Positions 1-63,793 of a stretch of DNA of 63,793 bases are shown piece after piece (positions within the stretch are counted from its first letter, which is position 1; each line of letters begins with the position of its first letter). The DNA comes from an uncultured Lachnospiraceae bacterium (lineage in GTDB: Bacteria; Bacillota; Clostridia; Lachnospirales; Lachnospiraceae): contig CALWSF010000019.1 of assembly GCA_944384125.1 (NCBI GenBank), positions 1-63,793 on the forward strand, in the 5' to 3' direction. The position numbers and the translations under genes are program-made. Below the pieces are notes generated by a model. The model did not search any database. It saw only the letters and a list, made by a program, of their open reading frames with translations, and had not been told where the DNA came from.

Positions 1-105
1 AAAGGCTAAAGTATTGTTTCATGAACTTTTTCACATTGAAATCAACTAATAATGGAAAGAACCTATTTTGCGTTTACATTCCCATAATGAATAATATCTA
101 ATATT

Positions 106-162
106 AAAAAGAAATCTTTTTCCAGAGGACTTATTGCCACTCTGAAAAAAGATTTCTTTTTT
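106..162. terminator. Bidirectional rho-independent terminator
   Basis: A long inverted repeat pairs 106-127 with 140-162, with AAAAAGAAATC and GATTTCTTTTTT as its outer arms and CCAGAG/CTCTG as its inner arms. Both strands end in T-runs. It lies just beyond the end of the chemoreceptor gene and should end the minus-strand chemoreceptor operon. Nothing else is recognisable in the first 208 bases. Confidence 0.85.
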
Positions 163-208
163 CGCTACATCAATTTAATTTTGCAATTACATTTGGACGT
201 AATAATCT

Positions 209-2296
209 TTAATATTTATCCCCGCCGAAAGAAGATGTATACATGCCTGCTCCGGAATAGGACATGCCACTATCCGGTTTATCCGTTCCGCTGCCCGCCA
301 TAGTGTCTGCCGCTGCACTTTCATAACCGGAATTTCTCAGTTTGAACTCTCCAATTAAACGTTTGAGAATTTCTGCCTGGCTGGAGAGTTCCTGACTTGC
401 CGCTGCACTCTCTTCTGCTGTCGCAGAGTTTGTCTGAACTACGCTGGATATCTGATCAATACCAACACTTACCTGAGCAGCCGAGTCAGACTGAGCTTTA
501 CTGTTTTCAGATATGGATGCAATTGCCACAACAGCCTGCTCTGTAATCTTAGCGCTTTCCTCAAGGGTAGCCGCAGTTTCATTAACTATATTGGTTCCGT
601 TCTCAACTGCTGCGATTGATCTTTCAATCAGAGTGGATGTATCCTTGGATGCTTCCGCGCTCTTCGCTGCAAGGTTTCTTACCTCGTCAGCAACAACAGC
701 AAAACCTTTTCCTGCCTCTCCTGCACGTGCCGCCTCAACAGCTGCATTGAGTGCCAGAATATTCGTCTGGAATGCAATATCCTCTATCGTTTTAATAATA
801 TGGCTGATTTCACTGGAACTGCTGTTAATTTCCTTCATGGCCGCAATAAGCTCTTTCATCTTATCCTGGCTCTTTAACATGAGCTCTCCGGCCTGCTGGG
901 AAGTCGCATTCGCCTGCTGAGCCGCATCCGAATTTGCCTTGATGTTCTGGCTGATTTCGTTAATTGTTGCCGCCAGCTCCTGCACACTGGATGCCTGCTC
1001 CGTAGCTCCCTGACTCAGTGCCTGAGAACCGGCTGCAACCTGTTCTGCACCGGATGCAACCTGATTTGCAGATGTATTGATATTTCTCAAGGTGTCACTG
1101 AGTTTACTGTTAATATTCCGGATTATTTCCAGAATTCTGCCAAAGTCCCCAACATAAATTTCCTCATTGGCCTTAATATCAAAATTACCATTGGCCATTT
1201 CGCCGAGAAGTCTTGTCTGATCCGCAATCAGTGCATTGATAGCCTGCACAAGCTGTCTGGTCATGGATACCAGCTTTCCGGTTTCATCATTCGTCCGGAT
1301 ATCCGGAACAGGAGATTCCAGATCACCCTCAATCAGGCTGGACATTCTGTCCACGCACTGCGTAATCGGTTTGGCAATCTTAGCAGAAATAACACCGGAA
1401 ATAATTACTGCAATGACAATTGATACAATTACCAATATAATCATCACAACGATCGCTACATATGTAGCCCCCATAAAGTCACTGACAGGTGCGGTAATTC
1501 CGATTCCCCAGCCGTCCGTACCATCAATAGGAGCACAGGCCGCTATCTTCTTTTCTCCATGAATTTTGTACTGTGCAACGGAACTCTGGCCGGCATGCAG
1601 TTTGCTGTGTGCCTCAGCAAGCGGTGCAAGACCTTTGTCTGTAGCAGCCTGCTGTTCGATGTTTTCCGTATTGATAGTATCCATTGTTATATCTGCTATC
1701 GTATAGCCATTTTTGTCAATGATATATGCATATCCGCCTTCACTGACTTTAATGCTGGCCATAATGTCATTTAAGAAGGTTTCTCTCGGAACAAAATAAA
1801 CAACACCGATAACTCTTGAGCCTATCTCGCCGCCCTGCCATACAGGAGCAGCTACAATAACAGTCATTTCACCGGTTACTTTGCTTAAAACAGGAGTCGA
1901 AACATAAGTTTCTCCACTCATACATACATCAAAGTAATCTCTGTCCGAATAATCATTTCCGTCAAAATAACTTTTTCCTGAACTGTCAAGCAGATTTGAA
2001 CGCGTCATACCGTATTCTGTTGCCCATGCGTTTAAAATCTGCTGTTTCTGTGACACTGATACTCTCGGATCCGCTATTTCGCTGTTTGCTCCCGCGGTTT
2101 CCGCAATTTCTTCATAGGCAACCATTTCATAACGAACCCGATCCGCCGCAACATCTGCAATCGTCTGTGCCGTCTGCTTCAGCTGCTGTACAGCACTCGT
2201 CTGCAAAAGGACTCCGCTGATAATTCCCAGCAGGAGCATAAAAGCTGCCACTGTCAGGCACATGCCTACCATAATCTTCTTTCGTATACTATTCAT
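209..2296 (-). CDS. Methyl-accepting chemotaxis protein with dCache-type sensor
   Basis: A transmembrane chemoreceptor that should signal to CheA/CheW. The protein (695 aa) has a first membrane segment near residues 8-31 and an extracellular region of about 240 residues that looks like a double-Cache sensor ([13 protein letters not shown] near 110). A second membrane segment lies near 278-302, then HAMP, then the cytoplasmic coiled-coil signalling domain with the conserved hairpin tip ([18 protein letters not shown] near 506). I chose the ATG at 2296 because GGAGAGGG lies just upstream; an in-frame upstream extension has no ribosome site and overlaps the preceding gene. It follows the hemerythrin chemoreceptor by 31 bases, so the two are probably co-transcribed. 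The ligand cannot be read from sequence. The family call is firm; the Cache subtype is less so. Confidence 0.95.
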
Positions 2297-2327
2297 ATTC
2301 CCCTCTCCTTCCCGTATTGAATGACCA

Positions 2328-4517
2328 CTAAGCATTCTGTTTTGAACGAACGAAGTCTGCCATTCGTTTATCCGCTCTGCGGATGTGAGATACCAGGGCA
2401 CCGGCCAGTCGGTTTATCTCCGCCAGATTTTCTATCGTCGGTCCCTGAACACGAATTGAATTTGCAGCCTTTCTCATGTCAGCCTGATAACCCACATGGA
2501 ATCTGTGGTGCGGCTCATAATCCGGATATCCATTTTTCTTCTGAAGCTCCTCTTCGTCGCCAAAATGTTTATCCACATAATCTGCAAGAAAATCCGCAGT
2601 ATCTCCTATCTTTTCTCTTCCTGTTCCCTGAGAGCAGGCATCCATGAGCTCATTCAGTGCATCAAACAGCTGATAATGCTCCGAATCAACCAGCTCATTG
2701 CCTGTCAGAAGATCAGGGGTTAACTCATACCGCTTTGCACCGGAAACCTGAACCGGATGCGGCATCGCTGATACAGCAGCCTGATTTCCCGCTGTTACAA
2801 CAGCAGCACTGTATCCCGAAACAGAACTGCCCTCCTGCTGGACAGTGGTAAAACCATCTACCAGTTTGCGAATCTGAAGCGCCTGATTGGACAGCTCCTG
2901 GCTGACAGCAGCAGACTCCTGGCTTGTGGCTGAGCTGGTCTGCACCACTGTAGAAATCTGATCGATTCCTTCGGTAATCTGCGCTATTGCCTCTGATTCC
3001 CGCTCAATAGCTGCCGCAATCTGTGAGATCTCCTGAACAGTCCGGGCACTCAGCGCGTCACTGCTCTCAATACTCTGTGCAACGGACTGGGCAATCTCAG
3101 ACCCGTTTTTCACTGCCTGAATAGAATCCTCAATCAGCGCCGTCGTATCCTTTGATGCCTCTGACGACTTATGTGCAAGATTTCTTACTTCATCTGCAAC
3201 CACTGCAAATCCCTTTCCGGCACTTCCGGCCCGGGCTGCTTCAACGGCTGCATTTAAAGAAAGAATATTGGTCTGGAACGCAATGTCTTCTATCGTCTTG
3301 TTAATCTTTCTGATTTCCTGCGATGTAGCAATAATCTTATCCATCGCTTTCATCATTTCTTCCATTTTTTCCTTGCTGGTACTGTTCTGCCGTCCCGCTT
3401 TATCTGTATTTTCCTTAGCCGACTTTGCTGATTCAGCATTCTGTCTGGCTGCCATGGATACATCATTCAGTGTGGCTGAAAGTTCTTCTACCGAGCTGGC
3501 CTGCTCTGTGGCTCCCTGTGCCTGAGACTGAGAACCTGCTGCAACCTGCTGAGCACTCTGAGACACCTGCTCTACCATCTGCTTGATTCCATTAATGGAA
3601 TAGCTCAGCTTCTGCACCATTTTAGAAAAGTTCACAGGAATTGTCTGCAAAGCTCCCGGATAACGTCCATGGAGAGAAATGTTGAAATTACCGTCTGCCA
3701 TCTGCCCTGCTGCGCTGTTAATCTCTGAGATAGCAGATTTCAGAACATCCTGACTGGTGCGAAGTGCATCCGCCATGGCTCCGATCTCATCATTTCCTTC
3801 ATAGGAAACCGGGGCGTCCAGACGTCCCTGACTCATCTCAACCAATGCATTTTCGACTTCCGAAATCGGTTTTACAAGAGAATTAACCACACGGAGTGCG
3901 AACAGAATCTCCAGAATCATTACTAAAATAAATACAACAGCAATAATTACCATATTTCTGGCAGTCGTACTCTGCTGCTTGGCAATCAGCTCCTGATTCT
4001 GACTTTCCATGGAAGCTGTAAGCTGTTTTCCCTGATTGCTCAATTCTGCCAGAGCAGGCGTACATTCATTTAAGAGCTGTTCTCCGGCCGCTTTAAAATT
4101 ACCTTTTTCAAGAAGATCCAATATACTCGGAACCACCTGCTTCCACGCTTCCACTTTTTCCAAGAAAGCAGTCTCCTGTCCATCGCCAATAACTTTTGGA
4201 TAATTCTGGCTGATATAACTGATGGATTGCTCCAGAGAAGTTAACGAGTCGTTTACTTTCTGAATATTGCTTTCATAATTCTGTTTCTGCTCATCAATTT
4301 CAATATCTCTCAAATATCTGGCAGCCGAACTGATATAGATACGGGAATTAAGAATTTCTTTTTCAATTTCAATTCGGTTGTTAATAATATTCTCATAATT
4401 CGCCGCCAGACGACTTTGAGAAAAAAGTAAAAAGATGAGAATTAGTGCACAAACCAGGCCGGATATAATATATCCCAACAGAAGCCTGGTTCTGATACGA
4501 ATATCATTCAGTTTCAT
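2328..4517 (-). CDS. Methyl-accepting chemotaxis protein with C-terminal hemerythrin domain
   Basis: A 729-aa chemoreceptor. Its order is TM1 near 12-32, a short extracellular four-helix-bundle type sensor, TM2 near 190-212, HAMP, the signalling coiled coil ([20 protein letters not shown] at the tip), and a C-terminal bacteriohemerythrin domain of about 130 residues. The expected di-iron ligands are all visible: VDSEH, HFGDEEE, HHRFH and HIRRAD. Hemerythrin domains on chemoreceptors bind O2 (the DcrH type), so a role in aerotaxis or oxygen avoidance is likely for an anaerobe. That role is inference. The ATG at 4517 follows TAAGGAGGG; an in-frame ATG ten codons earlier lacks a ribosome site. 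It is the first gene of the two-receptor operon. Confidence 0.95.
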
Positions 4518-4557
4518 AGAGCCCTCCTTATATTGTCGCATAAACATCTCTAATTAT

Positions 4558-4584
4558 TTATCGCGCTGTTTTCTAAAATCTTAA
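4558..4584 (-). promoter_or_regulatory. Possible sigma-28 (SigD/FliA) promoter for the chemoreceptor operon
   Basis: On the minus strand, TTAA (4581-4584) is followed after 14 bases by GCGCGATAA (4558-4566), about 40 bases before the first chemoreceptor start. This resembles the flagellar sigma pattern TAAA-N15-GCCGATAA. The match is partial, so this is suggestive only. Confidence 0.35.
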
Positions 4585-4624
4585 GAGAATATAACAAATT
4601 TTTAGAGGTAATTTACGATATTAT

Positions 4625-4662
4625 AAAACCGGGGAAAAAATACCTTTTCTTTCCCCGGTTTT
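4625..4662 (-). terminator. Terminator of the glycan/CDP-polyol operon
   Basis: AAAACCGGGGAAA (4625-4637) pairs with TTTCCCCGGTTTT (4650-4662). On the minus strand the hairpin ends in a T-rich tail, just past the dehydrogenase gene. It is the first strong terminator found downstream of the glycan island. Confidence 0.85.
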
Positions 4663-4695
4663 CACTCTCTCTTTTCAATTTCTGCACGCATCCGG

Positions 4696-5748
4696 TCAGG
4701 AGGTAATCTCTCCCATTACCTTTACATACTCCTTTTTTTTGTCCCTCATCAGTTCAAAACCACTCAGCAAATCTGAAAACTCATACTGCTGTGTAATGAG
4801 CAGTTCCGGTTTTATTCTGCCGCACTCCAGCCTGCTCATCACATAATGCCAGTCATCAGACACGTCATGGAGAAAAGATGAGTTCCAGGTGCCATTCACA
4901 CGCAGCTGATTCCGGAGAATCTTCCAGTATGTCGTTTTCTCCAGCGTTATGTCAGAAGCCGGATTCCCCACACAGACAACATCCCCGCCCGGTGCTGTGT
5001 AATCAACTGCAAGCGTTACCGCTTCATTGCGCCCCACACAGTCAAAAAACACATCTATTCCCTTGTCCTGCGATTTCTCCGCCAGCCACTCTCCGGCGCT
5101 GCCTGAGCGGTTATCAAAATAACATTCTTCTTTCAGCCCGAATTCCAGTGCTTTTTTGCGTTGGATCTCTTTATTCCCGATTGCCAGAATATCTTTGACT
5201 CCCTTTTCCCGCAGGAACATGAGAAGCAGAAGCCCAATAGTACCCAGACCGCAGATCGCGACCCGATCTTCTTTTTTAATTTCTGTCCGGCGCATGGCAT
5301 GCACCGCTACCGCCATCGGCTCCATCATCGCTGCCTGCCTGAAACTGACACCGTCAGGAAGTTCAATCAGATTCCATTCCGGAACCCGCACGAATTCTGC
5401 AAAACCTCCGTCCTGTCTTGAACCCAGGTAACTGTATTTTCTGCACATCTCATATTTTTTCTGCTGACAGGGGATACACCGGCCGCAGGGAATCAGCGGA
5501 AACACTCCTACCCGTTTCCCGAGATATTTCTCCGGAACGCCAGGTCCCACAGACGAAACCACCCCGGAAAATTCATGTCCCGGAATCAGCGGATAAGAGT
5601 ACGTTCCGGAATAATAGATGCGGGGAATATCCGAGCCGCATATCCCGGCCGCCCGGACTGCCACGATTACCTCTCCCGGCCCGGCCTCCGGCATCTCTGC
5701 TTCCTCAAGCTGAAATTTTCCTATCTCTCTGAGTACATATGCCCTCAA
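4696..5748 (-). CDS. Zinc-dependent polyol-phosphate dehydrogenase (GatD-like)
   Basis: A medium-chain zinc dehydrogenase/reductase of 350 aa, closest in pattern to galactitol-1-phosphate 5-dehydrogenase (GatD) and related polyol-phosphate enzymes. Visible are the catalytic zinc ligands (GICGSD and GHEF), the structural-zinc cysteines (CGRCIPCQQKKYEMC) and the NAD(P) loop GLGTIGLL. I chose a TTG start at 5748. GAGGA lies 7 bases upstream, and the first residues (MRAYVLREIG) are typical for the family. The gene begins 3 bases after the cytidylyltransferase stop. With the adjacent epimerase and cytidylyltransferase it probably reduces a pentulose-5-phosphate to a pentitol-5-phosphate (TarJ-like role) for CDP-pentitol synthesis. 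The exact sugar is not readable, and TarJ itself looks different in sequence. Confidence 0.85.
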   Translation of the reverse strand: MRAYVLREIGKFQLEEAEMPEAGPGEVIVAVRAAGICGSDIPRIYYSGTYSYPLIPGHEFSGVVSSVGPGVPEKYLGKRVGVFPLIPCGRCIPCQQKKYEMCRKYSYLGSRQDGGFAEFVRVPEWNLIELPDGVSFRQAAMMEPMAVAVHAMRRTEIKKEDRVAICGLGTIGLLLLMFLREKGVKDILAIGNKEIQRKKALEFGLKEECYFDNRSGSAGEWLAEKSQDKGIDVFFDCVGRNEAVTLAVDYTAPGGDVVCVGNPASDITLEKTTYWKILRNQLRVNGTWNSSFLHDVSDDWHYVMSRLECGRIKPELLITQQYEFSDLLSGFELMRDKKKEYVKVMGEITS

Positions 5749-5751
5749 ACT

Positions 5752-6432
5752 TCAGTCCTCCTCCGCCAGTATCCTCGAAAAGCGCTGCAAATCCGCTCCT
5801 GTTGTAATCTTAAAATTGTCCTCATCCCCCGGAATTGACACCGCATCCATCCCGGCCAGAAGCGCTACCTGCAGGGAACCGGTCACAGACAGGATTCTGT
5901 CCGGCAGCAGTGCTTTTGTCGCCTCCAGGTATTTTCCAAGTCTGAATCCCTCCGGAGCCTGTCCGGCCATCAGCCGGCTCCGGTCTGCCGTCCCCGTAAA
6001 CCGTCCGTTTTCATATGTATAAACTGTATCCTTTACAGGAAGAACCGGCGCCGCCGCCTCATGAGTTTTCAGTGCATCCAGAAGCCCTGTGATAAGCTCC
6101 GGCTTCGTGAGCGGCCTGGCCGCATCCTGAATGATGACGTTATCCGTCAGGGACGCATTCTTCAGAATATCCTCAAGCCCGTTTAAAATGGAAAGCTGCC
6201 GGTTGTCTCCCGGAGCGGAAAAACCGATGAATTTTCCACCTGCAAATTTACGAATCCGGTTATGCCATGACTCTTCCGCCACAATCTGAATTCTGTCAAT
6301 TTCCGGATGATTCTCAAAAACCTCCAGTGTGTAGGCAAAAAGAGGTTTTCCCTTTATCTCCAGATATTGCTTGGGAATCGGGGCCCCCAGTCTCGTTCCC
6401 GTTCCACCTGCCAAAATCAACGCAATATTCAT
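5752..6432 (-). CDS. IspD/TarI-family cytidylyltransferase (probably polyol-phosphate)
   Basis: A 226-aa nucleotidyltransferase. The N-terminal CTP-binding loop is LILAGGTGTRLG followed by PIPKQYL, and NFKITTGADL near the C-terminus matches the IspD/TarI family. Such enzymes make CDP-methylerythritol (IspD) or CDP-ribitol (TarI). The placement between a pentose-phosphate epimerase and a polyol-phosphate dehydrogenase argues for CDP-pentitol over the isoprenoid pathway. The start ATG overlaps the stop of the epimerase gene (ATGA), so translation is coupled. The distinction between IspD and TarI rests on context. Confidence 0.85.
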   Translation of the reverse strand: MNIALILAGGTGTRLGAPIPKQYLEIKGKPLFAYTLEVFENHPEIDRIQIVAEESWHNRIRKFAGGKFIGFSAPGDNRQLSILNGLEDILKNASLTDNVIIQDAARPLTKPELITGLLDALKTHEAAAPVLPVKDTVYTYENGRFTGTADRSRLMAGQAPEGFRLGKYLEATKALLPDRILSVTGSLQVALLAGMDAVSIPGDEDNFKITTGADLQRFSRILAEED

Positions 6433-7094
6433 CAGAATCGAAGCTCCCTGATATCCTTAATAATTTCCCCATACGGCTTTTTCTTTCCAAACAAAAGAGT
6501 GGTTCCCAGCACAAAACCATCGATTCCCTTTGGCGCAAACTGGAGAATCTTGTCCGCACTGCAGGCGCCGTCCCAGTACAGTTCAAACTGCATCTCATCC
6601 TTCAGGGCAAGGAGCTTTGTTATCTTCTTTCCCACATAGGGAATATACATCTGTCCCGCATTTCCGGGATTGACTGTCATAATCAGAACCTTTTTCACAA
6701 TCCGGAGCATTTCCATCACATACTCCACGCTCGTTCCCGGGTTAATGGCGATTCCCGGAACAAGCCCCGCATTGATAATTTTCTGCAGCGTCGTTGAGGC
6801 ATGGTACTCCGCCTCCGGATGAATGTATACCGTATCTCCCTTGCGGAGACACTGGGTAAAAAGCTCTATTGTATTATTGGGGTGTTCCACCATCAGATGG
6901 ACGTCAATGGGTTTCTTCGCCACAGAAGCAATGTAGCGGAGATCATTTAATGACATGGCAAAATTGGGCACAAAACGCCCGTCCATAATATCAATATGGA
7001 AAGAATCAATTCCGCCCTCCTCCAGGTCCGCTACTTCCTTTTCCAGATTACCGTAATTTGCACACATCATTGATGCAGTCAGCTCGAAGTTCAT
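6432..7094 (-). CDS. Ribulose-phosphate 3-epimerase-like protein
   Basis: A 220-aa TIM-barrel protein of the Rpe family. The metal-binding residues are kept: FHIDIMDG (H33, D35), IDVHLM (H66) and an Asp in YWDGAC where Rpe has VDGG. IMTVNPGNAGQ matches the Rpe phosphate region. The N-terminal PSxLSAD motif is changed to ASMMCANY, and VDGGV is changed to WDGAC, so it is a diverged paralogue and not a housekeeping Rpe. It could interconvert ribulose-5-P and xylulose-5-P, or a related ketose phosphate, to feed the neighbouring CDP-polyol genes. ATG at 7094 with AAAGGAG upstream; the ribosome site lies directly after the stop of a decayed HAD-gene remnant. Confidence 0.85.
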   Translation of the reverse strand: MNFELTASMMCANYGNLEKEVADLEEGGIDSFHIDIMDGRFVPNFAMSLNDLRYIASVAKKPIDVHLMVEHPNNTIELFTQCLRKGDTVYIHPEAEYHASTTLQKIINAGLVPGIAINPGTSVEYVMEMLRIVKKVLIMTVNPGNAGQMYIPYVGKKITKLLALKDEMQFELYWDGACSADKILQFAPKGIDGFVLGTTLLFGKKKPYGEIIKDIRELRF

Positions 7095-7109
7095 CTCATT
7101 CTCCTTTTG

Positions 7110-7355
7110 TCAAATCAAATCCGAAATATCCGTCGTTCGATTAAAAAAAGGATCTTCTACCTTTAAATGCCAGAAATCCTGATCCAAAATTGTTATCCTG
7201 TGAATAAAATCCAGAAACTCTTCATCTAACTTTTTATCTGTTTTCATTAACGGTTTCGGACATAACTGAATATAGGTTTAAAATACTCTATAATTCTCTT
7301 CTGAATTTCTTCCACATATTTAATATCAGCATTTTTTCTGGTTTCTTTAGCTGAC
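7110..7355 (-). pseudogene. Decayed 3' fragment of a paralogue of the HAD gene
   Basis: Read on the minus strand, this stretch encodes two short out-of-frame pieces that match the C-terminus of the intact HAD protein next to it. One piece has AKETR then YVEEIQKRIIEYF. The other has KKLDEEFLDF, LDQDFWHLKVEDPFF and TTDISDLI, against KKLNEKLL, RDEDFLTLKVEDPFF and MTDIKDVI in the intact gene. A stop and a frame change separate the pieces, and nothing upstream of about 7360 continues the match. Its stop lies 15 bases before the epimerase ATG. It looks like the tail of an older HAD gene whose 5' part was replaced or deleted. Confidence 0.8.
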
Positions 7356-7433
7356 CTGCAAAACTACATATCAAAATGGAAGTAAATCATTTAATCGTGT
7401 ATATCATACATATAATTTACACACTGTGTGTAC

Positions 7434-7470
7434 AATATTAAAGATGTTATCCTATAACATCTTTAATATC
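7434..7470. repeat. Near-perfect inverted repeat spanning the HAD stop codon
   Basis: ATATTAAAGATGTTAT (7435-7450) is matched by its exact reverse complement (7454-7469) around a 3-base loop. The stem is 16 bp and covers the last codons and TAA stop of the HAD gene. No T-run follows on the minus strand, so it is not a standard terminator. A second small palindrome, TACACAC-T-GTGTGTA, lies about 10 bases further on. Confidence 0.75.
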
Positions 7471-9501
7471 TGTCATTCTACCAAAAAAAGGATCTTCAAC
7501 CTTAAGCGTCAGGAAATCCTCATCACGAATCTGAATCTTATTTACAAGTGCTAACAATTTTTCATTCAGTTTCTTGTTCCCTTTTCTTGCTGACTCTGGT
7601 AATATTCCCAGATAATCTTCAAAAAATTGTAAAATACCACTCTGTACTTTATCTAAAGTTCTCAAATCTTGCTCAGTTCTTGTTTCCTTAGCAAATACAG
7701 GATTTCCGTCATTATCCATCTCACTCATCATGGGATAAGGAGATGTCAGCATCGTTTCCAATATATAATAATTATCAAAAATAGCACTGGTATTTTTCTC
7801 TTCATCAGAATAGAAGGGTTCTATATCCAATCCCTTATCAGTCATAAATTCAGGCTCCAGTTGAAGAAAATAAAATCCTTTCATGTGCTGAGTAAATAAT
7901 TTCTGTATATACATCTGAGATGTTCCCTTTGCAACAAAATCAAATATTGCAATATTATTATCCCTAATACCTAATTTATCAATATATTTCTGATAATTCT
8001 TCTTTTGCTGCTTGGCTTTTTTTAATATCTCCGCTTTTCTGTCAATCTTGCTTATATCTTCTACATAAATACCAAATCGAACTTTGAGCTCGTCTTCTGG
8101 TGTTCCAAAATATTTCATGCTGTCAACATAGTCAATATCTTCCTCAGATTCCATACCAGCACGTATTGCAGCTGTTCTTGATGAAAGGAAATAATAAGAG
8201 TCTCTAGTTTCATCAAGCATCCTATAGAGCCTTCCTATAAGAAAACCATCTCTTGCCCCAAAAAAAATCTGAGTAAATCCCTGTTCTTTGACACAGTCTT
8301 TCATCCATAAAGTAAAGTCTGTAAACATAGGTGCGCAGAAAAGATATCCTATATCTGATGCCTCCTTCACGAATAATTTCCGTTCTTCATCATCAAACCA
8401 GAAAGGATTATTAAAAATATGTGTCAAGAACAGTCCTATTTTTACACGATCTGAAATGCTATCAATCTCACTTTCTGTTCCAAGTCCCCCAAGGGAATCA
8501 AATAAATCAGCCGCGCTATAAAGTCTATATGCTTCAATATTGTGACTTTTGGCCTTTTCTATGTCAGCAAATTCATCATCTCCAATATGAAGTATAGATT
8601 TTCCTTTATACTTATTTGCTAAGATATGAAATAATTCCTGCGTCTTGGCTGTTCCATATTCACATGACACAAATAGTTCATCATATCCGATTATCTCAAA
8701 TCTTTCCAATATCTGAACTATCTGGGCTTTTGAATAGTAACTGTCAGTAGTAATGACTACTTTTTTTCCCATAGCAATCGCTGACTTAAAGATTTTCTTA
8801 ACAGCATCTCTAACAGCTAAAAGTGAAAAATCCAGCTTCCATTCCAATTCTGCTAATTCAACAGCATTGATAAAACTTCCTCCTATCATTCTCAAGACAA
8901 TATCATAAATCTTTTCAAGCCCGGGAGGTTTATCTTTAGACAGTACCTTTTCTGCATATAACCTGTTTTTTGCAAAATCTGGGATATAAATCCCTATATC
9001 TCTCAGCTGAAAATCCAGCAATTCAAACACATCGACGTATGATTTGGTTTTTCTCATTACCAACGTATCGAAAAGATCAAAACTGATAATGTCTGAGGCA
9101 TTAATCTTATCTAACAACTCCAGTCTGGAAGCTCCATTTACATTTTTAAAATCATAAGCGACTGCTGCTGTATTTAAAAGATCCTGTCCCCTTACATCAA
9201 ATAAAGCAATATCATTCTCACAACAAAAACCACGTATTTTTTTGGTAATAGCTTTACATGAGCCTGGACGAGCTACCACAATAATCAGTTCAACTTCTTT
9301 TGCCAGAATATCTGCAATAGGAATGATTGGAAAACCGTACATCATACCATCTATGCGAAAGCCATCCAAAAGACCAACAACAGAAACTTCTCTTCCATAC
9401 TCACTAAGAAAACGTTCTGTTTCTGTACCAAGGCCATAAAGGGCTATTTTTTTATTTTGATATTCTTTCAGTACATCCTTGATATTAGACATCTGATTCA
9501 T
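7447..9501 (-). CDS. HAD-superfamily hydrolase with N-terminal Rossmann-like domain (COG5610-like)
   Basis: A 684-aa, three-part soluble protein. Residues about 16-100 are the Rossmann-like domain shared across this island (KKIALYGLGTETERFL, then VVGLLDG, then ELIIVVAR). Residues about 135-335 are a HAD domain with motif I SFDLFDTLV, motif II ITTDS and motif IV HIGDDEFADIEKA. The last 330 residues follow the pattern seen after HAD domains in surface-polysaccharide clusters (FFGARDGFLIGRLY). A phosphatase or phosphotransferase role on a sugar or polyol phosphate is likely but the substrate is unknown. The ATG at 9501 has AGGAAAGG upstream and overlaps the preceding glycosyltransferase gene by 17 bases. 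A decayed paralogue tail lies just downstream. Confidence 0.85.
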   Translation of the reverse strand: MNQMSNIKDVLKEYQNKKIALYGLGTETERFLSEYGREVSVVGLLDGFRIDGMMYGFPIIPIADILAKEVELIIVVARPGSCKAITKKIRGFCCENDIALFDVRGQDLLNTAAVAYDFKNVNGASRLELLDKINASDIISFDLFDTLVMRKTKSYVDVFELLDFQLRDIGIYIPDFAKNRLYAEKVLSKDKPPGLEKIYDIVLRMIGGSFINAVELAELEWKLDFSLLAVRDAVKKIFKSAIAMGKKVVITTDSYYSKAQIVQILERFEIIGYDELFVSCEYGTAKTQELFHILANKYKGKSILHIGDDEFADIEKAKSHNIEAYRLYSAADLFDSLGGLGTESEIDSISDRVKIGLFLTHIFNNPFWFDDEERKLFVKEASDIGYLFCAPMFTDFTLWMKDCVKEQGFTQIFFGARDGFLIGRLYRMLDETRDSYYFLSSRTAAIRAGMESEEDIDYVDSMKYFGTPEDELKVRFGIYVEDISKIDRKAEILKKAKQQKKNYQKYIDKLGIRDNNIAIFDFVAKGTSQMYIQKLFTQHMKGFYFLQLEPEFMTDKGLDIEPFYSDEEKNTSAIFDNYYILETMLTSPYPMMSEMDNDGNPVFAKETRTEQDLRTLDKVQSGILQFFEDYLGILPESARKGNKKLNEKLLALVNKIQIRDEDFLTLKVEDPFFGRMTDIKDVIG

Positions 9502-10060
9502 TTTTTGCCTTTCCTATCATACCTTCAACATACATAAGCAGATTTTGTTTAAATGCTTCCTCTGAAAAAAACTTTTCATATATTTCATAGGCTTTGTTTC
9601 CCATCTCCTTAATATTTTCAAAGTGACGAACGCTCCAGATTATCTTTTCTGCCAGCTCTGTTGTATTTTCTGCAGCAAAAATAAGACCGTCATATCCATC
9701 ACGAATATAAGCAGATGTTCCAGCAGCATCCGATACTATACATGGAACTCGATGCATCATTGCCTCTGCACATACTGTTGGCATCGGATCCTCTCTCGAC
9801 GGGCAAATCAGCATATCTGACTTTATTAAAAGTTCATGTACTTCTCTTCTTGTTACAGTTCCAAGCATTTTTACATTCTTCATATCAGAAATCCTGCTTT
9901 CAAGCTTCTGCGCCATCAGAGACGTTTTCTGTCCTATCAAAATAAACTCAGCAGCGTCACCTATATCAGCTGGCAGCTGCTCAATCGCATCTAACAATAA
10001 ATCCTGACCTTTTCTCCACTCAATATATCCAATCGTAACAAACTTCATTCTATACGTCAT
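9485..10060 (-). CDS. GT4 glycosyltransferase, C-terminal (nucleotide-sugar) half
   Basis: About 191 aa comprising only the C-terminal Rossmann half of a GT4 (GT-B fold) glycosyltransferase: FVTIGYIEWRKGQDLLL, FILIGQ, VKMLGTV, and the donor-binding segment CPSREDPMPTVCAEAMM followed by PCIVSD and GYDGLIF. The N-terminal acceptor half is in the preceding gene in another frame. I place the start at ATG 10060, since GGAG lies 6 bases upstream and the overlap with the upstream stop is 11 bases. That favours a real two-gene split with coupled translation. A frameshift (mutation or sequencing error) in a once single gene remains possible. Confidence 0.8.
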   Translation of the reverse strand: MTYRMKFVTIGYIEWRKGQDLLLDAIEQLPADIGDAAEFILIGQKTSLMAQKLESRISDMKNVKMLGTVTRREVHELLIKSDMLICPSREDPMPTVCAEAMMHRVPCIVSDAAGTSAYIRDGYDGLIFAAENTTELAEKIIWSVRHFENIKEMGNKAYEIYEKFFSEEAFKQNLLMYVEGMIGKAKNESDV

Positions 10061-10841
10061 TTGAAACTCCATATATTAAATCACTGATCGGTACATCTGG
10101 CTTATACTTTTCCACTGCATTTCTTGGCACCGGACCAACGGATAAGATCTTCATATTTTTTGTACTAATACTGTTCAATCTGTCAGCTTTGATTCCCTCA
10201 TAAAAAAATGGAGAATCATGAAGCCACCATATTACCTGCATATCTTCATTCCTCTCTGAAAGGAAAACGTGATAATTTATCGTATTACAGATTACAAGAT
10301 CATATTTATTCGTCCATGTGAGTTCTTTCATAGTACATATCTGCAGCCGTACATCAATGATTACTGGTATCAAACTGTCTTCCAGCTTACTTCGCAGACT
10401 GCCGTCCAACATAGAGCCATATACTACCTCATATCCGGCATTTTTTAAGAGCACTGCCGCATGATACAGTGCCAATGCCGGACCTCCGAGTGTCAAATCA
10501 TGGGACAGGAGCAATATACTCTTTGTCTGGATCTTCTTTGTTAAACTAAGTGCCGCCTCTTTCTGAAATAATTCATGCAAATCATAAAAATGAAATATGA
10601 CATTGCCTGGAACACCCAGCTCCACAAGCTGTTTTCTCATCTCCGTCACATAGAAACTCAGGATAACAATAGCATCATATTCTAGTTTAGTCACATCGGC
10701 AGGTGCAATTACAAGATATCCGTCCAGTATTGTTCCTTGTTTATTTACATCATTATCAAGGATTGCTGCTACTTCTCGCTCTGCAAACCAGCGAGAATAT
10801 CGTTTATAATAATCTCCAGTGCCAAAAAGAACATATCTCAT
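10050..10841 (-). CDS. Rossmann-like domain plus GT4 glycosyltransferase N-terminal half
   Basis: A 263-aa protein. Residues about 1-90 are the island's shared Rossmann-like domain (MRYVLFGTGDYYKRY, AAILDNDVNKQGTI, DAIVILSFY). Residues about 105-263 match the acceptor-binding half of GT4 glycosyltransferases (SILLLSHDLTLGGPALALYH, DLVICNT, VIWWLHDSP) and stop at LIYGVSNDV, exactly where the linker to the donor half would come. The donor half is encoded immediately downstream. The ATG at 10841 directly follows the TAA of the FkbM gene. The two halves together would form a normal-length GT4 enzyme with an N-terminal extension. Confidence 0.8.
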   Translation of the reverse strand: MRYVLFGTGDYYKRYSRWFAEREVAAILDNDVNKQGTILDGYLVIAPADVTKLEYDAIVILSFYVTEMRKQLVELGVPGNVIFHFYDLHELFQKEAALSLTKKIQTKSILLLSHDLTLGGPALALYHAAVLLKNAGYEVVYGSMLDGSLRSKLEDSLIPVIIDVRLQICTMKELTWTNKYDLVICNTINYHVFLSERNEDMQVIWWLHDSPFFYEGIKADRLNSISTKNMKILSVGPVPRNAVEKYKPDVPISDLIYGVSNDV

Positions 10842-11882
10842 TTAAAACACTCCCGGTATCGCATAAAGTACAGTGTCATACCACGAAAATGAATAATGCC
10901 GTAAATATAATCTATATCCTCCATATACACTTAAAATATATTCAGGAATATCAAGTATATCCTCCGGTTTATGATATACACTTACTGCCAAAACAGGATG
11001 ATCCCGCTTAATAGTATTTTCTGCACCATGCAGTGCTTCTAGTTCTGCTCCCTCTATATCCATTTTAATCATAGCTACTTCTTCATCTGCCGTTTCAATA
11101 TCTATGGAAGTAGTGGGAATCATATTGTCTGAAAAATCCTTATTAATATGAGAGCCAAAGCTGCCGTTTGAAGAAAAAGATATTGTTCCCTCTCCTTTCC
11201 AAAGCGCTTTAGGTATGATTCGATATTTTTTTTCATAGCCTTTTAATGTCTCACAAATCCGCTTAATATTAAGTATATCCGGCTCAAAATTGATAGAATC
11301 TCCATGAAACTTCTCAAAATAGCGTTTACTGTCGCTTCCATCAAAACATCCACCATCAATAAATAGTCCGCTTTTTAAAATCATCGGTATTTCTTTATCA
11401 AAATAGATTCTTCCCTCCGTAAGTTCATATATTACCTTTCCGGCATCAATGATATTCTCTTTTGGAACACCTGCCATAATACATTGATCAATCATTGCAT
11501 CCCTGCTCTTAAATGAAGAAATAACAATTTTTTCACTGTTATAATTCTTCATAAAAGAAGATGCCTCTACAATGGGAATCCCGGCCTTATCAGACTGATT
11601 CGGCGCATTATCTATAATGCATGTCCAGGGATATCCCTTGAATTCTCTAAGAAGCGTATCACCCCAGATTCCATTTCCAAAAAGAACAACCGCCTCTCCC
11701 CGCAGTTCTTGCATCAAACTGCAAAAACATTTCCACTCACTGCTCGCTCTGACCGACTCTTTCAGTATATGCTCCAGATAGAAAGCAGAGCCGGAAATAT
11801 TATAATTTAATCGGTTAAGATAAATTCTTCTGGAAAGATCATCACCTATATATGAATAAATTTTCTTAGCAACCTGCAGCAC
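10842..11882 (-). CDS. FkbM-family methyltransferase with Rossmann-like domain
   Basis: A 346-aa protein. Residues about 62-135 carry the shared Rossmann-like domain (AVVLFGNGIWGDTLL, TCIIDNA, GIPIVEASSF, EKIVISSF). Residues about 170-320 are an FkbM methyltransferase: GLFIDGGCFDGSDS for the SAM loop, then INFEPD and MIKMDIEGAELEAL. FkbM enzymes usually O-methylate sugars or glycans. The start is a GTG at 11882 preceded by AAAGGAG about 10 bases upstream. It is one of two FkbM genes in the island, and they are not close copies of each other. Confidence 0.85.
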   Translation of the reverse strand: MLQVAKKIYSYIGDDLSRRIYLNRLNYNISGSAFYLEHILKESVRASSEWKCFCSLMQELRGEAVVLFGNGIWGDTLLREFKGYPWTCIIDNAPNQSDKAGIPIVEASSFMKNYNSEKIVISSFKSRDAMIDQCIMAGVPKENIIDAGKVIYELTEGRIYFDKEIPMILKSGLFIDGGCFDGSDSKRYFEKFHGDSINFEPDILNIKRICETLKGYEKKYRIIPKALWKGEGTISFSSNGSFGSHINKDFSDNMIPTTSIDIETADEEVAMIKMDIEGAELEALHGAENTIKRDHPVLAVSVYHKPEDILDIPEYILSVYGGYRLYLRHYSFSWYDTVLYAIPGVF

Positions 11883-11927
11883 TCAAATAATCTCCTTTAA
11901 CTGTTAATACAATCGAACCGTATGCTG

Positions 11928-13463
11928 TCATTCAGCTATGGAATTTATAACATCTCCCAAATATAATATTCTTCCTCTCGCTTTCTGTTTTAACATATCT
12001 CTTATTTCTTCATAATCATACGCTGTCACAATAATACAATCTATATCTGGAAATGCTTCTTCTGGCCGGTATATTTTAAACTCTTCTCCAAACTGTCCTA
12101 CATACCGGTCAATTCCAAAAGCCGGTTCTATCCCTTCTTTTCTGGCCTGGATAAGAAGATGCTTGCCCAATGAAGCCATGCCGTATATTGCAAAATTTCT
12201 ATACCCATTCTGATAGAGATAGTCTTTGATTGCAAACTTGCCTTCCTGCTCTAAAAAAAGCCATCGATCCGCTATCTCGAATAATTCCTTAAATTTTCTG
12301 GCATTCCTGTCAGACTCTCTGTTATATTCCAACGTTTTTTCATCTGTGACTTTAGCATATTCTTTTATATCCGAAGATGTGATCTGTACCCTGGCAGCCC
12401 TGACAGCTTCCAGCATTTTATAACCTCTGGCACAATCTGGTTCCAGATACATTCCTTCCCCCCATTCATTCCATGCGTTGATAAACACAAACTCATTCCC
12501 ACTGGCGATACTCTTCTGCATTAATTTTATTAAACCGTCCCTGAATACCTCAGGTCTGACGTTGGTAAAACATTCTCCGCTTGTCCCACGTCTTGGCGTA
12601 TCGTCATAGTCTGCCACTCCAGAATAAAATGTTTTCATGCCATAAACAGAATCAGCGTTCAGGCAGGCATCCCATATATTATCATAATCATAACAGCGGA
12701 CACCATTTTTAATATTCACATGCTTGTTATCATTGAGCTGATTCATAGCATGCCGCGGTTCATACACAAGGGCGGCGTCCAGGCAGTCATTACATCCGCC
12801 CATTCTAGCCCCAATTAAATACAGCCCTTCCATCCCCTCTTGTTTCGCCAGATTCCTCCAGGTATGAACCATATCCTTCAAACATCTGATATCTTCCGGA
12901 CTGTAAAACAAAAACACTGGCTTCCCATCAATCTTTATATATCTCTCATCTTTAAAAAACGGGAGAAGATAGTAAAAATGCTTTTCCCATTCTTTTTCAG
13001 AACCATAGTCCTGAGCAATCAGCACCCCTGAACTCTTTTCTTTATCGACCGAATCATACTTTTCGCTCCAGACATTCCCAGGGATTCTGCTCCATGATCT
13101 AATCCATGGCTCACTTGCCCAGTTAAAGCAAAATGGCATATCAATATCTTTCCACCTCAAAAGCTGTTCCGCCGGTTTCTCCAATTCCAATGTTCCATCT
13201 TTGAAATAGTAATGATAAAAACAAAAGCCATCAATACCATACTCTTTCGCCAGAGCCGCCTGCTTTTTTACCACAGCCTTCGTCAAAAGATCATAGTACT
13301 CTTCATCTACAGGGACACGGGGCTGGAGATGTCCTTCAAAATAAGCCTCGGCTGTTTTAACAGTCTCCCAATCTGTAAATCCCTCTCCCCACCATTTGTC
13401 ATTATCGCAAGTACGATGAAATTGCGGCAGATATACTGCCAATATCTTAGGTAACGCCATCAT
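11928..13463 (-). CDS. WbsX-family (GH99-like) glycosyltransferase with C-terminal Rossmann-like domain
   Basis: A 511-aa protein. Residues about 5-350 match the WbsX/GH99-like family of polysaccharide clusters (AVYLPQFHRTCDNDKWWGEG, FCFYHYYF, FCFNWASEPW, NAWNEWGEGMYLEPD). Residues about 425-505 are the shared Rossmann-like domain at the C-terminus (RNFAIYGMASLGKHLL, AFGIDRY, DCIIVTAYD). WbsX proteins are regarded as glycosyltransferases from genetic context; their chemistry is little studied. The start overlaps the stop of the upstream methyltransferase (ATGATGG), giving coupled translation. Confidence 0.82.
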   Translation of the reverse strand: MMALPKILAVYLPQFHRTCDNDKWWGEGFTDWETVKTAEAYFEGHLQPRVPVDEEYYDLLTKAVVKKQAALAKEYGIDGFCFYHYYFKDGTLELEKPAEQLLRWKDIDMPFCFNWASEPWIRSWSRIPGNVWSEKYDSVDKEKSSGVLIAQDYGSEKEWEKHFYYLLPFFKDERYIKIDGKPVFLFYSPEDIRCLKDMVHTWRNLAKQEGMEGLYLIGARMGGCNDCLDAALVYEPRHAMNQLNDNKHVNIKNGVRCYDYDNIWDACLNADSVYGMKTFYSGVADYDDTPRRGTSGECFTNVRPEVFRDGLIKLMQKSIASGNEFVFINAWNEWGEGMYLEPDCARGYKMLEAVRAARVQITSSDIKEYAKVTDEKTLEYNRESDRNARKFKELFEIADRWLFLEQEGKFAIKDYLYQNGYRNFAIYGMASLGKHLLIQARKEGIEPAFGIDRYVGQFGEEFKIYRPEEAFPDIDCIIVTAYDYEEIRDMLKQKARGRILYLGDVINSIAE

Positions 13464-14545
13464 CCATTCACCCGCCTAACTGCTGCATATACGATCAACG
13501 GATAATACTTATCATTTACGTTAAAATCTTCCTCTCTTAAGTCCTCCTGGCATAATCCGGAAAGATGTGCGCATACTGTCTTTACATTGCCATAACTTCC
13601 CATGCTCAATATCTCAAACTTGCCCGGCTCGTCAAACATCTTCTTAAAAGCGTCCATATTATAATTGAAAGTACATCCATAATGATCCATACATCTTCTT
13701 GAATTCTGCGATATACCATTACATGTTAAAAGTACAACTCCGCCTGGTTTTAACAGTCTGTATATATTTTCTGCAACTGCCTTTGTATCATACAGATACA
13801 TTAATGTCTGCGTACAGATAAAACAATCTGCAAGCTTTTCTCTTATCCCTTCTCCTGTTTCCAGATTTGCAAGAAAGTCTACTCCAGGCAGCTGTGAACT
13901 TACATCCATAACCATTGAAACAGCATCATGGCTTCCATATGCTTTTGTATAGCTGTTATCCTCAATTTCAAGTACAGTACCATGTATGAATTGTTTATTC
14001 GCATTCAAAAATGTTTCGATATAAAAACGATCTATAGGAGTCCCCCGCTCTGTTCCGAATTGTGCGCTCACAGGAACAGGACTCATTGAGGATACTGCAT
14101 CAATAATTGGATAGGTCTCCCTGTAAAATCTTCGCAGCAAAACTCTCCATTCATTTTCATTATGAACTTTCAGTTTCTCATCCTGAAAAGTTGTAACGAT
14201 TACTTCGTCACGCTCAAATACAATACTTTTAACACAGTGAGAGATAGCCTCATCATTCTCATATAAACCAGGTATCTCATAGGGAAGTACGAACCTTTCC
14301 GGATCAAATCCCATCTCCACCAAAAAACGCCACATACCCATAAATTTCACAGAGACAAGCAAAATACGTTCCGTACCATCCTTCACTGCATTCGCAGGAT
14401 TTATCACAGGAATATTTCCATATTTGCTCATTGATTCTTGTTCGACACTGCTATCCCATATTTCTTTTACTCTGTAAAGAGAGAAAATAGAATTTTTTTT
14501 CTCCTCAAAATATTTCCCTCTTCCAAACAAGATTACGTTGTCCAT
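13460..14545 (-). CDS. Class I SAM-dependent methyltransferase with N-terminal Rossmann-like domain
   Basis: A 361-aa protein. The first 75 residues follow the island's shared domain pattern in a diverged form (NVILFGRGKYFEEKK, NIPVINPANAV, ERILLVSVK). Residues about 180-330 look like a Methyltransf_11-type domain: HGTVLEIEDNSYTKAYG in place of the SAM loop, then DCFICTQTLMYLYD and LLKPGGVVLLTCNG. The target is probably a sugar or glycan hydroxyl or amine, but this is unknown. ATG at 14545 follows GGATGTGAG. It is tightly packed between the deacetylase and WbsX genes. Confidence 0.75.
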   Translation of the reverse strand: MDNVILFGRGKYFEEKKNSIFSLYRVKEIWDSSVEQESMSKYGNIPVINPANAVKDGTERILLVSVKFMGMWRFLVEMGFDPERFVLPYEIPGLYENDEAISHCVKSIVFERDEVIVTTFQDEKLKVHNENEWRVLLRRFYRETYPIIDAVSSMSPVPVSAQFGTERGTPIDRFYIETFLNANKQFIHGTVLEIEDNSYTKAYGSHDAVSMVMDVSSQLPGVDFLANLETGEGIREKLADCFICTQTLMYLYDTKAVAENIYRLLKPGGVVLLTCNGISQNSRRCMDHYGCTFNYNMDAFKKMFDEPGKFEILSMGSYGNVKTVCAHLSGLCQEDLREEDFNVNDKYYPLIVYAAVRRVNG

Positions 14546-14549
14546 ATTC

Positions 14550-15596
14550 TCACATCCAATCTACCAATTCACTTAAAGAGTACACTGTCTTATAGCCCAT
14601 TTGAATCAAATCATCCCTAATGTCACTATAATAAAATACAGCTGTTACAATCACTGCATCTGTCTGCCGGTTTCCACATTCTGGAGAAACAATCCTTACG
14701 CCGTCTTCTGACCGCTTTGCAGGATTTTTATCTAAAACAAAATCAATTTCTACTGCTTCGGAAGCCAGTTCCGTGCACAGTAATTGTCCCAGTTCAGCAT
14801 ATCCATATACTGACACCTTTTTTATACCGTTCTCTACAAGCACTTTCGCAATCCTGCCGCCTCTGCTCTTAGCTTTCATCCATCTTACAAGAAGCTGATA
14901 AAATTGAATATGCTTTTGAAGCTTTTGTTCAAGTCCTCTGATTTCGTTATTTTCCTCGTCATCAAAATCTGGGACTTCCTGATAAACCTCTATATATTTG
15001 CCCGGCATTCTGTTTTGTAATGCTCTGTATCCAGCATTCAGCATTGACATCTCATCGTAAGGCAGCACTTTCGTCTGAGATTTATGAAAACGGATCAGCA
15101 ATTTCTTTTTTTCTATATCGCCTGTAATATCCATCCAATGCGTCGGTTCGCTTAATTGTTTATGTACTTCATACAAGAATACTCTTGGACGATGCCCATT
15201 TCCCCTGTTGCTTAAAGCATTCTTAACCGCTAAATATGCGCCTGTGTGATCTGGATGTTCGTCTTTATCTCCAGTTACAAGAACGTAATCAAATCTGGAA
15301 AAATCATACTGCATCAGGCAATCCGCATGATTCAGGAGCGTCCCATCTGGAATATCTAAGAAATGATAATCCGAAATGCCAAGCTGTTTCATTTCATTGA
15401 TAAATTCACGTTTTCTAAGCGCTGCTTCTTTTATCCTGCAATGCTCTCCCTGTCCGATCGCACCGTCTGTCAATATAAGGACGCTGCATCTGCTGCTATA
15501 ACGCAGCAGCACTCCACCTGCACCAATACATTCATCGTCAGGGTGTGGGGCAATAATTAATATATTCTCATAATCTTTTATATCCAGAATCTGCAT
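14550..15596 (-). CDS. PIG-L (LmbE-like) deacetylase with C-terminal Rossmann-like domain
   Basis: A 348-aa protein. Residues about 12-200 are a PIG-L family zinc N-deacetylase with the metal motif APHPDDECIGAGG and DKDEHPDHTGAYLA. Such enzymes remove N-acetyl groups from amino sugars. Residues about 255-345 are the shared Rossmann-like domain (KKVSVYGYAELGQLL, DFVLDKNPAKRSEDG, DAVIVTAVFYYSD). I chose ATG at 15596, 4 bases after the Stealth stop, because MQILDIKDYENILIIAP is the natural family start. An upstream in-frame start would overlap the Stealth gene by 50 bases. Confidence 0.85.
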   Translation of the reverse strand: MQILDIKDYENILIIAPHPDDECIGAGGVLLRYSSRCSVLILTDGAIGQGEHCRIKEAALRKREFINEMKQLGISDYHFLDIPDGTLLNHADCLMQYDFSRFDYVLVTGDKDEHPDHTGAYLAVKNALSNRGNGHRPRVFLYEVHKQLSEPTHWMDITGDIEKKKLLIRFHKSQTKVLPYDEMSMLNAGYRALQNRMPGKYIEVYQEVPDFDDEENNEIRGLEQKLQKHIQFYQLLVRWMKAKSRGGRIAKVLVENGIKKVSVYGYAELGQLLCTELASEAVEIDFVLDKNPAKRSEDGVRIVSPECGNRQTDAVIVTAVFYYSDIRDDLIQMGYKTVYSLSELVDWM

Positions 15597-15600
15597 AACA

Positions 15601-16596
15601 TCATATTTCAAATGACGACTTGTCAGGAAGGATTTCCTGCAGCGCCACATTGATCTCCCGCTTTATCTGATCAAAACCATTTGTCACAGCTTCATTCAGG
15701 CTGATGATCGGATACCGTTGATTCCGAATATCGTCAGCAGCTTCAATATAATTACTGTGATCTAAAATATAAAGTTTACCCTGATACTTTGCAGGCACAA
15801 AATTTCCAGAACATATTTGCCACATGGAAATCAGCCTCTGCGTCACATCAGAATACGCCCTGAATCTGTTTCTTGATGCCATATCAAGCATATATGGTTC
15901 TTTTTCCCATATCTCTTTTAAAACCGACTTTCTCATTGGCATGGCTTCATGCGGATACACGAAGGATTCAAAATTATTCCAAAAGCTCAGATTTTCATTC
16001 TGTTTAAGACGTTCTCCATAAATCGGTGAAAACCACTTTTCACGATTGTCATTCACAACCTGTTTCTTGTCAAAATTCCTGTTCAGAATAACCATATTAT
16101 TCACACAGGCATAATTCATTTGAAGATCCAGTCCCTTTTCAGCTTTTAATATGAAATGCGTCTCAACTGCTTCCTCACATGGAAGCCCGTTTTTAAAATA
16201 GTATTCTTCAGGAATATCCCTCAGTGGAAACAGATCATCATTAAACAAAATGAACCGTTCGCTCAACGCTTCAATCCGCCAATAATTCATCTCAATCGTA
16301 TTAGAATTGAAGGTAGGAAGATATTTCTTTGGGATATAATCACTGTGCTTGATAACCCTCAGTCTCTTATTTGAAGTATCGATCCAGTCTGGCAGATGTC
16401 CCCATGTTACCAGGAACACCCGATGAATCCATGGCATATATTTTTCTATTCCACGGAATATATATTGAAGATTATCCCATGACTGATATCTGTTAGATTC
16501 AATACTTCCTGTCTTATATTGTTTCAATTCCGCCAGCCAGGATGGATCTGTTCCATCTACCCAAGGTAAAACTAAATCTATATTTTTATCCATCAT
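15601..16596 (-). CDS. Stealth-family sugar-phosphate transferase
   Basis: A 331-aa protein with the Stealth conserved regions in order: CR1 IDLVLPWVDGTDPSW, CR2 with NLQYIFRGIEKYMPW, FLVTWGHLPDWI, LPTFNSNTIEMNYWRI and FILFNDDLFPLRD, then later weaker regions. Stealth proteins transfer hexose-1-phosphate from UDP-sugars to build phosphodiester-linked capsule. Its presence suggests a phosphoglycan product. Unlike its neighbours it lacks the shared Rossmann-like domain. Two ATG codons lie together (16596 and 16593), with no strong ribosome site for either. Confidence 0.85.
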   Translation of the reverse strand: MMDKNIDLVLPWVDGTDPSWLAELKQYKTGSIESNRYQSWDNLQYIFRGIEKYMPWIHRVFLVTWGHLPDWIDTSNKRLRVIKHSDYIPKKYLPTFNSNTIEMNYWRIEALSERFILFNDDLFPLRDIPEEYYFKNGLPCEEAVETHFILKAEKGLDLQMNYACVNNMVILNRNFDKKQVVNDNREKWFSPIYGERLKQNENLSFWNNFESFVYPHEAMPMRKSVLKEIWEKEPYMLDMASRNRFRAYSDVTQRLISMWQICSGNFVPAKYQGKLYILDHSNYIEAADDIRNQRYPIISLNEAVTNGFDQIKREINVALQEILPDKSSFEI

Positions 16597-16668
16597 ATTT
16601 GCTCTATACCATTAAAATTTACCATTTATAATTCAGCCCTTATATATATTCTAACTTCTCTCTGCCAT

Positions 16669-17817
16669 CTACTTAAAAACAGCAATACTGCATTCATCCC
16701 CTATCGGGCTTTTATGAAGTCTTATATTTTTTTCTCTTTCAAAGTCTGCTACTGCCTGAGCAACCCCTGGCAACTCCGGATGAAAATAGTCATGCAGTAA
16801 AATGCAGCCGCCTTCTGTCAGCCTGTCCCAGAAGAAGTGTAACGCAGCCAACATAGGTTTATATAAATCCATATCAAGGTTTACAAAGCAAAACCGATCC
16901 TCAACATTTTCAGCGCTTTCCGGAAAATATCCTTTTTTTATAACGATCTTTTCAGGAACACTCATTTTCCTCATAACAGTTTCAATACTTGCATAAGAGA
17001 AACGCCCGACCTGATTAAATTCGCCATTTAAAAATGCTGTATTGCTTAATTTACGTTCTGCCTGGACATCCTCCTCTGCGAAGCCTTCAAATGTATCAAA
17101 CAAATAAAGGACGCGATCAGGAAAATATTCATTTAAGAATTTTGCAGAATCTCCTGTGCATACTCCGCATTCAGCTACATTTCCTTCCAATTGTTGCAAA
17201 TTTACCCAATGTGCAAAGTCTTTTATAAATAAAAAACGAGCAGAAGCGCTATGATACTTCATAAAATCTCCTATGTACCTGATTCTGCATTCGTCTATAT
17301 TCATTTCTATTATTCTATGTTTGATATTTTTATAATCTTTCTCGTCAACTGCAACAATAACAGAACCAATATAGGGGATTCGAACCAGTTCTTCAGGAGA
17401 AATCACAGGAATTCCATGATATTGTTTCCCTGCCATTTTTTCTTTATCATCAACAATCATGTCAACTGTACATTCAAATAAGGGGAAAGTTAAAAATGAT
17501 TTTTCAATCTCTCCTGTTCCCCACACAACAACTCTGGGACAGCTTGCTGTTGTCAGAATTTTTTCTTCCGGAATGGATAACTCCAATAGCTGATGCTTTA
17601 TTTTCTCTTTCTGATTGCTGCTATAAACTGCAATCACAATGTAATCAAAATCCACATTTTTCAATTCCTGAGGAGTGATCACAGGCTTTCCATACAAATT
17701 GTCTCCCCAACGTGTACTATCATTATCTGTGAACGCAATTATATCTCCCTCTATCGCCGGGTTCAATGCATAACTCTGCCCCTGATTCCCAGCTCCAAAC
17801 ATCACTAATTTTTTCAT
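16669..17817 (-). CDS. TylF-like methyltransferase with two tandem Rossmann-like domains
   Basis: A 382-aa protein. Residues about 1-95 and 97-190 are two successive copies of the shared domain. The first has KLVMFGAGNQGQSYA, IAFTDNDSTRWGDN and YIVIAVYS; the second has RVVVWGTGEIEKSFL, DMIVDDKEKMAG and SVIVAVDE. Residues about 195-382 match the macrocin O-methyltransferase (TylF/MycF) family: VAECGVCTGDSAKFL, LYLFDTFEGFAEED, FVNLDMDLYKPM, ILLHDYFHPELPG. That family methylates sugar hydroxyls with a metal ion and SAM. ATG at 17817, with AAAGGAA about 12 bases upstream. Confidence 0.85.
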   Translation of the reverse strand: MKKLVMFGAGNQGQSYALNPAIEGDIIAFTDNDSTRWGDNLYGKPVITPQELKNVDFDYIVIAVYSSNQKEKIKHQLLELSIPEEKILTTASCPRVVVWGTGEIEKSFLTFPLFECTVDMIVDDKEKMAGKQYHGIPVISPEELVRIPYIGSVIVAVDEKDYKNIKHRIIEMNIDECRIRYIGDFMKYHSASARFLFIKDFAHWVNLQQLEGNVAECGVCTGDSAKFLNEYFPDRVLYLFDTFEGFAEEDVQAERKLSNTAFLNGEFNQVGRFSYASIETVMRKMSVPEKIVIKKGYFPESAENVEDRFCFVNLDMDLYKPMLAALHFFWDRLTEGGCILLHDYFHPELPGVAQAVADFEREKNIRLHKSPIGDECSIAVFK

Positions 17818-17912
17818 TTTATAGTTATTCCTTTCACTTGAAACAAAAATGATCTGTACTTACCTTTTTATAAAATGACAAAAATATCTATCCTTTTTTA
17901 TATTATATAAAA

Positions 17913-19001
17913 TCATACTCCACTCTTATAACCATATACAAGCGCCTTATTCAAGCACGTTGAAATATAGGTTTGCCTCAACGGTGTGGGAAACCACATA
18001 TATCCTTTACTTACATGATGAGAAATCCCCTTTTGATCCATAAAACTTTCAACCAAAGTTCTATCAAAATCACTGTGATAGACACAGACTGCCAACTTTA
18101 AATCAGATGTTTTTTCTAAAAGTTTACTTGCCCCTATTAAACCATCCCACTCGTTTCCTTCAATATCCATCTTAATAAAATTAACGCAATCATCAATGAC
18201 CGAATCCAAAGTGATAAAAGGAAACTCATCATAAGAGTTCACAAACCCTTTTATAATGATTACCTTATCAGAATACTGCTTAAATGTAAGTTTCAGCGCT
18301 TGAATCCACTGTTCATCCGCTTCTATAATATATATCTTTTTTGCTTTTTCAATAACATCCAGAGAAAAGATCCCCTCCGCTGCTCCAACATCTACTACAA
18401 CGTCACCGTCTTTTACATTAAACTCTTCTGTTAAATATTTATGCGGCGATTTCTGATCCTGTTCTAACAATATAGAGCGATAATAATCTGCTGCTGACTC
18501 CTTTGTTATATATTGCTTGGAAAAATACATTCTATGTCCATTGTATATTACATAAAAATGCTCATATATCTCATCCCAGAAAACCTGAACTTCTTTATTA
18601 TAATAAGATTCTGCAAAAGAGTAATTAAATACAGATAATCCATTTTCTTTAATATATTGTATCACTTCTTGCAGTTCTTGATCCTGACAGTTATGATACC
18701 TTTTCAATATACTTTCTTTATAAAAGTAATTTTTATTTTCAACACATTCCGAATACTGCGGATACTCTCTGACAATCTGATCATAAATTTCCTGGTATGC
18801 ATCAGAAAGTACTACAATTCGATCTGGTCTTTTTTCCTGTAGAACATCAGGTGAGTAAATCTCTTTTCCCATAAAAACAGTTCCCTGTTTGCTTTTATCA
18901 TTGTCTATAAATCCTTGAATACAATAATTTTCCAGTGTCAGACATTGTTGCATTACCTGTTTTGCAACCATACCTGTTCCCCAAAGAAATAGATTTAACA
19001 T
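17913..19001 (-). CDS. FkbM-family methyltransferase with N-terminal Rossmann-like domain
   Basis: A 362-aa protein. Residues about 1-90 are the shared domain (LNLFLWGTGMVAKQVM, QGFIDNDKSKQGTVF, DRIVVLSDAYQEIY). Residues about 195-330 are an FkbM methyltransferase (VVVDVGAAEGIFSLDVI, YIIEADEQWI, FIKMDIEGNEWDGL). ATG at 19001 follows GAGGAAAATATA. The intergenic stretch on its downstream side is 95 bases and shows no clear hairpin, so it is probably still within the operon. Confidence 0.85.
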   Translation of the reverse strand: MLNLFLWGTGMVAKQVMQQCLTLENYCIQGFIDNDKSKQGTVFMGKEIYSPDVLQEKRPDRIVVLSDAYQEIYDQIVREYPQYSECVENKNYFYKESILKRYHNCQDQELQEVIQYIKENGLSVFNYSFAESYYNKEVQVFWDEIYEHFYVIYNGHRMYFSKQYITKESAADYYRSILLEQDQKSPHKYLTEEFNVKDGDVVVDVGAAEGIFSLDVIEKAKKIYIIEADEQWIQALKLTFKQYSDKVIIIKGFVNSYDEFPFITLDSVIDDCVNFIKMDIEGNEWDGLIGASKLLEKTSDLKLAVCVYHSDFDRTLVESFMDQKGISHHVSKGYMWFPTPLRQTYISTCLNKALVYGYKSGV

Positions 19002-19011
19002 TATATTTTCC

Positions 19012-20211
19012 TCAACTTATTTCACTGACAATCTGTTCTCTGTAATCGGAACAACATACTTCAGAGGGAATCGGATGTCCCGCAACCTCAGCAACCATCT
19101 TTCCCTCTATCTCTGTCCTTTCATTTACACCTCTCAAGAACCATTCATATTCATTATCCAACTGACCTATATCGATAGCCTGAATTCCCTGAAGCGCCAG
19201 ATCATATGCAAGAATAGTAGCTGTTGGTCCCAAAGAAATACAAACTACACAGTCCTTTGTAACATTTCTCAAAACCTCTCCCAGAATCTCATCATACCTG
19301 TTCCATGCATTGGTTGCCGGACATAAGATTCTTCTGATAATTTCAGCCCCCTGCAATAAATCATTTCCCACTCCAAATCTGGCGTAGCGGCCCTCCACAA
19401 TCAGCAGATGCCTGTTCTTCCAGATTTTCTGAAACATTTGAAAAATTTCTTTTCCATATTCTTTATTTCGATAAATCATATAAGGTCTTGTTACATAAGC
19501 ATCATAATAAATTGTTTCTCTTCCCAGCAGTCCAAGAATCGCTTCCCGCTTTTCTCCCTCCATATACAGTCGAATCTCATCAGCTGCTGCTTCTGTATAG
19601 TCGTCTAAATGCTGAAAGTTTTGTGCTATTCCAATCAATATTCTTTTATTCTTATTATTTAACACTTCTTTTAATCGTTTTTTTAATACTTTATCATAAC
19701 TTTGAAACCAAGGTTTCCCTGATTCTAACATAATATTAAATTCCCCGTCTCCAAATCGACACAAGGAATATCTGTGATTGATGATTTCTTCCAGACACAA
19801 TTTTGCAGATAAAATCTGAGGTACATATTTAAGTCCCCATTCAAAAGGAGCGCTGTCCAACCTCGCCCTGTAAATATCTCCTCTTCTCTTTTCTTCTAAA
19901 ATCCGTTCCATCCTGCTGTTCAATATTGTTTTAACAGCTTCATCCTCCCAATAGCAGAGTACCTTATCCCTGGGAATCAACATTTCTCTGCATTTTTCTT
20001 TGATAGAAGAAAAGTTTATAACGGATATGACAATCATATCATATTCAATAGAACTTATTTCTTCCGGAGAGATCAGAGGGATTGTTTGATTCCACATAGT
20101 TCCCTGCTTTTGGGGATCAGAGTCAATGAGCGCAAGAATTTCATTCTCCGCTCTGATTCCTCTGATAACATAATCACAATAGGAGCCAGCTCCCCATATA
20201 AGCACCCTCAT
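19012..20211 (-). CDS. GT-D fold glycosyltransferase (DUF1792-like) with N-terminal Rossmann-like domain
   Basis: A 399-aa protein. Residues about 1-90 are the shared domain (MRVLIWGAGSYCDYVI, LALIDSDPQKQGTMW, YDMIVISVINF). Residues about 130-385 match DUF1792, the GT-D fold family that includes the third glucosyltransferase acting on a pneumococcal serine-rich adhesin: SLCRFGDGEFNIM, CVVCISLGPTATILAYDLA and IDIGQLDNEYEWFL. In that precedent the enzyme extends a glycan on a protein, which fits a protein-glycosylation role here. ATG at 20211; the upstream ribosome site is weak. Confidence 0.82.
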   Translation of the reverse strand: MRVLIWGAGSYCDYVIRGIRAENEILALIDSDPQKQGTMWNQTIPLISPEEISSIEYDMIVISVINFSSIKEKCREMLIPRDKVLCYWEDEAVKTILNSRMERILEEKRRGDIYRARLDSAPFEWGLKYVPQILSAKLCLEEIINHRYSLCRFGDGEFNIMLESGKPWFQSYDKVLKKRLKEVLNNKNKRILIGIAQNFQHLDDYTEAAADEIRLYMEGEKREAILGLLGRETIYYDAYVTRPYMIYRNKEYGKEIFQMFQKIWKNRHLLIVEGRYARFGVGNDLLQGAEIIRRILCPATNAWNRYDEILGEVLRNVTKDCVVCISLGPTATILAYDLALQGIQAIDIGQLDNEYEWFLRGVNERTEIEGKMVAEVAGHPIPSEVCCSDYREQIVSEIS

Positions 20212-20293
20212 GATTTATCATCATCCCTTTCTCTTTCCTAGATTGCAGAATACCACCGTATAGCTTCTATTTATTTACTTGCCTTCCACAATT

Positions 20294-21568
20294 TCACTCC
20301 ATATCCTGCAAGATTTTCCGTTCAAACCACAGTGGAGTTATAAAATGATAAACAGCTTTTTCAGCAAACATCTCCAATAACTCTTCTTCCTTATTCTGAC
20401 TGATTCCAATTACCAGCAAGATTCCCCGTTCTCTGGCAACTTCATCGAGACTGAACGTATCATTTGAGATTTCTTTTTCATCTTTTCGAGAAAGCACATA
20501 TCCTGCAATCTTAACTCCCAGAGCATTCAGTGATTTTTTAACAAACTCAGAATATTTTCCTTTTCCCATGATGTAGATATGACCGGCACCGCAGATTTTC
20601 TTTTTTTCTTCTTCTGTCAATTCCGGTTCTCCATAAAACCAGTTTAAGACTCGATTGATTTCTTTGAGTAAGCCTGGATTTTCTGGCAAAAATATATTTA
20701 TTTTCCTCTGATTCGCTTTATATGCTGTTTCTATTACTGTGTATAGATAACCAACAATCTTATGCCAGATCAGCTGATCAAACATGTTATCAGAAAATAC
20801 ATTATATTCAATCAGAAACCTGGCAAATTTTATCTGATGCTCTATTGCTTTTGTCGTATCTGATGTATATTCCATACACCATGATCCTTCATGCATATAT
20901 CGATATACAGACATCACTCTGTCCATATAATATATTTTCCCCAGCATAAGAGCATATAACTGCATCGGCACATCTCCAACATCACATTTGGGAAAACCAT
21001 TTTCTCTTAAAAATATTTCTTTTCTCATTACCAGAGAAGCAGTTCCTAAATTTCCCTTAGGTTGTAATATAATTTCTTCCGGGGTCAGATACCCATCCCC
21101 TTCCCTGAATGTGGCCAGAGAATGGGTCTGATCTGCGCAATGCAAAATTTCAAATGCATGTGTTACCATGGAACATTCTGGGTGACATTCTAAAAATTCA
21201 ACCTGTTTTTGCAACTTATTTTCATCACTCCAGTAATCATCGCCCTCACACAAAGCAATATACTTTCCTGGCAGAAAACGCTTGTACAACTGTTTCATAA
21301 GACTGTATCGTTCAGCACTTTTATATGTATTGACAGGAGAAATAAAAGCCTGAATCAAATCAGGATACGTCTGTTCATACTTTCGTACAATATCCGATGT
21401 CCCATCTGTTGAAGCATCATCAAAAATAAAAATATTAAATCTGTAAGCTGTTTTTTGCTTTAAAAATCCTTTTAACGCATCTTCTATATATGCTACATGA
21501 TTGTAAGTCAGACAGAAAATTGATAATTCTATTTCTTTATTCACATCCACCATTTCTCTCAATATCAT
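20294..21568 (-). CDS. GT2 glycosyltransferase with C-terminal Rossmann-like domain
   Basis: A 424-aa protein. Residues about 12-240 are a GT-A fold family 2 transferase (LSIFCLTYNHVAYIEDAL, IFIFDDASTDGTSDIV, YIALCEGDDYWSD). Residues about 330-420 are the shared domain at the C-terminus (HIYIMGKGKYSEFVKKSL, IAGYVLSRKDEKE, GILLVIGISQNK). The start is uncertain: ATG at 21568 and ATG at 21553 are both possible, and both overlap the end of the radical SAM gene. No hydrophobic segment is seen, so it is soluble or peripheral. Confidence 0.83.
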   Translation of the reverse strand: MILREMVDVNKEIELSIFCLTYNHVAYIEDALKGFLKQKTAYRFNIFIFDDASTDGTSDIVRKYEQTYPDLIQAFISPVNTYKSAERYSLMKQLYKRFLPGKYIALCEGDDYWSDENKLQKQVEFLECHPECSMVTHAFEILHCADQTHSLATFREGDGYLTPEEIILQPKGNLGTASLVMRKEIFLRENGFPKCDVGDVPMQLYALMLGKIYYMDRVMSVYRYMHEGSWCMEYTSDTTKAIEHQIKFARFLIEYNVFSDNMFDQLIWHKIVGYLYTVIETAYKANQRKINIFLPENPGLLKEINRVLNWFYGEPELTEEEKKKICGAGHIYIMGKGKYSEFVKKSLNALGVKIAGYVLSRKDEKEISNDTFSLDEVARERGILLVIGISQNKEEELLEMFAEKAVYHFITPLWFERKILQDME

Positions 21569-22931
21569 CCATCATCTCTGAAAGTAACATGACTTTTCCT
21601 TTATACTGCATACGTTTTAAATTTTCTTTAATCCGTTCAGCAAATGTGTCTACCGTAATAATAATCAGATCAAATGAAGCCAGTAAATCCTCTTCTGGTT
21701 TTCTTATAATAATTCCATCCTGTCCCTTTGGCTCAATATAAGTATCAAAAACAGTATTAACTTCCACACCATCATTCTTTAAAATTTTTACACACGCATA
21801 AGCTACTTTTCCTGCGCCATATAAAGCAATTTTTTTAATGTTATGATGTGCAAAAAACTTAGCTAATGTTTCAGAAGCGTTTTCCAATAAAACCAGCCTG
21901 GACAAAGCATACCCTCTTCTCTTTTCCAGAATATACGGATTTTCTTTTTGCAGTGATTTTGTTTCACCTTGCCATTTCCATACTTTTGGATGATGCAGAA
22001 CAGGATCACTCATTACTTTTACAAACTCATCATAGTAGGGATGATATTCATTCCGAATATCATAAAACCATTCAGTTGCAGTATCCATCGAACCTCCTGG
22101 TTCAAAAAATCTCAGCCGAATAGTATCCATCTCATATTTTTCCAAACATGTCTTGACAAACTCAGGCATTTCCCTGAAATTCCTTTCGCATACCACAGTA
22201 CCAATTTCTAATTCATTAATAATCCCCTGTTTGCGCAGTTCACTGATAAAAGCTAAATTATCCATTACCTGCTTTACTGGAAGTTTTGTTCCTGACAAAT
22301 ACTGATATGTGTCTTCATTAAAACTATGTACCGTAACTGCGACTGATAAATCATGTTCTCCTAATTTTTCTATTTTCTTCCAATTTACCTCATTAAATAA
22401 AGAACCATTAGTCTCAATAGAGATTTTCACATCATCCTTCAATTCTTCCTCTTGTATCAATCTAATTATAGAATCACTGCAAAAAAATTCACCTGCACCG
22501 TTAGATGAAACTGTTTCTAAAAATGGAAATATTTTTTTTATTTCTTTTTCAATTTTTATATAATTTTCTTTTTCGCAATTACAAGGTATATAATTCTCTG
22601 AACGGCAGAATCGGCAAACATAATTACATTGTAACTGATAACTCAAGCTACAAAACTTAGGAAGGGATGGCACTTCATAATCTACCAATATCTCTTCCAA
22701 CTTATCATTAGCTAAATATGGACATTGGAGATTACTACAATACCTATACGATCCATCCAACATTGATTCTCTAAACTTCTGAGCCAACTCTCCATTCCAT
22801 AACTCTTCGATTGTATTTTCAGTCAGACATCCAATAAAATAATTTGACCATCCACAAATACGAACTTTTCCATCATTTTCATTAATCCAAATATCATTTA
22901 AACCTCTTCTACACACTTTTGCATTCTTCAT
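21537..22931 (-). CDS. Radical SAM protein with SPASM-like N-terminus and C-terminal Rossmann-like domain
   Basis: A 464-aa protein. Residues about 5-72 resemble a SPASM auxiliary-cluster segment (VRICGW, TIEELWNGELAQKFRESM, YCSNLQCPYL; Cys 7, 26, 35, 65, 70). The radical SAM core follows with CNYVCRFC (Cys 102, 106, 109). SPASM normally follows the core, so the order is reversed. Residues about 365-455 are the shared Rossmann-like domain (KKIALYGAGKVAYACV, VNTVFDTYIEPKGQDG, DLIIITVDTF). The reaction is unknown; radical epimerisation, dehydration or methylation of a sugar are options. I chose ATG 22931 because AGAGGAA lies upstream. Confidence 0.8.
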   Translation of the reverse strand: MKNAKVCRRGLNDIWINENDGKVRICGWSNYFIGCLTENTIEELWNGELAQKFRESMLDGSYRYCSNLQCPYLANDKLEEILVDYEVPSLPKFCSLSYQLQCNYVCRFCRSENYIPCNCEKENYIKIEKEIKKIFPFLETVSSNGAGEFFCSDSIIRLIQEEELKDDVKISIETNGSLFNEVNWKKIEKLGEHDLSVAVTVHSFNEDTYQYLSGTKLPVKQVMDNLAFISELRKQGIINELEIGTVVCERNFREMPEFVKTCLEKYEMDTIRLRFFEPGGSMDTATEWFYDIRNEYHPYYDEFVKVMSDPVLHHPKVWKWQGETKSLQKENPYILEKRRGYALSRLVLLENASETLAKFFAHHNIKKIALYGAGKVAYACVKILKNDGVEVNTVFDTYIEPKGQDGIIIRKPEEDLLASFDLIIITVDTFAERIKENLKRMQYKGKVMLLSEMMDDIERNGGCE

Positions 22932-22961
22932 AGCCTGATTTCCTCTCATTTAAATCATTTT

Positions 22962-24005
22962 TTATACACAATTCAAAAAAATTGATAGTGGTACTTCTAT
23001 TTCATTTAATACTTTTCTTTTTTGATATCGAATTTCTTTATAATCTTCTTCTATATTAGGCCATTCAACCTGATGTATATGTGCGCCTTCTTCTTCCAAA
23101 TATACTATTTCCGTTCCAGAGTGCATAGCGTAGTAAATTCTATTTCCAGATTTACAGTATGCGGTATATTTGCCCATACATGAAGGAGCAGTGTAGCATA
23201 TACCTTCTAATTCCTCCGCTTCTCTTATCGTTCCGTCCGTAAGAGATATTTCTATAATCTTGTCATCATATACTGGGAACATCCACAATTTTGAACCAAC
23301 TATGCACATTGAAAAATATCCCTTGTCCACATTGCTTAATTTGCATAAAAAATAACTACGGAAATTTTCATATTGATACAATTGATTAAAATTATCTAAC
23401 AAAATAAGGCCTTCCCCAAAATGGATGTAATTTATTATCTGGGATTCCATAAAAGGAAGTGTTTTCTTTGAAACTATTGACATATTAGTTAAATCGACTG
23501 TCACAATTTCATTTGACATTGTTGAAAAAAGTTCTAAAAAACTCCCTGACGTAAAGGAATTCTGTGCATAGTACTGTACCATACCTTCTCTCTTTTCTTT
23601 GATATCCAATATGTTAACTCTTTCATACGTTTTCTTTTCTAAATCAATCTGTACTATTTCATAATGATAAATTGGTACTATTATAAGTTTTCCATTGACT
23701 ACACCTGCATAAGAAAACATATTCAAATTCATATTACCACAATTAATCTTTATCGTTTTAACATGGTTATCTGCCAAGTCATATTCAAGTATTTCATTCC
23801 CGCGGTTAACTGTAAAAAACAGACTGTTTCTCCACCTGCACAGAACTGCTGATAGCCCCCTTTCGTCTATAGAACCATCTATTTCAGGCTGCATATACTC
23901 AACTTTATTATTATGCAAATCCATTCTCATAAAATGTCCGCCTATTTCAGTTATCCAATATAAATAATTATTATATTCTATTAACGAAATAAACCATCTA
24001 TCCAT
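22962..24005 (-). CDS. Soluble beta-propeller-like protein of unknown function
   Basis: A 347-aa protein I cannot assign to a named family. It has repeated short strands with a hydrophobic-aromatic pattern and turns of the type LYWITEIGGHFMRMDL, LFFTVNRGNEILEYDL, LIIVPIYHYEIVQIDL, LWMFPVYDDKIIEISL and RIYYAMHSGTEIVYL. That spacing of about 45 residues suggests a beta-propeller of six or seven blades. There is no signal peptide, membrane segment or shared Rossmann-like domain. ATG 24005 has AAGGA about 10 bases upstream; a TTG ten codons earlier has none. Its AT-rich composition groups it with the next genes upstream. A glycan-binding or scaffold role is speculation. Confidence 0.6.
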   Translation of the reverse strand: MDRWFISLIEYNNYLYWITEIGGHFMRMDLHNNKVEYMQPEIDGSIDERGLSAVLCRWRNSLFFTVNRGNEILEYDLADNHVKTIKINCGNMNLNMFSYAGVVNGKLIIVPIYHYEIVQIDLEKKTYERVNILDIKEKREGMVQYYAQNSFTSGSFLELFSTMSNEIVTVDLTNMSIVSKKTLPFMESQIINYIHFGEGLILLDNFNQLYQYENFRSYFLCKLSNVDKGYFSMCIVGSKLWMFPVYDDKIIEISLTDGTIREAEELEGICYTAPSCMGKYTAYCKSGNRIYYAMHSGTEIVYLEEEGAHIHQVEWPNIEEDYKEIRYQKRKVLNEIEVPLSIFLNCV

Positions 24006-24260
24006 AATAACATTTCCTTCTTTATCAATTATCAAATTACATATATTGCCATATTTTTATGTACCAAAAATGCTTCTTTTTCTATTTTCATATCGCAAAT
24101 TTACACATTCAACCATGTTTTTTACTGATATTGATATATAGAAAAGTATACATGAAATTCCAACTATTCTTCCAATAAAACAGAAGATTTGGAATAATAG
24201 GCTTCTCCTGAATCTTCCCGAATAATCCGCTATCAAAAACAGAACCTATATTAAAGCAGC
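24006..24260. other. AT-rich intergenic stretch inside the glycan island
   Basis: This 255-base gap is the longest inside the island apart from the 7.1-7.4 kb remnant. I see no open frame, no terminator with a T-run and no clear promoter. An imperfect inverted repeat is present (ATTCTTCCAA and TTGGAATAAT around 24163-24200). It could hold an internal promoter for the downstream genes. Confidence 0.4.
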
Positions 24261-24920
24261 TTAAATATTATAATCAGGGAAAATATATCCCTTTGAATAA
24301 TCAGCCCCATTAATTACAACACGCCCATTTTCTATTCGTAGTGCGTCCCTGTTCAAAATTTTAAATAGCCGATTTAACATTTCTACCTGCATATCCAAAA
24401 TAACATCATAATCTTTAGTATCAAGAAATAGCTTCAATGGAATGACACTCTGCATTATAATCATTCCCGTATCCATTCCCTCGTCAATAAAATGTGCTGT
24501 ATTTCCAACAACAAAAATATTATCCTTTTCTGCAGCTTGATCTACCGCTTTCAATCCAGGAAACATAGGCAAAATTGCAGGATGAAGATTAATAAGTCTG
24601 TTTTTATAATTCTCTAATAACTCTCCGCCCAATAAGTGAGACCCCAATGAAAAACAATAATCTATCTTGTAATCCATTAAAATTTTTTGTATTTTATCTG
24701 ATAAGATTAGGTTTTTCTCTTTATTACTGCTTCCGTCCAATTCCAAATAATTTAACACAACACAGTCAATCTGGTAATCTGTTAATAAATCTTTAAAACT
24801 CTCATTAATCTTATAATCTGAAATAACAATTTTTATAGAAGAAATGTCATCTATCGTAGCCTGCTGTAAAAACTTCAATAATCTACTTGACTTTCCAGAT
24901 ATATAAAAACCATACTTCAC
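24261..24920 (-). CDS. Formyltransferase (Fmt/PurN-like), probably amino-sugar or amine specific
   Basis: A 219-aa protein of the formyl transferase N-domain family. The Asn-His-Asp catalytic triad is present: N and H in INLHPAILPMFPG, D in DEGMDTGMIIM. Beyond the motif the N-terminal region is diverged from PurN. In a cluster with an aminotransferase it likely N-formylates an amino sugar or amino-acid-derived amine from 10-formyl-THF. The start is a GTG at 24920 with AAGGAG 7 bases upstream; an ATG six codons earlier has no ribosome site. Confidence 0.78.
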   Translation of the reverse strand: MKYGFYISGKSSRLLKFLQQATIDDISSIKIVISDYKINESFKDLLTDYQIDCVVLNYLELDGSSNKEKNLILSDKIQKILMDYKIDYCFSLGSHLLGGELLENYKNRLINLHPAILPMFPGLKAVDQAAEKDNIFVVGNTAHFIDEGMDTGMIIMQSVIPLKLFLDTKDYDVILDMQVEMLNRLFKILNRDALRIENGRVVINGADYSKGYIFPDYNI

Positions 24921-24969
24921 AATATCTCTCCTTTTCATGCATTAATATTTTACACAATTTATATTTACT

Positions 24970-25995
24970 TTAAAAATATTCTCCACTATGCAAACGAACC
25001 AAATTTATATCTTTATGAGATATAATGTGAATGTTCTCTTTCAGCCATGAATTATCAGCTTTTTTCCCAAATAGCCACGCAATCATTGCCTTAGGTAAAT
25101 TTACACCTGCCATATGACTAAATGGATACCCTCCTCCAAAACGTGCATTCATTTCTAATATGATTGGTTTATTCCCAACCATAAAAACATCGCAATCTAA
25201 ATTTCCTATATGTTGAAGCTTCTTACTTATTTTTTCCCCCACATCTTTCAACGTATCACTATTAACAGTAATTGCACAATCCGTTTCTCCTGAACGCATT
25301 GCATATTTTCTCTTACAAATAGTCGTCATATAATTTTTGTCTAAATCGTTAATAATATCCAACCCATACTCTTCTCCATTAACTTTTTCCTGAATTAAAA
25401 CACATTCTTTAATATTTTTTGCCGATTCATACTTTAAATAGTTTTTTTGTATTTCTCGCCTTGCCTTAAAATAAAATACTTTTAATTCTTCCTCATTTTC
25501 AGCCTCAAATATTGCTATAGAGCCCATTCCCCATCGTGGTTTTATTATTAAAGGATATGAACATTTTTTTTCTTTTACTGCATTTACTGCGTCCGAAAAA
25601 CTAAGAAATGTTTTTGGCGTACTAAAACCATTTTCTATTAAAAAACTATAAGCCTTCCATTTATCATTACATATCTCAATAACTCTCAAATCAGATACAA
25701 TGATCTTTACTCCTATAGTTTTAAATTCTTGTTTGTGCTTTGAAAGAATTGGAAGATCAACATCAAACAATGGAATTATTGCATTAATATTATTATCTTT
25801 ACAATAATTGAAAAGGAAAGGAATATAGTGACTGTCGTAAATAAGTGGTGTTACTACACAATGATCCGCCACTTGAAATGCCGGTGATATATCCGTGCTA
25901 TTTGCAACAAAAATCTCCCCTTGACCATCCAACGCCTCTTTAAAATACTTCACAAGATAACTACGTCTTCCCACAGAAGTAAAAAGAATATTCAT
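24970..25995 (-). CDS. ATP-grasp ligase
   Basis: A 341-aa ATP-grasp enzyme: N-terminal Rossmann-like segment (NILFTSVGRRSYLVKYF), central ATP-binding region (YPLIIKPRWGMGSIAIF, LIQEKVNGEEYGLDII) and the metal-binding C-terminal motif (ILEMNARFGGGYPF). Such enzymes join a carboxylate to an amine or thiol via an acyl-phosphate. It lies 15 bases after a PLP decarboxylase gene. That pair recalls BtrJ and BtrK of the butirosin side-chain pathway, though no acyl carrier protein is seen here. Product unknown. Confidence 0.82.
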   Translation of the reverse strand: MNILFTSVGRRSYLVKYFKEALDGQGEIFVANSTDISPAFQVADHCVVTPLIYDSHYIPFLFNYCKDNNINAIIPLFDVDLPILSKHKQEFKTIGVKIIVSDLRVIEICNDKWKAYSFLIENGFSTPKTFLSFSDAVNAVKEKKCSYPLIIKPRWGMGSIAIFEAENEEELKVFYFKARREIQKNYLKYESAKNIKECVLIQEKVNGEEYGLDIINDLDKNYMTTICKRKYAMRSGETDCAITVNSDTLKDVGEKISKKLQHIGNLDCDVFMVGNKPIILEMNARFGGGYPFSHMAGVNLPKAMIAWLFGKKADNSWLKENIHIISHKDINLVRLHSGEYF

Positions 25996-26010
25996 ATCAT
26001 TGCTCCCACA

Positions 26011-27207
26011 CTAAATTTTTGTCAAAAGATTTATATCTTTTTCTCTTACTAATTTAATCTTTTCATTTTCTTTCAGATATACATATGGGGGCAAATTGAT
26101 AAAACAATTATTAAATCCCATCGTATATGCTCCTACACACTTGCATCTAATCATATCACCCATAAATAATTCCTTTTGGCAATTCAAAAAGTCAAACCTG
26201 TCATTTTCCATGCATGTCGCACCACAGATAATCTGCTCGGGATAATTTTTTCTCTCAACAATTCCGGAATACTTCACATCATACAATACATTTCTATGGA
26301 ACATAAACGGATTAATATGTAATTTACTGCCATCAACAGTTAACACCTTTACCCCTCTTACCATTCTCTCATTTATTATTTTAGTAATGTATGTTACTGC
26401 TGTTGCCAGTAAAGCTGAACCAGGCTCGAGAATCAAAGTAACCTTTTGAGACGATATGCCTTTCGTCAATTCCTTTACTATTACAGTTGCATATGTATCT
26501 AAAGACGGCTTCCCCTTTGAGAAAAAATCATCTCCCAAAAAAAAGCCTCCACCTATATCAATAAATTTGATTTCATCCTGCAAATTGAATTTATTAATCA
26601 AAACAACTGCCATGTGAGCCAGTTCTTGAAATATTTTTTCACTTCTCGTTTTTGTGCTGTAATGTAAATGTAATCCAGAGATCTCTATCCCCAGTAAACG
26701 CAGACGTTTTACTGCTTCTGCAAATTCTCCATTTTCAAAACAAAATCCAAATCGACTGACTTGATTTCCTGCACTGGTTTCTCCTGGACAAGCTTTTTCC
26801 AAATCAAAATTAACTCGCAACCCTATTTGAGCAGTAATTCTTCCTGATTGACATTTAATTTTCTCTATTACTTTTAATTCTTCAGCATTATCAATATTTA
26901 TAATTCCCCCATCCTGCAACACCTTCTCCAACAACTGCCCTGACTTCTGGGGTCCATTATAAATTATGCTTTCGCTTGTATATCCTGCCAAAATAGCAGC
27001 TTTATACTCATCATCAGAAACTGCCTCTGCCAGCATACCTTGCTTTCTTGCCATCTGCAAAAAAGATTGATCATGATTAGTTTTAATAGAGTATCCAATC
27101 TTTAGTGCTCCATACCATTTCTTTGAAAAAGCTTCGTGAAACATTCTCAAATTTTTTTTAAAGCAATCTGCATCGATTACATAACATGGTGTTTTTAATT
27201 CAACCAT
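26011..27207 (-). CDS. PLP-dependent decarboxylase, fold type III (DapDC/LysA-like)
   Basis: A 398-aa alanine-racemase-fold decarboxylase: TPCYVIDAD at the start, PLP lysine in YSIKTNHD, HLHYSTKT, FIDIGGGFFLGDD, LILEPGSALL and the C-terminal GAYTMGFNNCFI. Members decarboxylate meso-diaminopimelate, ornithine, lysine, carboxynorspermidine or ACP-bound glutamate (BtrK). Which substrate applies is not readable. The ATG at 27207 follows AAGGA; an in-frame start 9 codons earlier is less likely. Context with an ATP-grasp ligase, formyltransferase and sugar aminotransferase suggests a decorated amine on the glycan. Confidence 0.83.
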   Translation of the reverse strand: MVELKTPCYVIDADCFKKNLRMFHEAFSKKWYGALKIGYSIKTNHDQSFLQMARKQGMLAEAVSDDEYKAAILAGYTSESIIYNGPQKSGQLLEKVLQDGGIINIDNAEELKVIEKIKCQSGRITAQIGLRVNFDLEKACPGETSAGNQVSRFGFCFENGEFAEAVKRLRLLGIEISGLHLHYSTKTRSEKIFQELAHMAVVLINKFNLQDEIKFIDIGGGFFLGDDFFSKGKPSLDTYATVIVKELTKGISSQKVTLILEPGSALLATAVTYITKIINERMVRGVKVLTVDGSKLHINPFMFHRNVLYDVKYSGIVERKNYPEQIICGATCMENDRFDFLNCQKELFMGDMIRCKCVGAYTMGFNNCFINLPPYVYLKENEKIKLVREKDINLLTKI

Positions 27208-27279
27208 TATCCTTACTTCCTTAATTATATACAAACACTTTCATTAAATAGAGCCATATAGTTATATTTAACTGTACAC

Positions 27280-28395
27280 TCATAATAATACATTCTTAAT
27301 TATCTCTATAATTCTATCTATATTTTGTAAACTCAAACTGCTAAAAAGAGGCAAAGTTAATATCCCATCGGATAATCGCCTTGCATTATTAATATCCAAA
27401 TTTTTATATTTATTCTTAAAGCATGCCTGATCACAAGTTAACGGATAAAAATATTTACGTGAGAAAATATTCTTTTCCTTTAATTTCTCATACAATTCAT
27501 CTCTGGAACACCCGTACTCATCAGTAACGTATACAGGCATATAGGCATAATTTCGCGTAGCCCCGGCCCTTTGCTCCAACAATCTAATTCCTTTTATTTC
27601 GGACAGATTATTTATGTAATAATCATAAATTTTTTTTCTTTTCTCAATTTCTGAATCAACATGTTTTAAATTGCATAAGCCCATAATTGCAGCAAACTCA
27701 TTCATTTTTGCATTGCTGCCTACATCCACTACCAGTTCTTCACCGCGAATCCCAAAATTTTTCAGATTATAAAGCTTATCATAGATTTTGGGGTCAGAAA
27801 ATGTAACTGCGCCTCCCTCAATCGTGTTAAATACCTTCGTGGCATGAAAACTGAAAATAGAGGCATCTCCATAACATCCAATCCCTCTGTCCTGATACCT
27901 GATCCCAAATGCATGGGCCGCATCATAGATGACTTTCAGACCATACTTATCCGCAATTCTTTGTATTTCCTCTGTATTGCAAACATTTCCATATACATGT
28001 ACCGGAAGGATCGCCACTGTTTTTTCTGTAACCAAACTCTCTATCTTTGTCTCATCAATCGTTCCGTCCGTTTCTTTTACATCACAGAACACAGGCTGAA
28101 GGCGGTTTCTGACAATAGCATGAGTCGTAGAAATAAAGGTAAATGGCGTTGTTATGACCTCTGCCCCCTCTGGAAATCCAAATGACTGAATTGCCAGTTC
28201 CAGAGCCATATGGCCGTTAACCATAAGCGAAATGCCCGGAACACCCAGATATTCCTTCAGTTCTTCCTCCAGCTGTCTGTGAAATTTTCCCATATTGGTA
28301 ATCATATGGGTCTCCCAAAGAGGTTTTATTGCTTCTATATATTCTTCATAATCCGGCATCGATGATCTTGTAACCAGTATCTTTTCTTCACTCAT
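27280..28395 (-). CDS. DegT/DnrJ/EryC1/StrS-family sugar aminotransferase
   Basis: A 371-aa PLP aminotransferase of the nucleotide-sugar type. Conserved parts are MVNGHMALELAIQSF near 60, EVITTPFTFISTTHAI, VIYDAAHAFG with the PLP Asp, FSFHATKVFNTIEGG with the PLP Lys, and LKNFGIRGE. It transfers an amino group to a keto-sugar nucleotide. No dTDP- or UDP-sugar dehydratase is seen in the island, so the keto sugar must come from elsewhere. ATG at 28395 has AGGAGATAGCAGG upstream. Confidence 0.88.
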   Translation of the reverse strand: MSEEKILVTRSSMPDYEEYIEAIKPLWETHMITNMGKFHRQLEEELKEYLGVPGISLMVNGHMALELAIQSFGFPEGAEVITTPFTFISTTHAIVRNRLQPVFCDVKETDGTIDETKIESLVTEKTVAILPVHVYGNVCNTEEIQRIADKYGLKVIYDAAHAFGIRYQDRGIGCYGDASIFSFHATKVFNTIEGGAVTFSDPKIYDKLYNLKNFGIRGEELVVDVGSNAKMNEFAAIMGLCNLKHVDSEIEKRKKIYDYYINNLSEIKGIRLLEQRAGATRNYAYMPVYVTDEYGCSRDELYEKLKEKNIFSRKYFYPLTCDQACFKNKYKNLDINNARRLSDGILTLPLFSSLSLQNIDRIIEIIKNVLL

Positions 28396-28487
28396 CCTGC
28401 TATCTCCTGTCTAGTTCTATTTATGTAAATAAACTTTCCATATCTGTTTCTGTTTGCCAGTATAAACAGAGAAGTCATAAAAACATT

Positions 28488-29846
28488 TCAGCCAACATAC
28501 TGTATCAGTATCGGCTTCTCCAGAGCCTGATAAATCTGAACGACACTGCTCCCATCTCCATAATACGCATCACTCAGCACCACGGCCCGGTCCATATCCG
28601 GCGTATCATCATAAATGCCCCAGCCTTCTTTTTTATACTGCTCTATCAGTTTTTCATACCTCTCCCAGAGCTGCGGCCTCATGGATTTGACGGTACTCTC
28701 AATCAGAGGATGAGGTCTCCACAAGAGTGCCACCTGTTCCCGGTTTTCTTGGAATATCCGAAATACGTCCTCCATCTTATCCAGCATTTTTTCGTTGTTC
28801 TCTAAAAGCGCCGTGACGCTTGTATTGTAAAAAATAATCTTTTTCCAGCTTCCATCCGGTTTTTGGATGATCTTCATCCATTCTTCCGGAATTTCCAAAT
28901 CCTCTTTTCTGGTTCTTAAGACCTTGTCAATCTTAGGTGAACCCAGTCCCAGAATCCGCTTTTCCTGATAGGTTCTGTCTGTATGTTTTCCGCCAAGTCC
29001 GTTTGCCTTTGCAAATTTCAGATATTCATTTACATAAATTTTCTTCATATTCTCAGACTGCACAATTACCTTATCCGCATAGATTACACCCGGTGTAGTT
29101 ATGAAATGCTTCATTTCATCTATAGCCACCTGATTATCCGGATCGATCTCCTGCAGAACAAAGTAGGGCACATAGACCAGCTGTTCCGTATATTTTTTGA
29201 GTTCCCTGCAATAGAATGCAGGATGAACACTTGTCACATAGTTGCAGTCGTCATACGGATTATGGATATAAATCACATCCGGCTTATTCTGCGCAATGGA
29301 GTATTCCTTCCAGGAGGTTATGGGAATATTTCCCGGGAACTCATTGCCCTCATAATGCATCTGTCCCAAGCTTCCGTCAGGATTCTTGTCGAAGTAGGGA
29401 ATGGGAATCACATATGTTAAACAGCTTTCATCCTCCCGGGCCGCCAGATAAATACTCTCCAGGCTGTCCCACATAGATGCCTTGTAGGGAAGGAAAACCA
29501 CTTCCTTTTTCGCCTTTATATCTTCCTTTGCGCTGTTCTCTATCTGAGCAATCTGTGCATTTAAAACCGCATACACCTCATCGCCCGTAACTCCCTCTTC
29601 TCCGATTTTCCCAAAAACCTGAAACAGGATTTTACAGTACTCCTCCAGATACATGGCTGTCATATGGCCTTTACCTTCCAGCCTCTCTATGATATCTTCA
29701 AGGGATACTGCAAAATCCTGGCATTCACTGAGCATATTCTGCACTGCTCTGTAATTATTCTGATCCACTGCCTGTCGTATCTCTTCATTTGCTTTTTGCA
29801 GATTTTTTATAAAATTAAGGATTTCCCGTTTTTGTGCTTCTCTCAT
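28488..29846 (-). CDS. CDP-glycerol glycerophosphotransferase-like protein
   Basis: A 452-aa soluble protein. The first 120 residues are helical, possibly a coiled coil. The rest fits the CDP-glycerol/CDP-ribitol phosphotransferase family: KIIFYNTSVTALLEN, VALLWRPHPLIEST, GIYDDTPDM, and DAYYGDGSSVVQIYQALEKP near the end, where the family usually has SDYSS. It is the first gene of the island and would be the natural user of the CDP-polyol made by the last three genes. A family member (CD0244) sits in the C. difficile flagellin-modification locus. ATG 29846 follows AAAAGGAACG. Confidence 0.72.
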   Translation of the reverse strand: MREAQKREILNFIKNLQKANEEIRQAVDQNNYRAVQNMLSECQDFAVSLEDIIERLEGKGHMTAMYLEEYCKILFQVFGKIGEEGVTGDEVYAVLNAQIAQIENSAKEDIKAKKEVVFLPYKASMWDSLESIYLAAREDESCLTYVIPIPYFDKNPDGSLGQMHYEGNEFPGNIPITSWKEYSIAQNKPDVIYIHNPYDDCNYVTSVHPAFYCRELKKYTEQLVYVPYFVLQEIDPDNQVAIDEMKHFITTPGVIYADKVIVQSENMKKIYVNEYLKFAKANGLGGKHTDRTYQEKRILGLGSPKIDKVLRTRKEDLEIPEEWMKIIQKPDGSWKKIIFYNTSVTALLENNEKMLDKMEDVFRIFQENREQVALLWRPHPLIESTVKSMRPQLWERYEKLIEQYKKEGWGIYDDTPDMDRAVVLSDAYYGDGSSVVQIYQALEKPILIQYVG

Positions 29847-30302
29847 CGTTCCTTTTCCAACTCCAGCCTGAATTATCGTACAAAATCCGTTTTCATATCC
29901 CGATACAATTTACTATATATTTATATATCGTAATATTGGGCGCAAATTTGAGCGTTTTTCGACTTTATTTTTCTTTCATCAGTCTGTACAATTTTCCCTG
30001 TGATTTTTTTAGAAATATATATGATCCCCCGAAATACAAGAGTGAAATACTAATATCACATAAAAGCTAAATCCCAAAACACAGGGAAGTCTGACAAACC
30101 AGGAATTTGAAGGAAAGAGCAGCATGAAACGAATATATCGTGCCCCCAACTAATATAACAAAAGATTATTTTTTATGTTTTCAAAAATATAGTAAGTATC
30201 AGGTTGACACACAGTTACTCTTTCATTGACCCATGAGCCGGAACGCTGAGAAGGGTACGGCGTTTTGGAGCCCCCTTGCCGGTATGTACGCACCCCGCGC
30301 AC
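29847..30302. other. Leader and promoter region of the glycan island
   Basis: A 456-base non-coding stretch. Its part near the glycan operon is AT-rich and should hold the promoter, but no -35/-10 pair stands out. A 9-base inverted repeat, TTCCCTGTG (29994-30002) and CACAGGGAA (30080-30088), flanks 77 bases and might form a leader hairpin. From about 30230 onward the GC content rises sharply, marking the edge of the toxin-antitoxin segment. Confidence 0.5.
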
Positions 30303-30337
30303 AAAAAAACCGCCGTACAGGTTTCCCCATACGGCGG
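30303..30337 (-). terminator. Terminator of the toxin-antitoxin operon
   Basis: CCGCCGTA (30310-30317) pairs with TACGGCGG (30330-30337) around a 12-base loop. On the minus strand it is followed by seven T residues (30303-30309), right after the toxin stop. Confidence 0.88.
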
Positions 30338-30346
30338 CGTATCCGC

Positions 30347-30637
30347 TTACTTATCAAACAAATCACTGTGTGTCCCTGTGCGAGCCAGAGTCAGCACCAG
30401 CACATCATCCTCAATGCGGTAAACAAGCAGCCAGTCCGGCTGGATGTGGCATTCCCGATGCCCAACCCAGTTTCCGGACAGCTCATGGTCATGGTTCTTT
30501 TCCGGCAGTGCTTCGCCCATGGCCAGCAATTCCACAACTTTTTCCAGCAGTTCTATTTTCAGGCCACGTTTCATAACCCGTTTATAGTCCTTTTTGAACT
30601 GCGTGGTAGGCTTGACTGTGTACTTTGTTTTTCTCAT
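30347..30637 (-). CDS. YafQ/RelE-family toxin (type II TA)
   Basis: A 96-aa basic protein of the YafQ branch of RelE toxins, which cleave mRNA on the ribosome. Visible features are TTQFKKDYKRVMKRG near the N-terminus, then CHIQPDWLLVYRI and the C-terminal LTLARTGTHSDLF with the conserved Arg and His. Its ATG overlaps the antitoxin stop (ATGA), so the pair is translationally coupled. Length and motifs are complete, so the toxin looks intact. Confidence 0.92.
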   Translation of the reverse strand: MRKTKYTVKPTTQFKKDYKRVMKRGLKIELLEKVVELLAMGEALPEKNHDHELSGNWVGHRECHIQPDWLLVYRIEDDVLVLTLARTGTHSDLFDK

Positions 30638-30912
30638 TTCTTCAGATCCGCAAACAGCTCATCAAGGTCATTGTAACCTTTGACAGACGGGTCTTTTGCG
30701 ATCCTTTCTGCTTCGAGCATCGCAGCGATAGTTTCCCTGTTGGGCTGTTCCAGCCTGATCTCAAAGGGAATCCCGCCTTCCCGAAGCGACTGGCGCACAA
30801 AAATATTGAACGCTGTGGAAAGGTTCATGCCCAGTTCTGCAAACAAGGCATCGGCCTGTGCTTTTAAATCTGAATCCATGCGGATGCTGATGTTAGTAGT
30901 CGTTCCAGCCAT
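30634..30912 (-). CDS. RelB/DinJ-family antitoxin
   Basis: A 92-aa antitoxin. The N-terminus is a ribbon-helix-helix DNA-binding segment (TTNISIRMDSDLKAQADALF, LGMNLSTAFNIFVRQ), and the C-terminal tail (YNDLDELFADLKK) should wrap the toxin. I chose the ATG at 30912, preceded by AAAGGGG. It should repress its own promoter. The pair is more GC-rich than the glycan genes beside it, suggesting a separate origin. Confidence 0.9.
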   Translation of the reverse strand: MAGTTTNISIRMDSDLKAQADALFAELGMNLSTAFNIFVRQSLREGGIPFEIRLEQPNRETIAAMLEAERIAKDPSVKGYNDLDELFADLKK

Positions 30913-30941
30913 CGTATCAACCCCTTTCTGCTGTCGCTTAT

Positions 30942-30970
30942 AGTATATGCCATTTGCACGAAGAAAACAA
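30942..30970 (-). promoter_or_regulatory. Promoter of the toxin-antitoxin operon
   Basis: On the minus strand TTGTTT (30965-30970) is followed after 17 bases by TATACT (30942-30947), about 30 bases before the antitoxin start. The fit to a sigma-A promoter is good. Confidence 0.65.
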
Positions 30971-31088
30971 TACTCTGCACAAAAAATTAACAATTTATGT
31001 GGTTTTTCAGGAGGGAGCAGGCAAATCATTTTTTGCCGGATGTATCACCAATGCCCCGCTTGACCGGGATGTACCTGTGTTCGTTTTT

Positions 31089-32591
31089 TTACCCTCTGAC
31101 CATGCAGGCCGCAGGATACAGCTTTTTATAAAGTTCATACTGCTTCCGGTAAATTTTTTCCGCCTCCGGATCCGGAAGGAAACGAATGCTGTTTTCCTCT
31201 TTCTGGAGGCCGTCTGTGAACTCCCGGTAGCTCTTTATTTTTCCCATTCCCAGCAGTACCGAAGAAGCGATTGCCGCAGACGGAAGCATCTCCGCATTTT
31301 TGTAGACGTAAAGGGGAGCACCCAGCACATCGGCCAGAATCTGACACCATACCTTCACTCTCCCGCCTCCTCCGATTACTGATATCTTTTTGGGCGGTAC
31401 GCCGATGCTCTCGATTCCCTGGCAGATGGAGAATGCCACGCCCTCAAGACAGCTCCGGCTCATATCCTCTTTTGTGGTTTCCGGGGAAAGACCGTAATAA
31501 CACCCCTTTATCTGCGCATCCATGACCGGAAACCTCTCGCCGGAGAGATAAGGAAGAAACAGAACACCACGACTCCCGGGAACGCTTTTCTCCAGAAGTC
31601 CGTTCATTTTTTCGTAATCCCGGCCATCCGGACCGTCTGCGAAAATTCCGGTAACCCATTTATGCACATTCCCTGCATTGAGAAACGGCACCACGTTGAT
31701 ATAACGGCTCTGCGGCATGGCCGCCAGGTTGAATACTCCGCCGGAAGCAGAAAAGACATCATCGGAGACTGTTGCTACCCACCCGGAGGTTCCCAGGTTT
31801 ATATTGTACTCCCCGGTCTCTGCGATGCCGCTGGCAAGCGTCGTGGCCCCTGCATCTCCGGTTCCGGCAAAGACTCCCGTCCCCGCCCTGTACCCGGTCT
31901 CCTCAGCCGCTTTTTCCGTGACACGCCCTGCCTCCTCATGAGCATACTTTATCTCCGGGAACAGGGACATACCCACACCGGCTGCCTCCAGCATCCTGCC
32001 ATCCCATTTCTTTTCATGGATACCCATAAGACCTGCGGTGGAAGCCGCTGTGACATCAGTACAGAAGTGTCCGGTCAGCCGGGCGATTACATAATCCTTT
32101 GAGCTTATAAGAATTTTATGGATCTTCTCAAATTCTCCGGGCAGGTGCCGCTTCATCCACAGCACTTTGGGAAAAGTAAGTGAACCGTCGTAATGGTTTC
32201 CTGTAATGCGTTCCACGTACTTTCGGCCGTCTTCCCCGTTTTGTCCCAGAGCGGCGCAGATTCCGTCCGCTTCCGCCCCGGCTCTCCCGTCTGAATAGAG
32301 GACGGCGTGCCCGACCGGGTTCAGATTTTTATCAACGGGAATCATATCCTGCATCTGGCCGCTCATTACGATTGCCCCGATATCGTCTGCGCCGTATTTT
32401 TCAGTAAATTTCCGTGAGATGGAGCAGAAAGCCCCATACCACTCCAGAGGGTCCTGCTCCTTTCTGTCTTCCTCATAATATGTCGTGATATCCACCGACA
32501 TCTGATCCAGCCAGGTTCCGCTCTCTTCCACCAGTACTCCCTTTACCGCCGTGGTTCCAATATCAAATGCCGCTATTTTCAATTCCTCCAC
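31089..32591 (-). CDS. FGGY-family carbohydrate kinase (xylulokinase-like)
   Basis: A 500-aa sugar kinase. The N-terminal phosphate loop is AAFDIGTTAVKGVLVE, with MSGQMQDMIPVD, VLYSDGRA and the second ATP-binding segment INLGTSGW later, and VIGGGGRVKVWCQILADV near the C-terminus. FGGY members phosphorylate ketoses or polyols; the pattern is nearest xylulokinase, but the sugar cannot be set. It is the last gene of the SorC-regulated ABC operon. The likely start is GTG at 32591, since no in-frame ATG precedes AAFDIGTT. Confidence 0.88.
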   Translation of the reverse strand: MEELKIAAFDIGTTAVKGVLVEESGTWLDQMSVDITTYYEEDRKEQDPLEWYGAFCSISRKFTEKYGADDIGAIVMSGQMQDMIPVDKNLNPVGHAVLYSDGRAGAEADGICAALGQNGEDGRKYVERITGNHYDGSLTFPKVLWMKRHLPGEFEKIHKILISSKDYVIARLTGHFCTDVTAASTAGLMGIHEKKWDGRMLEAAGVGMSLFPEIKYAHEEAGRVTEKAAEETGYRAGTGVFAGTGDAGATTLASGIAETGEYNINLGTSGWVATVSDDVFSASGGVFNLAAMPQSRYINVVPFLNAGNVHKWVTGIFADGPDGRDYEKMNGLLEKSVPGSRGVLFLPYLSGERFPVMDAQIKGCYYGLSPETTKEDMSRSCLEGVAFSICQGIESIGVPPKKISVIGGGGRVKVWCQILADVLGAPLYVYKNAEMLPSAAIASSVLLGMGKIKSYREFTDGLQKEENSIRFLPDPEAEKIYRKQYELYKKLYPAACMVRG

Positions 32592-32644
32592 CTCTTTTCC
32601 ATCTGAACCATGCCCTTCTTTATCTAACCCGTTCTATTCTCTGT

Positions 32645-33421
32645 TCAATCTGTGCTGCTCTCTGCCCGCTCCATACCGTTTTTAAGTTCCCGGATGAGCG
32701 CATACATCTCTTCCTCCGAGCGGTTCAGTGCCTTCATAATGGCAGTTCCCACAACCGCCCCGTAAAAACCGTTTTTCAAAAGCTCCTCTACCCGCTCCCC
32801 GGAGCTGATGCCAAATCCGGCAAACATATGATTCCCCCCATGCTTCAGCCCGTACGCCAGAAGCTGCTTATAAGATTCGCTGCTGCTGGGGACCCCCGTC
32901 ACGCCGTGGTACAGCTTCTGATAGATCAGTCCGAATTCAGAAAGGATCTGATCCACCTTGTCATTCTCCAATTCCTCCGAGAGAAATCCTGCCACATCTA
33001 CCCCCAGCGGATTTACCTTTTTTTTCAGCTCGATCGCCTGCTCCAGAGATGCATCCGGAATAACAAACGCATCCGCCACACCGGCTTTCGCCAGTTCCAG
33101 ATAAATATCTGTTGTGCAGAGATCTTTATAATATCCCATAATCCAGATTGGATTGGATGTGCACGCTCTTACGCTTTTCCAGAATTCCATATCCTCTGCA
33201 ATGGACGGATCCACCTTTTTATGGGCCTCCCGGATAACCTCTCCGTCCGCATAGGGATCCGGAGACGGAAATCCGATTTCCAGAACAGACATTCCTTCCC
33301 CGACACATCGTCCCAGAAGCTCCGGAAATTTTTCTTTATCCGGATAACCGGCCGTTATGTATCCTACCAAAGCATGATTGTGGGTTTTCGCATACGCCCG
33401 CATTCTCTCACTGCATATCAT
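32645..33421 (-). CDS. TrpA-like TIM-barrel lyase in a sugar operon
   Basis: A 258-aa homologue of the tryptophan synthase alpha subunit. The two catalytic acids align by position: Glu48 in SVLEIGFPSPD (TrpA Glu49) and Asp59 in DPYADG (TrpA Asp60). The phosphate-binding parts GVTGV, FAGFGISSG and GAVVGTAIMKA are kept. There is no trpB nearby, and the gene lies between an ABC sugar permease and a sugar kinase. It probably performs a retro-aldol type cleavage of a phosphorylated sugar-derived substrate, releasing glyceraldehyde-3-phosphate. This is inference. ATG 33421 is 24 bases after the permease stop. Confidence 0.8.
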   Translation of the reverse strand: MICSERMRAYAKTHNHALVGYITAGYPDKEKFPELLGRCVGEGMSVLEIGFPSPDPYADGEVIREAHKKVDPSIAEDMEFWKSVRACTSNPIWIMGYYKDLCTTDIYLELAKAGVADAFVIPDASLEQAIELKKKVNPLGVDVAGFLSEELENDKVDQILSEFGLIYQKLYHGVTGVPSSSESYKQLLAYGLKHGGNHMFAGFGISSGERVEELLKNGFYGAVVGTAIMKALNRSEEEMYALIRELKNGMERAESSTD

Positions 33422-33445
33422 CTTTATTTACCCCCATCTGCACTT

Positions 33446-34393
33446 TTATTTTGAATCTCCCTTGCCCAGCTTCTGCGCGATAACCGCAATTACAATAATG
33501 GCGCCGGTTATGATATCCTGCATGTAGGTAGGCATCTGCAGGATCGTAAGGCCATTGGCAAGAATTGAGAGGATAGCCGCACCGATAAAGGTTCCCACCA
33601 CATTGGGCACACCCTGCTTTGAAACCGTACAGCCAATAAATACGGCTGCATAGGACTGGAGGAAATATCCGCTTCCTGCCGTTGTATTTGCGGACCCCAC
33701 GCGGGATGCCACAACAATTCCGGTAATGGCAGCCATAGCCGCACATAAGGAGAATGCAATCATTTTATATTTTCTTACATTGATTCCTGCAATCTTGGAA
33801 GCTTCCTCATTTCCTCCGATAGCGTACATCTTTCTTCCCGCCGGCGTATGACGCATCAGGAACCAGAACAGAACCGCAAACAGAATCATCAGAATAGAAA
33901 GAAGCGGAATCTCGCCAAGCTTCGTGGTTCCAAGCCAGGTAAAAGATTTTGGAATATTCTGGAAAACAGTGGCTCCGCCTGTCAGCCAGTAAATAATTCC
34001 GTCCAGAACAGTACTCATACCCAGTGTTGTTATAAAAGACAGCACCCGGAACTTTGCCACAATATATCCGTTCACAAATCCGATTACCACACAGACTGCA
34101 ATAGTAAGCAGAAATGCCGCCGGTACCGGCACTCCGGCCACTGCCATCAGGGCTGCCATAACACCTCCCAGACTGGCCATACTTCCCACCGAAAGGTCAA
34201 ATTCATTAATAACCATTACCATTGTAGCACCGATTGCGATGATAGTCAGAGCTGCCATCTGTCTCGTAATATTAATAAAATTCTTCGGCGTAAAAAAAGC
34301 CGTCGGCTTTAACACACTGAAAATCAAAATAATCAGCAGCAGCGCCAGTATGGTTCCATAATCCCGAATTATCTTTTTTACTGTATTATTCAT
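33446..34393 (-). CDS. Ribose-type sugar ABC transporter permease (RbsC-like)
   Basis: A 315-aa integral membrane protein of the BPD_transp_2 family with about eight to ten hydrophobic segments. Typical features are INITRQMAALTIIAIGATMV, EFDLSVGSMASLGG, and AIGGNEEASKIAGI in the cytoplasmic loop that meets the ATPase. It forms the channel for the sugar bound by the lipoprotein two genes upstream. The ATG at 34393 follows AGAGGTGG; a longer frame upstream overlaps the ATPase gene and is rejected. Confidence 0.92.
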   Translation of the reverse strand: MNNTVKKIIRDYGTILALLLIILIFSVLKPTAFFTPKNFINITRQMAALTIIAIGATMVMVINEFDLSVGSMASLGGVMAALMAVAGVPVPAAFLLTIAVCVVIGFVNGYIVAKFRVLSFITTLGMSTVLDGIIYWLTGGATVFQNIPKSFTWLGTTKLGEIPLLSILMILFAVLFWFLMRHTPAGRKMYAIGGNEEASKIAGINVRKYKMIAFSLCAAMAAITGIVVASRVGSANTTAGSGYFLQSYAAVFIGCTVSKQGVPNVVGTFIGAAILSILANGLTILQMPTYMQDIITGAIIVIAVIAQKLGKGDSK

Positions 34394-34415
34394 ATGCGTA
34401 TCCACCTCTCCGCTG

Positions 34416-35894
34416 TCATTCTCTGTAACAGCACGCCAAAACGTCATTTGAACTTAAATCCTGATTTTCAAGAATCTCTTTTGTGCAGCCCCCGGACATG
34501 ATGAGAATCCGATCCGCCACCTCCAGTATTTCCTTTAAATCGGATGATACGTATACTACCGCACTTCCTTCATCCGCCTTTTTCCGCAGCAGCTTGTGAA
34601 TCTCGGCTCTTGTTTTCACATCTACCGCCTGTGTGGGTTCATCGCACAGATAAATCAGCGGGTTAGTCATCATGGCCTTTGCAAAAACTACCTTCTGCTG
34701 GTTTCCTCCGGAAAGCTCAATGGCTCTCTGGTTGATGCCGGCCATTTTAATCTGGAGGGCATCCGCTTTCTCCTGGGCATCCGTCCCTTCTTTTTTGTGA
34801 TCCAGCACACCGTGTCTGGAATATCGGTCGATACAGGACAGAAGGATGTTTTCCTTAATGCTCAGACTTCCGATCATGGCCTTTCCTCTGCGGTCTTCAC
34901 TGATAAGCACCATGCCGTTTCGGATTGAATTCTGCGGAGACAGCGATGTCATCTGTTTTCCGCCAATTTTTACCGTTCCGTCCTTTATGGGACGGTATCC
35001 GTAAATAGTCTCCAGAAGCTCCGTTCTGCCGCTTCCGCCCAGCCCGTAGATTCCCAGAATTTCTCCGGCATGGGCCTGTATGTTTCCGCTCTTTACCACA
35101 CCGTCCTTTGAAGCAATATGTTCTGCCTCCAGAAGAACCTCTCCCTGTGTGCTCTCCCGTTTTATTTTCTCACTTTTCCACTGATCCGTCATAAGACCTA
35201 TCAGTCCGTCCTTATCAATCTCCGCCGTATTGACCACACCGGAAAGTTCTCCGTTTTTGAATATCGTTACCCGATCGGAGAGACGGAAGATCTCCTCCAT
35301 CCTGTGCGTGACATACAGAATAGATGTTCCCTGCTTTTTAAGTTTCTCAATGATGGCAAACAGAATTTCCGTTTCCTTTTCCGTCAGGGAAGCCGTCGGC
35401 TCATCCAGAATCAGAAGCCGGCATTCGTGCATCATGGCCCGGATGATTTCCAGACATGTTTTCTGCGGCGGCGTCAGCTCATCCGCCGTTTTCTGCAGAT
35501 CCAGATCCATTCTCAGCTCCTTCGCCTTTGCCTCCACCGCATCATACATGGCTTTCCAGTCCACTTTTCCGTTTTTTACCGGATATTCGCTGCCCAGGTA
35601 CACATTTTCAATCCCGTTAAAGGACGGAATCAAAACGTGATCCTGATGTATAACGTTAATTCCCGTTTTACGGCTGTCTGACGGCGTATGAATCACTACC
35701 GGCTGATCTTCCCACAAAATCTTCCCCTCATCAGCCCGGTGCACACCTGTCAGAATTTTTATAAATGTAGATTTTCCTGCTCCGTTTTCCCCGACCAGAC
35801 CGTGAATTTCTCCCGGCCGGATCTCAAAATTGATATCTTTCAACGCATAAATTCCATTAAATTGCTTACTGATATTTTCTGTCCGCAGCAGCAC
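34416..35894 (-). CDS. Ribose-type sugar ABC transporter ATP-binding protein (RbsA-like)
   Basis: A 492-aa double-ATPase protein. The first cassette has Walker A GENGAGKSTFIKIL and LLILDEPTASLTEKE. The second has the usual degenerate Walker A (GLGGSGRTELLETIYG), LSGGNQQKVVFAKAM and LCDEPTQAVDVKTRAEI. This arrangement is typical of RbsA/MglA. The start is GTG at 35894, with AGGAGGTG 7 bases upstream. It lies between the binding protein and the permease. Confidence 0.93.
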   Translation of the reverse strand: MLLRTENISKQFNGIYALKDINFEIRPGEIHGLVGENGAGKSTFIKILTGVHRADEGKILWEDQPVVIHTPSDSRKTGINVIHQDHVLIPSFNGIENVYLGSEYPVKNGKVDWKAMYDAVEAKAKELRMDLDLQKTADELTPPQKTCLEIIRAMMHECRLLILDEPTASLTEKETEILFAIIEKLKKQGTSILYVTHRMEEIFRLSDRVTIFKNGELSGVVNTAEIDKDGLIGLMTDQWKSEKIKRESTQGEVLLEAEHIASKDGVVKSGNIQAHAGEILGIYGLGGSGRTELLETIYGYRPIKDGTVKIGGKQMTSLSPQNSIRNGMVLISEDRRGKAMIGSLSIKENILLSCIDRYSRHGVLDHKKEGTDAQEKADALQIKMAGINQRAIELSGGNQQKVVFAKAMMTNPLIYLCDEPTQAVDVKTRAEIHKLLRKKADEGSAVVYVSSDLKEILEVADRILIMSGGCTKEILENQDLSSNDVLACCYRE

Positions 35895-35971
35895 CTTCGC
35901 ACCTCCTACTCCGGGGTCTCTCCTATAAAACAGGGCCCGCTTTCAGGCAGGCCCCGCATGTTACCGTTCGG

Positions 35972-37000
35972 TTACTGTTCGTTTACATTGCTGGCATCAA
36001 TCAGTGTGGCCGGAGCATACATTTCTCCCTGTTCAATGGTCTCGCCATTAAAATATTTTTCCATCTGCTCATACACGATCTGTGCCATGCCCTCAAAATT
36101 CTGTTTTACAGTTGCTTTTAAGTTGGTGCCATCCTTGATAAGAGAGATAGCCTGTTCATTTCCGTCTACTCCTGTAACCAGAACTTCGTCTCTTCCAGCT
36201 TCCTGCAGTGCCTGTGTTGCTCCGATTGCCGGTTCATCCCAGGCTGCCCAGATTGCCGTTATGGAATCTTTATCCGGATTGGACAAAAGCAGGTTTTCCA
36301 CGATATCCTGTGCATCATTGATCGGCTGTTCCGCCGGAACATGCTGTTCTGTAATCAGTGTGATATCGGGATATTCTTTAATAATATCATCAAATGCCTC
36401 ACAACGCTTTACCACACCCGGATGCGGTCTGTGGGTCAGAGCGATAACCGTGCCCTTTCCGCCCATTAAATCGTCAAACAGATAGCGGACAATCAGCTCT
36501 CCCATCTGATAGTTGTCACTGGTGGCATTAATCTGCATTCCTTCAATAAATCCACTGTCGCAGCCAAATACCGGGATTCCCGCATCAAATGCTTCCTGAA
36601 GCTGATTTGCCACCTGATTGGGATCCGCACTTACCAGAATAATTCCATCCGTTCCGGAAGAAACCACATCCTCAATCCGGCTGGCCAGCTCGGCAAAATC
36701 ATTATTTGTATTGATGACAGATACCTCTGCTCCCGCATCCGTTAAGTTGGATTCGATATACTCTACCATCTGGTTGGTGGTAACGGATGCCAGATAGGGA
36801 GTCATAACGGAAATATTTTTCCCGGCCACACCGCCTCCGGCTGCCGTCTCCTCTCCTCCTTCTGCTGCACCCTCCTGCTGAGTCTGCTCTGCGGCCGTCT
36901 CCGCCGGCGCCTCTGTCTCCTGTGTTGTGCTGCTGCAGCCGCAGAGAGACACTGCCAATGCTGCTGTCAGAATTGTTGCCATTAACATTCTTTTCTTCAT
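35972..37000 (-). CDS. Sugar ABC transporter substrate-binding lipoprotein (RbsB/periplasmic-binding type I)
   Basis: A 342-aa lipoprotein: signal peptide MKKRMLMATILTAALAVSL with lipobox LCGC, an Ala/Glu-rich linker, then a Peripla_BP_4-like domain (GIILVSADPNQVANQL, GIPVFGCDSGF, ALTHRPHPGVVKRCEAFDDI, VTGVDGNEQAISLIKDG). It captures a sugar at the cell surface for the RbsA/RbsC-like transporter. The ATG at 37000 overlaps the SorC stop (ATGA). A GAGGAGAAG ribosome site lies within the regulator's last codons. Confidence 0.93.
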   Translation of the reverse strand: MKKRMLMATILTAALAVSLCGCSSTTQETEAPAETAAEQTQQEGAAEGGEETAAGGGVAGKNISVMTPYLASVTTNQMVEYIESNLTDAGAEVSVINTNNDFAELASRIEDVVSSGTDGIILVSADPNQVANQLQEAFDAGIPVFGCDSGFIEGMQINATSDNYQMGELIVRYLFDDLMGGKGTVIALTHRPHPGVVKRCEAFDDIIKEYPDITLITEQHVPAEQPINDAQDIVENLLLSNPDKDSITAIWAAWDEPAIGATQALQEAGRDEVLVTGVDGNEQAISLIKDGTNLKATVKQNFEGMAQIVYEQMEKYFNGETIEQGEMYAPATLIDASNVNEQ

Positions 37001-37968
37001 AAACTCTTCTCCTCCACACATTGATCTCTGTTTTCCAGTAACTGCCGGGCTGTTGAGATGTTTGTTACCAGAACATCAATATCCCCGCTCTTAAGCGCTG
37101 CATTTATGGCTTTTATTTTTGATGCGCCAATGGCAGCCGCTATTACCCTGCTTTTTTTCAGTTCCTTCAGAGTGAGTCCTATGGAACGATCCATAATTGA
37201 TTTTCCCACCTCTCTGCCCTCGCTGTCGAGGTAGGAACAGCATACAGAAGCCACCGCCCCCTCCCGCTTTAAATTCTCCAGATCCTCGGGCATCAGCCCC
37301 TGTTCCCGGACGTTTGAGGCATCCATATCCAGATTGCCGATTCCGACCACGCATATGTTGCACCGTTTCCCCCACTCCAGAACCTTTCTGATTCCGTCCT
37401 CTTCTTTCAGACGCTCTGCAAGCACTGCATCTGACACGTAAGCGGGTGCATTTAACGTCAGTGACGGCGAATTATGAGAGACTCCTATTTTTCCGGCAAT
37501 ACTGTTGGCATGCATGGCTGCCTCCGAAGTGTTGATAGCTCCCACCAGAGGGACTGTCATCTTAAGTCTTTTCGTTCCTTTCGGAAGAGAATCCACAATA
37601 CTTTTAACTGTGTTTCCGCTCATAAGGCCCACTATTGTGTCCTGCGGAATATAATCCTCAAGAAGCAGCGCTGCTTCACTGCCGAAGCTGCCAAGCCGCT
37701 CTTTTGATGTGCTTCCGCCTGTATTAAGTACCAGCGCATCCTTGAGCCCATACCGGCAGACAATCTCTTTTTCGATCTCCGCTTCCCTTCCAAATGGATT
37801 ATTGATATGTATACTCACAATTCCGCTTTCCCTGGCAGCTGCAATAATACGGCTGATCTGCGGTCTGGATATTCCCAGAACTGATGATATCTCTTTCTGG
37901 CTCATATCCCGCATATAATACAGCTCGCAAATTTTCACAATTAAACGCTTATTATCGACAATTCCCAT
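36997..37968 (-). CDS. SorC/DeoR-family sugar-binding transcriptional regulator
   Basis: A 323-aa regulator. The N-terminal helix-turn-helix is at about 10-50 (RDMSQKEISSVLGISRPQIS), followed by a sugar-binding SorC domain (GSFGSEAALLLEDYI, VGLMSGNTVKSIV, VVGIGNLD, GVSHNSPSLTLNAPAYV, AIGASKIKAINAALKSG). Such proteins sense phosphorylated sugars, probably the kinase product here. It is the first gene of the transport operon and likely autoregulates it via the repeat at the promoter. ATG 37968. Confidence 0.92.
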   Translation of the reverse strand: MGIVDNKRLIVKICELYYMRDMSQKEISSVLGISRPQISRIIAAARESGIVSIHINNPFGREAEIEKEIVCRYGLKDALVLNTGGSTSKERLGSFGSEAALLLEDYIPQDTIVGLMSGNTVKSIVDSLPKGTKRLKMTVPLVGAINTSEAAMHANSIAGKIGVSHNSPSLTLNAPAYVSDAVLAERLKEEDGIRKVLEWGKRCNICVVGIGNLDMDASNVREQGLMPEDLENLKREGAVASVCCSYLDSEGREVGKSIMDRSIGLTLKELKKSRVIAAAIGASKIKAINAALKSGDIDVLVTNISTARQLLENRDQCVEEKSL

Positions 37969-38020
37969 ACGATTACCATCTTTGAAATTAATTTCGCCAT
38001 TTCATTTAATTTCTATCATT

Positions 38021-38049
38021 ATTATAAACACAATTTAACACTGTGTCAA
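38021..38049 (-). promoter_or_regulatory. Consensus sigma-A promoter of the SorC sugar operon
   Basis: On the minus strand TTGACA (38044-38049) and TATAAT (38021-38026) are both perfect and are separated by exactly 17 bases. The transcript should start about 45 bases before the regulator's ATG. Confidence 0.92.
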
Positions 38050-38063
38050 TATTTCCAATATTG
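38047..38063. promoter_or_regulatory. Candidate SorC operator
   Basis: CAATATT (38047-38053) and AATATTG (38057-38063) form an inverted repeat with a 3-base spacer that overlaps the -35 box of the perfect promoter. Such a strong promoter needs a repressor, and the SorC-type gene directly downstream is the obvious candidate. Assignment is by position. Confidence 0.55.
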
Positions 38064-38155
38064 AAATAAATTTCAGACATATTCCGACAGAGCGGCATCA
38101 TTCTGATTTTCATAATTTCCTGCAACAGTACATAAACTTTTGTGAGGTGATCTTA

Positions 38156-38344
38156 TTGCAACCCTGTGATTTTGCTATATCCGTATCTGCACTGGCCTGC
38201 CGCATTGCCGACGGAAAAACTCCAGAGGAAATTGCCCTGATAAGTTCAGTATTTATGCAGCTTGGAGACACTCTGTCAACCATAGCCGCGCGCCAGGCGC
38301 TGTGTGATCAGAAAAAGCCGGAGAGCAGCGCTCCCCGGCCATAA
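38156..38344 (+). CDS. Small DUF6774-like protein
   Basis: A 62-aa protein starting MQPCDFAISVSALACRIADG and continuing with LISSVFMQLGDTLSTIAARQ. This matches the pattern I know from DUF6774, a small family common in Clostridia with no known function. The start is TTG at 38156, six bases after GAGGTG; a GTG nine bases earlier lies within the ribosome site and is unlikely. It is the only plus-strand gene between 0 and 55.8 kb. A GC-rich hairpin (GCCGG/CCGGC) overlaps its stop. Confidence 0.75.
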   Translation: MQPCDFAISVSALACRIADGKTPEEIALISSVFMQLGDTLSTIAARQALCDQKKPESSAPRP

Positions 38345-38370
38345 TACTTAAATTTTTAATTTTCTTCCTG

Positions 38371-39753
38371 TCAGGCTTCTTTTACCGCTGCAGCGGGAAA
38401 TTCCAGTTCAACCGTGAACAGTTCCCCGTCCCTGCTGTATCTGAATACCCCCTGATGACACTTCATAATCTTTTCACATGTCTTAAGACCAATGCAGCTG
38501 CTCTCTTTTCTCTCCGCGTCCAGAGCCACATAATTTGTAAAACGAATCAGCAGACGTGTTTTTGTCTGCCTGTATTCAACCCTGACCGGTCGGGAAATAT
38601 CCGCATATTTCAGGAGATTGGAAAAAATATTATCGAACACTCTCCTGATGAGACGGATATCTGTCATGAGTCTGCAGTTTATTTCATCGCAGATCCGTTC
38701 CACAGAAAAACCTTCATTTTCCATATCAAACAGGCTTTCCTCCACAATCTGGCCAAGAAATTCTGTGCCGTTTACCTCTGAAATCTCCAGTTCTTCCTCG
38801 TCTTTTCCGTACACGATAAAATATTCAAAAATTTTATCAGACAGTTCTTTTATCTGATACGCCTTATTCTTTACTGCCGCCAGGCAGTGCCTGTATTCTT
38901 CCTCCTTTTCACATCGGCCCATCTGCAGAATATCCACATATCCCAGAAGTGAAGTCAGAGGAGTACGCAGATCATGAGACATGGCTGTTACCAGATCCCG
39001 ATTGGCATTTCTTGCCATCTCCTCCTGCATCTGACGCTCCCTGATGGCCTGACGCATGGCATCTATCTCCGCTGCCAGAGATGTCAGCTCATCTCTGCCT
39101 TTTACCGTAATATTATAATTCAGATCCCCGCCCTCAAGAATATGTATCTCCTGTTCCAGAAGCGCAATATATTTTACCTTCTTATGGATAAATAAAAGCA
39201 GCAGTACCATAAAAGCCAGAACTGCAATAATACTGTTTAGTGCAGTTATCATATAGTAATAAACTTCATAGTAAAAGCTGACTACCGCATCCACATATCC
39301 ATCGGAAAACCGGATGCGGTAAACCCATGGGATTTCCGTCTCCCCTCCCCTGCCATCTTCCTCATCCTCCATCCCTTCTGTGATGTTTTCTCCGTGAAAC
39401 GTGGTTCCGTCCTCCGGATAAGCGATTGTTACAGCGACTCTCTTATCATTGCTGTACAGCATATTTTTATTCTTATACAGCGTGATAATCATATTTTTTC
39501 TTTCAGATGCCCACTCATCCAGCATATCCCTGTCTTCTGAAGAAAGCCCGTGCTGACTCACATACTCCTGCAGACTCTCAATACACTTTTCCTCACGGGC
39601 CAGGAGAATATCTTCTCTCATAAGGCGCCTGTCCAGTATCCCGTATCCGACTGTGTTAAGTCCTATATAGACAACCAGTCCGATCACGGCTGCCACCAGC
39701 GAAGCAAGACCCAGTTCTATCCCCAGCTTGCTGACTCTGAATCTTCTATTCAA
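38371..39753 (-). CDS. Membrane sensor histidine kinase with atypical ATPase domain
   Basis: A two-TM sensor kinase of about 460 aa: TM1 near residues 13-36, an extracellular region of about 130 residues rich in Glu/Asp, TM2 near 170-192, HAMP, then the H box AMSHDLRTPLTSLLGYVDIL. The N box RVFDNIFSNLLKYAD is present. The G1 DxGxG box is not seen; only IGLKTCEKIM (G2-like) remains. It partners the response regulator it overlaps. The start is probably TTG at 39753 with AAGGGG upstream, overlapping the regulator stop by 8 bases; ATG at 39777 is the alternative. Confidence 0.87.
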   Translation of the reverse strand: MNRRFRVSKLGIELGLASLVAAVIGLVVYIGLNTVGYGILDRRLMREDILLAREEKCIESLQEYVSQHGLSSEDRDMLDEWASERKNMIITLYKNKNMLYSNDKRVAVTIAYPEDGTTFHGENITEGMEDEEDGRGGETEIPWVYRIRFSDGYVDAVVSFYYEVYYYMITALNSIIAVLAFMVLLLLFIHKKVKYIALLEQEIHILEGGDLNYNITVKGRDELTSLAAEIDAMRQAIRERQMQEEMARNANRDLVTAMSHDLRTPLTSLLGYVDILQMGRCEKEEEYRHCLAAVKNKAYQIKELSDKIFEYFIVYGKDEEELEISEVNGTEFLGQIVEESLFDMENEGFSVERICDEINCRLMTDIRLIRRVFDNIFSNLLKYADISRPVRVEYRQTKTRLLIRFTNYVALDAERKESSCIGLKTCEKIMKCHQGVFRYSRDGELFTVELEFPAAAVKEA

Positions 39754-40447
39754 CCCGATACCCCTTTCCCCACACATTAACCACATATCTGGGATTTCTC
39801 GGATCCGCCTCCAGCTTCTTCCGCAGATTTCTTATATGTACCATTACTGTATTGTTGGCACTGTAGAAAAATGGCTCTTCCCACACGCCTTCATAAATCT
39901 GCTCCACGGAAAAAATCCTTCCGCGGCTGGATGCCAGGAGAAGAAGGATTCGGTACTCAAGATCCGTGAGAGAAATTTCTTCTCCGCCCCGGGTAACCCG
40001 GTTCCACGTCTTATGTATAACCAGATCCTTAACTGTAATTACTTCTTCTTCCTTTTCCTCAGGTTTTCCTCTGTACACGTGATAACGCCGTATCATGGCT
40101 TTTACCCTGGCAGCCAGTTCCGTATAAGAAAACGGCTTTGCAAGATAATCATCAGCCCCGGCCCCAAATCCTATCGTTTTATCAGAATCCTGTGTTCTGG
40201 CTGTAAGGAAAAGAATCGGAACCATAGATTTTCTGCGTATCTCCGCACATGCAGAAAATCCGGATCGGCCGGGCATCATCACATCCAGGATAATCAGATC
40301 ATATGTATCATCCGCCATAGCCACGGCTTCCGCTCCGTCAGATGCTTCCTCCACCTGGTATCCCTCTCCTTCCAGAAGAATCCTGACAACCTCCCTTATC
40401 TCAACATCATCATCTGCAAATAATATCTTATGTTTGCTCAAATTCAT
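39746..40447 (-). CDS. OmpR-family response regulator
   Basis: A 233-aa regulator: receiver domain with acidic pocket FADDD, phosphorylation Asp in LIILDVMMPG, and conserved Thr and Lys in LFLTART and YLAKPF. The winged helix lies at about 135-230 (SLTDLEYRILLLL, VWEEPFFYSANNTVMVHIRN, GKGYRVE). It is encoded directly downstream of a MacB-type ABC operon and upstream of its kinase, so it probably controls that ABC operon. ATG 40447 with GGAGG upstream at short spacing. Confidence 0.93.
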   Translation of the reverse strand: MNLSKHKILFADDDVEIREVVRILLEGEGYQVEEASDGAEAVAMADDTYDLIILDVMMPGRSGFSACAEIRRKSMVPILFLTARTQDSDKTIGFGAGADDYLAKPFSYTELAARVKAMIRRYHVYRGKPEEKEEEVITVKDLVIHKTWNRVTRGGEEISLTDLEYRILLLLASSRGRIFSVEQIYEGVWEEPFFYSANNTVMVHIRNLRKKLEADPRNPRYVVNVWGKGYRVE

Positions 40448-40584
40448 ACCCTCCAACAATATCTGCCCGGCATCACATATAAAGTAAAGTCTCCATGCCT
40501 TTATCTCTGTTATTTTTATTATATCTTATATACAGATACGCTTCCACAACAAATTACACTGCTTCTTCCTGTTTTTTATCCCTG

Positions 40585-41943
40585 TCAGTCGTGCTTGATT
40601 GCTTCCAGTGCAGGAATTCCCACTGCTTTTCCTGCAGGATAATATCCCGCCCCCACACCTACAGCCACAGAAAAAAGAACGGCAAATAACGCAAGCCACC
40701 ATGGAATTACGGACAGTGCCGAGGGGACACTTTCCGTTTCCATCATTACATCTGAAAATGCTGAGGATGACTGAAGAGCAGCAAGATTCATAAGCAACGA
40801 TATCCCGTAACTTACAATTACTCCCACAACTCCCCCGATTAAACCGATACAGGCCGCCTCAAGCAGAAAAATTTTTCTCACATCTCTTACATAACAGCCA
40901 AGCGATTTCATTACTCCTATCTCTCTGGTACGCTCTGATATGGACATGATCATCGTATTGGTAATACCGAGAGCTGCCACAAACAGGGAAATGGCTCCCA
41001 GACCTCCCAGCATCAACTGCTTCTGCCTGGCCTCCTGCTCCATAGGTTTTCTTATGCTTTCCATGGAGCTGGTTCGAAACCCCATCTTTTTTATCTCTTT
41101 CTCCACTCCGGCCACACTTCCTATATCCTTTACCTTGACAAGAGCCCCCTGATACCCCTTCTGCTGTTCCTGTTTTTTCCCTGCAAGGCGCGCCTGCTGT
41201 TCCAGCAGAGACTGGTATGTATCGATATCCATAATCATTCCCATATAAGTCTCATCGCCTTTTGCATAATCCTCTTTCAGCTTCCCGACGGTCTCCATGG
41301 TCTGAACTACCTTTTTCCCGTCCTCTTTTCCGCTGTCCAGTTCCAGTGTAACGGGCGTTTTCATAATGTCAAAAAACGGCGGCGGCATCACGGGAGAACC
41401 ATTTTCATCCAGGTCCCCGCTGTACATATCCACCATGTTATTTCCCTCAGGCCTTTTCGTGTCCTCAAACATATACGCCAGATTCTGCCCTGCATAAATA
41501 CAATTCTTTCTGCCGGGCTGCCATTTTCCTTCTGTCAGGCTGTATCCCATAATCTCAGCTACTCTCAGATCAATTCCCACAATTGTAGCGTACGAGGCTC
41601 TGTACCGTTTATCCCTCCCCCCGTACACAGTAATCGGAACATTTTCCTGGACCAGCCTGGGTGTAACTGCTTCCGTTCCCTCCAGCTCCTTCATACGGCT
41701 GATTGCCTTTTTATTAAGTACTGCAGACCGGGCGCCTTTCCCCGCCGCATGGACCTGAATAACTGTCAGATCTCCCATCTGGGCCAGAGTTTTTTCCTGA
41801 GCTCTTCGCATCCCGATTCCTATGGATATCATAATTACCACAGAACAGCATCCTACAACTACTCCCAGAACAGTAAGAAATGTCCTGGCTTTGTGGCGGA
41901 GTAAATTCTGAATACAGACCGCGATCAGATCTCCTGTTCTCAT
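40585..41943 (-). CDS. MacB/FtsX-type ABC transporter permease
   Basis: A 452-aa permease with the MacB plan: N-terminal TM (FLTVLGVVVGCCSVVIMISI), a large extracellular MacB_PCD-like region of about 250 residues, and three C-terminal TM segments including the FtsX signature (SISERTREIGVMKSLG). Such permeases transmit force to extracytoplasmic partners or extrude peptides. Its start overlaps the stop of the CARDB-like surface protein (ATGA). That partner likely forms part of the same complex. Confidence 0.9.
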   Translation of the reverse strand: MRTGDLIAVCIQNLLRHKARTFLTVLGVVVGCCSVVIMISIGIGMRRAQEKTLAQMGDLTVIQVHAAGKGARSAVLNKKAISRMKELEGTEAVTPRLVQENVPITVYGGRDKRYRASYATIVGIDLRVAEIMGYSLTEGKWQPGRKNCIYAGQNLAYMFEDTKRPEGNNMVDMYSGDLDENGSPVMPPPFFDIMKTPVTLELDSGKEDGKKVVQTMETVGKLKEDYAKGDETYMGMIMDIDTYQSLLEQQARLAGKKQEQQKGYQGALVKVKDIGSVAGVEKEIKKMGFRTSSMESIRKPMEQEARQKQLMLGGLGAISLFVAALGITNTMIMSISERTREIGVMKSLGCYVRDVRKIFLLEAACIGLIGGVVGVIVSYGISLLMNLAALQSSSAFSDVMMETESVPSALSVIPWWLALFAVLFSVAVGVGAGYYPAGKAVGIPALEAIKHD

Positions 41944-44243
41944 GTCTCCTCCTCTTCTTCTGTCAGAAATTCATTTTCCTCCTTTATATCTTCATACTCC
42001 TCCCATTCATCATCACAAACTTCCTCTTCTTTTTTCTTTTTCTTTTTTATTACAAACACAGCTGCTCCCGCACCGGCGGCAAGAATTACCGCTGCTCCCA
42101 AAAACCAGAATCCTGTCCTGTTTTTCATGGAAGAGCTCTCCAGCTCCATTTCATCCTCCTCCCCATAGAGATCCGCCGCTTCCTCCTGTACTTCAAACGA
42201 AACAGGTATTTTTTCAGTTTTCACGTCCTCCGTTTCATCCTCATACATTACCGTTACTTCTCCCTCAAACTTCCCTGCGCTGAGCGGAGTTACCACAAAA
42301 TCTATGGTACCGCTTTTTCCTGATTCCACATTTCCTATATTAAGATCTCTGGAAATGGCGCCTATCTCTCCCTCAAGCCCGGCTTCCACATTGTATATCT
42401 GCCCTCTCCCTTTATTCACATAGGGAATAGAGATTGTTCCCTCTTCTCCCTCACGGAATTCCTCAGAAAAAACAGGCTTGCCTATCTGAAACCGATCCGG
42501 CTGATAAACAGGAATCGCTATCGTCTCTGTGGACGAGGACTGTTTGCGCTCTCCCTTGTCCACAAATTCATATTTGCAGGAAATCGTTATTTTAGGAGAC
42601 TGCAGTTTGGACTGAAACAAAGCCTGTACCTGCACCTTCTCTTTTTTATTCTCCCCCGGATTCATGCGGGGAATATAAAATGTATTGGAAGATGAATTGA
42701 TGGAAATTCCTTCCCCTGTATCCAGAGAAAGAACCACATTCTCCACTGCAGCCGCCGTACTTGTATTGCTGAATTCCATTTCCAGATCAAAAACCTGACC
42801 GGCCGTAACCTTATCTCCGTACGTATAATTTGTTACAATCACATTGGGCGTAGGATTTCCCGGGTCTTTTCCCTGTCCGTTGGTGGGAATGACAATCTTC
42901 TCACTGTATGTTCCCTGAACCGGTCCCTTGTCGGAATCATAATCAAATTTAAGAGTCATGCCCAAAAGCTGGGAAGCCGCCGCAGAAAGCTCTGCTCCCG
43001 CTTTGAGGTGCACAGGAATATCCACTGATTCGCCCGCTTTCAGATCTCCCAGCTGCCTTGTGTCCGTCTCCTCCAGAAGAGAAATCTGGTCATTTGGTTC
43101 AAAAATTGCCGCCAGATTCCGTATTTCTTTATCCTTACTGGTGTTCTGCAGATTTATTGTTACCTGAAATGCCTCCCCTGCATTTATAGCTCTGTCCAGG
43201 CCGGTGCGTCTTACCTGTATAATCGGCTGCCCGGAAGCTGAGCCGCCTTTTACCGGAATCAGAACCTTCTGGGAAGATGAACCTGATGTCAGCGTGCCTC
43301 CGGAATAATAATTATATTTCAGCTCCAGATCCACCACCTGTGTAGGACCTGATATTTCACTCCCGGCAATCATATTCAGTTTCACAGATACTGTCTTTTT
43401 TGAATCCAGGCTGCGGATAATTTTAGAATTTGTATCATCGCCGATAAATACAGAATTTCCCGGAACCACACTGACTACCAGATCTTCAATATCTGAATCG
43501 CTGCTTGTATTCTGCAGCTCCAGTCCCAGAACAAAGTTTTCTCCCGGTCCCACAGCCGTCTCCGGCGCCGATCTTCTTATTTTGATTACCGGCTGGCCGC
43601 TTATTTCATCAGAATCCCTTTCTCTTCCGGACGCAGACTCCTCGCACTGGGAAATACTGACTTCCTGAGTCTCTGACGGAAAATCGCCCTTTTTGAAATT
43701 TGTCCGGAACCTGAGCTCACTTCCCCGTCCCTGATATACAAGTTTGGAAAATGTAACTGTAAATTCAAGATCCTCATCTTTATCTGATGTAACCTTAACT
43801 TTGGGCGCCCCTGACATCTTAAAACTGTCAGACAGTTTGGAAACGGACAGACCGTTTTTCCCCACATCCTCTGTCTTTATTCCATCTGCCTTCACATACA
43901 CAACAACCTTTGCTTTTTTTCCTTTTCTCAGCACATCCAGAGACTCGGAAGAATCTCCCGGAGAAAATATCTCATAGTTTTTGACTTCCAGCACAGATCC
44001 TTCCTGCGCACTATTGCCGTCCCGCAATGCTTTGTTCCCGGCGGGTCCCGGTTCGGAACCACGGTCTTCGCTCTCTGCAGGAACGGCATTCTCCACAGAA
44101 TATCCTCCTTTTCCTGCTCCCGCGCCTGAGCTGTCCCCCAAAGCGGCAGACTCCTCAGCATAAGCATGTCCCGGTATCCCGAATACCAGTACAGCAGCAA
44201 GCATGAATATCTCCATTTTTCTCCTTATTCCGAACCTATTCAC
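41940..44243 (-). CDS. Large membrane-anchored CARDB/COG1361-like surface protein
   Basis: A 767-aa exported protein: signal peptide ending GHAYAEE, a Ser/Gly-rich linker, then at least three repeated Ig-like units of about 120 residues. These show recurring motifs (IKIRRSAPETAVGPGENFVL, IQVRRTGLDRAINAGEAF, VIVTNYTYGDKVTAGQVF; each followed by a LxLQNTS-like strand). A single TM (FLGAAVILAAGAGAAVFVI) then precedes a charged tail (KKKKKKEEE, EEEEET). The GTG at 44243 has AAGGAAGG upstream and overlaps the ATPase stop; it gives a basic N-region typical of signal peptides. ATG 44216 is the alternative. Its position between the ATPase and permease implies one machine. Confidence 0.85.
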   Translation of the reverse strand: MNRFGIRRKMEIFMLAAVLVFGIPGHAYAEESAALGDSSGAGAGKGGYSVENAVPAESEDRGSEPGPAGNKALRDGNSAQEGSVLEVKNYEIFSPGDSSESLDVLRKGKKAKVVVYVKADGIKTEDVGKNGLSVSKLSDSFKMSGAPKVKVTSDKDEDLEFTVTFSKLVYQGRGSELRFRTNFKKGDFPSETQEVSISQCEESASGRERDSDEISGQPVIKIRRSAPETAVGPGENFVLGLELQNTSSDSDIEDLVVSVVPGNSVFIGDDTNSKIIRSLDSKKTVSVKLNMIAGSEISGPTQVVDLELKYNYYSGGTLTSGSSSQKVLIPVKGGSASGQPIIQVRRTGLDRAINAGEAFQVTINLQNTSKDKEIRNLAAIFEPNDQISLLEETDTRQLGDLKAGESVDIPVHLKAGAELSAAASQLLGMTLKFDYDSDKGPVQGTYSEKIVIPTNGQGKDPGNPTPNVIVTNYTYGDKVTAGQVFDLEMEFSNTSTAAAVENVVLSLDTGEGISINSSSNTFYIPRMNPGENKKEKVQVQALFQSKLQSPKITISCKYEFVDKGERKQSSSTETIAIPVYQPDRFQIGKPVFSEEFREGEEGTISIPYVNKGRGQIYNVEAGLEGEIGAISRDLNIGNVESGKSGTIDFVVTPLSAGKFEGEVTVMYEDETEDVKTEKIPVSFEVQEEAADLYGEEDEMELESSSMKNRTGFWFLGAAVILAAGAGAAVFVIKKKKKKEEEVCDDEWEEYEDIKEENEFLTEEEEET

Positions 44244-44946
44244 AATAGCCTTCCTTTCTTTCATCTCCCACTATATTTCCATCCTTCAGAGTGACAATGC
44301 GGTCCGCAAACCGGACCATTCCCGGATCATGTGTGACCAGAATAATAGTCTCATTATATTTTCTTGCAAATCCCATAATCATTTTCATAATCTCTTCCGT
44401 TGTTCTGGAATCAAGATTTCCTGTAGGCTCATCCGCAAAAACCACCTGGGGCCTGGTAACAAATGCCCTGGCAATTCCCGCTCTCTGCTGCTGACCGCCC
44501 GACATCTGCCCCGGATAATGATAAAGGCGGTGCGACAGTCCCACGCGCTTAAGAAGCACCTTTGCGATCTCCTCTCTTCTTCTTTTTTCCATCCCGCAGA
44601 ACATCAGGGGCATCGCCACATTTTCAACCGCAGTCATGGAAGGCAGCAGATTATATGACTGAAAAATAAAGCCGATGTACTTCTGCCGGAATGCCGCCAG
44701 CTCTTCCTCGCTCATCGCTGATATATTTACTCCCCGGATCACAACACGGCCCGAGGTGGGTTTTTCCATTCCTGCAAGCTGATTTAAAAGCGTGCTTTTT
44801 CCGGATCCCGATGTTCCGAAAATACAGCAGACCTCTCCTTTATATATTTTAAGGTTGATTCTGTTAAGCGCCACAACCTCCTCATCTCCCATCCGGTACA
44901 CTTTCCGGACATCCTGTACATGAATCATCGGCCTCTTCTGTTCCAT
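44236..44946 (-). CDS. MacB/LolD-type ABC transporter ATP-binding protein
   Basis: A 236-aa ATPase: Walker A FGTSGSGKSTLLNQL, Q-loop FQSYNLLPSM, signature MSGGQQQRAGIARAF, Walker B VVFADEPTGNLDSRT and His-loop ILVTHDP. It powers the FtsX-type permease two genes downstream. ATG 44946 follows AAGGAG. It is the first gene of the three-gene ABC operon. Confidence 0.94.
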   Translation of the reverse strand: MEQKRPMIHVQDVRKVYRMGDEEVVALNRINLKIYKGEVCCIFGTSGSGKSTLLNQLAGMEKPTSGRVVIRGVNISAMSEEELAAFRQKYIGFIFQSYNLLPSMTAVENVAMPLMFCGMEKRRREEIAKVLLKRVGLSHRLYHYPGQMSGGQQQRAGIARAFVTRPQVVFADEPTGNLDSRTTEEIMKMIMGFARKYNETIILVTHDPGMVRFADRIVTLKDGNIVGDERKEGYCE

Positions 44947-45015
44947 AATGTCACTCCTTCATCAGATATACCCTGATAATACCTGTCAAAAAGTCATATT
45001 CCGCATCATGGAAAT

Positions 45016-45030
45016 CTTAAAAAAACTTAA
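45016..45030. promoter_or_regulatory. Direct repeat, possible response-regulator site
   Basis: CTTAA occurs at 45016-45020 and again at 45026-45030, one helical turn apart, about 70 bases before the ABC operon start. OmpR-family regulators often bind such spaced direct repeats, and one is encoded just downstream of the ABC genes. The repeat is short, so this is tentative. Confidence 0.3.
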
Positions 45031-45075
45031 TTCCGATCCTGATGCCTGACACATATCAGCCTCAACTTCTTACTC

Positions 45076-45126
45076 AAAAAAAAATCAGCTTCGGAATCGT
45101 ATACACTTCTTCCGAAACTGATTTTT
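45076..45126 (-). terminator. Terminator after the duplicated NTF2-like gene
   Basis: AAAAATCAG-C-TTCGGAA (45080-45096) pairs with TTCCGAA-A-CTGATTTTT (45110-45126), with one mismatch. A T-run on the minus strand follows. Confidence 0.85.
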
Positions 45127-45189
45127 CTCAATTATTGCACAATGAATTTTCAGACTGGCTGACAGAAACCCTGGCTCTGTCCGCTGTAC

Positions 45190-46005
45190 TTACTGGAGAA
45201 TCATATCTATTTTCCATTCTCCGTTCTTTTTTACCATCCAGAATCCGGCAGTACCGCCTACCAGAACTTTCTGGTTTATCTCTTTCAGTGTGGCAGCATC
45301 CATTTCGTTTGCCTGTGCCACCATATCATCTGTAAATAACTTATCCTCTCCCAGCTCCATCAGCTTGTCCGCCGACGGAATATCCATAATTACCCCGTTA
45401 TTCATATAAATTCTGACCGGATAGGTGCAGTATTTAGAAAGTGCTTCCAGATCCCGGTAATAAAAAGTCCGCTGAAACTGCTCCGCTGCCTGGACAAGAT
45501 TTCCGCTGCCTTCCGGCACAGAACTTTTAACCCGGATTTCTGCCACTTTCCATTTGTTCTTTGTTTTTTTCAGCGTAACGCCTGCCTCTTCTCCCAGCTT
45601 TAATGTCGTATTATTCTGCGGTTTTGTCTTGGCAGAATTGACAGCCCCCACAATATCCTGTGTTTCTTTTGTAAAAATCGCATCCTTTCCTATCGCACGA
45701 AGATCTTTTTTACTCTCAATCTGCCGGGAATTTCCATTCTGATCCACAAACGTGAGCGGATACGCACACATGGAAACCAGCCCGTCCAAATCCTTCTCAT
45801 CAAATACCCTCTGCACTTCTCGCGCCGCATCACGCATTTTTTTCTCATTCGAAGAACTGCTTCTGTTCCTGCTCTGAACAGTGCTCCTCTTCGTCGCCGC
45901 ATATGCAGGAGCGGCCGGAACGGCTGCCGTAAAAGCCAGAACGCAGAGAAGAACGGCCATCCATCTTTTTTTTCCTGCTTTTTTTTCTAAACCCTGTCTT
46001 TTCAT
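45190..46005 (-). CDS. Exported protein with two tandem NTF2-like repeats
   Basis: A 271-aa secreted protein: basic N-region and signal peptide (MAVLLCVLAFTAAVPA, then APAYA), then two homologous units of about 100 residues. Unit one has AREVQRVFDEKDLDGLVSMC, YPLTF and KWKVAEIRV. Unit two has AEQFQRTFYYRDLEALSKYC, YPVRIY and EWKIDMIL. The pattern is that of small NTF2/SnoaL-type domains. Function unknown. ATG 46005 has AAGGATGG upstream. It appears to share an ECF-type promoter with the next lipoprotein gene. Confidence 0.75.
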   Translation of the reverse strand: MKRQGLEKKAGKKRWMAVLLCVLAFTAAVPAAPAYAATKRSTVQSRNRSSSSNEKKMRDAAREVQRVFDEKDLDGLVSMCAYPLTFVDQNGNSRQIESKKDLRAIGKDAIFTKETQDIVGAVNSAKTKPQNNTTLKLGEEAGVTLKKTKNKWKVAEIRVKSSVPEGSGNLVQAAEQFQRTFYYRDLEALSKYCTYPVRIYMNNGVIMDIPSADKLMELGEDKLFTDDMVAQANEMDAATLKEINQKVLVGGTAGFWMVKKNGEWKIDMILQ

Positions 46006-46072
46006 CACTTATTACCATCCTTTCTTCTTTTGTACTTCATAACCGAAAGCTGTTTTTTTCTTTCGTATCTAT

Positions 46073-46100
46073 TAGACGCTGCAAAAAGAAAAAAGTTGCA
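46073..46100 (-). promoter_or_regulatory. ECF-sigma type promoter, copy 1
   Basis: On the minus strand TGCAAC (46095-46100) is followed after 16 bases by CGTCTA (46073-46078), about 68 bases before the start of the NTF2-repeat gene. The same elements occur before the neighbouring lipoprotein gene. AAC-type -35 and CGTC-type -10 boxes are typical of ECF sigma factors. Confidence 0.6.
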
Positions 46101-46184
46101 AAAAAAAATAATTTTTTATTTTCAGTAAAAATAATGAATGTTCTTTTTCACATGAGAAACCGCTACAAAAATGTCTGCCGGTTT

Positions 46185-46796
46185 TCAGTTCAATTCTCCT
46201 ACGGCAGGCTGAAAACTGACTGTAAGGATGTCCGTCATCTGACTCATTGTGGCAATAATCCCGTTGGACATCCATGTACAGTTTTTACTTCCTCCTTCAG
46301 ACGGCTCCTCATCACAGGATGGTTCTGTTCCCATCATCTCCGTTACGAGTGTCTTCCACTGTTCTGCCTCTTCTTCTGTAACTGCTCTTTCTCCTCCCAC
46401 AATCCACAGAGAAACGGACTCTACTGTTTTATCTTCTCCGCAGGTAGTAAATATTTCACAGGGAACTCCTTCTACCTCTGCCTGGTAAATACGGCCGATA
46501 TAGAATGAGCGATCTTCTGTCCAGTTTTCCTCTCCGCCTCCCAACACATCAGCGGTATCTGCGTCCTGCATTCCAAGAAGTCCTGCCAGGTCTTCCAGAA
46601 AAACTTCCTCACTTTCCTCAGCAGCTGTCTGCGGTGTCTCAGCAAGACTGCTCTCTGATTCTGCCGTTTCCGTTGTTTCTGCAACCGTCTGTGTTTCTTC
46701 CGGCACTGTCCCGGACTTCCCTGCAGAGCCGCATCCCGCCATCAGCCCCGCCGTTACTGCAAGCGCCAGAATCACGCTCCATCCTTTTTTTACCAT
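46185..46796 (-). CDS. Lipoprotein of unknown function
   Basis: A 203-aa lipoprotein: signal peptide with lipobox MAGCGSAG, a Thr/Glu/Ser-rich linker of about 45 residues, then a compact domain (DRSFYIGRIYQAEVEG, FTTCGEDKTVESVSLWIVGG, EEAEQWKTLVTEMMG). I do not recognise the domain. Three Cys in the mature part (near CEIF, TTCG and NCTW) might allow a disulfide. ATG 46796 has GGAGGAA 8 bases upstream. It shares its promoter type with the NTF2-repeat gene and lies next to it. Confidence 0.8.
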   Translation of the reverse strand: MVKKGWSVILALAVTAGLMAGCGSAGKSGTVPEETQTVAETTETAESESSLAETPQTAAEESEEVFLEDLAGLLGMQDADTADVLGGGEENWTEDRSFYIGRIYQAEVEGVPCEIFTTCGEDKTVESVSLWIVGGERAVTEEEAEQWKTLVTEMMGTEPSCDEEPSEGGSKNCTWMSNGIIATMSQMTDILTVSFQPAVGELN

Positions 46797-46846
46797 AATT
46801 TCTTCCTCCATTTTTCATATTTTATTCCTTTAACCTTTTAAATATG

Positions 46847-46875
46847 TAGACGAATTTCCGGTCCGAAAAGTTGCA
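46847..46875 (-). promoter_or_regulatory. ECF-sigma type promoter, copy 2
   Basis: On the minus strand TGCAAC (46870-46875) is followed after 17 bases by CGTCTA (46847-46852), about 50 bases before the lipoprotein start. It matches copy 1 in both boxes and in the TTTT following the -35 box. Confidence 0.6.
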
Positions 46876-46880
46876 TATTT

Positions 46881-46927
46881 AAAAAAAAATTAATGCCGCA
46901 GAACATCTTTTCTGATATTCTGCGGCA
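46881..46927 (-). terminator. Terminator of the alpha-galactoside operon
   Basis: TGCCGCAGAA (46894-46903) pairs perfectly with TTCTGCGGCA (46918-46927). On the minus strand it is followed by ATTAA and a run of nine T residues. It lies 38 bases after the MsmX-like stop. Confidence 0.92.
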
Positions 46928-46965
46928 TATATTACTTACCCTTTTCCTTTTTTCCGACTTTTCCT

Positions 46966-48078
46966 TTAATCAACAATGGTTTTTTCCGTATTGTAATCAA
47001 AGATATGAATCTTTTTTGTATCCATCGCAAGACGCACTGTATCTCCCGTTCTGGCTTTTGTAGATGCATCTACAGATGCCACCCAGCCGGTCTCTCCGAT
47101 ATTGAAGTAAATCAGCGCGCTGGCACCCAGCATTTCATACACACGAACCTCAGCCTCAAACACTGTCCCCGGGAACTTGTTAAGAGACTCCTCATCACTG
47201 TGCACATCTTCCGGACGAATACCCAGGATTACCTTCTGTCCGACATATCCTCCGTCCTTTAAGGCTTTTGCTCTCTCTGCATTTAACACTATGCTCTGTC
47301 CGGCAAACTTAAGCACCACATTTCCGTTTTCTTCCAGGGCGTCCGCCGTAATCATATTCATCTGCGGAGAACCGATAAACCCGGCCACGAACTTATTGCA
47401 GGGATGATCATAGAGGTTCTGAGGCGTGTCAATCTGCTGTACCACACCGTCTTTCATAACGACAATCCGCGTTCCCAGAGTCATAGCCTCCGTCTGATCG
47501 TGGGTTACATAGATAATCGTAGCTCCCAGTCTCTGATGCAGTTTGGAAATTTCCACGCGCATCTGGCCTCTCAGCTTTGCATCCAGGTTGGAAAGCGGCT
47601 CATCCATCAGGAAAACCTTGGGATTTCTCACAATGGCACGGCCCATGGCTACTCGCTGTCTCTGTCCGCCGGAAAGCGCTCTGGGCTTTCTGTCCAGAAG
47701 AGGTTCCAGATCAAGTATTCTGGCCGCTTCGCGGACCGCCCTGTCAATCTCATCCTTCGGTCTTTTCTTAAGCTTCAGAGAAAATGCCATGTTGTCATAA
47801 ACCGTCATATGGGGATACAGAGCATAGCTCTGAAAAACCATGGCGATATCGCGATCCTTCGGCTCCACGTCATTGACTACTTTACCGTCAATAATCAGTT
47901 CTCCCGAAGAAATATCCTCCAGTCCGGCAATCATACGAAGAGTCGTGGATTTTCCACAGCCGGAAGGTCCTACAAAAATAATAAATTCTTTATCTTCAAT
48001 ATCCAGATTAAAATCTTTTACTGCCTCATATCCATTGGGATATTTTTTACACACATTTTTCAACTGAACACTGGCCAT
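46966..48078 (-). CDS. MsmX/UgpC-type ABC ATP-binding protein for oligosaccharide import
   Basis: A 370-aa ATPase of the sugar CUT1 class: Walker A GPSGCGKSTTLRM, Q-loop FQSYALYPHMTV, signature LSGGQRQRVAMGRA, Walker B VFLMDEPLSNLDAK, and a C-terminal OB-fold (TOBE) region near 240-365. In many Firmicutes one such protein serves several importers; here it is the last gene of the galactoside operon and most likely energises its permeases. ATG 48078 follows TTAGGAAAAG. The operon terminator lies just downstream. Confidence 0.93.
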   Translation of the reverse strand: MASVQLKNVCKKYPNGYEAVKDFNLDIEDKEFIIFVGPSGCGKSTTLRMIAGLEDISSGELIIDGKVVNDVEPKDRDIAMVFQSYALYPHMTVYDNMAFSLKLKKRPKDEIDRAVREAARILDLEPLLDRKPRALSGGQRQRVAMGRAIVRNPKVFLMDEPLSNLDAKLRGQMRVEISKLHQRLGATIIYVTHDQTEAMTLGTRIVVMKDGVVQQIDTPQNLYDHPCNKFVAGFIGSPQMNMITADALEENGNVVLKFAGQSIVLNAERAKALKDGGYVGQKVILGIRPEDVHSDEESLNKFPGTVFEAEVRVYEMLGASALIYFNIGETGWVASVDASTKARTGDTVRLAMDTKKIHIFDYNTEKTIVD

Positions 48079-48097
48079 AACTTTTCCTAATCCTTTC

Positions 48098-49936
48098 TTA
48101 ATCGACTTTAAACATCCACCGGACTCCGTAAGGAGGCATCAGAACACCTCTGGCTTCCAGCATTTCATCCGAAATCAAATCATGGTACATGCCCGGCTCG
48201 TCTATCCAGGCTGTTTTTCCCCATGGAGAAAAATTAAATAATCCAATAAAGCGTTCTCCTTCAAGCTCCCTTACAAGACAGAGCACTGACGGATCATAGG
48301 TCTCCAGCGTCCAGACCGCAGCCGCGTTGAGAAACACTTTGTATGTTTTCCGAAGCTCCTCCATTTTCCCAATTCCGGAAAACAGACGGTTCTGAACTGT
48401 GCCCGGCTTTTTCCGAAGAGCCGCATCTTTCCAGTGGAAGGCTCCTCTGTGAAGATACCTGGAATCCGCCGCTTTTCTCGGATTGTCTCTGTATGTATAA
48501 TCATTCAGCTGACCAATTTCATCCCCGCTGTAAAGCATGGGAATCCCAGACTGTGCCAGCATATAGCCGTGCAGCATCAGATCACAGTCCACAGAGCGCT
48601 TCAGAGCCTCTTCATCTTTCCGCTCCTCAGCGGCCTCAATTCCGCAGAGTGACGCTGTCGTTCCGCAGAGTCTGGCGTCTCCCAGACGGGGATCATCATT
48701 GTAAAGCTCTCCCCGGGAATCTGACCCCGGATAATTGCCTGTAAAATAGTCATTGAGGTATTTCTTGTGAGCCACCTCATCCATTCCCTTCTGCTTCAGC
48801 CATCCGTACTCCAGCCCCCATCCTATGTCATCATGACATCTGAGATAGTTTAAGAACACGTACTCCCGCGGAAGTTTGCTGACAATATCCATCTGGCGCT
48901 TCAGAAGGGATACGTCTTTTACTGCCACTGTGTGCCAGGTAGTCGCCATCGTTGTCACATTATAAAGCATGTGGCACTCCGGCTTATCCACCGTCCCAAA
49001 GTAAGGAACTACCTTTTCCGGCTCCATTACCACCTCTCCCAGAAGCAGGACGCCGGGACACACTATCTCGCAGATCATCCGCAGCATTCTGACAATATTG
49101 TGAACCTGGGGAAGATTTCTGCAGTTGGTTCCCAGCTCCTTCCAGATATAGGGTACCGCGTCAATCCGGATAATATCAATTCCCTTATTCGTTAAATTCA
49201 GGAGATAATCCGTCATATCCGCAAAAACCGCCGGATTTCTGTAATTCAGATCCCACTGGTAGGGATAAAATGTAGTCATCACAAATTTCCTGATATCTTC
49301 CAGCCAGGTAAAATTCCCCGGAGCTGTAGTAGGAAATACCTGAGGACATGTTTTCTCAAACTGCCCCGGAATATCATAACTGTCATAGAAGAAATACCGA
49401 TCCTGATACTCTTTTTCGCCGTTTCTGGCTCTCAGCGCCCACTCGTGTTCATCTGAGGTGTGGTTCATGACAAAATCCAGGCAGACGCTTATTCCACGTC
49501 TGTGACACTCGCCCGTCAGAGCCGCAAGATCCTCCATAGTGCCCAGACCGTCTTTTACCATGGTAAAATCTGACACGGCATATCCGCCGTCATTTCTTAC
49601 TTTAGGCGAATCCAGCAGAGGCATCAGATGAATATAATTTACCCCGCATTCTTCCAGGTAGTCCAGCTTCTTCTTTACTCCCTTTAAATTTCCGGCAAAG
49701 GCATCCACATAAAGCATCATCCCCACCAAATCATTGCGGCGGTACCAGTCCGGATCAGAAATTCGCTTCTGATCCAGCTTCTTAAGCTCCGAAGCCCTCT
49801 CTGAAGCTCTGCGTTCAAGTCTTTTGCACAGCTCGTGAAACAGGTCTTCCCGGCCCGGGTACAGTTCACAGTAGAGCCATTTTAATTCGTCATAATGTTT
49901 TTCCAGTCTTTCCTGGAACACTGTCTTGTCATCCAT
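48098..49936 (-). CDS. Amylosucrase/sucrose hydrolase-family GH13 enzyme
   Basis: A 612-aa cytoplasmic GH13 subfamily-4 type protein. The amylosucrase pattern is visible: LKKLDQKRISDPDWYRRN, DAFAGNLKGVKKKLDYL, YIHLMPLLDSP, DFVMNHTSDEHEWA, FYPYQWDLNYRNPAVF, the nucleophile in IIRIDAVPYIWKELGT, the acid/base in LLGEVVMEP and CHDDIGWGLEYG. Family members split sucrose, either transferring glucose to glucan or hydrolysing it. With GH36 in the same operon it would process the sucrose left from raffinose. ATG 49936 has AGGTGG upstream and overlaps the DUF6106-like stop. Confidence 0.88.
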   Translation of the reverse strand: MDDKTVFQERLEKHYDELKWLYCELYPGREDLFHELCKRLERRASERASELKKLDQKRISDPDWYRRNDLVGMMLYVDAFAGNLKGVKKKLDYLEECGVNYIHLMPLLDSPKVRNDGGYAVSDFTMVKDGLGTMEDLAALTGECHRRGISVCLDFVMNHTSDEHEWALRARNGEKEYQDRYFFYDSYDIPGQFEKTCPQVFPTTAPGNFTWLEDIRKFVMTTFYPYQWDLNYRNPAVFADMTDYLLNLTNKGIDIIRIDAVPYIWKELGTNCRNLPQVHNIVRMLRMICEIVCPGVLLLGEVVMEPEKVVPYFGTVDKPECHMLYNVTTMATTWHTVAVKDVSLLKRQMDIVSKLPREYVFLNYLRCHDDIGWGLEYGWLKQKGMDEVAHKKYLNDYFTGNYPGSDSRGELYNDDPRLGDARLCGTTASLCGIEAAEERKDEEALKRSVDCDLMLHGYMLAQSGIPMLYSGDEIGQLNDYTYRDNPRKAADSRYLHRGAFHWKDAALRKKPGTVQNRLFSGIGKMEELRKTYKVFLNAAAVWTLETYDPSVLCLVRELEGERFIGLFNFSPWGKTAWIDEPGMYHDLISDEMLEARGVLMPPYGVRWMFKVD

Positions 49937-50402
49937 TGCTACCACCTGTCTGTATAGGATAATATCTGCTCATTTCTTCAACAAATTCCGGAGTGGCTTC
50001 GATACAGGCCCATGTTCCTCTGGCCTTCAGAGAGTAAACCGGCGCCCCTGCTCTTTTAGACGTAAAGTCCATCGCCCGGGAAACTGTCTCTTTTCTTCCT
50101 CTCTGAAAAGCTTCAATATCCACCCGATCTACATGATACACATCTTTCCGTTTTGCTTTCCGTATAATCCGTGAAATTGTAAAATCGCCATTCACATATA
50201 CAAATTCATACTCATATTTTCCCCTGCGTGTCAGAAGCCACGCTGCCACGGCGGCCGCAGCCGCCGGAAACAGCATTATCGCCGCAAAAAGTACGGCATC
50301 CGCAAAAAGCACAATAGCAGCCGAAACCAGTACAGCTCTGACAAGCAATTCTTTTTTATCCGGAATGTGGGTCACATACCACTCCAATACAATATCTCTC
50401 AT
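49929..50402 (-). CDS. Small membrane protein, DUF6106-like
   Basis: A 157-aa protein with two hydrophobic segments (near 20-40 and 42-57: VLVSAAIVLFADAVLFAAIM, then LFPAAAAAVAAWLL). A soluble part follows (YEYEFVYVNGDFTISRII, RKDVYHVDRVDIEAF). I recognise the pattern of DUF6106, a Clostridial family with no known function. It is locked between two glycoside hydrolase genes, overlapping both (ATGA on one side, 8 bases on the other), so it is translated with them. Confidence 0.75.
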   Translation of the reverse strand: MRDIVLEWYVTHIPDKKELLVRAVLVSAAIVLFADAVLFAAIMLFPAAAAAVAAWLLTRRGKYEYEFVYVNGDFTISRIIRKAKRKDVYHVDRVDIEAFQRGRKETVSRAMDFTSKRAGAPVYSLKARGTWACIEATPEFVEEMSRYYPIQTGGSNG

Positions 50403-52606
50403 TCTGCTTCCTGCACCATCCTCAATACAAACTGAACAGAATCATACTCGCCGAGTTCCGGCGGAACGGGAATTCCCGCATTCATGAGAAGAGCCCCCGA
50501 AAACGAACCCCTGTGTCCCTCCACGCGGTAAAATGCATTTTCATCCAGTCCCTTGAGCCGGAGATAAAGCTGCGGCGCATTGCTCTCCTTATCTGTAAGC
50601 ACCAGGCTGATTAAAGCCTTTTTCTTATTCTTTGTCACATGCTCCCAGGCTGTAAAGCTGCGGTTCTCATAAGGGTTCGTCAGCCGGTAATAATCGCCTT
50701 CTGCAATAACCCGGTAATTCTTTTTATAGAAATTTACCTGTTTTCTGCAGAATTCTTTTTCCTCCTCCGAGAGCTTTGTGGAATCCAGCTCATACCCCAG
50801 AATTCCGCCCATAGCCACAATACCTCTCGTCTTCAGGGACACGGACCGGCCGGTCTGATGGTTGGGGCACACGGAAACGTGGGCTTCCAGCGCATTGACC
50901 GGATAAGCAAAGGAGGTTCCGAACTGAATTTTCAGGCGGCTGATTGCATCTGTATTGTCACTGCACCACATCTGTGGCTGATAGTAAAGCATAGCCGGAT
51001 CATAGCGCCCGCCGCCGCCGCTGCAGCCGCAGAAAATAATCTCCGGATGCTTCAGTATTATGTTGTCCATGATATAGTAAAGCCCCAGAACATAACGATG
51101 TAAAGCTTCTCCCTGTCTGTCCTTTTCAAGCGCACCTGACCAGACATCCGAAATACTTCTGTTCATATCCCATTTAACATATTCTATCTTCGCGCTTTCA
51201 AGTATTTCGTTTATCGTCTGAATCAGATACTCGCAGACTTCTTTTCTGGAAAGATCAAGAACCAGCTGATTTCTTCCCCTGGTCATGGGACGTCCGGGAG
51301 CTTTCAGGCACCAGTCCGGATGCTTTCTGTAAAGATCACTGTTCTCAGAAACCATTTCCGGCTCAATCCACAGACCAAACTGGAGTCCCATCTGATGAAT
51401 TTTTTCCGAAAGGCCGTCAAGTCCATCCTTCAGCTTCCTGCGGTTAACCGTCCAGTCTCCCAGGCTGGAGTTATCGTCATCCCGGTTTCCGAACCAGCCG
51501 TCGTCCAGGACGAAGAGATCAACTCCCATAGCCACGGATTCTCTCGCGATATTGAGAATCTTTTCCTCATCAAAATCAAAGTAGGCCGCCTCCCAGCTGT
51601 TAATCAGAACCGGGCGCACTTTCTTTGAATAGGGAGACCGGCAGAGATTTTCTCTGAATACATCATGATACAGATGAGTAAGACCCGTGAGTCCCTGATC
51701 GGAATAGGCCAGCACTACCTCCGGAGCCTGGAATTCCTCTCCCGGATCTACCCGATAAGAGAAATCCCTGGGATTAATCCCCATATTGACCCGAAGCTGC
51801 GAAAACTGATCCTGTTCCGCCTCCAGAAGAAAATTTCCGCTGTAAACCAGAGAATAGCCATAGCAGTCTCCCCGGTCCTCGTCGGTATTTTTCCGGCACA
51901 CAATCCCAAAGGGGTTAAACTGATGAGAGGAGGTTCCCCGGCTGCTGCCGATGGAATGCATTCCGCTCTGAACCGGGATTCTGTTGAATTCCCTTTCCAT
52001 GGTGTGTCTGCCTGAAAAATAGATGAGATCAAAATCGGAATCGCGGTAGTCCAGGGTTACTGACATGAGCCGCTTCAGCATAAGGCTCTGTCTTCCTCCA
52101 TTGACAAAGCGGACGGTTCTGGTAATCACATCCTTTTCTTCAAAAACGCTGTAACCCAAAATCACAGCCGCCTGGCTCTCCCTGTCCTCCAGGCGAATCT
52201 CCAGGGTATCTGCCGTATCCCCGGATACAGCCCGGAGGGACGGCATTCCCTTAATACAATATTTCCCTTTGTAAATTTTATATCCTGCCATTTTCCCGGA
52301 AAAAATTGTGCTTCCGTCTCCGTTTACCACTTCAATGCTGGGAGAGCGGTAGTCGCCTTTTCCGTCCGTGGAATATTCCTGCTGCAGAAAATCCAGGGAA
52401 AAGGTTCTGTCATTGCCTGCCTCGTTGGGATTGGGAGAAAAACCGCGGTCCTGGAATTTCAAAAGGAAATCCAGATTTTTATCCGGAATCTTCTTTCCAT
52501 AATAAAGGTGCAGCAGATTTCCATATCTGCTTACCTTCATCAGATAGGAGCTGTTTCTCGTCTCCAGTATAAAAGTTTTTCTGTCTGCATTATATTTGAT
52601 TGCCAT
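50399..52606 (-). CDS. GH36 alpha-galactosidase
   Basis: A 735-aa cytoplasmic enzyme of GH36: N-terminal beta-sandwich (to about 320), TIM barrel and C-terminal beta domain. The nucleophile is Asp480 in YVKWDMNR and the acid/base is Asp550 in WCSDNTDA. CSGGGGRYDP, GLWIEPEMVSE and FVLDDGWFG are typical. It removes alpha-1,6 galactose from raffinose, stachyose or melibiose. Length is normal for bacterial GH36 tetrameric enzymes. ATG 52606 follows AGGATGATAGAG, 31 bases after the permease stop. Confidence 0.95.
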   Translation of the reverse strand: MAIKYNADRKTFILETRNSSYLMKVSRYGNLLHLYYGKKIPDKNLDFLLKFQDRGFSPNPNEAGNDRTFSLDFLQQEYSTDGKGDYRSPSIEVVNGDGSTIFSGKMAGYKIYKGKYCIKGMPSLRAVSGDTADTLEIRLEDRESQAAVILGYSVFEEKDVITRTVRFVNGGRQSLMLKRLMSVTLDYRDSDFDLIYFSGRHTMEREFNRIPVQSGMHSIGSSRGTSSHQFNPFGIVCRKNTDEDRGDCYGYSLVYSGNFLLEAEQDQFSQLRVNMGINPRDFSYRVDPGEEFQAPEVVLAYSDQGLTGLTHLYHDVFRENLCRSPYSKKVRPVLINSWEAAYFDFDEEKILNIARESVAMGVDLFVLDDGWFGNRDDDNSSLGDWTVNRRKLKDGLDGLSEKIHQMGLQFGLWIEPEMVSENSDLYRKHPDWCLKAPGRPMTRGRNQLVLDLSRKEVCEYLIQTINEILESAKIEYVKWDMNRSISDVWSGALEKDRQGEALHRYVLGLYYIMDNIILKHPEIIFCGCSGGGGRYDPAMLYYQPQMWCSDNTDAISRLKIQFGTSFAYPVNALEAHVSVCPNHQTGRSVSLKTRGIVAMGGILGYELDSTKLSEEEKEFCRKQVNFYKKNYRVIAEGDYYRLTNPYENRSFTAWEHVTKNKKKALISLVLTDKESNAPQLYLRLKGLDENAFYRVEGHRGSFSGALLMNAGIPVPPELGEYDSVQFVLRMVQEAE

Positions 52607-52637
52607 ACTCTATCATCCTGTCTCACTGATTAATCAT

Positions 52638-53474
52638 TTATTTTCCGCCTGTCATAGCAACACCTTCGATAAACTGTTTCTGGAAGAACAGATAAAGCAC
52701 AACCATGGGAACCATGGCAAGCAATGATCCTGCCATCATAACCGGGAAGTTGGTACTGAACTGTCCTCTCAGAGTAGCCAGACCAGAGGAAAGTGTCATC
52801 ATATTAATATCTGTATTGACAATGAGGGGCCACATCAGATCTCCGTAAGCAAACACAGCCGTAAATACGGCCAGAGCCGCCATGGAGGACTTGGTAAGAG
52901 GCGCCATTACTTTAACAAAGGTCTGCCACTGATTACAGCCGTCCAGATAAGCAGCCTCCGCAATCTCATCCGGAATTCCGAGATATGCCTGCCTCAGGAA
53001 AAAGGTTCCGAAAGCACTGACGAGACCCGGGAAAACCAGAGCAAACACTGTATTTGTCAGACCAAGTTTTGCCAGCATCTGATACTGCGGCGTAATAAAA
53101 ATCTGTGACGGCAGCATCATCTGAATCAGCACCAGAGAAAAGAGAATGTTTTTCCCCTTAAAATTCAGCTTTGCAAACGCATAACCGGCCATGGACGAAA
53201 ATACCACGGCACAGACAACGCGCCAGAAAATCATCAGAGCCGTGTTCTTATAGAGGGACAGAAATGGCAGAGACGCGGTGGCATCACTGTAATTCTTTCC
53301 CTGCCATGCCTGCGGCAGAATTGTAGGCGGTATGATCATGCTCTCTTCCACTGTTTTAAAACTTGTCAGGAACATCCATACAAACGGGAAGACCATGATA
53401 ACAGAACCGATGATAAAAAATGCATACACACCGGCCGTGCGGATCTTTCTTGATCTTTCTAATGATGAATTCAT
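52638..53474 (-). CDS. Oligosaccharide ABC permease, MalG/RafG-type
   Basis: A 278-aa inner-membrane protein with six TM segments and the EAA loop EAAYLDGCNQWQTFVKVMAP, which couples to the ATPase. It ends FIEGVAMTGGK, a common MalG ending. It pairs with the MalF-like permease 14 bases upstream. Substrate class (alpha-galactosides) is inferred from the operon. Confidence 0.93.
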   Translation of the reverse strand: MNSSLERSRKIRTAGVYAFFIIGSVIMVFPFVWMFLTSFKTVEESMIIPPTILPQAWQGKNYSDATASLPFLSLYKNTALMIFWRVVCAVVFSSMAGYAFAKLNFKGKNILFSLVLIQMMLPSQIFITPQYQMLAKLGLTNTVFALVFPGLVSAFGTFFLRQAYLGIPDEIAEAAYLDGCNQWQTFVKVMAPLTKSSMAALAVFTAVFAYGDLMWPLIVNTDINMMTLSSGLATLRGQFSTNFPVMMAGSLLAMVPMVVLYLFFQKQFIEGVAMTGGK

Positions 53475-53488
53475 AGCCTCTCCTTTCT

Positions 53489-54385
53489 TTATACCTCGTA
53501 GTTAACCCATTTTTTCTGTCCCCAGAACTGTACTGCCGTTACAAGGCCAATCAGTGCCACAGTCCAGATAACCACGGAAGAACCAAGTCCCCGATCTCCG
53601 GTTATAAAGGATTCTCTGTAGAACAGATACATAAGCGACTGAGCACTTGTAATAGCCGGATTTGCCTCCTCAATCAGCATATAAATCAAATCATATACCT
53701 TGATGGAAGACATAAGTCTCATAATCAGCACAACGAAAAGAGTCGGCGATACCATGGGCAGTGTAATATGGAAAAACTGCTGCACCTTTGTGGCACCATC
53801 AAGACTGGCCGCTTCATAATAGGACTTTGAAATATTCTGCAGTCCCGAGAGAAGCAGAACTGCATCGTATCCGATTGCAGACCAGACAGCCACGATGGCA
53901 CAGGTAACCATAACAATATTGGGATCAGTAATCCAGTTTACTTTATGACCAATCAGAGTGTTGATAATTCCGTACTCCGTATTGAACATCCACTTCCAGA
54001 CCATGGCAACCGCAGCCGGCGCCACAACCATCGGAAGGAAGAAGATGGCACGGAATACCACCCGCCCCTTAATTTTCGTATTCAGCATAACAGCCACTAT
54101 AAGAGAAAGGAAAATTCCCAGCGGCACTGTCAGAATACAGAAATAAATAGTATTAAGGTTTGCTCTCCAGAATTCCGCACTGGAAAACATCTTTACATAG
54201 TTTTCAATTCCTCTGAGCTCATAAAGACCAAACGGTCTCGTTTTTGAAAAACTCAGCTTAATTGTATCAAAAAACGGATAAATATTCAGCACCAGAAGTC
54301 CGATAATCGTAGGAGCTATCATCAGATATCCCCACATGCTCTCAGATCTGGCACGCTTCCCGGCATACACCTTATTTCCAGTCAT
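53489..54385 (-). CDS. Oligosaccharide ABC permease, MalF/RafF-type
   Basis: A 298-aa inner-membrane protein with six TM segments and the EAA loop EAASLDGATKVQQFFHITLP. The N-terminal cytoplasmic part is short. It sits between the binding lipoprotein and the MalG-like permease with 14-base gaps on each side, so the three importer genes form one translation unit. Confidence 0.93.
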   Translation of the reverse strand: MTGNKVYAGKRARSESMWGYLMIAPTIIGLLVLNIYPFFDTIKLSFSKTRPFGLYELRGIENYVKMFSSAEFWRANLNTIYFCILTVPLGIFLSLIVAVMLNTKIKGRVVFRAIFFLPMVVAPAAVAMVWKWMFNTEYGIINTLIGHKVNWITDPNIVMVTCAIVAVWSAIGYDAVLLLSGLQNISKSYYEAASLDGATKVQQFFHITLPMVSPTLFVVLIMRLMSSIKVYDLIYMLIEEANPAITSAQSLMYLFYRESFITGDRGLGSSVVIWTVALIGLVTAVQFWGQKKWVNYEV

Positions 54386-54399
54386 ATCTGCTCTCCTTT

Positions 54400-55692
54400 C
54401 TAATCATCCTCAGCCGCCCGTATAATGCAATCCTGGATTGCCGCCATACCATCCTCAAAGGACAGCTGACCGGAGTAGATTTTCAGGAGATTTTCCGTTA
54501 CCTCCGGTTTCCATACAGAACGGTACTTATTGTTTACAGACTGAACACTGTACTCGAACATATCCACAAAGCACTCTACATTCAGCCGGTAATCAAACTG
54601 GTCAAATACATCGATCCAGGTCTGCTCCAGTCCCTGATAAGCAGGAATGGCTGCACCCGATTCTCCCTGGATTCTCTGTCCCTCCTCAGAACCGAAGAAC
54701 CGGAGCACATCCTTTACAACCTCAAAATTTTTCCCGGTCGGCGATGTGGCATAGCAGAGGCCATTGGAAATGGTAGCCCGCCCGTCCCCGCTCGCAGGAT
54801 TGGGGCATTTTGGAAGAACCGCCACATCCCATTTCCCCTGCATATCAGGATAATTCTGCATTTCAGACAGAACATTCCAGTTTCCCTCAAAGAACATCGC
54901 TCCCTGTCCCGAGAAAAAGGCTGTTCCCGGAGATGTCTCCGCAAAATAGTTCTGATCCGGACACCAGTCATTTTTCTGCAGATCTATATAGAACCGCATG
55001 GCATCCAGTGTGGCCGGATTATCGAAACCGCCCGTAATATTATCTTCCGCGAGGATGTATCCTCCATTCTGATATACAAAATTCCAGTAACCAAGCTGAT
55101 CATCGCCGTAAGCCATATAGCCGTACTTTCCTGTGGCATCATAAATCTTCTGAGATGCCTCGCACAGATCATCCCAGGTCCAGGTCTCATCCGGATAGGA
55201 AACTCCCGCAGCGTCGAACATTTCCTTGTTGTAAACCAGTCCGACCGTATCCTTATCCTTGGGAACTCCATAGTATCTGCCGTCGCTTCCCTGAATATTC
55301 TTCAGAGACACCTCCGAATAGTGTTTCTGGAAAAATTCCGGGTCCTCCTCATCGTACAGATCCGTCAGATCAGCGATTTTTCCGTAATCAGCATACTTCA
55401 GGATTTCGTTGGTGTGCATCCAGAAAATATCCGGCATCTGATTTGAAATGGCAGCCGCCTCCAGTTTGGTCCAGTACTCAGTCCAGCTGGTTACCTGCAC
55501 CTCGATTACCACATCCGGATTCTTCTCCGTGTAGGCATCGCAGATCGCCTGCATTCCATCTCTCTGGGCAACATCCCAGATCTGAAACGTCAGATGGGTC
55601 TTTCCGTCAGAAGACCCCGCGCTGCATCCGGCTGCCAGAATGCACACTGATCCAATAGCTGCTGGAATTAGAAACTTTTTCAGCTTCTTCAC
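54400..55692 (-). CDS. Extracellular oligosaccharide-binding lipoprotein, RafE-type
   Basis: A 430-aa solute-binding protein of the SBP_bac_1 family: signal peptide with lipobox ILAAGCSAG, then LTFQIWDVAQRDGMQAICDA, MPDIFWMHTNEILKYADYG, YYGVPKDKDTVGLVYNKEMF and PDETWTWDDLCEASQKIY. It is the first gene of the galactoside operon, divergent from the AraC-type regulator. The ligand is most likely raffinose-family oligosaccharides, judged by the GH36 gene. Confidence 0.92.
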   Translation of the reverse strand: MKKLKKFLIPAAIGSVCILAAGCSAGSSDGKTHLTFQIWDVAQRDGMQAICDAYTEKNPDVVIEVQVTSWTEYWTKLEAAAISNQMPDIFWMHTNEILKYADYGKIADLTDLYDEEDPEFFQKHYSEVSLKNIQGSDGRYYGVPKDKDTVGLVYNKEMFDAAGVSYPDETWTWDDLCEASQKIYDATGKYGYMAYGDDQLGYWNFVYQNGGYILAEDNITGGFDNPATLDAMRFYIDLQKNDWCPDQNYFAETSPGTAFFSGQGAMFFEGNWNVLSEMQNYPDMQGKWDVAVLPKCPNPASGDGRATISNGLCYATSPTGKNFEVVKDVLRFFGSEEGQRIQGESGAAIPAYQGLEQTWIDVFDQFDYRLNVECFVDMFEYSVQSVNNKYRSVWKPEVTENLLKIYSGQLSFEDGMAAIQDCIIRAAEDD

Positions 55693-55860
55693 ATCTCTAC
55701 CTCCTCTTTTTTATAGTATAGCAACAAGTTTTTGTAATAAAATTATATCAATTTAGGCAAAATGAATATATAAAAAAGAAACGCATGATTATGCCAATAT
55801 GAAATATATATACATTTTTTAAATAGTGTGGTATCATTTTGGTATATGAGGAGGAATCCC
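55693..55860. promoter_or_regulatory. Divergent control region of the galactoside operon and araC-type gene
   Basis: A 168-base AT-rich divergent region. On the minus strand TATAAT (55743-55748) could be the -10 box of the transport operon; no good -35 box lies 17 bases upstream, as expected for an activator-dependent promoter. On the plus strand TATCAT, about 25 bases before the regulator's ribosome site, is a possible -10 box. The AraC-type binding site is not clear by eye. Confidence 0.5.
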
Positions 55861-56754
55861 ATGCAAAAAATGCAGAAAAATTATAAGTTCGATGTATTTC
55901 AAAATGATAAAAATATTGATATCACGCTTTTCCAGTACGGGTGGGAAAGATGCCTTCCGCTGCACTCCTTCGGACCTGCAAAACGGAACCACTACCTGTT
56001 TCACTACATTTTTAACGGCAAAGGATATCTGAGTTCAAACAATTCCTCCGGTGAAACAAAAATCTATCCTATGGAATCAGGCCAGGGCTTTCTCATCTGC
56101 CCCGGACAGGTAAACACCTATTACGCTGACAGTGAAGAACCCTGGGAATATGCATGGGTAGAATTTGACGGTGTGAAAGCTCTGGAATTTATGAAGATGG
56201 CAGGACTTGACTATGATCATCCCATATTTCGCCTGAAAAAGAGAGAATACTATGATTTTATAAAAGATGAGATTATGAGCATCGTAGATAATCCCTGGAA
56301 TTCTCCCATCAACCAGATTGGCCACCTGTATCTGTTTTTTGACGGTCTGATTCGCGGTTCAGCTGTTCAGAAACCGGTAACCAAAGTAAAAATGAAAGAT
56401 TCCTACATTAAGGAAGCTATCTCCTTCATTGAGCAGAATTACGCAAGCGACATTACAGTGGAAGATATAGCCGATTTCTGTAATCTGAACCGGAATTATC
56501 TGGGACGCATATTCCGGGAAAATATGAACCAGACACTCCAGCACTTTCTCATGTATTATCGCATGAACCGGGCTGCAGAGCTATTAAAATTTTCCGACAT
56601 GACCATTAACGAAATCGGACGGATGTGCGGTTATCAGAATCAGCTTCATTTTTCCAGAGCCTTCAAAAATATTTTTGGCATGGCACCCAATCACTGGAGA
56701 GAAAAAAATCGCGCTGCTTCTGCAGCCCTCCGCGGGAAAGGAGACACCTCATGA
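55861..56754 (+). CDS. AraC-family transcriptional regulator of the galactoside operon
   Basis: A 297-aa regulator: N-terminal cupin-like sensing domain (HYLFHYIFNGKGYLSSNN, GFLICPGQVNTYYAD) and C-terminal AraC DNA-binding domain (ITVEDIADFCNLNRNYLGRI, MTINEIGRMCGYQNQLHFSR, FGMAPNHWRE). Such regulators, like RafR and MsmR, usually activate an adjacent sugar operon, and here it is divergent from the binding-protein gene. ATG 55861 has GGAGGAA 5 bases upstream; an in-frame start 11 codons earlier is unlikely. Confidence 0.93.
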   Translation: MQKMQKNYKFDVFQNDKNIDITLFQYGWERCLPLHSFGPAKRNHYLFHYIFNGKGYLSSNNSSGETKIYPMESGQGFLICPGQVNTYYADSEEPWEYAWVEFDGVKALEFMKMAGLDYDHPIFRLKKREYYDFIKDEIMSIVDNPWNSPINQIGHLYLFFDGLIRGSAVQKPVTKVKMKDSYIKEAISFIEQNYASDITVEDIADFCNLNRNYLGRIFRENMNQTLQHFLMYYRMNRAAELLKFSDMTINEIGRMCGYQNQLHFSRAFKNIFGMAPNHWREKNRAASAALRGKGDTS

Positions 56755-58658
56755 GCCAGGAATATGCAAAAGCCAGAAAAGCAGCACAGAAAGCATACCG
56801 GCAGGATATGGCTGCCGGCAGATATCCTTACCTAAAAGTTCTGGATGAACTTCTGGCCTTTACCCCCACAGAGGGAGAAAATGATTTAGGCCTTATTGAA
56901 ATTCCATTGAAACTGGTGGCGGGGACAAAAACCTCAGGAAGAACCAAAGCCTTCGCCAGCAATTTTATGCCGCTTCTGGAAGAGTCCTCAGAATTTGCGG
57001 ACAAATGGACCTCCCTGTACCAGTCTCATATTACGGAAGGTATCCGCGAACCGGTTATCGCCTGTGAATTTATGAATTCCTACTATATCATTGAAGGGAA
57101 CAAACGCGTCAGCGTTCTGAAATTCTCAGGTGCCGTCAGCGTATCCGGCTATGTCACAAGAATCATTCCCGTACAGGATGGCTCCAGGGAAGTAACAGTG
57201 TATTATGAATTTATGGATTTCAACCGTTTTTCCGGTATCAACACTGTCTATTTCTCACAGCCGGGCAGTTTCTGCAGGCTCTGCGAGCTGATGGGAAAAC
57301 CTTACGGAGAGTCATGGAATGAGGAAGAGCGCCGGCTGTTCTCCTCCTGTCTTCTCCATTTTGAGACAGAATTTGAAAATATGGGCGGAAACACTCTGCC
57401 TATCACAGCCGGGGATGCCCTGCTTCTGTATCTGGATGTCTACGGCTATGAGGGCATGGTTTCAAAACTGCCTTCAGAACTGAAAAAAGAACTTACCAAC
57501 CTCTGGGAAGAACTGGAATCCTTCACACTCAAGGGAAACATCAACCTTGTGATGCAGCCGGAAAAAGATCCCGGCAAAAATTTCATCCAAAAGCTGATTA
57601 CTCCGACCACCCCCAGACTGACTGTCGGTTTTCTGTATTACAAGACAGCGGCATCTTCAGACTGGACATACGGTCACGATCTGGGAAGGCTGTACCTTGA
57701 GGATCGGATGGCCGATGAACTGAACATCCGTGTTTATGACAAAATTACCACAGATGAAGAAAGTCTGGAAAAAATGGAAGAAGCCGTTAAAGACGGCTGT
57801 TCCGTTATTTTTACCACCTCGCCCCGTTTTCTGGGCGCCAGTGTAAAAGCCGGACTTAAGTATCCTCACATTAAAATTCTGAACTGCTCTCTGAATTCAT
57901 ACAGCGGACATCTCAGAACTTACTACGGAAGACTTTATGAAGCAAAATTTCTCGTTGGCATGATGGCCGGAATTCTTACCCGAACCGACCATATCGGCTA
58001 CATTGCCGATTTTCCTATTTTCGGAGCTACAGCCAGCATCAACGCCTTTTCCCTCGGTGTCAAAATGGTAAACCCATCAGCATGCGTTCATCTGGTGTGG
58101 TCGACAGAAAAAAACTGTGATATAAACAAAATCCTGACGGATTCCCATGTAAGCCATATTTCAGGCCGGGATATGATTGCCCCGCTCCACTCACCCAGAA
58201 AGTACGGACTGTACGATCTGAACTCGGAAAAGGGAAAAAGTCTTGCAACGGCAATCTGGCACTGGGGAAAATTTTATCAGCGGATTCTTCAGTCTATTCT
58301 CAATGGAAACTGGAGCAGAACCTCCCCGTCAGCCGCTGCCGGCTCCATTAACTACTGGTGGGGTATTTCTTCCGGCATGATTGATATGATCTGCTCCAAT
58401 GACATCCCTTCCCGGACCCGTGAACTGGTAGATCTGGTTAAAAAACAGATCGTGAACGGCGAATTTCAGATTTTTTCCGGGGAAATTCTGGATCAGAACG
58501 GAACCCTGAGAACAGATGGAAATGAGCCTCTGACACCTGAACAGATCGTTAAAATGGACTGGCTCTGCGATAACATTGCAGGCCGTATCCCCCATGTGGA
58601 GGAACTCTGTGACGAGGCAGTCCCCATGGTTAAAATTCAGGGAATCTATACGCAGTAA
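56751..58658 (+). CDS. Cytoplasmic ParB-like/BMP fusion protein
   Basis: A 635-aa protein without signal peptide or lipobox. Residues about 95-140 carry a ParB-like N-terminal segment (VIACEFMNSYYIIEGNKRVS), with a helical region after it. Residues about 290-600 look like a BMP/PnrA nucleoside-binding domain (TVGFLYYKTAASSDWTYGHD, CSVIFTTSPRFLGASVKAG, AKFLVGMMAGILTRTDHIGY, GASINAF-like TASINAFSLGVK). BMP proteins normally sit outside the cell as ABC binding proteins; this one should be cytoplasmic. The ATG overlaps the AraC stop (ATGA), linking it to that operon. A sensing role is inference. Confidence 0.82.
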   Translation: MSQEYAKARKAAQKAYRQDMAAGRYPYLKVLDELLAFTPTEGENDLGLIEIPLKLVAGTKTSGRTKAFASNFMPLLEESSEFADKWTSLYQSHITEGIREPVIACEFMNSYYIIEGNKRVSVLKFSGAVSVSGYVTRIIPVQDGSREVTVYYEFMDFNRFSGINTVYFSQPGSFCRLCELMGKPYGESWNEEERRLFSSCLLHFETEFENMGGNTLPITAGDALLLYLDVYGYEGMVSKLPSELKKELTNLWEELESFTLKGNINLVMQPEKDPGKNFIQKLITPTTPRLTVGFLYYKTAASSDWTYGHDLGRLYLEDRMADELNIRVYDKITTDEESLEKMEEAVKDGCSVIFTTSPRFLGASVKAGLKYPHIKILNCSLNSYSGHLRTYYGRLYEAKFLVGMMAGILTRTDHIGYIADFPIFGATASINAFSLGVKMVNPSACVHLVWSTEKNCDINKILTDSHVSHISGRDMIAPLHSPRKYGLYDLNSEKGKSLATAIWHWGKFYQRILQSILNGNWSRTSPSAAAGSINYWWGISSGMIDMICSNDIPSRTRELVDLVKKQIVNGEFQIFSGEILDQNGTLRTDGNEPLTPEQIVKMDWLCDNIAGRIPHVEELCDEAVPMVKIQGIYTQ

Positions 58659-58670
58659 AAGAGGGACGAC

Positions 58671-59327
58671 ATGAAGATACTCGCAATTTCTGATAAAGAA
58701 TCTCCGGCCCTGTGGGATTATTTCGATGCAGGCAGGCTGGAGGACATTGACGTGATTCTCTCCTGCGGAGATCTGGACCCCAGATACCTCTCCTTTCTTA
58801 CTACCTTCTTTTCCGGTCCGGTGCTTTATGTCCACGGAAACCATGACGAAAATTACAGCACCTGCCCGCCGGAAGGCTGTATCTGCATTGAGGATCAGAT
58901 CTATGAATACAGGGGCGTTCGTTTTTTGGGACTTGGAGGTTCCATGCGTTATAAACCCGGCCTGCACCAGTACACACAGCAGGAAATGGACTGGCGAATC
59001 CGCCGTCTCTGGTTTTCTCTGAAACGCCATGGAGGCTTCGACGTTTTAGTGACCCATGCACCGGCAAAAGGGCTCGGCGACGGCGCCTCTCTGACCCACA
59101 CCGGATTCGACGGTTTTGTCCGGCTTCTGGATCGGTATTCTCCGCGTTTCTTTGTTCACGGACATGTCCATCTCAATTATGGAGGAAATGCATCTAGGAT
59201 TCGTCAGTATAAAAATACAACTATTATCAATGCCTATGAGCGGTACGTTTTTGATATTGAAACATGTTCAATCCCGGAAAACAGCTCAGACTGCCGCTCT
59301 TTATCCGCGAAAGATAATCAAATCTGA
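58671..59327 (+). CDS. Calcineurin-like metallophosphoesterase with altered first motif
   Basis: A 218-aa phosphoesterase. Motifs II to V are present (CGDLDPRYL, VHGNHDE, VLVTHAPAKGLGD, FFVHGHVHL). Motif I, usually DxH, reads ISDKES, so the first His ligand appears replaced by Glu. Some phosphodiesterases tolerate such changes, so activity is possible but may be altered. It starts 12 bases after the ParB-BMP stop and is in the same operon. Substrate unknown. Confidence 0.85.
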   Translation: MKILAISDKESPALWDYFDAGRLEDIDVILSCGDLDPRYLSFLTTFFSGPVLYVHGNHDENYSTCPPEGCICIEDQIYEYRGVRFLGLGGSMRYKPGLHQYTQQEMDWRIRRLWFSLKRHGGFDVLVTHAPAKGLGDGASLTHTGFDGFVRLLDRYSPRFFVHGHVHLNYGGNASRIRQYKNTTIINAYERYVFDIETCSIPENSSDCRSLSAKDNQI

Positions 59328-59342
59328 CAGCTGCCGATAAAA

Positions 59343-59380
59343 TTCCCCGGAAATTCTGTTTTTCAGAGCTTTCCGGGGAT
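59343..59380. repeat. Strong hairpin between phosphoesterase and EFR1 genes
   Basis: TCCCCGGAAA (59344-59353) pairs with TTTCCGGGGA (59370-59379); an inner CTG/CAG pair closes a T-rich loop. No T-run follows on either strand. It could be a weak terminator or an RNA-processing site that separates the AraC operon from the EFR1 gene. Confidence 0.6.
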
Positions 59381-59413
59381 ACAGCTGCCTGAAATATACA
59401 GGAGGAATTTATA

Positions 59414-60175
59414 ATGAAAATTTACGAACTCTTTTTCAGCCCTACGGGCGGAACAAAAAAAGCAGCCGATATTCTGGCACACAGCCTCGCTGATGAGATT
59501 GTAACCATTGATTTGACAGACAGCAATACAGATTTTCACAATGTATCACTGTCTGAGGAGGATGTTGCCCTGATTGCTGTTCCGTCTTATGCCGGACGTG
59601 TTCCCGCTCCCGCAGCCAGCCGTCTGGCCGCAGTCAACGGAGGTGGCGCCCGTGCCGTGTTAATCTGTGTATATGGAAACCGCGCCTATGAGGATACTCT
59701 TGCAGAAATGGAGGACATAGCTACCCAGTCCGGATTCAGAATTATTTCGGCCGTCGCCGCCATCGCAGAGCATTCCATTGCCCGGCAGTTTGCCGCAGGC
59801 CGCCCGGATGCGGATGATCAGAAAGTTCTCTCGGAATTTGCCTCACAGATCCGGAAGAAAATTGCTGACGGAAATCCGGAAAAACCGGACATTCCCGGAA
59901 ACCGTCCCTATAAAAAAGGCAGTGCCATTCCCATGATTCCACGGCCAACGGAAAAATGTGTAAAATGCGGCCTGTGTGCAAAAGAATGCCCTGTTCAGGC
60001 AATAGACGCCAAGAACCCTGATATAGTACAGGAAAATACATGTATTTCATGCATGCGCTGCGTTTCTGTCTGTCCGCATGATGCCCGCAAGATAGATGAT
60101 ATGATGATGAACACTATCAATGAAATGCTGAAAAAAGTGTGTACACAGAGAAAAGAGTGTGAACTGTATCTTTAA
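59414..60175 (+). CDS. EFR1-family flavodoxin-ferredoxin protein
   Basis: A 253-aa electron-transfer protein. The N-terminal half is flavodoxin-like with an FMN loop (FFSPTGGTKKAADIL) and VPSYAGRVPAPA. The C-terminal half carries two 4Fe-4S motifs (CVKCGLCAKECP near 190 and CISCMRCVSVCP near 216). This matches the EFR1 family common in anaerobic Firmicutes. It should relay electrons to an unknown partner. AGGAGG lies before ATG 59414. Monocistronic or loosely linked to the genes before it. Confidence 0.92.
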   Translation: MKIYELFFSPTGGTKKAADILAHSLADEIVTIDLTDSNTDFHNVSLSEEDVALIAVPSYAGRVPAPAASRLAAVNGGGARAVLICVYGNRAYEDTLAEMEDIATQSGFRIISAVAAIAEHSIARQFAAGRPDADDQKVLSEFASQIRKKIADGNPEKPDIPGNRPYKKGSAIPMIPRPTEKCVKCGLCAKECPVQAIDAKNPDIVQENTCISCMRCVSVCPHDARKIDDMMMNTINEMLKKVCTQRKECELYL

Positions 60176-60290
60176 AAATCTTCAATCCTTAGACAGCATA
60201 TACATACAATAAGAGACATTTCGTTGACTCAGTTCTTATCTCTCATATTCAAGAAAAGAATAGATTTTGAAAAGCCGCACCAAAAACGTA

Positions 60291-60333
60291 AACCCCGGGA
60301 AATTCCTTTATTTAAAAGGATTTCCCGGGGGTT
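60291..60333 (-). terminator. Terminator after tsf
   Basis: AACCCCGGGAAATTCCTTT (60291-60309) pairs with AAAGGATTTCCCGGGGGTT (60315-60333), one bulge. The strong stem lies 34 bases beyond the tsf stop, followed on the minus strand by a T-rich tract. It may also stop the convergent EFR1 transcript. Confidence 0.88.
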
Positions 60334-60366
60334 AACAGCTTATAATAGGTTATGCACTGTAGAAAC

Positions 60367-61302
60367 TTACATACCCATCTGCTTTGCTACTTCCTCAGCA
60401 AAGTTTTCTTCTTTCTTCTCAAGGCCTTCGCCTGTCTCAAAACGTACGAATTTCTTGATTGTAACCTTTGCGCCGTTTGCCTTTGCAACATCAGCTACAT
60501 ACTGAGCTACGCTCTGCTTTCCATCCTCAGCCTTAACATATACCTGATCCAGAAGGCAGATTTCCTTGAGCTCTTTCTTGATACGGCCCATAACCATTCC
60601 GTTGATAATCTTGTCATTTGCATCCGGTTTCTCGTTCTTTGCAGCTGCAGTAAGGATTTCTTTCTCCTTCTCAATATAATCTGCATCTACTTCATTTTCG
60701 CTGGTATAAAGCGGTTTCAGAGCGGCAGCCTGCATTGCCACATTCTTTGCCATCTCCTTGATCGCATCATTGACAACATCAGTCTCAACATCCACAAGAA
60801 CGCCAATCTTGCCGCCTGCATGAATATAGGATGCCACGAAACCATTTGCTTCCTCTACCTGCTGGAATCTGCGGATCTTCATATTCTCGCCGATAATGGA
60901 AATCTGGGAAGAAAGTGCTTCTGCAACTGTCAGGGACGGATCCTTCTCCCATTTCTCTGCAAGGAATGCATCAATATCTGCTGCAGCTGTATTGAGAGCC
61001 TGAGCTGCAACATCTGCTACATAGTTCTGGAATTTCTCATTCTTTGCCACGAAGTCAGTCTCTGCATTTACCTCAACAACAACTGCCTTCTTCTCGTCAT
61101 CAGAGAGCTTTGTCATAACAATTCCCTCTGCAGCAATACGTCCGGCCTTCTTTGCTGCACCGGCAAGTCCTTTTTCTCTCAGGAACTCAACTGCCTTATC
61201 CATATCACCGTCTGTAGCTGCAAGAGCCTTCTTGCAATCCATCATTCCGGCGCCTGTCATTTCACGTAATTCTTTTACCATTGCGGCTGTAACTGCTGCC
61301 AT
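60367..61302 (-). CDS. tsf: Translation elongation factor Ts
   Basis: A 311-aa EF-Ts, the guanine nucleotide exchange factor of EF-Tu. The N-terminal UBA-like domain (MVKELREMTGAGMMDCKKAL, then REKGLAGAAKK) and the core with the TDFVAKNE motif (ETDFVAKNEKFQNYV) are clear, as is MNIGCH-antisense-free MQAAALKPLY in the second core half. It has the C-terminal extension common in Clostridia. It follows rpsB by 74 bases, the usual bacterial order. Housekeeping gene. Confidence 0.98.
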   Translation of the reverse strand: MAAVTAAMVKELREMTGAGMMDCKKALAATDGDMDKAVEFLREKGLAGAAKKAGRIAAEGIVMTKLSDDEKKAVVVEVNAETDFVAKNEKFQNYVADVAAQALNTAAADIDAFLAEKWEKDPSLTVAEALSSQISIIGENMKIRRFQQVEEANGFVASYIHAGGKIGVLVDVETDVVNDAIKEMAKNVAMQAAALKPLYTSENEVDADYIEKEKEILTAAAKNEKPDANDKIINGMVMGRIKKELKEICLLDQVYVKAEDGKQSVAQYVADVAKANGAKVTIKKFVRFETGEGLEKKEENFAEEVAKQMGM

Positions 61303-61376
61303 TTTAATTCCCTCCGTGTCCTATCTATTCCATTTAACTATCGATTGAAACTTTCACTTCCGGCTCAGAGATTCTC

Positions 61377-62117
61377 TTATGCCTCTACTGCTTCCTCAGC
61401 TGCATCCTCGCCCTCAAATACGGGAGCCTCTGCCTCGCCCTGTCTTGCCTCCACAACAGCATCTGCCATTCTGGAAACAATCAGCTTAACGGCACGGATC
61501 GCATCATCGTTACCCGGAATCACGTAATCCAGCTCCTCCGGATCGCAGTTTGTATCAATAATACCGATCAGCGGAATGCCAAGAGTATGAGCCTCCTGTA
61601 CACAGATTCTCTCCTTCTTGGGATCTACAACAAAAATAGCATCCGGGATCTTCTTCATCTCTTTGATACCGCCCAGATTCTTCTCCAGCTTCTCCCACTC
61701 TTTCTTAAGAGCAATAACTTCCTTCTTCGGAAGAACATCAAATGTTCCATCCTCTGCCATCGTCTCAATCTCTTTTAATCTTGCAACACGGCTCTGGATT
61801 GTCTTGAAGTTGGTAAGCATACCGCCCAGCCATCTCTCATTTACATAGAACATTCCACATCTCTCAGCCTCGGTCTTGATTGCATCCTGAGCCTGTTTCT
61901 TTGTTCCTACGAACAGAATTGTACCGCCGTCAGCTGCAATATCAGCGATAGCTTTATAAGCCTCGTCTACCTTGCCTACTGACTTCTGCAGATCGATAAT
62001 GTGAATACCATTTCTCTCTGTGTAAATGTAGGGAGCCATTTTAGGGTTCCATCTTCTTGTCTGATGGCCAAAATGCACACCAGCTTCCAGTAACTGCTTC
62101 ATTGAAATAACGCTCAT
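61377..62117 (-). CDS. rpsB: 30S ribosomal protein S2
   Basis: A 246-aa S2 with typical features: [102 protein letters not shown]. The C-terminal acidic tail is normal in Firmicutes. The ATG at 62117 has GGAGGAAAG upstream; an in-frame start five codons earlier overlaps the ribosome site. Co-transcribed with tsf. Confidence 0.98.
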
Positions 62118-62172
62118 GTTTCTTTCCTCCATTTGGTTTTTCTTCCGCCGTCATCTCCTGCTTCCGCGGGGA

Positions 62173-62201
62173 CCTGAAAATACTTCCTTTTATTTTTCAG
62201 G
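62173..62201 (-). promoter_or_regulatory. Hairpin in the rpsB leader
   Basis: CCTGAAAA (62173-62180 read on plus) pairs with TTTTCAGG (62194-62201) in the transcribed leader of rpsB. S2 autoregulates its own mRNA in other bacteria through the leader. Whether this hairpin is part of such a site is inference. Confidence 0.45.
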
Positions 62202-62245
62202 CACCGTCCTGCGTAAATCCGTCCGGCGTGATTTTTAACTTTTAT

Positions 62246-62274
62246 ACTATATCACAGGAAGTCCTTTCATGCAA
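62246..62274 (-). promoter_or_regulatory. rpsB-tsf promoter
   Basis: On the minus strand TTGCAT (62269-62274) is followed after exactly 17 bases by TATAGT (62246-62251). The transcript would have a leader of about 120 bases before rpsB. A good sigma-A promoter in the expected place. Confidence 0.8.
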
Positions 62275-62342
62275 GAGATTTCTTCATGAAAGCTGCTTTT
62301 TCCTCAATTTTTATATGCGGCTTTCCAATACAGACATATTTT

Positions 62343-63638
62343 TTATCTATCCAAAGCATTGGGGTAAATTTCTGCCAGACGATCATCTCCATAATTTTCA
62401 TCCAGATATCTCTCTATAAAATTATCCGCCTGTTTTCCTTCACTGCGTTCCTTGCTTCGTATCAGGGCCATAGAAGAGACAAGCATATTCGCTGTCATAA
62501 ACACTACCAGAACCCAGGTCAGAATATATCCCCAAAGCTTCGGTATCCGCTCAATCTGACGCGAAAAAAAGGGATACATTCCTTTAATCCATATAACCGA
62601 AACAATTCCCCAGAAAAAACAGTACAGAAGGTTAATTCGTCCCCCCAGGTTAAAAGGAATCGCACTGTAATCCCAGAATACTTTTCCGAAGACAAGCTCT
62701 GTCAAAACACTGCATATGTATTCGTAAGCACCTCCCAGAACGGTTCCTATAACAAATATGTGTCGGTCCGGTTTGGTGCGATCCCGGTATAACAGTGCCG
62801 TTGCCACCGCAATTGCGAATCCCCAGACTATACTGAAAGGCCCCCATACCAGGCTGCTTCGGCTCATCCACACGCCCGCTGTTATCCGGCAGAAAACCGT
62901 TTCTATTCCATCTCCAAGCAGCGCGCCGATAAAAAAGAGCCAGAACAGCTTGTAAAAACCGCACCCTTCAGCAAAGACACCACCTTTTTCTATCTGACTT
63001 ACGGCATCAAAGATAAGCGGATAGGCTTTTTCCATACGCCGCTCCACATGTGCCTCAATCCAGAGCCCAAACCTGCGGGTTGCAGCCGCAACACGATCAT
63101 CTATAACTGTTCTGTTTTTCCTCTTTCTAATATGAAATATCGTAGCAGCAGACGCAGATAAATCTATTGCCAGAACAGCAACAGCTCCCCAGATAACAAG
63201 CCCGGTAAAAATCCCCGGCAGCAGACGATACAGCCATATAAACAGATGGTTGCTGAAACGAACGGAAAATACCCCTAAAATACCCCACAGCACTGAATAT
63301 GGCAAACAGATATAGCCGTCAAAATTCCATTTGATTTTAGAATAATCCCACCACTTTTTATAGCTCAGCTTCTCCAGAAGTTTTCCCGTAAACCATTCTA
63401 TTGCTGTAGCTATAATTGCACTTCCAAGAAATAAAAACAACCAGTCTCCTGAAAGCTCCTGAAGAGTCACAGCCATCATTACTGCAGCAACACCATAAAC
63501 AGGGCAGAATGGACCTGTTGTAAATCCCGGATTTATAAATCTCTGCCTCCTGACAGTGCCTACCGCCGTTTCCATTATCCATCCCAACAGCGAATAGATT
63601 AAAAACAGCCAGAATAATTCTGTTATTGAATACGGCAT
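62343..63638 (-). CDS. Polytopic membrane protein with two CmpB-like domains
   Basis: A 431-aa membrane protein with about ten hydrophobic segments. It contains two tandem copies of a CmpB-like (ABC_trans_CmpB) domain: copy one with LFLIYSLLGWIMETAVGTV and GFTTGPFCPVYGVAAVMM, copy two with LFFIGALLGDGIETVF, LVWGPFSIVWGFAIAVATAL and WDYSAIPFNLGGRINLLYCF. Both end in the W-DYS-N-GG/YI-L pattern. The family is annotated as a putative ABC permease but its role is unclear. ATG 63638 follows AAGGAG. Confidence 0.82.
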   Translation of the reverse strand: MPYSITELFWLFLIYSLLGWIMETAVGTVRRQRFINPGFTTGPFCPVYGVAAVMMAVTLQELSGDWLFLFLGSAIIATAIEWFTGKLLEKLSYKKWWDYSKIKWNFDGYICLPYSVLWGILGVFSVRFSNHLFIWLYRLLPGIFTGLVIWGAVAVLAIDLSASAATIFHIRKRKNRTVIDDRVAAATRRFGLWIEAHVERRMEKAYPLIFDAVSQIEKGGVFAEGCGFYKLFWLFFIGALLGDGIETVFCRITAGVWMSRSSLVWGPFSIVWGFAIAVATALLYRDRTKPDRHIFVIGTVLGGAYEYICSVLTELVFGKVFWDYSAIPFNLGGRINLLYCFFWGIVSVIWIKGMYPFFSRQIERIPKLWGYILTWVLVVFMTANMLVSSMALIRSKERSEGKQADNFIERYLDENYGDDRLAEIYPNALDR

Positions 63639-63678
63639 AACATATCTCCTTTTTCAGCCTTATACTGGTTTATATAAC

Positions 63679-63712
63679 AAAAAAGCGAAAATCTTTTTTA
63701 AAGACTTTCGCT
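63679..63712 (-). terminator. Terminator after tRNA-Gly
   Basis: On the minus strand AGCGAAAGTCTT pairs with AAGATTTTCGCT (one mismatch), then a run of T residues (63679-63684). It lies 9 bases after the tRNA. Confidence 0.85.
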
Positions 63713-63720
63713 ATATAAAG

Positions 63721-63793
63721 AGCGCGAGACGGGACTCGAACCCGCGGCCCCGACCTTGGCAAGGTCGTGCTCCACCAACTGAGCCACTCGCGC
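63721..63793 (-). tRNA. tRNA-Gly (anticodon GCC)
   Basis: A 73-base cloverleaf on the minus strand: acceptor arm GCGCGAG/CTCGCGC, D arm with GGCTCAGTTGGT-type loop, anticodon stem CGACC/GGTCG with loop TTGCCAA giving anticodon GCC, and T arm with GGTTCGAGTCC. The CCA end is not encoded. Its 5' end lies at the last base of the window, so the upstream promoter is outside. Confidence 0.97.

Follow-up and report, generated by a model that had tools for sequence, protein, structure and literature searches.

The locus examined here raises the question of why genes for many different enzymes, gathered in one glycan island, should have a small domain in common. The window, by which we mean the whole 63,793-nucleotide stretch analyzed, comes from an uncultured Lachnospiraceae bacterium, and 12 copies of one ~80-residue Rossmann-like domain (hereafter, the module) are spread over 11 of its genes. 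We searched it with a general profile of 623 copies from other, named loci, its rows having been aligned to a previous model in which window copies were included. The top 12 matches were exactly these copies, scoring 63.5, 60.9, 58.3, 57.3, 56.0, 55.2, 52.0, 42.2, 38.7, 35.3, 28.9, and, for the GT2 copy, 13.3 bits (E 0.02). The best non-module ORF of the window reached 7.7 bits and the best shuffled ORF 9.5 bits (56 ORFs x 20). The copies therefore group above background, with eleven at 29–64 bits, GT2 at 13, and the next ORF at 8. With leave-one-out profiles, 11 of the 12 copies beat the best of 500 shuffles each, most narrowly HAD (11.3 vs 5.1 bits) and WbsX (15.8 vs 8.3 bits), and the GT2 copy was missed (-2.0 vs 9.0 bits). 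A GT2-specific profile, made from the C-terminal copies of eight GT2 relatives, scored the tail of this protein at 23.5 bits (E 1.6e-5); the highest-scoring of 2000 shuffles reached 10.9. Judged by these profile scores, the C-terminal GT2 segment is a worn module copy, so the count of twelve copies in eleven genes given in a preliminary description of the window stands, and all eleven genes carry the module at the N- or C-terminal end reported there. When the genome (141 contigs) was searched with a profile of the 11 clear copies, the island accounted for 11 of 13 matches; the others were a gene that Pfam identifies as TylF, on contig C40, and a weak match (E 0.001) in a 625-codon ORF.

All features of the island lie on the minus strand. 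At its end, 4696..7094, are ORFs for precursor genes without the module, a TarJ-like dehydrogenase, an IspD/TarI-like cytidylyltransferase, and a ribulose-phosphate epimerase-like gene, named from a reading of the sequence and not from Pfam; the order HAD-RPE-IspD-TarJ recurs in five of the 15 loci L054-L068 (L055, L058, L061, L062, and L068). The HAD-type protein (7447-9501) has its N-terminal module at 9220..9450 (residues 18-94, 35.3 bits). The GT4 gene proved to be split over two frames, correcting the earlier reading: 10050-10841 holds the N-terminal module (10611..10835, 63.5 bits; Pfam Glyco_trans_4_5 and Glycos_transf_1), and the C-terminal half of the enzyme is in the other frame, 9485-10072. 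A second correction concerns the first FkbM methyltransferase (10842-11882, Methyltransf_21), where the module starts only at residue 65 (residues 65-139, 11466..11690, 38.7 bits). It is C-terminal in WbsX (11928-13463; module 11985..12197, 55.2 bits, AF2 model), N-terminal in the class I methyltransferase (13460-14545, Methyltransf_11; module 14303..14539, 28.9 bits), and C-terminal in the PIG-L deacetylase (14550-15650, PIG-L; module 14589..14819, 56.0 bits). Adjoining PIG-L is a Stealth-type protein without the module (15601..16596, Stealth_CR1-3), and a gene of this type immediately precedes PIG-L in 8 of the 15 loci L054-L068. TylF (16669-17817) has tandem copies, the first at 17572..17811 (57.3 bits, Pfam C2185-like_N above cut-off) and the second at 17293..17535 (42.2 bits). 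N-terminal modules follow in the second FkbM (17913-19001; 18768..18992) and the GT-D transferase (19012-20211, GT-D; 19975..20205, 58.3 bits), and C-terminal ones in GT2 (20294-21568; the worn copy, 20360..20581) and the radical SAM/SPASM protein (21537-22949, Radical_SAM and SPASM; 21600..21833, 52.0 bits).

Comparisons of sequences and models support the module as one Rossmann-like domain family. The suggested kinship of its fold to PglD-type and CoA-binding-type domains is supported by profile kinship to 3nkl (3e-9), Rex (1e-8), and WbaP (1e-4), with VioB also among the PDB relatives, and by structure comparison, in which one N-type module copy matched PDB 2g6t and has the fold of its N-terminal domain. 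In the WbsX AF2 model, the module region (residues 412-511) is mostly at pLDDT >=90 and sits behind a 33-residue helix following the barrel; in its structural comparison, the matches were taken up by the barrel and none was informative on the module. For the tandem TylF, the alignment rows listed barely cover the second copy. Pfam recognizes the family poorly: of the 11 window genes, TylF alone passes the gathering cut-off of C2185-like_N (PF22674; 36.6 vs 27 bits), GT4 and GT-D fall below it (19.6 and 18.5 bits), and the other eight have no match at E 1. A role in holding UDP-sugars is ascribed to PglD-type N-domains, and PglD_N is typically followed by a hexapeptide-repeat acetyltransferase. 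The PglD_N (PF17836) cut-off of 23.4 bits was not reached in the window, the best match being GT-D at 17.6 bits, and in the 11 genes Pfam gave neither a hexapeptide-repeat match nor, at E 1, one to PF13727. The second FkbM had a weak match to Methyltransf_14, below cut-off at 19.5 bits, and a hexapeptide transferase-module fusion was found in one relative elsewhere. The most conserved positions over 719 copies include the aspartate that follows strand two (79-98%) and the glycine loop. In this loop, G6 is kept in 94-100%; G8 is kept in 84-86% of fused copies vs 44% of stand-alones.

The profile search of other genomes found domain-rich neighborhoods of the kind that the preliminary description had proposed to look for. 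In 78 named loci, from Lachnospiraceae and some Selenomonas-type bacteria, the module was present in 623 of 1293 ORFs (>=80 aa), every locus had at least three module proteins, and 616 of the 623 module genes share the strand of WbsX. One locus, L079, belongs to the cultured commensal Kineothrix alysoides. These loci were collected via WbsX relatives (the best 80 of 109 kept) using six peptides, two of which fall in the module or the helix before it, so the sample favors module-bearing WbsX. Three islands are apparently double among the 719 copies (L077, L099, and L106 as G031, G087, and G022), not among the 623. Across all loci, the module is found at the N- or C-terminal end of enzymes, and 656 module proteins fell into 77 enzyme clusters outside the module, 30 of them with at least three members; clustering was by single linkage, which may merge as well as split families. 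The carriers were said to be unrelated, a wording that needs care because many carriers are glycosyltransferases. We sampled 112 of the 576 carriers of at least 200 aa, with 25 of 39 matched families listed, and found transferases, methyltransferases, deacetylases, and radical SAM enzymes. Carriers include enzymes that use no nucleotide-sugar donor, namely FkbM, TylF, PIG-L, and radical SAM. In the sample, no epimerase/dehydratase or nucleotidyltransferase was among the 25 families listed. Non-carriers inside the islands (123 of 213 sampled, 25 of 118 families listed) include Epimerase (9), NTP_transf_3 (5), NTP_transferase (4), and RmlD (4), and also glycan-acting enzymes: GT4 (13), GT2 (9), LicD (6), Stealth (6), radical SAM (4), and methyltransferases.

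Module copies resemble each other by enzyme and not by island. Nearest-neighbor copies were on the same enzyme in 65% of cases (chance 10%) and in the same island in 2% (chance 1%), and modules on different enzymes are only ~20% identical. Mean identity within an island was 0.2255 vs 0.218 for CC (0/300 permutations as high), 0.2108 vs 0.2073 for NN (11/300), and 0.2024 vs 0.2006 for CN (24/300), which at the sequence level is a tiny excess. An island-specific docking code is rejected on present data because modules on different enzymes are barely more alike within an island than between islands.

The module also occurs alone. Proteins shorter than 190 aa hold 48 of the 719 copies, and 17 of these have a leading hydrophobic helix and are probably membrane-anchored. 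Thirty-seven short module ORFs, in 32 of the 78 loci, touch neither locus edge (L054:3198-3674 is one stand-alone protein), and in the other 46 of these 20-kb loci no such ORF turned up; some short stand-alone ORFs may be fragments of longer genes. The window itself has no stand-alone module ORF. Polytopic ORFs (>=150 aa) are scarce between the first and last module (2 of 836, both in one locus) compared with the flanks (8 of 361; p 0.002). By hydropathy only, the window has no ORF with at least three hydrophobic segments in 4696-29846; the genome may have such genes outside this region. The lack of any flippase or polymerase sign is in line with glycan assembly on an acceptor in the cytoplasm.

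The recurrence of the same domain on dozens of enzyme types and as a stand-alone protein suggests a common tag that gathers enzymes on one product. The likeliest reading, to which we give about an even chance, takes the module for a non-catalytic interaction tag joining the enzymes that act on one product. By binding protein, either one module to another or all to a common partner, it would loosely link the enzymes that work on a single soluble glycan or glycoprotein as it grows. The small stand-alone copies would act as hubs or anchors; where they begin with a hydrophobic helix, they would keep the linked enzymes at the membrane. The acceptor may be a cytoplasmic protein, which in some islands could be flagellin. 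We are more tentative, at somewhat below an even chance, about a universal tag, with which any enzyme family could join a common assembly held at the membrane by the stand-alones, and whole enzymes could be exchanged among islands without loss of recruitment. Docking is supported by the module on enzymes without nucleotide-sugar donor use, by the stand-alone and apparently membrane-anchored copies, and by the lack of precursor makers among the carrier families listed. It is weakened by the kept glycine loop and aspartate, which are expected of a nucleotide site and less of a docking face, by a relative with reported uridine-nucleotide binding, by likeness following enzyme over island, by the glycan-acting enzymes inside islands that lack the module, and by the 46 loci and the window, where no stand-alone was found. 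A related domain reportedly helps stabilize the WbaP dimer (PMC10942596), and EpsZ models place one at the dimer interface (PMC12802240).

The same glycine loop and aspartate favor the main rival, nucleotide sensing, in which the module would bind released UMP, CMP, or CDP, or a nucleotide sugar, and throttle the enzymes of the island together. This has been proposed likewise for the PF13727 domain of WbaP, the profile kinship to 3nkl, Rex, and WbaP points the same way, and PMC10942596 reports that the WbaP domain alone is stabilized by UMP, UDP, and UTP and that WbaP is inhibited by UMP. We nevertheless consider it unlikely: FkbM, TylF, PIG-L, and radical SAM enzymes are carriers that do not use or release any sugar nucleotide, sugar-nucleotide makers are absent from the carrier families listed (25 of 39), and stand-alones, in which G8 is so often lost, have nothing catalytic to throttle.

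A nucleotide could instead come with the substrate, if the module held a nucleotide-linked sugar or polyol such as CDP-ribitol for the adjoining catalytic domain. The sub-cut-off Pfam matches to PglD_N and Methyltransf_14, the CDP-ribitol-type genes read from the island sequence, and both VioB and the hexapeptide transferase fusion are in keeping with this. However, some carriers should act on glycan and not on a sugar nucleotide, the module can be N- or C-terminal, is doubled in one enzyme, and occurs by itself, and the WbsX model places it beyond the barrel, after the helix; we regard this explanation as improbable. Still less probable, in our estimate, is an inert or solubility-type domain that has no common role and that recombination between neighboring genes would have spread. 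Low identity between copies on different enzymes and the lack of co-variation by island would be expected of such a domain, but site residues are conserved over the 719 copies, short stand-alone versions persist, and nearly all matches of this genome are inside the island.

The module has partial parallels. Of C2185-like_N, the solved example (2g6t, Clostridium acetobutylicum) is listed as an uncharacterized protein, and a spread over enzyme islands was not found described. PDB 2py6, an FkbM methyltransferase of Methylobacillus flagellatus, is a single entry from a distant bacterium whose listing gives no island or function, and the rmsd is too high for it to be a firm guide to domain arrangement. 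PF13727, found in phosphoglycosyl transferases of the WbaP type and dehydratases of the PglF type, is distant profile kin, and both domains are non-catalytic, alpha/beta, and tied to glycan assembly. For WbaP, a dimer role and nucleotide sensing are reported (PMC10942596). There, PF13727 belongs to one membrane enzyme, beside a four-helix bundle, whereas the module is on many enzymes without polytopic membrane parts, at either end, and also alone. In agreement with the preliminary description, which knew of no such system, enzyme-rich islands sharing one accessory domain appear undescribed in the literature searched. Glycan gene clusters are usually viewed as sets of free enzymes, yet about half of the genes in the sampled loci have one accessory domain in common, the nearest solved relative of which is uncharacterized. 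If the module is an assembly tag, this would account for the action of large and rapidly changing enzyme sets on a single acceptor and for the recruitment of new enzymes. The module also offers a sequence handle for finding such islands.

The module may also bear on flagellin decoration in motile gut bacteria because all module-rich genomes sampled have flagellin. Among 100 genomes, flagellin was found in 14 of 14 module-rich genomes (>=3 matches at E 1e-3, including matches in FlaA1-sized ORFs) vs 39 of 86 others; without G041, doubtful as an island, the counts were 13 of 13 vs 40 of 87 (p 1e-4). It was also found in all 12 genomes reached through loci. The flagellin glycosylation islands of Clostridium (PMC13317340, main text) contain, like module islands, transferases and modifying enzymes in varying combinations, and a search of that text with six words for such a domain had no hit. 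They sit in flagellar loci, as do some module islands, but islands of the same type as the window's do not lie by flagellin, although the host has it: four matches, three above cut-off, on contigs C5 and C112, with the window on C19. The window had no match to 11 flagellar query sequences, and only 2 of the 78 loci had a flagellar gene within their 20 kb, a count that misses genes shorter than 60 aa or beyond the loci. Among the matches listed, the module was ~25 kb or less from flagellin in three of the 12 genomes (G398, G399, and G400), and in none of the nine with the window's island type was flagellin within 50 kb of it, the nearest being 52 kb away (G396). Flagellin is a possible acceptor for this island, but not one adopted here. 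The island head, 22962..29846 (minus strand, by Pfam), lacks the module and comprises an ORF without a confident match and genes for a formyltransferase, an ATP-grasp protein, a PLP decarboxylase, a DegT aminotransferase, and a Glyphos_transf-like protein. The first ORF (22962-24035) was tried as a relative of the gene beside radical SAM in the flagellar island of G086, with no match at E 1e-4; homologues of the DegT and Glyphos_transf-like genes adjoin that island.

All eleven module-bearing genes named in the preliminary description are present in the minus-strand island of the window: HAD-type, GT4, two FkbM methyltransferases, WbsX, a class I methyltransferase, a PIG-L deacetylase, TylF, GT-D, GT2 and radical SAM/SPASM. 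With leave-one-out profiles and 500 shuffles per segment, 11 of the 12 segments scored above their shuffles, while the GT2 segment was not recovered above them. When the window was searched with a profile of 623 copies from other named loci, the twelve segments claimed were its twelve best-scoring stretches, eleven at 63.5–28.9 bits and GT2 at 13.3, with the best other stretch at 7.7. The GT2 segment is supported as a module copy by a profile from eight GT2 relatives, with which it scored 23.5 bits (E 1.6e-5) against 10.9 for the best of 2000 shuffles. TarJ, IspD, epimerase, DegT, ATP-grasp, formyltransferase, decarboxylase and Stealth genes of the window carried no module by the 623-copy profile. 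Outside the island, an eleven-copy profile found genome-wide only a TylF gene on another contig (C40) and a weak match in a 625-codon ORF.

Solved structures already include the module domain and a similar fusion. No account of the island-wide design was found in the literature searched, mostly outside subscription journals and judged mainly from listings, and no mention of such a domain was met in the parts consulted of a survey published in 2026 on the flagellar islands of Clostridium (PMC13317340).

In a family-level sample of 100 genomes, one per genus, 14 had three or more module matches (E 1e-3), mostly clustered; at E 1e-6, matches were observed in 28 of 291 genomes of the class and 21 of 299 of the phylum. 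Neighbourhoods rich in the module, which the preliminary description had proposed to seek elsewhere by profile, do recur: at least three module proteins were found in each of 78 loci taken around WbsX relatives in named genomes, mostly Lachnospiraceae going by their titles, plus Selenomonas, Centipeda and Mitsuokella. These loci hold 623 module-bearing ORFs among 1293, 616 of the 623 on one strand. Some genomes (G390–G393, G400) have 21 to 38 module matches over several contigs.

Judged from the family make-up of sampled carriers and non-carriers, carriers tend to be enzymes working on the glycan or its acceptor, though some enzymes of this sort lack the module. Carriers include GT2, GT4, GT8, GT32-like (Gly_transf_sug), GT-D, WbsX, RgpF, LicD and Glyphos_transf, as well as FkbM, TylF, other methyltransferases, PIG-L and radical SAM. 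Among 112 carriers drawn at random from 576, the commonest families were GT2, WbsX and GT4, and no epimerase, dehydratase or nucleotidyltransferase appeared among 25 of the 39 families matched. Such precursor enzymes do occur among in-island non-carriers (random 123 of 213; 25 of 118 families), alongside methyltransferases and glycan-acting proteins (GT4 13, GT2 9, LicD 6, Stealth 6, radical SAM 4). Further carriers are DUF4422, TOD1_MUCI70, NKWYS, a hexapeptide transferase and an MptE-like protein, of a family formerly named for Maf flagellin transferases. Proteins of one cluster in loci L106 and L077 (genomes G022, G031) have an N-terminal module tandem with a weak second copy (18–27 bits); the single member of this cluster that was scanned is MptE-like (Maf-type).

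Across all loci, 348 of 719 copies are C-terminal, 323 are N-terminal and 48 lie in proteins shorter than 190 aa. Four of these 48 reach a locus edge; 37 short module ORFs, in 32 of the 78 loci, are clear of both edges. By a simple hydropathy cut, a hydrophobic helix precedes the module in 17 of the 48, and several more narrowly miss. Short proteins were joined with WbsX in one cluster because the pre-module residues of several resemble those of WbsX. The window has no stand-alone module protein.

Docking, in which the module would bring the island's enzymes together, is the mechanism we place first, with about an even chance of being right. Its main rival is nucleotide sensing, favoured by a study of WbaP (PMC10942596), where a related domain is reported to be stabilised by UMP, UDP and UTP and to accompany inhibition by UMP. 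The same domain reportedly helps hold the WbaP dimer, and in EpsZ models (PMC12802240) a related domain lies at the dimer interface. The strongest points against docking are the nucleotide-type loop retained in module copies and their lack of island-specific likeness: nearest neighbours come from the same enzyme in 65% of cases (chance 10%) and from the same island in 2% (chance 1%). If docking is true, the docking face must be universal. Docking and nucleotide sensing are not necessarily mutually exclusive.

Of the ORFs of at least 150 aa that lie between the outermost modules of the 78 loci, only 2 of 836 are polytopic, both in one locus, compared with 8 of 361 in the flanking stretches covered. 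The islands gave no indication of a flippase, polymerase or permease, and assembly of the glycan on a soluble acceptor is therefore likely. Flagellin is present in 14 of 14 module-rich genomes versus 39 of 86 others (Fisher p 5e-5, genomes taken as independent). One genome (G086) has its island flanked by flgN, flgK, flgL, fliW, csrA and flagellin at one end and by flaG, fliD and fliS at the other, flagellin being assigned by Pfam and the remaining genes by reading of sequences. Four more genomes (G042, G022, G031 and G087) have island and flagellin on one contig, 8 to 35 kb apart. Counting against a flagellin link, only 2 of the 78 loci have a flagellar gene, and in 9 of 9 genomes with window-type islands none of the module matches listed fell within 50 kb of flagellin. 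Islands were taken as window-type when they had all or some of the set Stealth, PIG-L, methyltransferase, WbsX, FkbM, GT4, HAD, epimerase, IspD and TarJ. Flagellin is therefore no more than a candidate acceptor for the window's island.

Several further features of the window were observed. The GT4 gene (9485–10841) is split over two overlapping frames, through either a lesion or a misassembly; in the 78 loci, both halves are matched within a single frame by 28 ORFs. TylF (16669–17817) has a tandem of two modules, against a single module in each of the 15 remaining proteins of its enzyme cluster. The Stealth-type gene (15601–16596), without a module, directly precedes PIG-L in 8 of 15 loci (L054–L068). 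An ORF without a confident Pfam match (22962–24035) adjoins the radical SAM gene. The island is flanked by two chemotaxis-receptor genes (209–4547), one ending in a hemerythrin domain by Pfam and the other named from its translation.
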